Assembly (NCBI GenBank): GCA_023142625.1
Contig: JAGLJD010000090.1
Span: 1-19,936 of the forward strand
From: Candidatus Parcubacteria bacterium
GTDB taxonomy: Bacteria; Patescibacteriota; Patescibacteriia; JAACEG01
Direction: 5' to 3'
Length of the DNA: 19,936 nucleotides
The first letter of the stretch is position 1; each line of letters begins with the position of its first letter. A program made the position numbers and the translations under genes. The notes below the pieces were generated by a model. The model was given only the letters and a program-made list of their open reading frames with translations, had not been told where the DNA came from and did not search any database. This document shows, in pieces, positions 1-19,936 of this stretch.

Positions 1-1718
1 ACGCTAAAAGCGATGCGCGAAGTTATATTCGCTTTAATAAGCCCGGTAATTACATTAACGGACGGTCTTTGCGTGGCTAAAATCAGATAGATCCCGACCG
101 CGCGCGACATCTGCGCCAAGCGGATGATTAAATTTTCTATTTCAGCGCCTGCAGATGCCATTAAATCCGCAAGTTCGTCAATAATAATAACCAAATTATA
201 CATTTTTTCTTCGCTGGCTGCGTTATAAGAAATAATATCCCGTTTTCTTGCTTCCGCTAAAACTTCAAACCGCCTTTCCATTTCCGAAATCGCCCATTTT
301 AATGCCCTTACTGTCTTCTTGGTGTTAGTGATAACAGGAGCGATTAAATAAGGTGTGTTGTTATAAATAGGCAACTCCACTCTTTTCGGATCAACCATAA
401 TGAACTTTAACTCATTCGGGCTGTTTTGGTAAAACAGGCTTAAAATAATTGAATTTATGCAGATGCTTTTGCCAGACCCGGTAGATCCGGCAATCAGCAG
501 ATGCGGATTTTTCACTAAATCCAGCATCCATGCCTTGCCAGAGACATCTTTTCCAAGCGATAGCATCAGATTAGAAGCGCGATTCTTAAATTCTTTTGAG
601 GTTATAATATCTTTAAGGCGAACAGTGGCAGCGGTTTTATTAGGAACTTCAACGCCTACTAAAGATTTTCCCGGAATAGGCGCTTCTATGCGAATCGGAT
701 GCGCTGCCAGCGCTAAAGCCAAGTCGTTGCCCAAAGTAATAATTTGCGACAATTTAACCCCTTCCGCCGGCTTTAAGGTGTATTGCGTTACGGTCGGTCC
801 GATATTGACTTCGCCCATTTCAACCTCAATGCCGAAATTCTGCAAAGTATTTTTAATAATATTTATATTGCTGTTTATGTCGCCGCTTGTCGGCTTGCCT
901 CCACTGTTTTCCAATAAGCTCACAGGAAGGTCTATTTTCTGCTTATTAAAAACATTATTAAGATTTAACTGAAACCCGCCGCCGTTTTCACTTTCGATGT
1001 TAGAATTTTTTTTGATTTCAGACTGCCTGAAATCAATCTTGCTGTCTTTGCTGTCTTCGCTGCTTTCATAATCTTCTTCCTCGCGCTGCTCGCCGCTGTC
1101 ATTAAATTTTTTATGCTGATAAATATTACCCGCCTTAATTTTTAATAATTTTAAAATTCGCAAAAATTTCATAGCCGCAAATTTAAAAATACTCGCTCCG
1201 TTAAACATACTGCCCAAAGAAATATTAAAAATTATCAAGATTGAACTGATAAATATCGCCAATAAAATTATCAAACTGCCCCAAAAACTTAAAAAATATT
1301 CAAGCGGCCAGCTTAAAAGAATTCCGACATATCCGCCGCCATGCGAAGCCGTTTTTAAATCTTGAAAAAAATTCTGGCTTAACGGATGGCTTAAATGCAA
1401 AAGCGCGTAAAAACTTAATACAAAAAACGCGAAACTAAAATAATGAATCGCTTTTAGCGCCATTTTTTTTGAAACAATCAGCAGATAGCTAAACGCTAAT
1501 AAAATCAGCGGAAAAACAGCATATCCCAGTCCGAAAAAATTTTTTAAAATTTTTTCAAACCAAAATCCAAAACGCCCGGCTGAGTGAAAAAAACTCAAAA
1601 GGGATAGAACCGCAAAAGTAAAAACTATAACGATAAGCACGCCTTTTTTTGTTTCGGATTTAAGCGAAAAATCAGTTTCTTCTCTTATTATGTTTTTTTG
1701 CCTTCTTTTTCTCCTCAT
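1..1718 (-). CDS. ftsK: DNA translocase FtsK/SpoIIIE, 3' end cut by window edge
   Basis: This is a hexameric ATP-driven DNA pump that clears chromosomes from the division septum and supports XerCD dimer resolution. Only the first 572 codons are present; the end of the motor and the DNA-reading gamma domain lie beyond the left edge. The start ATG at 1716-1718 begins MRRKRRQKN. Hydrophobic membrane segments fill roughly residues 28-180, followed by a charged linker (EQREEEDYESSEDSKDSK), then the alpha domain and the motor. Walker A reads IAGSTGSGKS (near plus 480-510), and Walker B-like VIIIDELADLM lies near plus 175-215, followed by LATQRPSVNVITG. The start has only an A-rich leader and no Shine-Dalgarno. 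The assignment is very secure. The linker is short compared with E. coli FtsK and typical of compact SpoIIIE-like forms. Confidence 0.97.
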   Translation of the reverse strand, partial: MRRKRRQKNIIREETDFSLKSETKKGVLIVIVFTFAVLSLLSFFHSAGRFGFWFEKILKNFFGLGYAVFPLILLAFSYLLIVSKKMALKAIHYFSFAFFVLSFYALLHLSHPLSQNFFQDLKTASHGGGYVGILLSWPLEYFLSFWGSLIILLAIFISSILIIFNISLGSMFNGASIFKFAAMKFLRILKLLKIKAGNIYQHKKFNDSGEQREEEDYESSEDSKDSKIDFRQSEIKKNSNIESENGGGFQLNLNNVFNKQKIDLPVSLLENSGGKPTSGDINSNINIIKNTLQNFGIEVEMGEVNIGPTVTQYTLKPAEGVKLSQIITLGNDLALALAAHPIRIEAPIPGKSLVGVEVPNKTAATVRLKDIITSKEFKNRASNLMLSLGKDVSGKAWMLDLVKNPHLLIAGSTGSGKSICINSIILSLFYQNSPNELKFIMVDPKRVELPIYNNTPYLIAPVITNTKKTVRALKWAISEMERRFEVLAEARKRDIISYNAASEEKMYNLVIIIDELADLMASAGAEIENLIIRLAQMSRAVGIYLILATQRPSVNVITGLIKANITSRIAFS

Positions 1719-1757
1719 TTTTTTATTTCTATAAATTACGAAATGTATAAATTCCTC

Positions 1758-1931
1758 TGTCTTTGCGAGGAGGCAATAGCCGACGCGGCAATCCCATTAC
1801 TGAGCGGACAAATCTATGATTATAAACTTTTTTGCGTAATTAACGAGATTGTCACCCTGTCGGGTGACCACCCGTTAGGCGTGGCTTCGTCGCTCTCTCT
1901 CGCTACGCTCGTTCGGCTCCTCGCAAAGACA
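1758..1931. repeat. Palindromic interspersed repeat with 15-bp terminal inverted repeats
   Basis: The ends TGTCTTTGCGAGGAG (1758-1772) and CTCCTCGCAAAGACA (1917-1931) are exact reverse complements. Inside lies a small hairpin, GTCACCC/GGGTGAC near 1850-1868, and a GC-rich arm with GCGACGAAGC-type sequence when read on the minus strand. Base composition is far above the surrounding AT-rich spacer. It resembles the widespread 'TTGCGAGGAGCGAAGCGACGAAGC' class of intergenic palindromes in many bacteria. It has no transposase, so it is a non-autonomous, REP/MITE-like element sitting between ftsK and the CAP gene. The 85-residue frame across it is judged accidental. The rest of the spacer (1719-1757 and 1932-2060) is AT-rich; a weak TAGC/GCTA hairpin with a T-run near 1990-2005 may end the CAP transcript. 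Confidence 0.75.
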
Positions 1932-2060
1932 AAATATAAAAAAAATGCAAAATAAATCTCCAACTTTTTTTATTATACAAAAAAATTAAAAAAATAGCAA
2001 AAACAGCTAAAATTAAACAAACCTTTGACTTTATAGACCTTATAAACTTTCAATTAATAT

Positions 2061-3482
2061 CTAAACTACAAAAACTTTTTCTAAAACATACTCTAAAAAA
2101 TTTGTTTTTATATAGATTAAGCTGATTATAAAAATCATCGCCAAAATACTTTCTATAATCAGCGGCTTGTGCTGAATTCTGAATTTAATAAATATATTAA
2201 TCAGTAAAGAGACAGCGATTATTACCAAAGCGATAAAGAAAGTATAGCGCGACATTTTTATAATGCTTTCTGCCATAGTTATCTCTTTTTCAGCTTCTAT
2301 ATTAAAAGATTTAACTTTGCCTGCCAAACTGGCATTCATTCCGCTAAAATCAATATTATCTACTTTAGGCTTAACGCTTAACGCAGAGGCAGCCCTTACT
2401 TTTGCTATAATTTTTTCAGCAGGAGTTTGAACGGCTGGCTTTTCTGTTTTTTCTATATCTTTTATCGCTTCTGTCTTTTTTGTTTCTCCTATTTCTTTAG
2501 TTTCTTCTATCTTTTTCCCCTCCTCTGTTTTTTTTATTTCTTCTTTAACTGCGCTTGCCTCCTTGACTTCAATTTGCGGATTTTCTGCTGATATTTCCTG
2601 TTTAACTGCAACTATCTTTTCAACTGTCGGATTTTCAATTATTTCGCTTTCAGCCGGCGATTCGCTTTTAACTGTCTGATCATCAGCGGCTGAGACCATT
2701 GCTAATTTTGTGTTATTCGCGCTGCCAAAAATCTGCACTAAAACATTAGTCTTCCTTCCGTCTATAACTCCTGTTAATATAGCCAGTCCGACATCTGAAT
2801 ACTTGCCGCTTAAAATATTTTTTTTATGCGTTTCTGAAAGCATCAGGGCTTTATGCGCCGATTGCGCTGAAGTAAAATTCATTGCTAAATTCTCGCCAAC
2901 GAACAGATAAGCGTATTCCGATCTATTAATAAAATCCCAAGACATGCGGCCATCAGGGCTTTTGTGCGCAAAATAGCCTTTCTCAACCATATCTTTCGCC
3001 TTACTGAGAGCCGCTTCGTTTAAAACAGAATTATTTGTCAGTTCGCTTATTCCATTGCTTTTTCTGTCAACATTAATTAATTCTAAAATATTCTTGGTAA
3101 TCAGTTCTGACATTTTCGCCTGATTCGGATAAATGAAAAACAGATAGCCGGTCACTGACATTTTAACAATAACTAAAACCGCGGCGATAATCACTAAGGA
3201 TTTAGCTCTTAAAATTTTCGGCCTATGCCCGTTTTCTTCGGTCGGTATGAAATATTCTTTAAAAATAGACCCTGAATCGCAGCAAAATCTTTTAAGCCCC
3301 TCTTTTCCGCTTGCCAGTTCTTCTATTTCCTCTTTTTCCTCATCTAAAAAATCTTTAAAATTGCCATAAATTTTTTTTCCGTTTTTTTTGCCAAATTTAA
3401 AAAAAGGCAATTTAGCAAAAAATTCCCGCAAAACTAAAAAATATTTTTTAAAACCATTTTTTATTTTTTTAAAAAATTTCAT
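2061..3482 (-). CDS. CAP/SCP (YkwD-like) domain membrane protein
   Basis: A 473-residue membrane protein with a CAP domain (cysteine-rich secretory/PR-1/YkwD superfamily). A basic, Phe/Lys-rich N-terminus (1-90) precedes a membrane segment (about 95-117). The CAP domain spans about 125-255, with the family's typical His (H173 in YFAHKSPDG), Glu (E197 in VGENLA) and SETH (H219) positions. A long Lys/Glu/Ala stalk (about 265-400, with repeated EEIKKTEEGKKIEE-type sequence) leads to two more membrane segments near the C-terminus (about 415-440 and 447-465). The CAP domain is probably extracytoplasmic. Bacterial YkwD-like proteins are linked to the cell surface or spore coat, but no single activity is established. 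The ATG at 3482 lacks a Shine-Dalgarno. The domain call is strong; the function is open. Confidence 0.88.
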   Translation of the reverse strand: MKFFKKIKNGFKKYFLVLREFFAKLPFFKFGKKNGKKIYGNFKDFLDEEKEEIEELASGKEGLKRFCCDSGSIFKEYFIPTEENGHRPKILRAKSLVIIAAVLVIVKMSVTGYLFFIYPNQAKMSELITKNILELINVDRKSNGISELTNNSVLNEAALSKAKDMVEKGYFAHKSPDGRMSWDFINRSEYAYLFVGENLAMNFTSAQSAHKALMLSETHKKNILSGKYSDVGLAILTGVIDGRKTNVLVQIFGSANNTKLAMVSAADDQTVKSESPAESEIIENPTVEKIVAVKQEISAENPQIEVKEASAVKEEIKKTEEGKKIEETKEIGETKKTEAIKDIEKTEKPAVQTPAEKIIAKVRAASALSVKPKVDNIDFSGMNASLAGKVKSFNIEAEKEITMAESIIKMSRYTFFIALVIIAVSLLINIFIKFRIQHKPLIIESILAMIFIISLIYIKTNFLEYVLEKVFVV

Positions 3483-3504
3483 ACTTGGCTTATTTAAGCA
3501 ATTC

Positions 3505-3533
3505 TTGACTTTTTATAATTATTGTTATATAAT
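3505..3533 (+). promoter_or_regulatory. Near-consensus sigma-70-type promoter, plus strand
   Basis: TTGACT at 3505-3510 is separated by exactly 17 bases from a perfect TATAAT at 3528-3533. It points away from the CAP gene into a short structured sequence, with no plus-strand gene downstream. In AT-rich DNA a chance -10 is likely, but the pairing with a correctly spaced -35 and a terminator-like hairpin about 50 bases downstream makes it credible. Confidence 0.6.
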
Positions 3534-3539
3534 TTAAAT

Positions 3540-3596
3540 ATTAAGACGAAAAGGGATCCAAACGGTTTAATGCCTAAGGAGACCTTTTCTTTTTTT
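3540..3596 (+). ncRNA. Candidate short structured RNA with terminator
   Basis: Starting about 7 bases after the TATAAT, the sequence can fold as one hairpin. The basal stem is GAAAAGG (3548-3554) with CCTTTTC (3583-3589), followed by opposed GA/GA dinucleotides (a possible tandem sheared G-A loop), a TCC/GGA stem, and a small inner GGT/GCC hairpin. Seven T residues (3590-3596) follow the basal stem, so the hairpin doubles as an intrinsic terminator. Predicted RNA length is about 57 nt. I do not recognise a known riboswitch or sRNA family. It could instead be a plain terminator with a fortuitous promoter; the G-A loop and correct geometry are the reasons for calling it. Confidence 0.45.
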
Positions 3597-3597
3597 A

Positions 3598-3717
3598 TTA
3601 TTTTATTTTTCTTTTAACCCCCTTGCTGCCTAAATAATCAAAGTATGCGGGCATAAGTTTTCTGTATAGAGAAGAGGCAAATTTTTTTATTGCTTTGCGA
3701 ATATTTTTATCTTGCAT
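3598..3717 (-). CDS. Possible 39-aa basic small protein
   Basis: An uninterrupted frame of 39 codons, ATG at 3715-3717 to TAA at 3598-3600. It begins MQDKNIRKAIKKFASS, contains YFDYLGSKG and ends KRKIK. The composition is Lys-rich but ordinary, better than the surrounding low-complexity DNA would suggest. There is no Shine-Dalgarno and no recognisable domain. Its 3' end abuts the T-tract of the candidate RNA on the other strand. It may be a real small gene, a relic, or chance. Confidence 0.25.
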   Translation of the reverse strand: MQDKNIRKAIKKFASSLYRKLMPAYFDYLGSKGVKRKIK

Positions 3718-4325
3718 ATTTTTATACGAATATACCTATTTTACTTTGAATTAGTCTGAATATTTTTTGGCTTTGCGGAAACCAAAAAAAACTTTAATTT
3801 TTTATTTATTTTAACAAAATTAATTCCTTTAAGCAAGGTATCTATAAATAAAAAAATTCTCAATCATAAAATCGGGATATAAAAAAATTAATTACGCGAC
3901 AAATCTATTAGAAAATTCTATATTTCTCGTTGACTTTTTTTTATTGTTTTTCTACTGCCCTTTTAATATAATTAAAATTTTATTTTATTTAAAATATCCT
4001 ATTCCATCAACTCCGCTATTACCACTAGCCGATTTTTTTGCGAATAAATCGGATCGCAAGTGAGTTTATTCAATAAGCGAGTTTATTCAGCCAAAAAAAA
4101 TAAAAATATCAAAAGTTATAAGAGATGTGCGACCGCATCAATTTTACAACTTTTCTATTGCTCTTATTTTTTTGCTTTTTAATCATATCGCTTAAAGTTA
4201 TACTTCTAAATTGAATTGGGTTTTAAAAAATCGTAAAAAATAATATGAAAAAAATAATTAAATTCCAATATGTGAGTGAACTTATTCATAAAAAATAATC
4301 AAAAGAAGTTAAAAATAAAAAACCC
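3718..4325. other. AT-rich decayed spacer
   Basis: No convincing complete gene. Besides the sortase relic (3999-4064, listed separately) it holds an imperfect doubling of GAGTTTATTCA near 4062-4090 and a hairpin-capable GATGTG/CGCATC stretch near 4124-4139. A 25-codon minus frame at 4109-4186 (MIKKQKNKSNRKVVKL...) has no ribosome binding site and is probably accidental. The mix of a gene fragment, short duplications and extreme AT content suggests erosion of former genes. Confidence 0.6.
3999..4064 (-). pseudogene. Relic of a class E-like sortase C-terminus
   Basis: Read on the minus strand, this encodes LTCDPIYSQKNRLVVIAELME followed by TAG, nearly the same as the end of the intact sortase at 8301-9017 (FTCDPIYSQKNRLVIIAEL). 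At DNA level, 4012-4063 matches 8317-8368 over 52 bases with a single difference and no gaps. It keeps the catalytic Cys and Arg codons and a stop, but there is no upstream sortase sequence. It is the 3' remnant of a duplicated or recombined sortase gene. The high identity in otherwise decayed DNA implies a recent event or gene conversion. Confidence 0.8.
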
Positions 4326-4358
4326 ATAAAGTCGAAAATAAATTTATTTTAACTTTAT
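4326..4358. repeat. Long AT-rich inverted repeat
   Basis: ATAAAGT (4326-4332) pairs with ACTTTAT (4352-4358), and between them lies the perfect 16-base palindrome AAAATAAATTTATTTT (4335-4350). AAACCC and GGGTTT (about 4320-4325 and 4385-4390) can close an outer stem. It lies just beyond the stronger terminator of the 1002-aa gene and may be a second terminator or a cruciform-forming site. Confidence 0.45.
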
Positions 4359-4399
4359 AGACTTTTAATTTTTTAATCTTTAGCGGGTTTAAAAAAAAT

Positions 4400-4449
4400 T
4401 AAAATAAAAATAGCCGACATATTACATTGCTTTGTAATATGTCGGCTAT
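4400..4449 (-). terminator. Intrinsic terminator of the 1002-aa gene
   Basis: A perfect 17-bp stem: ATAGCCGACATATTACA (4410-4426) and its complement (4433-4449), with a 6-base loop. On the minus strand it is followed by a T-rich run (4409 down to 4400). It lies about 95 bases after the stop at 4544. Confidence 0.88.
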
Positions 4450-4543
4450 TATATTAAAAGATCTTCCGTGTATAATTTTCCTCCTGTGGGCATTCCAACT
4501 GCCCTAATTTTTTGCTTTATTTTTATGTCGCATAGCGGTATTG

Positions 4544-7500
4544 TCAACGACCGTACAAGCCCCAAATGTCCATGCTACCGCCCATACCTCTATCCAAAAT
4601 CCAGTTGCCGCCGGTAGTGGTCTCTGGATTGCCCTTGGGTTCGGTGATGTATACATAATCAATCTTGTCTTGGCTGCCGTACAAGGTCTCGATTATGCCG
4701 CCGTCCGAGCTGCCTGGCTCGTTGCCCGAGCCGTCCATATCACTGTTCCATTCGCCGTACCAGCTGTCAAAGCCACTGTCAAGGCTACTGTTGTCCGAGC
4801 CGTTGCCCGAGCCACCGATCAAATCGTTGTCCGAGCTACTGTCCAAATCGTCATCCAGAATGTTAGAGTTACCGTCCGAGTTGTCGGTCGGGCTAGGGCT
4901 AGTGTCTAAGCCGACGTCAGAGCTATCTAAGTTGTCCGAGCCGCTGTCAAAGATGCTGTCCGAGCCGCCGATCAAGATTGTCGGGACGCCGTTCAGAGCG
5001 CCGTTCAGATTGCTTTCTCGGACATCCAATCCCCGTTCAATTTCCCTGTCTACACTAAAGCCGGCACCGTCCCATGTTCCTTGTACTCCATCCCAGATGC
5101 CAAAGTCCTTCCAGTTAGGATAATACTCATCCCAAAAGCCCGAACTCTCTAAGTCGTCTAAATTCTTAAAGAACTCCGAATTATCCGGACTGTTCGCGTG
5201 AACCATTTCCATGTACTCTGAATGATAATTATCATCCGAGATATTCGGAATGTCTGATTCGTCATCCGGGATATTCGAGTCCTCGGTTACTTCGTCATCT
5301 ATAACGTCATCCGTGATATTCAAGTCGTTAAAGTCATCGTTTATCTCGTTGAGCAGATGCTCATCTACTATGTGATGAACATTACCCAACAATTTGTGCC
5401 CAACAACAACTGCTGCGCATATAAAGACGGTTCCAACTACGACACCGCCTATACCAAAAGGCAGAGTTAAGAATGCCAATTCTGTTGCATGGCCGGCGAC
5501 CATGATTTGATAACCTACTCCGGCTTTAACTCCTCCGGCCAAAACCATGCTGACAGATACTATTATAGCATCTGCAAGCTCAAGCGCAGCTACTCCGATA
5601 AACCATGCTTTTGAAGGAGAATATTCTATTGCGCCTGTTTTGCCTCCATTAATAATTCCATAATCACTCTCAATTTGGAAGGTAATGGACTTCATCTCCT
5701 TATCCATCACTATCCATGCCTGTCCGGTTGTGATTGGGCGCTCAAGGATTGCAATTATAAACCCTTGTTCTAGATAACGCCTTATAGCGTTTCTTATTTC
5801 ATTCTTTGCGGAAAATTTTCCAAGGTCTTCCGTGTTTTCCAAAATAACCACGGAAATTCCCTGTTCCATTGCTTCAGCAAAACAGCTTGCAGTGGAAAAA
5901 GCTTTTGTTTTAAACAAAGATTGAAGAGTTAAGCTTTCATATAAGCTGCAGATAGTAGCTTTTATTACAAACCAACTCTTTACTTCAGCCTCTTTGTCAT
6001 TGTCCTGGGTTTCTTGTAGCGAAACTGCCATTGAGGGATCTCTAACTACATTTATCTCAACACCTTCGTTTGTCCAAGATGTCAAGACCAATGATAAAGC
6101 GTCCACATTGTCTATCTTGGCCATTTTAGCCAAATTCTGAATAGATTTTCCCGAGAGAAAACAATACATTTTCCCTGTAAGGCTGAGAATTTTTAATTTT
6201 GCTTCATCAGGCATTTCCTGATCTGGGTCAAGATCATCAACTAAAGATTTTAATTTTTCAGCTTCTTGCCACAGGTCTTTCTCATTCTGTTGAATACCCG
6301 GAGTAAAAACATGTTTATCCTCGCCAGCAATTAATTTTATCTCCGAATATTCCCAGCCTTTTTTACCTGGTTCAAAAAATCCGACTCTAATGTTTTGAGT
6401 CTCGTTTAAGCCAGCAGAAGTCCCTGTTGCCACAATCTCCGCGCCGAGTTTTAAAACAGGCAGATATCCTTCTTCGGAACTTTCAATATAGGTTATTGAG
6501 AGTTCTTCTGTTAGTTCAGAAAGTGAGCACTGGAAAAATTCACCGCCTGACATCGTTATTTCTATCTTTGCCATTAGTTCTTCCGGCAGTGATGAAAATT
6601 GTCTTACAACTTTCCATCGATCCAAATCTACCCCTCTTTCTTTTTCTGTGGGGTAATACTGATTAATTTCTCTTGACCCGAAAAATTCTTTCGGAGTCAA
6701 ATTTCCCACAGTATTGTTAAAAATACTTTCTTGTTCTTTTAAAGCATTTCTAACTAAATCAGGATCAAGCAAAATAGACTCTTTTGAATCTACTGAGCTA
6801 AAAATAGACCTTGTCTTCTCGCCTACCTCTATTTCCGCGCTGTACCCCTCTGTCCGTTCATGGCTTTTATATGACGGATCCAAGGTGATGGTTCGGCCAT
6901 CTCCGTACATATTATGTACGGATACCCTAGGTTGCATAACTATAAAGTCACTAAAATGCTCGTTTAAAGGAATGATTGGAATGTATCTCTTGCCCAACAT
7001 CAGACCAGCTGCATAGGGACTTTCAGCCCCTGTCCAGCTCATCATCTCTTCGCCGGTTAGTGTCATGATGACTTCTTCAAGAAAGACATCATAGCCAGCT
7101 ACAATTAGAAGATCGTGCAAAAGAACGCATTTCTCCCAAGGACTTGCTCTATTAGCATGAAGGGTTTTAATTGAACTATTACGTAGTCCATAATAGAATT
7201 CTGTCTCAATCTTGTAAACATAGTCAAAAATTTCAACAGGATCATACTTTAGAGTTATAAAGGAAAAATTACGAATCTCTTCATTAATGATCTCATTGCC
7301 AGCAGAATACGTGTATTCTTCACTTAGCGCTAGCATTAATTCCATTGCTCTGGCTTCTGTGATTTCCTGCCTTAACCTGAAAAAGTCCTCTTGAACTATA
7401 AAGGGATTGCTAGGTCCTTTATCTATACTGAAAGCCAAAGGCTTTCGTAAATCGATAAATTCATCTGAAAAATCAACATTTGCCAATGCAGGCATACCTT

Positions 7501-7552
7501 GACCTGCGCCAAAAAAACAAACAATTATAAGCCAAACGATAAACTTTCTCAT
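4544..7552 (-). CDS. Large secreted protein with degenerate transglutaminase-like domain and acidic tail
   Basis: A 1002-residue protein if started at the ATG at 7552, which has AAGGAG seven bases upstream and begins a clear signal peptide (MRKFIVWLIIVCFFGAG, cut near PALA). A 20-codon N-terminal extension from a TTG at 7612 is disfavoured; that TTG is the start of a TTGACA -35-like hexamer. Residues about 104-155 (DPVEIFDYVYKIE...ASPWEKCVLLHDLLIVAGYDV) resemble the transglutaminase-like fold of RHS-associated secreted proteins, and GRTITLDPSY resembles its Asp motif. The usual catalytic Cys position appears to be Pro, so activity is doubtful. Hydrophobic stretches occur near 690-760. The last quarter is rich in Asp, Ser, Asn and Gly and ends GGSMDIWGLYGR. 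There is no sorting signal. The function is unknown; a surface or secreted role is inferred. Confidence 0.85.
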   Translation of the reverse strand: MRKFIVWLIIVCFFGAGQGMPALANVDFSDEFIDLRKPLAFSIDKGPSNPFIVQEDFFRLRQEITEARAMELMLALSEEYTYSAGNEIINEEIRNFSFITLKYDPVEIFDYVYKIETEFYYGLRNSSIKTLHANRASPWEKCVLLHDLLIVAGYDVFLEEVIMTLTGEEMMSWTGAESPYAAGLMLGKRYIPIIPLNEHFSDFIVMQPRVSVHNMYGDGRTITLDPSYKSHERTEGYSAEIEVGEKTRSIFSSVDSKESILLDPDLVRNALKEQESIFNNTVGNLTPKEFFGSREINQYYPTEKERGVDLDRWKVVRQFSSLPEELMAKIEITMSGGEFFQCSLSELTEELSITYIESSEEGYLPVLKLGAEIVATGTSAGLNETQNIRVGFFEPGKKGWEYSEIKLIAGEDKHVFTPGIQQNEKDLWQEAEKLKSLVDDLDPDQEMPDEAKLKILSLTGKMYCFLSGKSIQNLAKMAKIDNVDALSLVLTSWTNEGVEINVVRDPSMAVSLQETQDNDKEAEVKSWFVIKATICSLYESLTLQSLFKTKAFSTASCFAEAMEQGISVVILENTEDLGKFSAKNEIRNAIRRYLEQGFIIAILERPITTGQAWIVMDKEMKSITFQIESDYGIINGGKTGAIEYSPSKAWFIGVAALELADAIIVSVSMVLAGGVKAGVGYQIMVAGHATELAFLTLPFGIGGVVVGTVFICAAVVVGHKLLGNVHHIVDEHLLNEINDDFNDLNITDDVIDDEVTEDSNIPDDESDIPNISDDNYHSEYMEMVHANSPDNSEFFKNLDDLESSGFWDEYYPNWKDFGIWDGVQGTWDGAGFSVDREIERGLDVRESNLNGALNGVPTILIGGSDSIFDSGSDNLDSSDVGLDTSPSPTDNSDGNSNILDDDLDSSSDNDLIGGSGNGSDNSSLDSGFDSWYGEWNSDMDGSGNEPGSSDGGIIETLYGSQDKIDYVYITEPKGNPETTTGGNWILDRGMGGSMDIWGLYGR

Positions 7553-7618
7553 GAGATCTCTCCTTTTCGGTTTTCTTTTTAATGTAAGAAAAATGAAAAA
7601 AATGATTGTCAAGGAAAA

Positions 7619-7640
7619 CTAATCTCTCATCACCTCCTTT
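7619..7640 (-). promoter_or_regulatory. Extended Shine-Dalgarno with three-codon mini-ORF in the leader
   Basis: On the minus strand, AAAGGAGGTGAT (7640-7629) is a full-length complement of the usual 16S 3' end, much stronger than the AAGGAG used by the real start 70 bases downstream. It overlaps ATG AGA GAT TAG (7630-7619), with the ATG too close for ordinary initiation. It could be a ribosome standby or leader-peptide site for the 1002-aa gene, or a start of a lost gene. Confidence 0.35.
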
Positions 7641-7668
7641 CCTTTCTTTAGTGCTGTAATTTACAGAT

Positions 7669-7713
7669 AAAAATAAACTTTGGCATTTCTTTAAAAAAGA
7701 ATTACCAAAGTTT
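7669..7713 (-). terminator. Terminator after the 81-aa gene
   Basis: AAACTTTGG (7675-7683) pairs with CCAAAGTTT (7705-7713), and the interior can extend through TTCTTT/AAAGAA. On the minus strand a T-rich tract follows (7674 down to 7669). It separates the 81-aa gene from the 1002-aa gene. A further CTGTAA/TTACAG palindrome lies at 7654-7666. Confidence 0.75.
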
Positions 7714-7744
7714 TAATAAATTTCTTTGAAGAGGCATGCCGCTT

Positions 7745-7990
7745 TTAACCTTTTATTTCTCTTAATCTCTTTTCATACTTTTTCAATTCTTTTTTAGCAA
7801 CTTTTTCTTCTTCTTTCTTTATTACTTCCATATTATCTCCTACTTCATCAAAACCTTTCCCTAATTTATTAAAGAATTCGAGTACCTTTCCTGTTTTTTT
7901 AGGTTTTTCAGGCGTAGATTTTTCAGGCGTTTTAGGACCGCCTGTGTCTATTTTTGGTTGTTCAAAAGGCATAATTTTTTTATTTAACAT
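7745..7990 (-). CDS. Small Lys/Glu-rich hypothetical protein
   Basis: An 81-residue soluble, highly charged protein. The N-terminal half is Pro/Thr/Lys-rich (GGPKTPEKSTPEKPKK), and the second half (about 35-80) is a likely amphipathic helix or coiled coil (VIKKEEEKVAKKELKKYEKRL). There is no signal peptide, membrane segment or Cys. The ATG at 7990 has AAAAGGAG eight bases upstream, and a good promoter lies at 8083-8110. It sits between the sortase and the 1002-aa gene, with a terminator after it, so it is probably its own transcript. I do not recognise a family. Confidence 0.75.
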   Translation of the reverse strand: MLNKKIMPFEQPKIDTGGPKTPEKSTPEKPKKTGKVLEFFNKLGKGFDEVGDNMEVIKKEEEKVAKKELKKYEKRLREIKG

Positions 7991-8082
7991 TATTATTTCT
8001 CCTTTTCCGCTTTTTCGTTATTTATTAGCTTTCTTTTGGGAATGAAATTGTCAAAGAACCAATCTAATCCCCCCATTTTTTT

Positions 8083-8110
8083 AGTGTATATTATTAGATT
8101 AAATTGTCAA
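8083..8110 (-). promoter_or_regulatory. Promoter for the 81-aa gene
   Basis: Minus-strand TTGACA (8110-8105), a 16-base spacer, then TACACT (8088-8083). It lies about 90 bases before the ATG at 7990 and points toward it. The -35 is a perfect match and the -10 matches four of six positions. Confidence 0.55.
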
Positions 8111-8300
8111 TAGGATATACAAAATAAGTACATAGGTAACACTTCGCTAAATTTTATCAAAATTTTAGAAATTATTATCTTGGTTTCCAATTTTTCCTTT
8201 TGATGCATAGTTAAAATTTAACGCTCTATTCTGCCTAATTTTTTAATTTTAAGCAAATTATGGACCGTTGCCTATATATCTCGTCTTTTGCAGGCTAAAA
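8111..8300. other. Spacer downstream of sortase
   Basis: AT-rich sequence with no clear terminator after the sortase stop. A 33-codon minus frame (8107-8208, MHQKEKLETKIIISK...) ends inside the TTGACA box and lacks a Shine-Dalgarno. I regard it as probably non-coding. Confidence 0.4.
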
Positions 8301-9017
8301 TCAATCCTCAATCAGTTCCGCTATTATCACTAGCCGATTTTTTTGCGAATAAATCGGATCGCAAGTGAACAGAGTTAAGGTCGGCTTTTCTGTTTTCTCT
8401 AAAATTGACAAGTCGCGCGGACTAACTATTTTTATCTCATTTATCTTATAATAATATTTTTTTTGCTCCCAAACCGCCAAGATAATATCCCCTATCTCAA
8501 GCTTATGAAACAGATAAAAAGTCAGATTGCTCGGAGGCAAATATTTAAAGCGGTGCCCGGTAATCACGGTATTGCCTGCTTTGTCAGGCGAGGAACTTCC
8601 CGGTATCCGCCAAGCGCCATGCGACAGCGCCCAATCTTCATTAGACGAATCAATAATCGGCGCATTTACGCCGATTTTAGCGATAATTACGCGGTTATTA
8701 TATTCTGCCTGTGATGCAGGATAAGCGACGGCTGGCTGGACCTGCGGCAAATCAACTTCTTTTTCAACTTGTTTTTCTTGATTATTTTGTCCATTTTCTA
8801 AAACAAAAGGTTCGCTTTTTATAATTTCGCCTGTTTTTTGCTTTACGGTTTCAAAATCCTGCCAGTCAATGCTCGAAGGTTCGCCTTGTTGCGATAACCT
8901 ATATTTTACTGCTGGATAAAACGGCAAAGCTATTAAATAAACTATAATGCCGATAATTAAAAACTCTAGCGTAAAAACTAGAGTTTTTATTAACCTTTTT
9001 TTATTTATTTGAAACAT
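8301..9017 (-). CDS. Class E-like sortase
   Basis: A membrane-anchored cysteine transpeptidase of 238 residues that cleaves a C-terminal sorting motif and transfers the protein to a surface acceptor. The N-terminal anchor is at about 12-33, followed by a Gln/Glu-rich stalk (50-100) and the sortase beta-barrel (about 108-238). The triad residues are visible: H155 in VITGHRF, C219 in TLFTCDP and R228 in KNRLVI. The TLxTCDPxYSxxxRLVxxAEL signature best fits class E, whose preferred motif is LAXTG, and the gene just upstream encodes a protein ending in LAATG plus a membrane helix. The start lies 6 bases after that gene's stop with no close Shine-Dalgarno, so coupled translation is likely. A near-identical 52-bp relic of its 3' end lies at 4012-4063. 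Confidence 0.93.
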   Translation of the reverse strand: MFQINKKRLIKTLVFTLEFLIIGIIVYLIALPFYPAVKYRLSQQGEPSSIDWQDFETVKQKTGEIIKSEPFVLENGQNNQEKQVEKEVDLPQVQPAVAYPASQAEYNNRVIIAKIGVNAPIIDSSNEDWALSHGAWRIPGSSSPDKAGNTVITGHRFKYLPPSNLTFYLFHKLEIGDIILAVWEQKKYYYKINEIKIVSPRDLSILEKTEKPTLTLFTCDPIYSQKNRLVIIAELIED

Positions 9018-9023
9018 AGATTA

Positions 9024-11678
9024 TCACAAATACTTTCTCCTTAATATTATCGCGGAGGCAGACAGCGCTACAAGCGCTAAAATCAAAATCATAAGTTCTT
9101 TTACACTAAAACCGGTTGCCGCCAATTCAATACTCACATCAACAGAAGCGCTGATAGGTTCGTGGTTGTCTGCGCTGGCTTGCGCTATATTAGCGTATAT
9201 TCCAGTTGCCGCAGTCGCGCTGATAGAAACTTCATATTCCGTAATTTTTTCCTGTCCCGGCTCAATATCTCCAAGCTGCCATGTCTTTAAAGTTCCGCCT
9301 CCGTCAATAAAGGCAAATTCTGCCGGCAAAGTATCGGTTAGCACTGTATTATAAGCCGCCATATTGCCGATATTTGCTATATTCACTTTATAGATAACGG
9401 TGTCGCCAGAATTCGCAAAATCCTTATTAACTGTCTTGCTAATTGTCAACTCGGGCGCGCCTTCTTCGCCCAAGACAATCGGACCGCAGCAGTCTGCCAT
9501 ATTAAATGATAATTCCTTACCAAGAACTTCAGGAGAAGCGCTGGAAATCGGTTTAAAGTAATAAAGAATATTTCCGCCTAAATTCTCAATAGTCATTGAA
9601 TGAATTGTCACTTTATCAGCGCTTTCGGCAGTGGAGCTTGCGTAACCGTAATTTGGCGGCAAGCCAGTTGATGGATGCGATTTTGTGTCATAAACCACGC
9701 GGCTTGTCGCGTATTTATTGGTCCGCCAACTAACAAGAACAGAAGTTTCTGATATGCATGATACTTGCTCGTCATGCACTGTCAGATAAGTCTCGCCTCC
9801 GCCACCGCCACCGCCTCCGCCGCCGCTTAATTTACAATCAATAGTGCAGGATTTTCCGCTTGGCACGCCATCGCTGCCATCGCATGCTTCATAACCGTCA
9901 TTATTAGGACCGCCAAGCAAAGCGTCATTCGGGCTTTGTTTAATGCCGTCGCCGCAATAAGTATCAGGTCCGCCTTGTCCCGGCTTATAATTGCCAAAAT
10001 TATAGATAAGCTGATCTCCTTGATTTATAGTAAATTCATAATACGGCGGATTAATTGGCGCTGTTGCCGTCCAGCCTTCATCATCTTCTAAAACTTCTCC
10101 CAATATATAATTTCCCGCTTCTATATCTGTAAAGCAATAATGTCCTGCCGGATCTGAATCTGTTATTCTATGATCAACTAAAACAGTCTGCTCAACTATC
10201 TTATAAATTTTAACTGTTAAACTTCCTGTATTATTTGGATAATATATGTCATAAATTAAAAATTCAACTGTGCTGCTGGAACCTGCCATATTGATAGAAT
10301 AAATATGATCTGCTGAATAATCGCCCCAATCAACTTCTGCCCCGTCTACTAATAAATTCAATAAAATCGTGCCTTCGCTTTCATAACCTCTTACTGAATC
10401 AGTCCAAGGCAAACTGCTGCTGGCTTGATAATCATCCTGCGAATATTTAGCGTCAGCCTCAATATCCTCAGGGCTCCCGCCTCCGGCAAAATAAGCGCCG
10501 CTTGCTTCAATGCGATAATTATCGCCGTTATTTAAAACAATATTAGAGGTTGTGGCAGCGCCATCTATGGCATAAACCGTTACTATGTCAACTAATTGTT
10601 CTGTCTCCTGTTTTTCAAACAGATTAATTGTCCAGCTATAAAGCCCGTAATCTTCGCCATTCATTTCGCCGTCTAAATTATAATCATAAAATTTAATGCC
10701 GCAAATTGATCCTGTTTCTTCTGTATAATGGTTGGCAAAATCAATAGTAGTGGTCGCTTCTCCTGCTGGAAGGTTAAAGTAGTAGAAAGTTTGGCCAGCA
10801 GGCAAGGTCTGTAACCAATTTTCCCGCTGAACTTCAGCTACTCCGTAATTACCTGAATCTAAACCGGCAAACTCATAGCAGCCGTTGCTGGTAGTTGTTG
10901 TGGCTATTAATGAGCAAGCGCCTGGATCGCCTGAACCTAAACTGTCTAAATAGCTAATTGGCAAAAGCTCTCCTGAAGGCAGGTATGGGCATCCTATCAA
11001 CTGTATCTCCCAGCCATTTATTGTGTCCTCGTCTTGATCAATTATGCCGTTATTATTAACATCATTATATTTACAGCCAGAAATTGAAGAATAATCATCA
11101 CCCTCAATCTCAATGGCAATATCGCAGCCAAAGTCGCCGGAAGAATCAACTACGCCATAGCCATGCTCCTGCGCGACCATGCCTGCTATAGCTGGCGTTC
11201 TTAAATGCACCTGCCAAGTATCTATTCTGTCGTCTTCGCCTACCCATGCGTCTGTTAAAATATCTAATGGAGTATCAGAATCCATGCTTGAAATCGTAAG
11301 ATGATCGCATAAATCGCGGTAGCATTTTTCATAATCTGCCGGGTTATTGCGGCAATGTTCTTTATCTTCTTCAAGCAGCGGCTTTGGATGAGTGGAGATA
11401 GAATAATTATCAGGATTTCCTGAATCTACAAATTCAACAGTAAAATATTTATCAGTTTCTTCGCCTGGAAAGCGCAAGCCAAAATCAAGATGGCTAATTG
11501 TGAATCTCAAATTTTCAATATTTGCCAAAACATTAACCATAATGCCTTGCAATGAAATAACGGTTGCTAATATAAAAAACGCAAAAACAAAAATACGAAC
11601 ATATTTTGTCCACTCACGACAAAATTTCCTCTTCGGCTTTATAAAATTTATCTGATTTTTGTTTTTATGTAAATTCAT
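9024..11678 (-). CDS. Multidomain sortase-anchored surface protein (SdrD-like, FnIII-like, DUF11)
   Basis: An 884-residue predicted cell-surface anchor protein. The N-terminal membrane or signal segment is at about 27-47. Residues about 48-190 (MVNVLANIENLRF...LDFGLRFPGE, CYRDLCDHLT, FGCDIAIEIEG) are homologous to the whole secreted part of the 298-aa protein at 15731. Two SdrD B-like beta domains with Ca-binding-like loops (NDVNNNGIIDQDED; YDYNLDGEMNGED) follow; the second is interrupted by a long beta-rich insertion. Then come a Cys segment (CGDGIKQSPND), a ten-Gly linker, an FnIII/phosphatase-like domain, and a DUF11 domain (ELTISKTVNKDFANSGDTV). The C-terminus is LAATG, a hydrophobic helix and RRKYL. 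The ATG at 11678 has no Shine-Dalgarno and lies 23 bases after the upstream stop. Confidence 0.9.
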   Translation of the reverse strand: MNLHKNKNQINFIKPKRKFCREWTKYVRIFVFAFFILATVISLQGIMVNVLANIENLRFTISHLDFGLRFPGEETDKYFTVEFVDSGNPDNYSISTHPKPLLEEDKEHCRNNPADYEKCYRDLCDHLTISSMDSDTPLDILTDAWVGEDDRIDTWQVHLRTPAIAGMVAQEHGYGVVDSSGDFGCDIAIEIEGDDYSSISGCKYNDVNNNGIIDQDEDTINGWEIQLIGCPYLPSGELLPISYLDSLGSGDPGACSLIATTTTSNGCYEFAGLDSGNYGVAEVQRENWLQTLPAGQTFYYFNLPAGEATTTIDFANHYTEETGSICGIKFYDYNLDGEMNGEDYGLYSWTINLFEKQETEQLVDIVTVYAIDGAATTSNIVLNNGDNYRIEASGAYFAGGGSPEDIEADAKYSQDDYQASSSLPWTDSVRGYESEGTILLNLLVDGAEVDWGDYSADHIYSINMAGSSSTVEFLIYDIYYPNNTGSLTVKIYKIVEQTVLVDHRITDSDPAGHYCFTDIEAGNYILGEVLEDDEGWTATAPINPPYYEFTINQGDQLIYNFGNYKPGQGGPDTYCGDGIKQSPNDALLGGPNNDGYEACDGSDGVPSGKSCTIDCKLSGGGGGGGGGGETYLTVHDEQVSCISETSVLVSWRTNKYATSRVVYDTKSHPSTGLPPNYGYASSTAESADKVTIHSMTIENLGGNILYYFKPISSASPEVLGKELSFNMADCCGPIVLGEEGAPELTISKTVNKDFANSGDTVIYKVNIANIGNMAAYNTVLTDTLPAEFAFIDGGGTLKTWQLGDIEPGQEKITEYEVSISATAATGIYANIAQASADNHEPISASVDVSIELAATGFSVKELMILILALVALSASAIILRRKYL
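9027..9125 (-). other. C-terminal LAATG cell-wall sorting signal
   Basis: The last 33 codons form a textbook tripartite signal: LAATG (9111-9125), a hydrophobic helix (VKELMILILALVALSASAII) and a basic tail (LRRKYL). LAXTG is the known preference of class E sortases, matching the enzyme encoded immediately downstream. It is the only such signal found among the window's proteins. Confidence 0.88.
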
Positions 11679-11701
11679 AAATATATTTATTCAATAATTG
11701 T

Positions 11702-14065
11702 TTAATCGTTTGGCTGACCGCCAGTATCATCGCCTCCGCCTGTATCAGCCGGATTACTAACATCAGCCGCGGAACTATCACCGCCAGTATCTTGCCCGCC
11801 GCCGGCATCGCCTGCTGTGTCTGGATTATCTGCGCCGCTGCCAGCGTCTCCGCCCATATCGCCCGAGTCATCACTATCAGTTGAATTACTATCTCCTGAG
11901 TCATCTGTTCCACTGCCTTGATCATTTTGATCGCCGCCAGCGCCAGTATCTGCGCCATTATCTTGCCCGCTGGCAATAGCCGAGTCTCCAGAATCACCAG
12001 CATCATCTGCTCCGCTGCCTTGATCGTCTTCATCTTGCTCACCGTCGGTATCGCCTGTTTCGTCCGAATCGCCAGCATCATCGGTTTGCCCATCATCTTC
12101 AACTGCGTCATCGCCACCGTCAGCATCGTCATCGCCGCCGTCAGCATCGTCATCGCCAGAGTTTTCTCCGCCGTCGTCATCTATTGCGCCGCCTTCTGTT
12201 CCGCCGTCTTGACCGCTGGCAGTATCCGCGCCGTCATCTGCTGTCTCGCCTTGTGTTCCGCCGTCTTGATCTTGATTATCGTCTTGATCGTCTTCATTTT
12301 GCTCATCGTCGGTATCGCCTGTTTCGTCCGAATCGCCAGCATCGTCGGTTTGCCCGTCATCTTCAACTGTGTCACCGCTATCATCGCCAGTATCACCATC
12401 GCTGTCATTTCCATCTTCTTCGCCGTCTTTATCAGCGCCGCCGCCTTGATCTTCATCGGTTTCGTCTTCTTCTGCTTCGTCCCCGTTGGTTTGTCCTGAA
12501 TTATCAGCTGTCTGACCGTCTGCGTCATCCGCTGGATTGCTTTCTCCTGTTTCGCTATAGTCTTCCGCAGGCGATCCTGCCGCGGCCGATCTATGAGATG
12601 TCCCTGATTCTGAAGCGCCTGTTGAAGCCGAACTTGATCCTGCTGAAAAATCTTGTTCTTCTTCCTCGTATTCTTCTAATATATTTGGCGCGCCGGGAGT
12701 AGGAACTGGATCAACCCATTCGCCTATACCGTCTGGGATGCGGGCGTAAGATTTATTTTCTGGCACCGCGCCACTACCGCTGCCGACAACTGAATCATCG
12801 TAATTAGGATTGCCCGGCGTTGGCGTTAATGAATCATAATGGCTGCCGCTATAACTGTGGCTATCTGTTAAATTATCATTATAATCAAAGAAATTAATCG
12901 TGTCATTGTCATTATTTAAAGAAAAATTATGCGAGGTGCAGCTGTCTCCTCCTTTACGATAAACTACCAAGAAATCATTTGGCCTTATCATAACACCGCC
13001 TGTATTGGTGCGACAGGCCTCAACATCAATCCTGTTGCCTCCGGCGTCAGTTAAATAATAACCTGCTAAATTAACTGAATAAATAGCGGACAAATTATAC
13101 AATTCAACCCATTCGCCGTTAGGCATAGCAGCCGCGTCATCGCCGATAGGATCAGGCAAAAACTCATTAAGAACTACGCCTGGGCATAAAGGACCGCCAT
13201 TTCTGCTTTCGCCGGCAATAATCAAAAAATCACCGAAAATCATGCCAGGCCCGACAGGCGCGGAACAGCTGGTATGGATTTGAACATTCTCTACATCATC
13301 AATATAAATAGTAATTTCTGTTCCTAATGTAGGATGAACTCCCCATGTCCCGACAAAACTGAATTGTTCGCCAGAATTTACTGCATCATTAAATACTATA
13401 ACTCCGTCGCTTTTCTGAACAACTTTAATTACTGCAGTTGAAGTTCCGTTATATTGCATAGTTAAACTTGTTATCTTGCCGTCGCAAGGCCCGCATTCTT
13501 CTATTGAACAATCAGAATTGCAACCATCGCCGTCAATCAAATTTCCGTCGTCGCATTGTTCGCCCGGGTCAACTATGCCGTCGCCGCAATATGAATCGCA
13601 ATACACGGCTGAAACATCGTAAGTTTCGCTCATAATCGCGCTTTGCAGCAATTCCCCGTCTCTTTCATGGCAGGTTCTCGCTTTGACAGTCGCGCTGTAT
13701 GTTAAAGGAAACGGATCTGCATATAATGAGCCGTTCGGAGCATAGCAATCCGGATCGCTGCCGTCAGTAGTATAATAAATAGTCGTAGTTGTTCCGGTTA
13801 AAGTGGCGCTTAAAGTTACAACTAAGCTGCCGTCGTTGCAAAACTCCCCGCTCGGCGGATCAATATTTGGAACATCATTAACGATTTTAGCCGTAACATT
13901 TATTATATGCGCTTCAAAAGCGTTAAATAGCTGCGCTTGCGAAACAACAAAAACCATTGCCAAAAGAACGACGCAAACCATCCTCGTTAGATTCTTTTTG
14001 AAAAAAATTATTCTGTTTTTTCGCTTTTGTATTTTATACATAGGTATAAAATTTATATTAATCAT
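11702..14065 (-). CDS. Secreted lamin-tail/Cys-rich protein with Asp-Gly-rich tail
   Basis: A 787-residue exported protein. After a signal/membrane segment (about 29-47) comes FEAHIINVTAKI, almost the same as the processed region of the 298-aa protein, suggesting the same signal peptidase. Next are a chitobiase-C-like beta domain (IYYTTDGSDP), a DUF4215-like Cys repeat (YCGDGIVDPGEQCDDGN), a domain with IHTSCSAPVGPG and SRNGGPLCP, and a lamin-tail domain (VVLNEFLPDP...GEWVELYNLS) with a second PTPGAPN unit. The last about 300 residues are Asp/Gly/Ser/Glu-rich and probably extended and Ca-binding. The ATG overlaps the signal peptidase stop as ATGA. There is no LPXTG-type signal or C-terminal membrane helix, so it must be retained differently or released. 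Confidence 0.88.
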   Translation of the reverse strand: MININFIPMYKIQKRKNRIIFFKKNLTRMVCVVLLAMVFVVSQAQLFNAFEAHIINVTAKIVNDVPNIDPPSGEFCNDGSLVVTLSATLTGTTTTIYYTTDGSDPDCYAPNGSLYADPFPLTYSATVKARTCHERDGELLQSAIMSETYDVSAVYCDSYCGDGIVDPGEQCDDGNLIDGDGCNSDCSIEECGPCDGKITSLTMQYNGTSTAVIKVVQKSDGVIVFNDAVNSGEQFSFVGTWGVHPTLGTEITIYIDDVENVQIHTSCSAPVGPGMIFGDFLIIAGESRNGGPLCPGVVLNEFLPDPIGDDAAAMPNGEWVELYNLSAIYSVNLAGYYLTDAGGNRIDVEACRTNTGGVMIRPNDFLVVYRKGGDSCTSHNFSLNNDNDTINFFDYNDNLTDSHSYSGSHYDSLTPTPGNPNYDDSVVGSGSGAVPENKSYARIPDGIGEWVDPVPTPGAPNILEEYEEEEQDFSAGSSSASTGASESGTSHRSAAAGSPAEDYSETGESNPADDADGQTADNSGQTNGDEAEEDETDEDQGGGADKDGEEDGNDSDGDTGDDSGDTVEDDGQTDDAGDSDETGDTDDEQNEDDQDDNQDQDGGTQGETADDGADTASGQDGGTEGGAIDDDGGENSGDDDADGGDDDADGGDDAVEDDGQTDDAGDSDETGDTDGEQDEDDQGSGADDAGDSGDSAIASGQDNGADTGAGGDQNDQGSGTDDSGDSNSTDSDDSGDMGGDAGSGADNPDTAGDAGGGQDTGGDSSAADVSNPADTGGGDDTGGQPND
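12021..12374. repeat. Two 90-bp direct repeats inside the Asp-rich tail
   Basis: 12021-12110 and 12285-12374 are nearly identical and lie 264 bases (88 codons) apart in frame. Both encode VEDDGQTDDAGDSDETGDTD followed by an acidic stretch. They indicate repeat-driven expansion of the tail, and length variation between strains is expected. Confidence 0.8.
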
Positions 14066-14490
14066 ATATTTATTTGCGATAATTTTCCTAAAAACGGAAT
14101 TCTAATCGGCTTGTTTCTAAAATTCAGCGTTTTTCCGATCAATTTGTCATATTTAATCGGCTTGTCTTTTATATTATTAGCGTCGCCTTTAGTGATAAAA
14201 GTATCTTCTTTCAATTCAATTACTCGGTGAATGGTAAATCCTTTTTCGTTCGCGTAGACTACGATATCTCCTACTGCAATCTCATTTTTGCCGCTAACGC
14301 CTTTGATTAAAATCAGGTCTCCTTTTTTCAGCTGCGGCCACATTGAGCTTGATGTTATGGAAGCGATCGGATATTCGCTGTCTAATATTTTTTTCAGCGC
14401 TGCTGGAGTTCCCCAGACAATCAGAGTAAAGACTAAAATATAAGCTGTCCATTCTAAAATTATTTTAATTATTTTATTATTTTTTACCAT
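14062..14490 (-). CDS. Signal peptidase I, SipW/archaeal (ER) type
   Basis: A 142-residue membrane protease (S26B-type) that removes signal peptides. A membrane segment at about 8-32 precedes the catalytic domain. Catalytic S49 lies in TSSSMWP, H88 (instead of the Lys of the standard bacterial enzyme) in FTIHRV, and the Asp in TKGDAN (D103) is followed by NIKDKP. This Ser-His-Asp form is the type that processes TasA/camelysin-like fibre proteins in Bacillus. The start overlaps the preceding gene by 7 bases (GCATGGTAA), and the stop overlaps the next start (ATGA), so the three are translated together. The likely substrates are the FEAH(V/I)INVTAKI-bearing proteins at 15731 and 11702. Confidence 0.93.
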   Translation of the reverse strand: MVKNNKIIKIILEWTAYILVFTLIVWGTPAALKKILDSEYPIASITSSSMWPQLKKGDLILIKGVSGKNEIAVGDIVVYANEKGFTIHRVIELKEDTFITKGDANNIKDKPIKYDKLIGKTLNFRNKPIRIPFLGKLSQINI

Positions 14491-14987
14491 GCTTTCGGCA
14501 GTTTAAAAATCCAGACGAAGCCAGTGTACTTTTCTCCGATCGGCGCTGACACAGGCATATACAAACTGAATTCCAATTTCTTTTCATCTCCTTTTTTCAT
14601 TGTAAAATTATTCTCGCTTAGTTTGACTAATTCCGCGATTGATCCGAACTTTAAAACAAATATAAAAGTGTCAATCCCGCCGGCGTTCAAGGTGACATAC
14701 CGAGTAGCAGATGTATCTGCTGACAAATCTCCGAAATCCAGCCGCTCGTCCGTAGGATTGACCCCGACTTTTTTCTCGCCTTCTATGACTAAAACCTGCG
14801 CGCTGTATTTATCCGCTATGGCAACCTGAACGATTATTATAAAAATTAAAACGCCGATAATCGCCCAAATTATTCTTTTTAAAGTTGTTCTTTTGGGTTT
14901 CTTATTGTTCTGCTCCGCGGCGGCTTTTTCAACCACGCTGGACGGCCGCCATGGCTCTGCTCGGTTTTCTCTGTTTTGTGTCTCCAT
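14484..14987 (-). CDS. Membrane-anchored beta-sandwich protein of the surface operon
   Basis: A 167-residue protein: a polar N-terminus with a basic stretch, one membrane helix (about 38-58, IIWAIIGVLIFIIIVQVAIA), then a beta-rich outside domain. It includes VGVNPTDERLDFGDLSADTSATRYVTL, where the LDFG phrase echoes IDFG/LDFG in the 298- and 884-aa proteins. The rest (VLKFGSIAELVKLSENNFTMKKGDEKKLEFSLYMP) looks like an Ig-like, non-enzymatic fold. It is first in the operon and overlaps the signal peptidase gene. A role as an assembly chaperone or accessory subunit is an inference. No Shine-Dalgarno is seen at the ATG. Confidence 0.8.
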   Translation of the reverse strand: METQNRENRAEPWRPSSVVEKAAAEQNNKKPKRTTLKRIIWAIIGVLIFIIIVQVAIADKYSAQVLVIEGEKKVGVNPTDERLDFGDLSADTSATRYVTLNAGGIDTFIFVLKFGSIAELVKLSENNFTMKKGDEKKLEFSLYMPVSAPIGEKYTGFVWIFKLPKAW

Positions 14988-15049
14988 ATATTTGTATTAA
15001 AATGTTAAAAATATCAATATCTATCGCTGAATTTATAAAATAAGTTGTT

Positions 15050-15087
15050 GGTTGAGGCAAATCGTTTTTTTGCGATTCGCCTCAACC
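15050..15087. repeat. TGAGGCAAA-family hairpin 1
   Basis: A 15-bp stem with one mismatch, arms GGTTGAGGCAAATCG and CGATTCGCCTCAACC, loop of seven T and one G. It lies just after the stop of the 108-aa zinc-ribbon gene on the minus strand. No T-run follows on the minus strand, so it is not a standard terminator. Confidence 0.8.
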
Positions 15088-15092
15088 GAAGT

Positions 15093-15419
15093 TTAAGCAA
15101 TTATTCTTAAGAAAGGGGGTTGCCGCGGTTTTAATCTTTTCTGTAGCGCCGCGATATCATTTTTGCATTGCCGGCATACTATTGGCAATCTATCGTCTTC
15201 TCTTTTTTCTTTTGTGAATTCCCCGCAAATCTTGCAGCGCTGTTTTTCTTTGTTTTCTCCATTTGAGAAAAACAATACTTCTTTTTCGCAATCTGGACAT
15301 GCGTTCCATGTGTTGCCAAAAAGGCTAACTTCTTTCATTTCTGTCCCGCAATTGGGACATTTTTCTTTTTTTCCTTGCTCTTTCGCTACCTTTTTGACTG
15401 TTCTTTTAAAATTGCTCAC
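15093..15419 (-). CDS. Double zinc-ribbon small protein
   Basis: A 108-residue protein from a GTG at 15419 preceded by AAAGGAGGAAAAAA. This start is preferred to the long frame extending back to 15536, which runs into the neighbouring 59-aa gene and lacks a ribosome site. A basic N-terminus (VSNFKRTVKKVAKEQGKKEK) is followed by C21-x2-C24...C41-x2-C44 and C62-x2-C65...C82-x2-C85, two zinc ribbons. The first shares the pattern CPxCGxEMxEVxxxGxxWxxC with the genes at 15448 and 17352. The tail is basic. Nucleic-acid or protein binding is possible, but the function is unknown. Confidence 0.8.
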   Translation of the reverse strand: MSNFKRTVKKVAKEQGKKEKCPNCGTEMKEVSLFGNTWNACPDCEKEVLFFSNGENKEKQRCKICGEFTKEKREDDRLPIVCRQCKNDIAALQKRLKPRQPPFLRIIA

Positions 15420-15447
15420 TTTTTTCCTCCTTTTTTTAAAATTCGCT

Positions 15448-15627
15448 CTACGCGAGCCCATGAAGATGATTTGCCTTAATCTCGTCCCTGTCTTTTTTTG
15501 GAAAGACGCGGGGAAAGACATAAACTCCGCCATCACATTTCGGGCATTTCAGCCACTCGCGACCGAGCGCATCCATCTTTTTCGTTTTTTCCGCCCCGCA
15601 AATGGGACAAACTTCTTTTCCCGCCAT
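15448..15627 (-). CDS. Small zinc-ribbon protein (59 aa)
   Basis: ATG at 15627 with AAGGAGG six bases upstream. The protein begins MAGKEVCPICGAEKTKK and carries C7, C10, C28 and C31 as one four-Cys ribbon with LGREWLKCPKC between. It ends at TAG 15448, 28 bases before the next GTG start, so both are probably on one transcript. It belongs to the same paralogous family as the other ribbons in this array. Confidence 0.82.
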   Translation of the reverse strand: MAGKEVCPICGAEKTKKMDALGREWLKCPKCDGGVYVFPRVFPKKDRDEIKANHLHGLA

Positions 15628-15682
15628 TTTTTCCTCCTTTTTTGTTTTTGTTTTTCGGTTTTTACTCCTCTAATCTCCCCCT

Positions 15683-15703
15683 CCCCAGTTTAAAAAACTG
15701 GGG
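15683..15703. repeat. CCCCAGTTT palindrome
   Basis: A perfect 9-bp stem, CCCCAGTTT (15683-15691) and AAACTGGGG (15695-15703), with an AAA loop, 28 bases after the stop of the 298-aa gene on the minus strand. It is flanked by G-rich sequence rather than a T-run, so it may be a stability hairpin or an interspersed palindrome of the CCCTCCCCA...TGGGGAGGG kind. Confidence 0.6.
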
Positions 15704-15730
15704 AAAGGATGCATTAAGGGATTAAAATTA

Positions 15731-16627
15731 CTAAGTAAGAGGGGGATCATTAGGCACATCCTCATTATCATAAGGATCTATACAATCAGGATCTTCTGGA
15801 TAATCAATATAACCATCTTGATCATTGTCAAGACCATCACTACAAGTGCCAGTATTCGCGCTAATTCCAGTAACTTCAATCCATAAATCACAGCCAAAAG
15901 TTTGGCTTTCTAAACTTGCCGGCAATGTCCAATCCCATGGATTCACAACATCAGGATTGATGCCCCAAACCCATTCATCGTAAGTCTGGTCGCATTGTCC
16001 GTCAAAACAAGGAACTGCTAAATCAATAACCCATTTATCTGTTATGTCGTTAACTGATTGAACTAAATGACCAGTCGCTATTACAGATGTTTCATGAAAA
16101 GCGTCTACTTCGCAGTCATAAGGATATGCAGAATCACACCTATCTGTTAACATAGTATGGTCGTCAATATGCTTGTGCTTTGACAAATAAGGACATAAAA
16201 TTGGGTAGCAATGGATATAATAAGGATCATTCGGATCGTCTGCGTCAACAGGACCCTCCTCTAAACAATATTCATGAGCAACAATTCCTTCGTTTGGATT
16301 TTGTGGGTCAGGATAGATCATTGCATAAGGATCTCCATCTGGATTTTGATCGCTTGGCCTTACTTTTGGCTTCTGCTTAATAACATAATTAACATCATCA
16401 ACCCTGTCTTCTGCTAAAAATGAACTGCTTAAAGCGATAGTCAAATTTTCTTTAATAAACTCCTGCGGAAAAACTGTTCCAAAATCAATATGTTCTGTGT
16501 CAACAGCTAAAGCATTCTCAATTTTAGCCGTTACATTAATGACATGAGCTTCAAAAGCTACTAAGCCCATTGCTCCTACAGCCACCGCAGCCACAAGAGC
16601 CAAACTTAATAAAATTCTCTTTTTCAT
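15731..16627 (-). CDS. Secreted TasA/camelysin-like candidate subunit (298 aa)
   Basis: An N-terminal signal peptide (MKKRILLSLALVAAVAVGAM) is followed by AFEAHVINVTAKIENAL, shared with the 787-aa protein and, more loosely, with the 884-aa one. The secreted domain (about 30-265; IDFGTVFPQEF, a long Asp/Pro insertion, CYPILCPYL, DKWVIDLAVPC, TFGCDLWIEVTG) is homologous to residues about 48-190 of the 884-aa protein. The C-terminus has a MopE-like acidic Cys motif, CSDGLDNDQDGYIDYPEDPDC in two pieces, likely Ca-binding. No anchor is seen. This looks like the abundant subunit of a surface assembly whose anchored partner is the 884-aa protein. The TasA relation rests on context, not on clear sequence. 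There is no Shine-Dalgarno at the ATG, which follows a structured leader. Confidence 0.85.
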   Translation of the reverse strand: MKKRILLSLALVAAVAVGAMGLVAFEAHVINVTAKIENALAVDTEHIDFGTVFPQEFIKENLTIALSSSFLAEDRVDDVNYVIKQKPKVRPSDQNPDGDPYAMIYPDPQNPNEGIVAHEYCLEEGPVDADDPNDPYYIHCYPILCPYLSKHKHIDDHTMLTDRCDSAYPYDCEVDAFHETSVIATGHLVQSVNDITDKWVIDLAVPCFDGQCDQTYDEWVWGINPDVVNPWDWTLPASLESQTFGCDLWIEVTGISANTGTCSDGLDNDQDGYIDYPEDPDCIDPYDNEDVPNDPPLT

Positions 16628-16794
16628 AAAATTAAGTGGCGATTTTATAAAGATTAAAATTAATCATTTAATCTTTTAAAAATCTTTTAATAAATAAAAT
16701 TTATTAAAACTTAGTTTTTGTTTTCATCGACCTTTATTATAGATCTTTATAAAAAAATCTATTGAAAACTAAGATAATAATTATAAATTTTAAA
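16628..16794 (-). promoter_or_regulatory. Structured AT-rich leader of the 298-aa gene
   Basis: The 167-base region before the start contains competing inverted repeats. CTTAGTTTT (16710-16718) pairs with AAAACTAAG (16765-16773), while GTTTTCA (16720-16726) pairs with TGAAAAC (16763-16769). ATAGAT (16739-16744) and ATCTAT (16757-16762) can nest inside. The two larger stems share bases, so they exclude each other, as in an attenuator or thermosensor. No clear -35/-10 pair was identified. Confidence 0.35.
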
Positions 16795-16836
16795 GGTTAG
16801 TTGGCTGAGGCAAAACATTTTTGCCTTACCTCAACC
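16795..16836. repeat. TGAGGCAAA-family hairpin 2
   Basis: TTGGCTGAGGCAAAA and TTTTGCCTTACCTCAACC form an imperfect hairpin that overlaps the last codons and stop of the 50-aa zinc-ribbon gene. Inner arms GGCAAAA/TTTTGCC pair perfectly; the outer part is disturbed by the TAA stop and mismatches. Confidence 0.65.
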
Positions 16837-16978
16837 GTATTTTGAATATCGATCTCTGTGATACGCAACCTCTGGGACAAGCCTTGATCGGCTTTACAAC
16901 AGACTCTTTCGCAAACCCCTTTATCTCTTTTAGCTCTCTTCCGCATTGCGGACAATATTCTTTTTTTTCTTCTGACAT
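16826..16978 (-). CDS. Small zinc-ribbon protein (50 aa)
   Basis: ATG at 16978, preceded by a G-rich site (TAGGGGGGAAA). The product begins MSEEKKEYCPQCGRELKEIK and has C9, C12, C34 and C38 (the last pair is CPRGC, spacing three), then a basic tail SIFKIRLR. It is a different frame from the longer 79-codon frame covering the same DNA, which has no ribosome site and an unbalanced composition. The 3' end runs into the hairpin at 16795-16836. Confidence 0.72.
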   Translation of the reverse strand: MSEEKKEYCPQCGRELKEIKGFAKESVVKPIKACPRGCVSQRSIFKIRLR

Positions 16979-16994
16979 TTTCCCCCCTACTTTT

Positions 16995-17020
16995 TTTTAA
17001 TTTATAATTATAAATTAAAA
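16995..17020. repeat. Perfect 26-bp AT palindrome
   Basis: The 26 bases are their own reverse complement (TTTTAATTTATAA and its mirror). They sit 16 bases upstream of the 50-aa gene start and right after hairpin 3 in the minus direction. This could be an operator for a dimeric regulator or, with no loop, only a cruciform-prone stretch. Confidence 0.5.
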
Positions 17021-17026
17021 GGTTGG

Positions 17027-17058
17027 GTTGGGGCAAAACTGTTTCGTTTCACCCCAAC
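17027..17058. repeat. TGAGGCAAA-family hairpin 3 (diverged)
   Basis: GTTGGGG (17027-17033) pairs with CCCCAAC (17052-17058), and after a CA/CA mismatch AAAC pairs with GTTT. The arms are a diverged version of GTTGAGGCAAA. It lies just after the stop of the 39-aa gene on the minus strand. Confidence 0.7.
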
Positions 17059-17066
17059 AAATTAAA

Positions 17067-17186
17067 TTAAACATTATTTCCGTTTTTTGCCCACATTAAG
17101 TATCTTTCGTTTATCCATTTTATTTTTTCGTTAAATTTCTTTTCTTCTTCTTCCTCTTCTTTCTTTCCTTTTTGTTTTTTTGACAA
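17067..17186 (-). CDS. 39-aa charged small protein, TTG start
   Basis: Found from its ribosome site: GGAGGGAAAAA then TTG at 17186. The product reads MSKKQKGKKEEEEEEKKFNEK then IKWINERYLMWAKNGNNV, ending TAA at 17067. An N-terminal Lys/Glu block is followed by an aromatic-rich helix. It has no Cys, so it is not a zinc ribbon, although it occupies an array position with the same upstream sequence (130-bp repeat) and the same type of 3' hairpin. Confidence 0.65.
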   Translation of the reverse strand: MSKKQKGKKEEEEEEKKFNEKIKWINERYLMWAKNGNNV

Positions 17187-17193
17187 TTTTTTC

Positions 17194-17323
17194 CCTCCTT
17201 TTTTAGGGTTTAAATTTTATTTTTTTAAATCCTCTATTTTCATTCCCTGATTTTTTAAAATCAGAGCGTGATAAAGAAAATTCAAACTGAATAATTTTAA
17301 AAGGGTTGGCTGAGGCAAATCGC
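17194..17323. repeat. 130-bp direct repeat, copy 1
   Basis: It matches 17567-17696 over 130 bases with only four differences and no gaps (period 373 bases). It includes the Shine-Dalgarno region of the 39-aa gene, its leader, and the first arm of hairpin 4. It holds a small hairpin, CTGATTTT/AAAATCAG, that copy 2 changes by one base compatible with G-U pairing on the minus-strand RNA. Confidence 0.9.
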
Positions 17324-17343
17324 GGAAAGGCGATTTGCCTCAG
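17310..17343. repeat. TGAGGCAAA-family hairpin 4
   Basis: A perfect 14-bp stem, CTGAGGCAAATCGC and its complement, with loop GGAAAG, 9 bases after the stop of the 69-aa zinc-ribbon gene. It is not followed by a T-run in the minus direction. Confidence 0.85.
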
Positions 17344-17351
17344 TTGCTTTT

Positions 17352-17561
17352 TTATGTATATCCCAACGCTTCAAGTTTGGATATAGCTTCTTTTACAGCC
17401 TCTGTAAAATTAAAAATTGCTGTTTTTTCATTTGTCCTAGGGGACACAAGGACTTTAAAATCCCCTTGGCAGTTTTTCACGCATGTGTCCCATAAAAATC
17501 CCGTTTCTTCCACTTCAGTCATCTCTGCCCCGCAATTAGGGCATTTTTTTGTTCTTTTCAT
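17352..17561 (-). CDS. Small zinc-ribbon protein (69 aa)
   Basis: ATG at 17561 with AAGGAGG and an A-run upstream. The protein begins MKRTKKCPNCGAEMTEVEE; C7, C10, C27 and C31 form a ribbon with CVKNC spacing three, and GFLWDTC fits the family's GxxWxxC phrase. The C-terminal half (TAIFNFTEAVKEAISKLEALGY) is a likely helix. It is flanked on both sides by the 130-bp repeat, so it looks like an inserted or duplicated unit. Confidence 0.85.
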   Translation of the reverse strand: MKRTKKCPNCGAEMTEVEETGFLWDTCVKNCQGDFKVLVSPRTNEKTAIFNFTEAVKEAISKLEALGYT

Positions 17562-17566
17562 TTTTT

Positions 17567-17696
17567 CCTCCTTTTTTAGGGTTTAAATTTTATTTTTTTA
17601 AATCCTCTATTTTCATTCCCTGATTTTTTAAAACCAGAAAGTGATAAAGAAAATTCAAACTGAATAATTTTAAAAGGGCTGGCTGAGGCAAATCGC
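17567..17696. repeat. 130-bp direct repeat, copy 2
   Basis: This is the partner of 17194-17323 and forms the leader and ribosome site of the 69-aa gene. The differences lie in positions matching TCAGAGCG versus CCAGAAAG and GGTTGG versus GGCTGG. Both copies keep a short open frame ending NQGMKIEDLKK-stop just before the Shine-Dalgarno, but the differences are non-synonymous, so I do not claim it is coding. Confidence 0.9.
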
Positions 17697-17714
17697 TTTC
17701 TGTGATTTGCCTCA
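17684..17714. repeat. TGAGGCAAA-family hairpin 5
   Basis: TGAGGCAAATCGC (17684-17696) pairs with GTGATTTGCCTCA (17702-17714) around a TTTCT loop, with one mismatched or wobble position. It lies 9 bases after the stop of the 58-aa gene. Confidence 0.8.
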
Positions 17715-17722
17715 ACTGAAGT

Positions 17723-17899
17723 TTAATAACTTAGAGACGCTGATTTTGGCAAATCACTATTGGTCTGCCGAAACAACTTCTCCTCTTGCTCATCAGTCCA
17801 TATTCCCTCTAGGGGAATTTGAGGCTTGCTTTTTTCTAAATCGCCCATATGTTTCGGCGGTAATTTTTTGTCTCTATTTTTTTCTTTTTTTTCTGCCAC
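17723..17899 (-). CDS. 58-aa charged small protein, GTG start
   Basis: GTG at 17899 follows AAGGAGGGGAAAA. The product begins MAEKKEKNRDKKLPPKHMG and continues with KPQIPLEGIWTDEQEEKLF and a Ser-rich end SASLSY. It is hydrophilic with no Cys, no signal and no membrane helix. It is the first gene of the array, with a possible promoter near 18229-18259. I do not recognise a family. Confidence 0.7.
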   Translation of the reverse strand: MAEKKEKNRDKKLPPKHMGDLEKSKPQIPLEGIWTDEQEEKLFRQTNSDLPKSASLSY

Positions 17900-17964
17900 T
17901 TTTCCCCTCCTTTTTATTTTTTTTGAATTTGAAATTCACCCTTTAAAATTTTATCTTGCATTTA

Positions 17965-18004
17965 GGTTCCACAGCCCTGCGGGACTATGGAACCAACGGC
18001 TGTG
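17965..18004. other. Pseudoknot-capable GC-rich element
   Basis: Two 7-bp pairings interleave: GGTTCCA (17965-17971) with TGGAACC (17988-17994), and CACAGCC (17970-17976) with GGCTGTG (17998-18004). The first arms overlap by two bases, so the stems may alternate or form an H-type pseudoknot. CCC/GGG can also pair inside, and ATCCT/AGGAT follows at about 18011-18022. This GC-rich island in AT-rich spacer lies upstream of the small-gene array. I do not recognise a riboswitch. Confidence 0.45.
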
Positions 18005-18085
18005 AATAAAATCCTAAAGGATAAATTCCATTTTTTAAAAAACAGTAAGAGGAACGGTAGCCTTCCTTTGCTTTTTTAAAAGAAC

Positions 18086-18124
18086 AAAAAAATCTACACT
18101 AAAAATTATAGCGCAGATTTTTTT
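18086..18124. terminator. Bidirectional terminator-like hairpin
   Basis: AAAAAAATCT (18086-18095) pairs with AGATTTTTTT (18115-18124), giving A- and T-runs on both strands. It is about 170 bases past the stop of the GldG-like gene and probably ends that transcript. The surrounding 18005-18292 region is otherwise AT-rich with no gene. Confidence 0.65.
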
Positions 18125-18228
18125 CTAACTTTATTTATAATAATTTTAATTGTGGCGTTTCCATTTATCTTCATATTCATAATTTTTAATAATAATGAAT
18201 CTTAACAAATGAACACTATACTATAATA

Positions 18229-18259
18229 ATTATAATAATTATAAATAAAAATAAGTCAA
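18229..18259 (-). promoter_or_regulatory. Possible promoter for the small-gene array
   Basis: Minus-strand TTGACT (18259-18254), a 19-base spacer, then TATAAT (18234-18229). The spacer is longer than ideal, and the terminator-like hairpin lies between it and the first array gene, so its target is uncertain. Confidence 0.3.
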
Positions 18260-18268
18260 GAGAAAACC

Positions 18269-18277
18269 TGTGGATAA
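18269..18277 (-). promoter_or_regulatory. Single DnaA-box 9-mer
   Basis: The minus strand reads TTATCCACA, a perfect DnaA box, next to very AT-rich DNA. Only one copy is seen and no replication gene is adjacent, so it is noted as a site rather than an origin. Confidence 0.3.
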
Positions 18278-18292
18278 CTTAATCCTTAAAAT

Positions 18293-19864
18293 TCAGCCCT
18301 CAAACCTTTTCTTTTTTCTTAAATTATATCTGGCAATTCCAAAGATAATAACCAAAATCGTAACGCCAAAAATATTAAAATATTTCATTGAATTTCTTTC
18401 CGCGTCTGACATCTCTTGCAGCGGCCGGCTTGTAATTCCTTTGGAGCGGATATTTATCAAATCCTGATCCAGCGCCAAACTGTCAACAATATTCTGGAAT
18501 AAAATCAGATTGCTGCTGCTTAAAAAACTGTCTTGCGCGAATTCAGAATCGCCGATCACGACAAGCCGCCCGTTTTCAGTCTCGAAAATAAATTCTTCCG
18601 CAAGCGCGACTTCGCCGTCCGCAACCTCTTTTTGCGGCCTGTCCTTGTCCTGATAAAAACTGCTGAATTTTCCAAAAACGCTAACCGCCAAAATATTCTG
18701 CTTCTGCCCTTGCGGAATAAATTGCTGCTGCGGATCAAGATTGAAATTTTCTTTTATCGCCCAACTTTTTTCAGTTGTCTTTGCTAATTCAAAAACCTGC
18801 TTATCGCCTATCCTGTCCGACAAAATTTCAAGCGAACTTGCCCATGGAAAAAACGCTGTTTCTAAATTCGCGGTCGCGGGATTATCTTGATCAAAATTCT
18901 CTGCTAAAATTTTAGGCCAAAAAGGATAATTCATCATTATCGGAAAAAAACCGGTTGGAATATTCACAACCTCATTTGAAACATCTAAAACTAAATCCGC
19001 GTTTATTTTCACGCCGTAAGACGAAAGGATTTCCTCTAAACCTGTTAAATTCGCGCCCGCCATTCCTTGGCTCACGAGAACTCCGTCCTGCGCGATCATT
19101 AAACTTCCGCCACGCATTAAAAATTGATCAATTATATATTTAGAGCGATCGTCAAAAGGGCTGCTCGCGCCTAAAATAATCAAAGTGTCGACTTCATCGC
19201 TGACTAAATCGCCTTGCGACAAATCAGCGGAAATAACGCTATACTGCTTTCTTAAAACTTCGCTGATGTTAGCGAGCCCGTCAATCGGACTTTTTTCGTT
19301 ATGTCCTGTCGCAAAAGCAATAGTTGGAATTTTTTCCAATGTAAGTTTTTTAATAATCGCGGTAATCTCGTATTCCAAATTCTTGCTTGTCTGGATAACT
19401 GAAATTACCTCTTTTTTGTCCCCGAAATAAACAACTAAACCGGCATAACCGCCGATTGCCTGAAATTTATCCTTCTCCTTTATATTAAATTGAAGCTTTG
19501 GTATTCCAAGCTCCTGCATTTTTTGCTCTATTTCAAGATCGTCTTCCGCAAAAATATCCTCTATTTTAACTTTTCCCGCTGAATAGTTTTTATATTCATC
19601 TAAAATATCGTTCACTTCTTGCCTAATATTTATAAAATTCGGCGGAAGTTCGCGCGAAAAGCAAACCTTAATCTCAACGGTATCGTCCAAATTTTTCAGC
19701 ATATCTTTTGTTGTTTTAGAAATGCTATAATCATTGCTTTCGGTAAGGTCAAAACGATGAAAAATTTGATAGCTGATAATATTTATCACTATTAAAATTC
19801 CGATGATTATTAAAACGGATACGCTAAAACTCGCTCTGTTCTTAAATTTTTTAACTATTGACAT
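18293..19864 (-). CDS. GldG-family ABC-associated membrane protein
   Basis: A 523-residue protein of the GldG/ABC-transporter auxiliary family (PF09822-like). One N-terminal membrane helix (about 14-33) is followed by RFDLTESNDYSISKTTKDML and KVCFSRELPP, typical of the family start. A large outside domain includes IAFATGHNEKSPIDGL and VDTLIILGASSPFDDRSKYIIDQFLMRGGSLMI, and a C-terminal membrane helix lies near 497-513 before RKKKRF. It usually pairs with an ABC permease and ATPase (GldF/GldA), which would lie upstream beyond the right edge. In non-gliding bacteria the substrate is unknown. The ATG at 19864 has an A-rich leader and no Shine-Dalgarno. The remaining bases to the right edge hold no recognisable gene. 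Confidence 0.9.
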   Translation of the reverse strand: MSIVKKFKNRASFSVSVLIIIGILIVINIISYQIFHRFDLTESNDYSISKTTKDMLKNLDDTVEIKVCFSRELPPNFINIRQEVNDILDEYKNYSAGKVKIEDIFAEDDLEIEQKMQELGIPKLQFNIKEKDKFQAIGGYAGLVVYFGDKKEVISVIQTSKNLEYEITAIIKKLTLEKIPTIAFATGHNEKSPIDGLANISEVLRKQYSVISADLSQGDLVSDEVDTLIILGASSPFDDRSKYIIDQFLMRGGSLMIAQDGVLVSQGMAGANLTGLEEILSSYGVKINADLVLDVSNEVVNIPTGFFPIMMNYPFWPKILAENFDQDNPATANLETAFFPWASSLEILSDRIGDKQVFELAKTTEKSWAIKENFNLDPQQQFIPQGQKQNILAVSVFGKFSSFYQDKDRPQKEVADGEVALAEEFIFETENGRLVVIGDSEFAQDSFLSSSNLILFQNIVDSLALDQDLINIRSKGITSRPLQEMSDAERNSMKYFNIFGVTILVIIFGIARYNLRKKKRFEG

Positions 19865-19936
19865 TTTTTTATTTTATTTATTTTATTTTTTTCATCTCAA
19901 GTTAGTTTTGGGCAGAGCAAATCATTTGATCTTACT

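Follow-up and report, generated by a model that had tools for sequence, protein, structure and literature searches.

The closest described counterpart of the locus analyzed here is the TasA/TapA/SipW system of Bacillus subtilis. Both have a SipW-type signal peptidase, a beta-sandwich subunit (here by prediction), and an N-terminal block common to the subunit and an accessory protein; as in TasA, the second residue of the block is aromatic. Excerpts of the work on TasA place a Phe at P2' (PMC10269814) and assign the donor strand to residues 28-38 (PMC9674648). Beyond what the TasA operon has, our locus includes a membrane protein of predicted PapD-like fold, a protein with the block but no subunit domain, a separate domain-only cap, and, in some lineages, a sortase anchor.

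SipW-linked extracellular filaments with accessory proteins, such as we propose here, are known from Clostridium perfringens and Bacillus cereus. In the C. perfringens sipW-bsaA region, srtB adjoins sipW, and its deletion is described in the available part of the source as having no effect (PMC7395162). Assembly of B. cereus TasA/CalY/CapP filaments is called sortase independent in a similar excerpt (PMC13082335). In our locus, in contrast, a sorting signal and a sortase gene occur together. Operons of the Streptococcus pyogenes FCT pilus likewise hold a signal-peptidase-family protein, SipA, and a sortase, according to the excerpted text (PMC4049620). Yet SipA lacks the catalytic Ser/Lys, whereas our peptidase retains its catalytic residues, and the FCT sortases polymerize pilins, whereas our candidate subunit has no sorting signal. 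Given the C. perfringens and S. pyogenes precedents, an earlier sequence-only reading of this DNA was only partly right to call the pairing of a dedicated peptidase and sortase unusual. Chaperone-usher pili (type 1, Caf1) share the donor-strand logic proposed here and the PapD-like fold predicted for the 167-aa protein, which here is a membrane-tethered single-domain protein. A Patescibacteria bacterium is expected to have one membrane.

The locus resembles the TasA fiber family but, as judged by sequence comparison, appears not to be a member of it. The camelysin profile PF12389 (Peptidase_M73) had no match at an E value of 0.1 or below in the 298-, 884-, and 787-aa proteins, nor did it match in the window's own genome in a search that found the B. 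subtilis control. HHalign of the 298 family against 15 Patescibacterial camelysins paired 20 signal-peptide columns only (85.7%), and the 884-like family reached 11.4%. In an even sample of 379 Patescibacteria genomes, camelysins were present in 49 (44 over the cut-off) and in none of the seven with the 298-type family; since about one overlap would be expected by chance, this absence is no evidence of exclusion. As regards WxL/WxLIP clusters, no WxL domain was found among the ten window proteins scanned. A search of the open-access literature, covering titles and the beginnings of abstracts, returned no description of the locus in Patescibacteria or of Ser-type sortases.

Organization and distribution of the locus

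The window, the whole 19,936-nucleotide stretch that we analyzed, is contig C184 of a Patescibacteria genome of 837 kb (193 contigs, 75% complete). All six genes of the locus, from the 298-aa gene through the sortase gene, lie on the minus strand (Table 1). The 167-aa and signal peptidase genes overlap by 7 bp and the peptidase and 787-aa genes by 4 bp (ATGA), while gaps of 23 and 6 bp separate the 787-aa from the 884-aa gene and the 884-aa from the sortase gene. The genes, overlaps, and gaps named in the sequence-only reading are thus all present. Tight packing holds for the 167-aa through sortase genes but not for the 298-aa gene, which is set apart from them by some 0.74 kb of DNA containing two small zinc-ribbon ORFs.

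Table 1. Features of the candidate fiber locus in the window, and Ser-type sortases found elsewhere
Feature	Position	Strand	Remarks
298-aa gene, candidate major fiber subunit	15731..16627	-	Signal peptide, 17-residue block (residues 24-40), beta-sandwich to ~residue 258, acidic Cys tail
11-residue block AFEAHVINVTA codons in 298-aa protein, candidate donor strand	16526..16558	-	
167-aa membrane protein	14484..14987	-	TM helix 34-57; predicted PapD/MSP-like domain 75-167; candidate membrane-tethered chaperone/assembly factor
SipW/Sec11-type signal peptidase (Ser..His..Asp)	14062..14490	-	
787-aa block-only protein, candidate initiator/cap (TapA-like role)	11702..14065	-	Block, then Fn3_assoc, DUF4215, DUF7467, LTD, Asp/Gly-rich tail
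Block AFEAHIINVTA codons (residues 49-59) in 787-aa protein	13889..13921	-	
884-aa domain-only protein, candidate wall-anchored cap	9024..11678	-	Subunit-type domain ~residues 41-210, SdrD_B, DUF11, C-terminal LAATG
LAATG codons (residues 852-856), sorting signal of 884-aa protein	9111..9125	-	
Sortase	8301..9017	-	Cys (TLFTC), His (ITGHR), downstream Arg (NRLV)
Ser-type sortases	L059:3294-3896, L061:479-1054, L062:6467-7045, L069:18178-18771, 15 others between L089 and L154		

Small zinc-ribbon-like ORFs (17561-17352, 16978-16826, 15627-15448, and 15536-15093) are scattered over positions 15093-17561, separated by repeats around TGAGGCAAA (four copies) that look hairpin-like. The two copies of a 136-nt direct repeat, at 17188 and 17561, share 96% identity. 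An Rfam scan of positions 14900-18300 gave no match at the gathering score, and PHROGs held no family for five window proteins. Elsewhere, positions 4544-7612 encode a predicted secreted protein of 1022 aa with a TTG start and an Asp/Ser/Gly-rich end, which matched no family in Pfam (E 0.1), in NCBIfam (E 1), or in PHROGs (E 0.01). A CAP-domain (YkwD-like) membrane protein is encoded at 2061-3482, and relatives of it lie near the locus in distant genomes (L002, L059, L060, L082, L084, and L085). Upstream of the locus, 18293-19864 encodes an ABC_transp_aux protein, GldG-like below the model cut-off.

The same-genus genome G382 carries the same locus on contig JAGLTA010000109 ('Candidatus Parcubacteria bacterium'). 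Overall, we found 24 distinct loci with the 167-aa gene, window included, in 23 genomes (the window, L002-L013, L059-L063, L069, and L081-L085; L067 and L080 duplicate L002 and L004, and L083 and L084 come from one genome). Because the same gene set recurs in these 24 loci, the locus is real beyond chance. In all 23 loci that can be judged (L083, at a contig end, was left out), the 167-aa gene is followed, in the same orientation and within about 425 bp, by the signal peptidase gene; the gaps are largest in L062 and L084, where small ORFs may lie in between. A 787-like gene comes at most 170 bp after the peptidase gene in 22 of 23 loci, L085 having another gene order, and 15 of the 24 loci show an 884-like gene. 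One or more 298-type genes, complete or partial (only partial in L004), are present in 23 of the 24 loci; the remaining one, L012, begins with the 167-aa gene. In several Patescibacteria groups, the genes for the subunit, the signal peptidase, and the accessory proteins are thus kept together at a conserved locus, and the co-occurrence check named in the sequence-only reading did not refute that reading.

Protein searches gave 99 homologues of the 167-aa protein and 1369 of the 298-aa protein, the best 120 of which are listed; among the matches listed, the source organism, where named, belongs to a Patescibacteria group or is an unspecified bacterium. A scan for the 167-aa family with one genome per species yielded 12 named loci, from Uhr-, Ryan- (two), Giovannoni-, Portnoy-, Azam-, Vogel-, and Wildermuthbacteria, unspecified Parcubacteria, and two 'bacterium' records. 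Within the even sample of 379 genomes, a full 298-type domain is found in seven and a strong 167-aa homologue in six, all of them among those seven. The seventh, G247, has locus L064 at the beginning of a contig, with a 298-type gene, an 884-like gene, and a 787-like fragment and no 167-aa gene. The 298 profile matched 22 genomes of this sample, of which 15 were excluded as matching its C-terminal part only (profile positions ~237-282; 181-277 in G163), mostly an acidic Cys repeat. In a 380-genome sample of the window's class, strong 167-aa homologues occur in seven genomes and weak ones in two. The surroundings of weak 167-aa matches in G023, G130 (one of two places), G444, and G579 contain no such locus. 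The system is real but patchy, being present in about 2% of sampled genomes.

Block and domain of the secreted proteins

The block A[FY]EAH[VI][IV]NVTAxIENAL is near-invariant in the 48 298-type proteins from the loci, a set that includes the 605-aa protein of L009, labeled domain-only by our script but bearing the block with one change. In a narrower alignment, hand-picked from the best 120 of 1369 homologues, 13 of the 17 block places are identical in the 27 rows, of 28, that reach the block. The predicted structure of the 298-aa protein has a pLDDT of 86 overall and below 50 at residues 23-36; the block, conserved as it is, appears unpaired in this monomer model. Predicted folds are compatible with fiber subunits, although fold matches are only middling. 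Solved structures searched with the 298- and 167-aa family profiles gave nothing credible. The 298-aa family nonetheless fits the role of major subunit that the sequence-only reading had given it.

The 298-family profile has three matches in the genome of the window: the 298-aa protein, the N terminus of the 787-aa protein, and a domain of the 884-aa protein. Two elements thus appear, on sequence comparison, in three combinations, with block and domain in the first, block only in the second, and domain only in the third. HHalign relates the 884-like proteins to the 298 family domain at 100% (E 7.5e-44), and a protein search with the 884 N-domain, in which candidate length was tied to the query, matched only itself and one relative. 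The 884-like proteins lack A[FY]E.H, and that of the window retains a degenerate second block half, MVNVLANIENL. The sequence-only reading had noticed neither the block common to the 298- and 787-aa proteins nor the domain common to the 298- and 884-aa proteins, nor the PapD-like fold predicted for the 167-aa protein.

All 23 787-like proteins contain the first 11 block places, with abrupt edges; A, E, and F/Y are kept in 23/23 and H in 22/23. By profile, none of the 23 has a subunit domain. Their last 150 residues consist of at least 55% P, S, T, E, D, or G in 19 of 23, and Lys plus Arg make up at most 7% of this stretch in 22 of 23. The window's protein had been described as a lamin-tail/Asp-rich protein, in agreement with an LTD match of 52.8 bits and 88 Asp in the last 322 residues. 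In the 787-like proteins of L006, L008, L063, and L069, the block starts at residue 125-157 after a very long N-terminal extension; because each protein was read from its first in-frame start codon, some of this length may be spurious.

The signal peptidase passes TIGR02228, an archaeal-type model (87.1 bits; cut-off, 51.85), and the solved structures that it matches best are those of SEC11C and SEC11A. It falls below the cut-off of the Bacillus SipW equivalog NF046067 (47.1 bits; cut-off, 190). The motifs SxSMWP, IHR, and KGDAN are kept in 13/13 aligned peptidases, and we take the catalytic residues to be the Ser and His (not Lys), paired with the Asp. The passed model and the kept motifs uphold the earlier Ser-His-Asp assignment. 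For the 167-aa protein, which had no Pfam match at E 0.1, the prediction is a domain of PapD/MSP fold tethered to the membrane, possibly a chaperone.

Sorting signals and sortases

The 884-aa protein ends in LAATG, the signal named in the sequence-only reading, followed by a hydrophobic stretch and RRKYL. A search of the window's own genome with PF00746 at a lax E value of 1 gave one sub-threshold match, at 18308-18394 in the ABC_transp_aux gene (E 0.044), and missed LAATG; this search is uninformative because the control matched in 13 of 14 genomes at that E value. Sixteen 884-like proteins are known, from 15 of the 24 loci and L064; L004 was dropped, as the contig ends inside the gene. Five of the 15 complete ones have a sorting signal: LAATG in the window, LPPTG in L002, LPKTG in L059, LPRVG in L060, and LPRTG in L062. 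A sortase gene directly follows four of these five 884-like genes and none of the ten without a signal (Fisher, 0.0037, relatedness ignored); in the fifth locus, L060, the sortase is about 12 kb away. Because the sortase gene tracks the 884 sorting signal, the most likely role of the sortase is to anchor the 884 cap, as an optional accessory, and not to polymerize subunits. Sortase and 884 cap occur together in the window's genus and, as a separate lineage, in the family of G016. The earlier view of the 884-aa protein as an anchor or tip is well supported, in that it appears to be a sortase-anchored end piece. Of the proposal that the sortase fixes or polymerizes the fiber, the anchoring of the 884-aa protein stands; polymerization does not, as the 298-aa protein ends in PNDPPLT, with no sorting signal.

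Other arrangements were also observed. In L069, a separate LPRTG gene and a sortase come directly after the 884-like gene, and in L061 genes of these two kinds are found about 3-5 kb farther along. An upstream 991-aa gene of L003 ends in an LVETG-like signal, and its genome, G741, gave no sortase match. In L082, the ORF that overlaps the 884-like gene at its end finishes in a plain TM segment; in L084 the 884-like gene itself does so, with no sorting signal.

Sortase matches were obtained in 10 of the 23 genomes (G000, G382, G016, G022, G070, G245, G295, G389, G592, and G745), five of which (G070, G295, G389, G592, and G745) have an 884-like protein without a signal; the other 13, all drafts and some of them incomplete, gave no match. 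With a sortase gene in the fetched stretch of only 6 of the 24 loci, the earlier view of the sortase as a core part is not supported. The window's sortase, the only one found in its 75%-complete genome, passes PF04203 (82 bits; cut-off, 26.6) and has Cys, His, and Arg, with Cys in the catalytic column. It passes none of the class-specific NCBIfam models that it matched, including the class E model NF033747 (54.7 bits; cut-off, 160), and its earlier description as class E-like is not borne out.

In one Patescibacteria order, Ser replaces the catalytic Cys in 19 distinct sortases, all of which keep the His; the motif is mostly TLQTSYP (TLQTS[YW]P and close variants). In the same alignment, 23 other distinct sortases, some from other groups, keep Cys. 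For this order, 49 genomes were searched for sortases, sequences being read for the given loci rather than for every match. By eye, 13 of the 19 Ser-type sortases have an LPxTG-type gene beside them or within two genes. These proteins may be transpeptidases that work with serine or, alternatively, a conserved form without catalytic activity. In G210, locus L162 (C28:1-5175) has, consecutively, a signal-peptidase-like gene, an 806-aa camelysin-domain gene, an LPRTG gene, and a Ser-type sortase. It is an independent, camelysin-based case of similar fiber-plus-sortase wiring.

Candidate fiber assembly and alternative explanations

The occurrence of block-only, domain-only, and block-plus-domain proteins fits a donor-strand fiber with two different caps, as in TasA/TapA. 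We propose, with the balance even between right and wrong, that the locus builds an extracellular protein fiber working like TasA fibers. The SipW-type peptidase would trim the 298-aa subunit and the 787-aa protein, baring their common N-terminal strand, A[FY]EAHVINVTA, which would then complete the open beta-sandwich of the adjoining subunit. The 167-aa membrane protein may hold or pass on subunits at the membrane through its predicted PapD/MSP fold. The 787-aa protein, with a strand and no sandwich, would start or cap one end of the fiber, and the 884-aa protein, with a sandwich and an incomplete block, would take the last strand at the other. In the window's genus, the sortase would join the 884 cap to the cell wall via LAATG. 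From these features we infer the cleavage site, strand exchange, and chaperone role, as well as the fiber itself and its polarity.

Our main doubt about the fiber model is that the V-x-A block end makes a good signal-peptidase site; if cleavage occurred there, the block would be only a recognition segment. AFEAHVINVTA could then be the extended signal-peptide c-region of a secretion cassette with its own peptidase, exporting display proteins, one of them wall anchored, and forming no strand-exchange fibers, a reading that we find doubtful but worth serious weight. At the 787-like block end, V and A are invariant and the middle residue varies, conservation drops sharply right after V-x-A, and only 10/23 proteins have A or S immediately before the block; with cleavage sites judged by eye, [VIA]xA also stands at the same place in 16/16 884-like proteins. 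Conservation in the 298-type proteins, however, continues beyond VxA at places 12, 14, 15, and 16 (I 48/48, N 46/48, A 46/48, and L 42/48), and A or S precedes the block in 47/48, the exception being the window's own V. Moreover, the invariant Glu and His and the 11-residue length, that of the TasA donor strand, would be odd for a c-region, and residue +2 is hydrophobic in 21/23 787-like proteins. Distinctly unlikely, in our judgment, is a sortase-anchored adhesin operon with no fiber, in which the 298-type proteins would be separate secreted display proteins and only the 884-aa protein wall linked. Such an operon would agree with the one to four 298-type copies per locus, with variable C-terminal parts, and with the VWA (PF00092), LTD (PF00932), or beta-helix (PF13229) domains of several among the best 120 of 1369 homologues. 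Yet it leaves unexplained the block in a protein lacking the domain, the block-less domain of the 884-aa protein, and the constant PapD-like partner.

A covalent pilus, in which the sortase links 298-aa subunits to each other and to the 884-aa protein, is highly improbable. Although the best class model for the window's sortase is that of class C (NF033745), its 69.8 bits are far below the cut-off of 160; together with the missing 298 sorting signal and the lack of a sortase match in 13 of the 23 locus-bearing draft genomes, this disfavors polymerization of subunits by the sortase.

Taken at its widest, the donor-strand fiber model would describe a new pathway of monoderm Patescibacteria, an extension that we offer tentatively and hold to be rather unlikely in full. 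A tethered PapD-fold chaperone and a SipW-type peptidase would build donor-strand fibers whose ends are donor-only and acceptor-only proteins, the acceptor being clamped to the wall by a sortase, and the sortases of a sister lineage would use Ser for Cys. Cultivated Patescibacteria are described, in the excerpt available, as living obligately as episymbionts of other microbes, to which they may bind by type IV pili (PMC12206443). If the fiber model is true, these bacteria would have a second, conserved fiber kit whose subunits bear display domains (VWA, LTD, and others), and lineages without cultures would gain named, testable surface-attachment genes. The end pieces being separate genes, fiber polarity would be testable as well. 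TasA-like, chaperone-type, and sortase-type logics would then be combinable in one locus.
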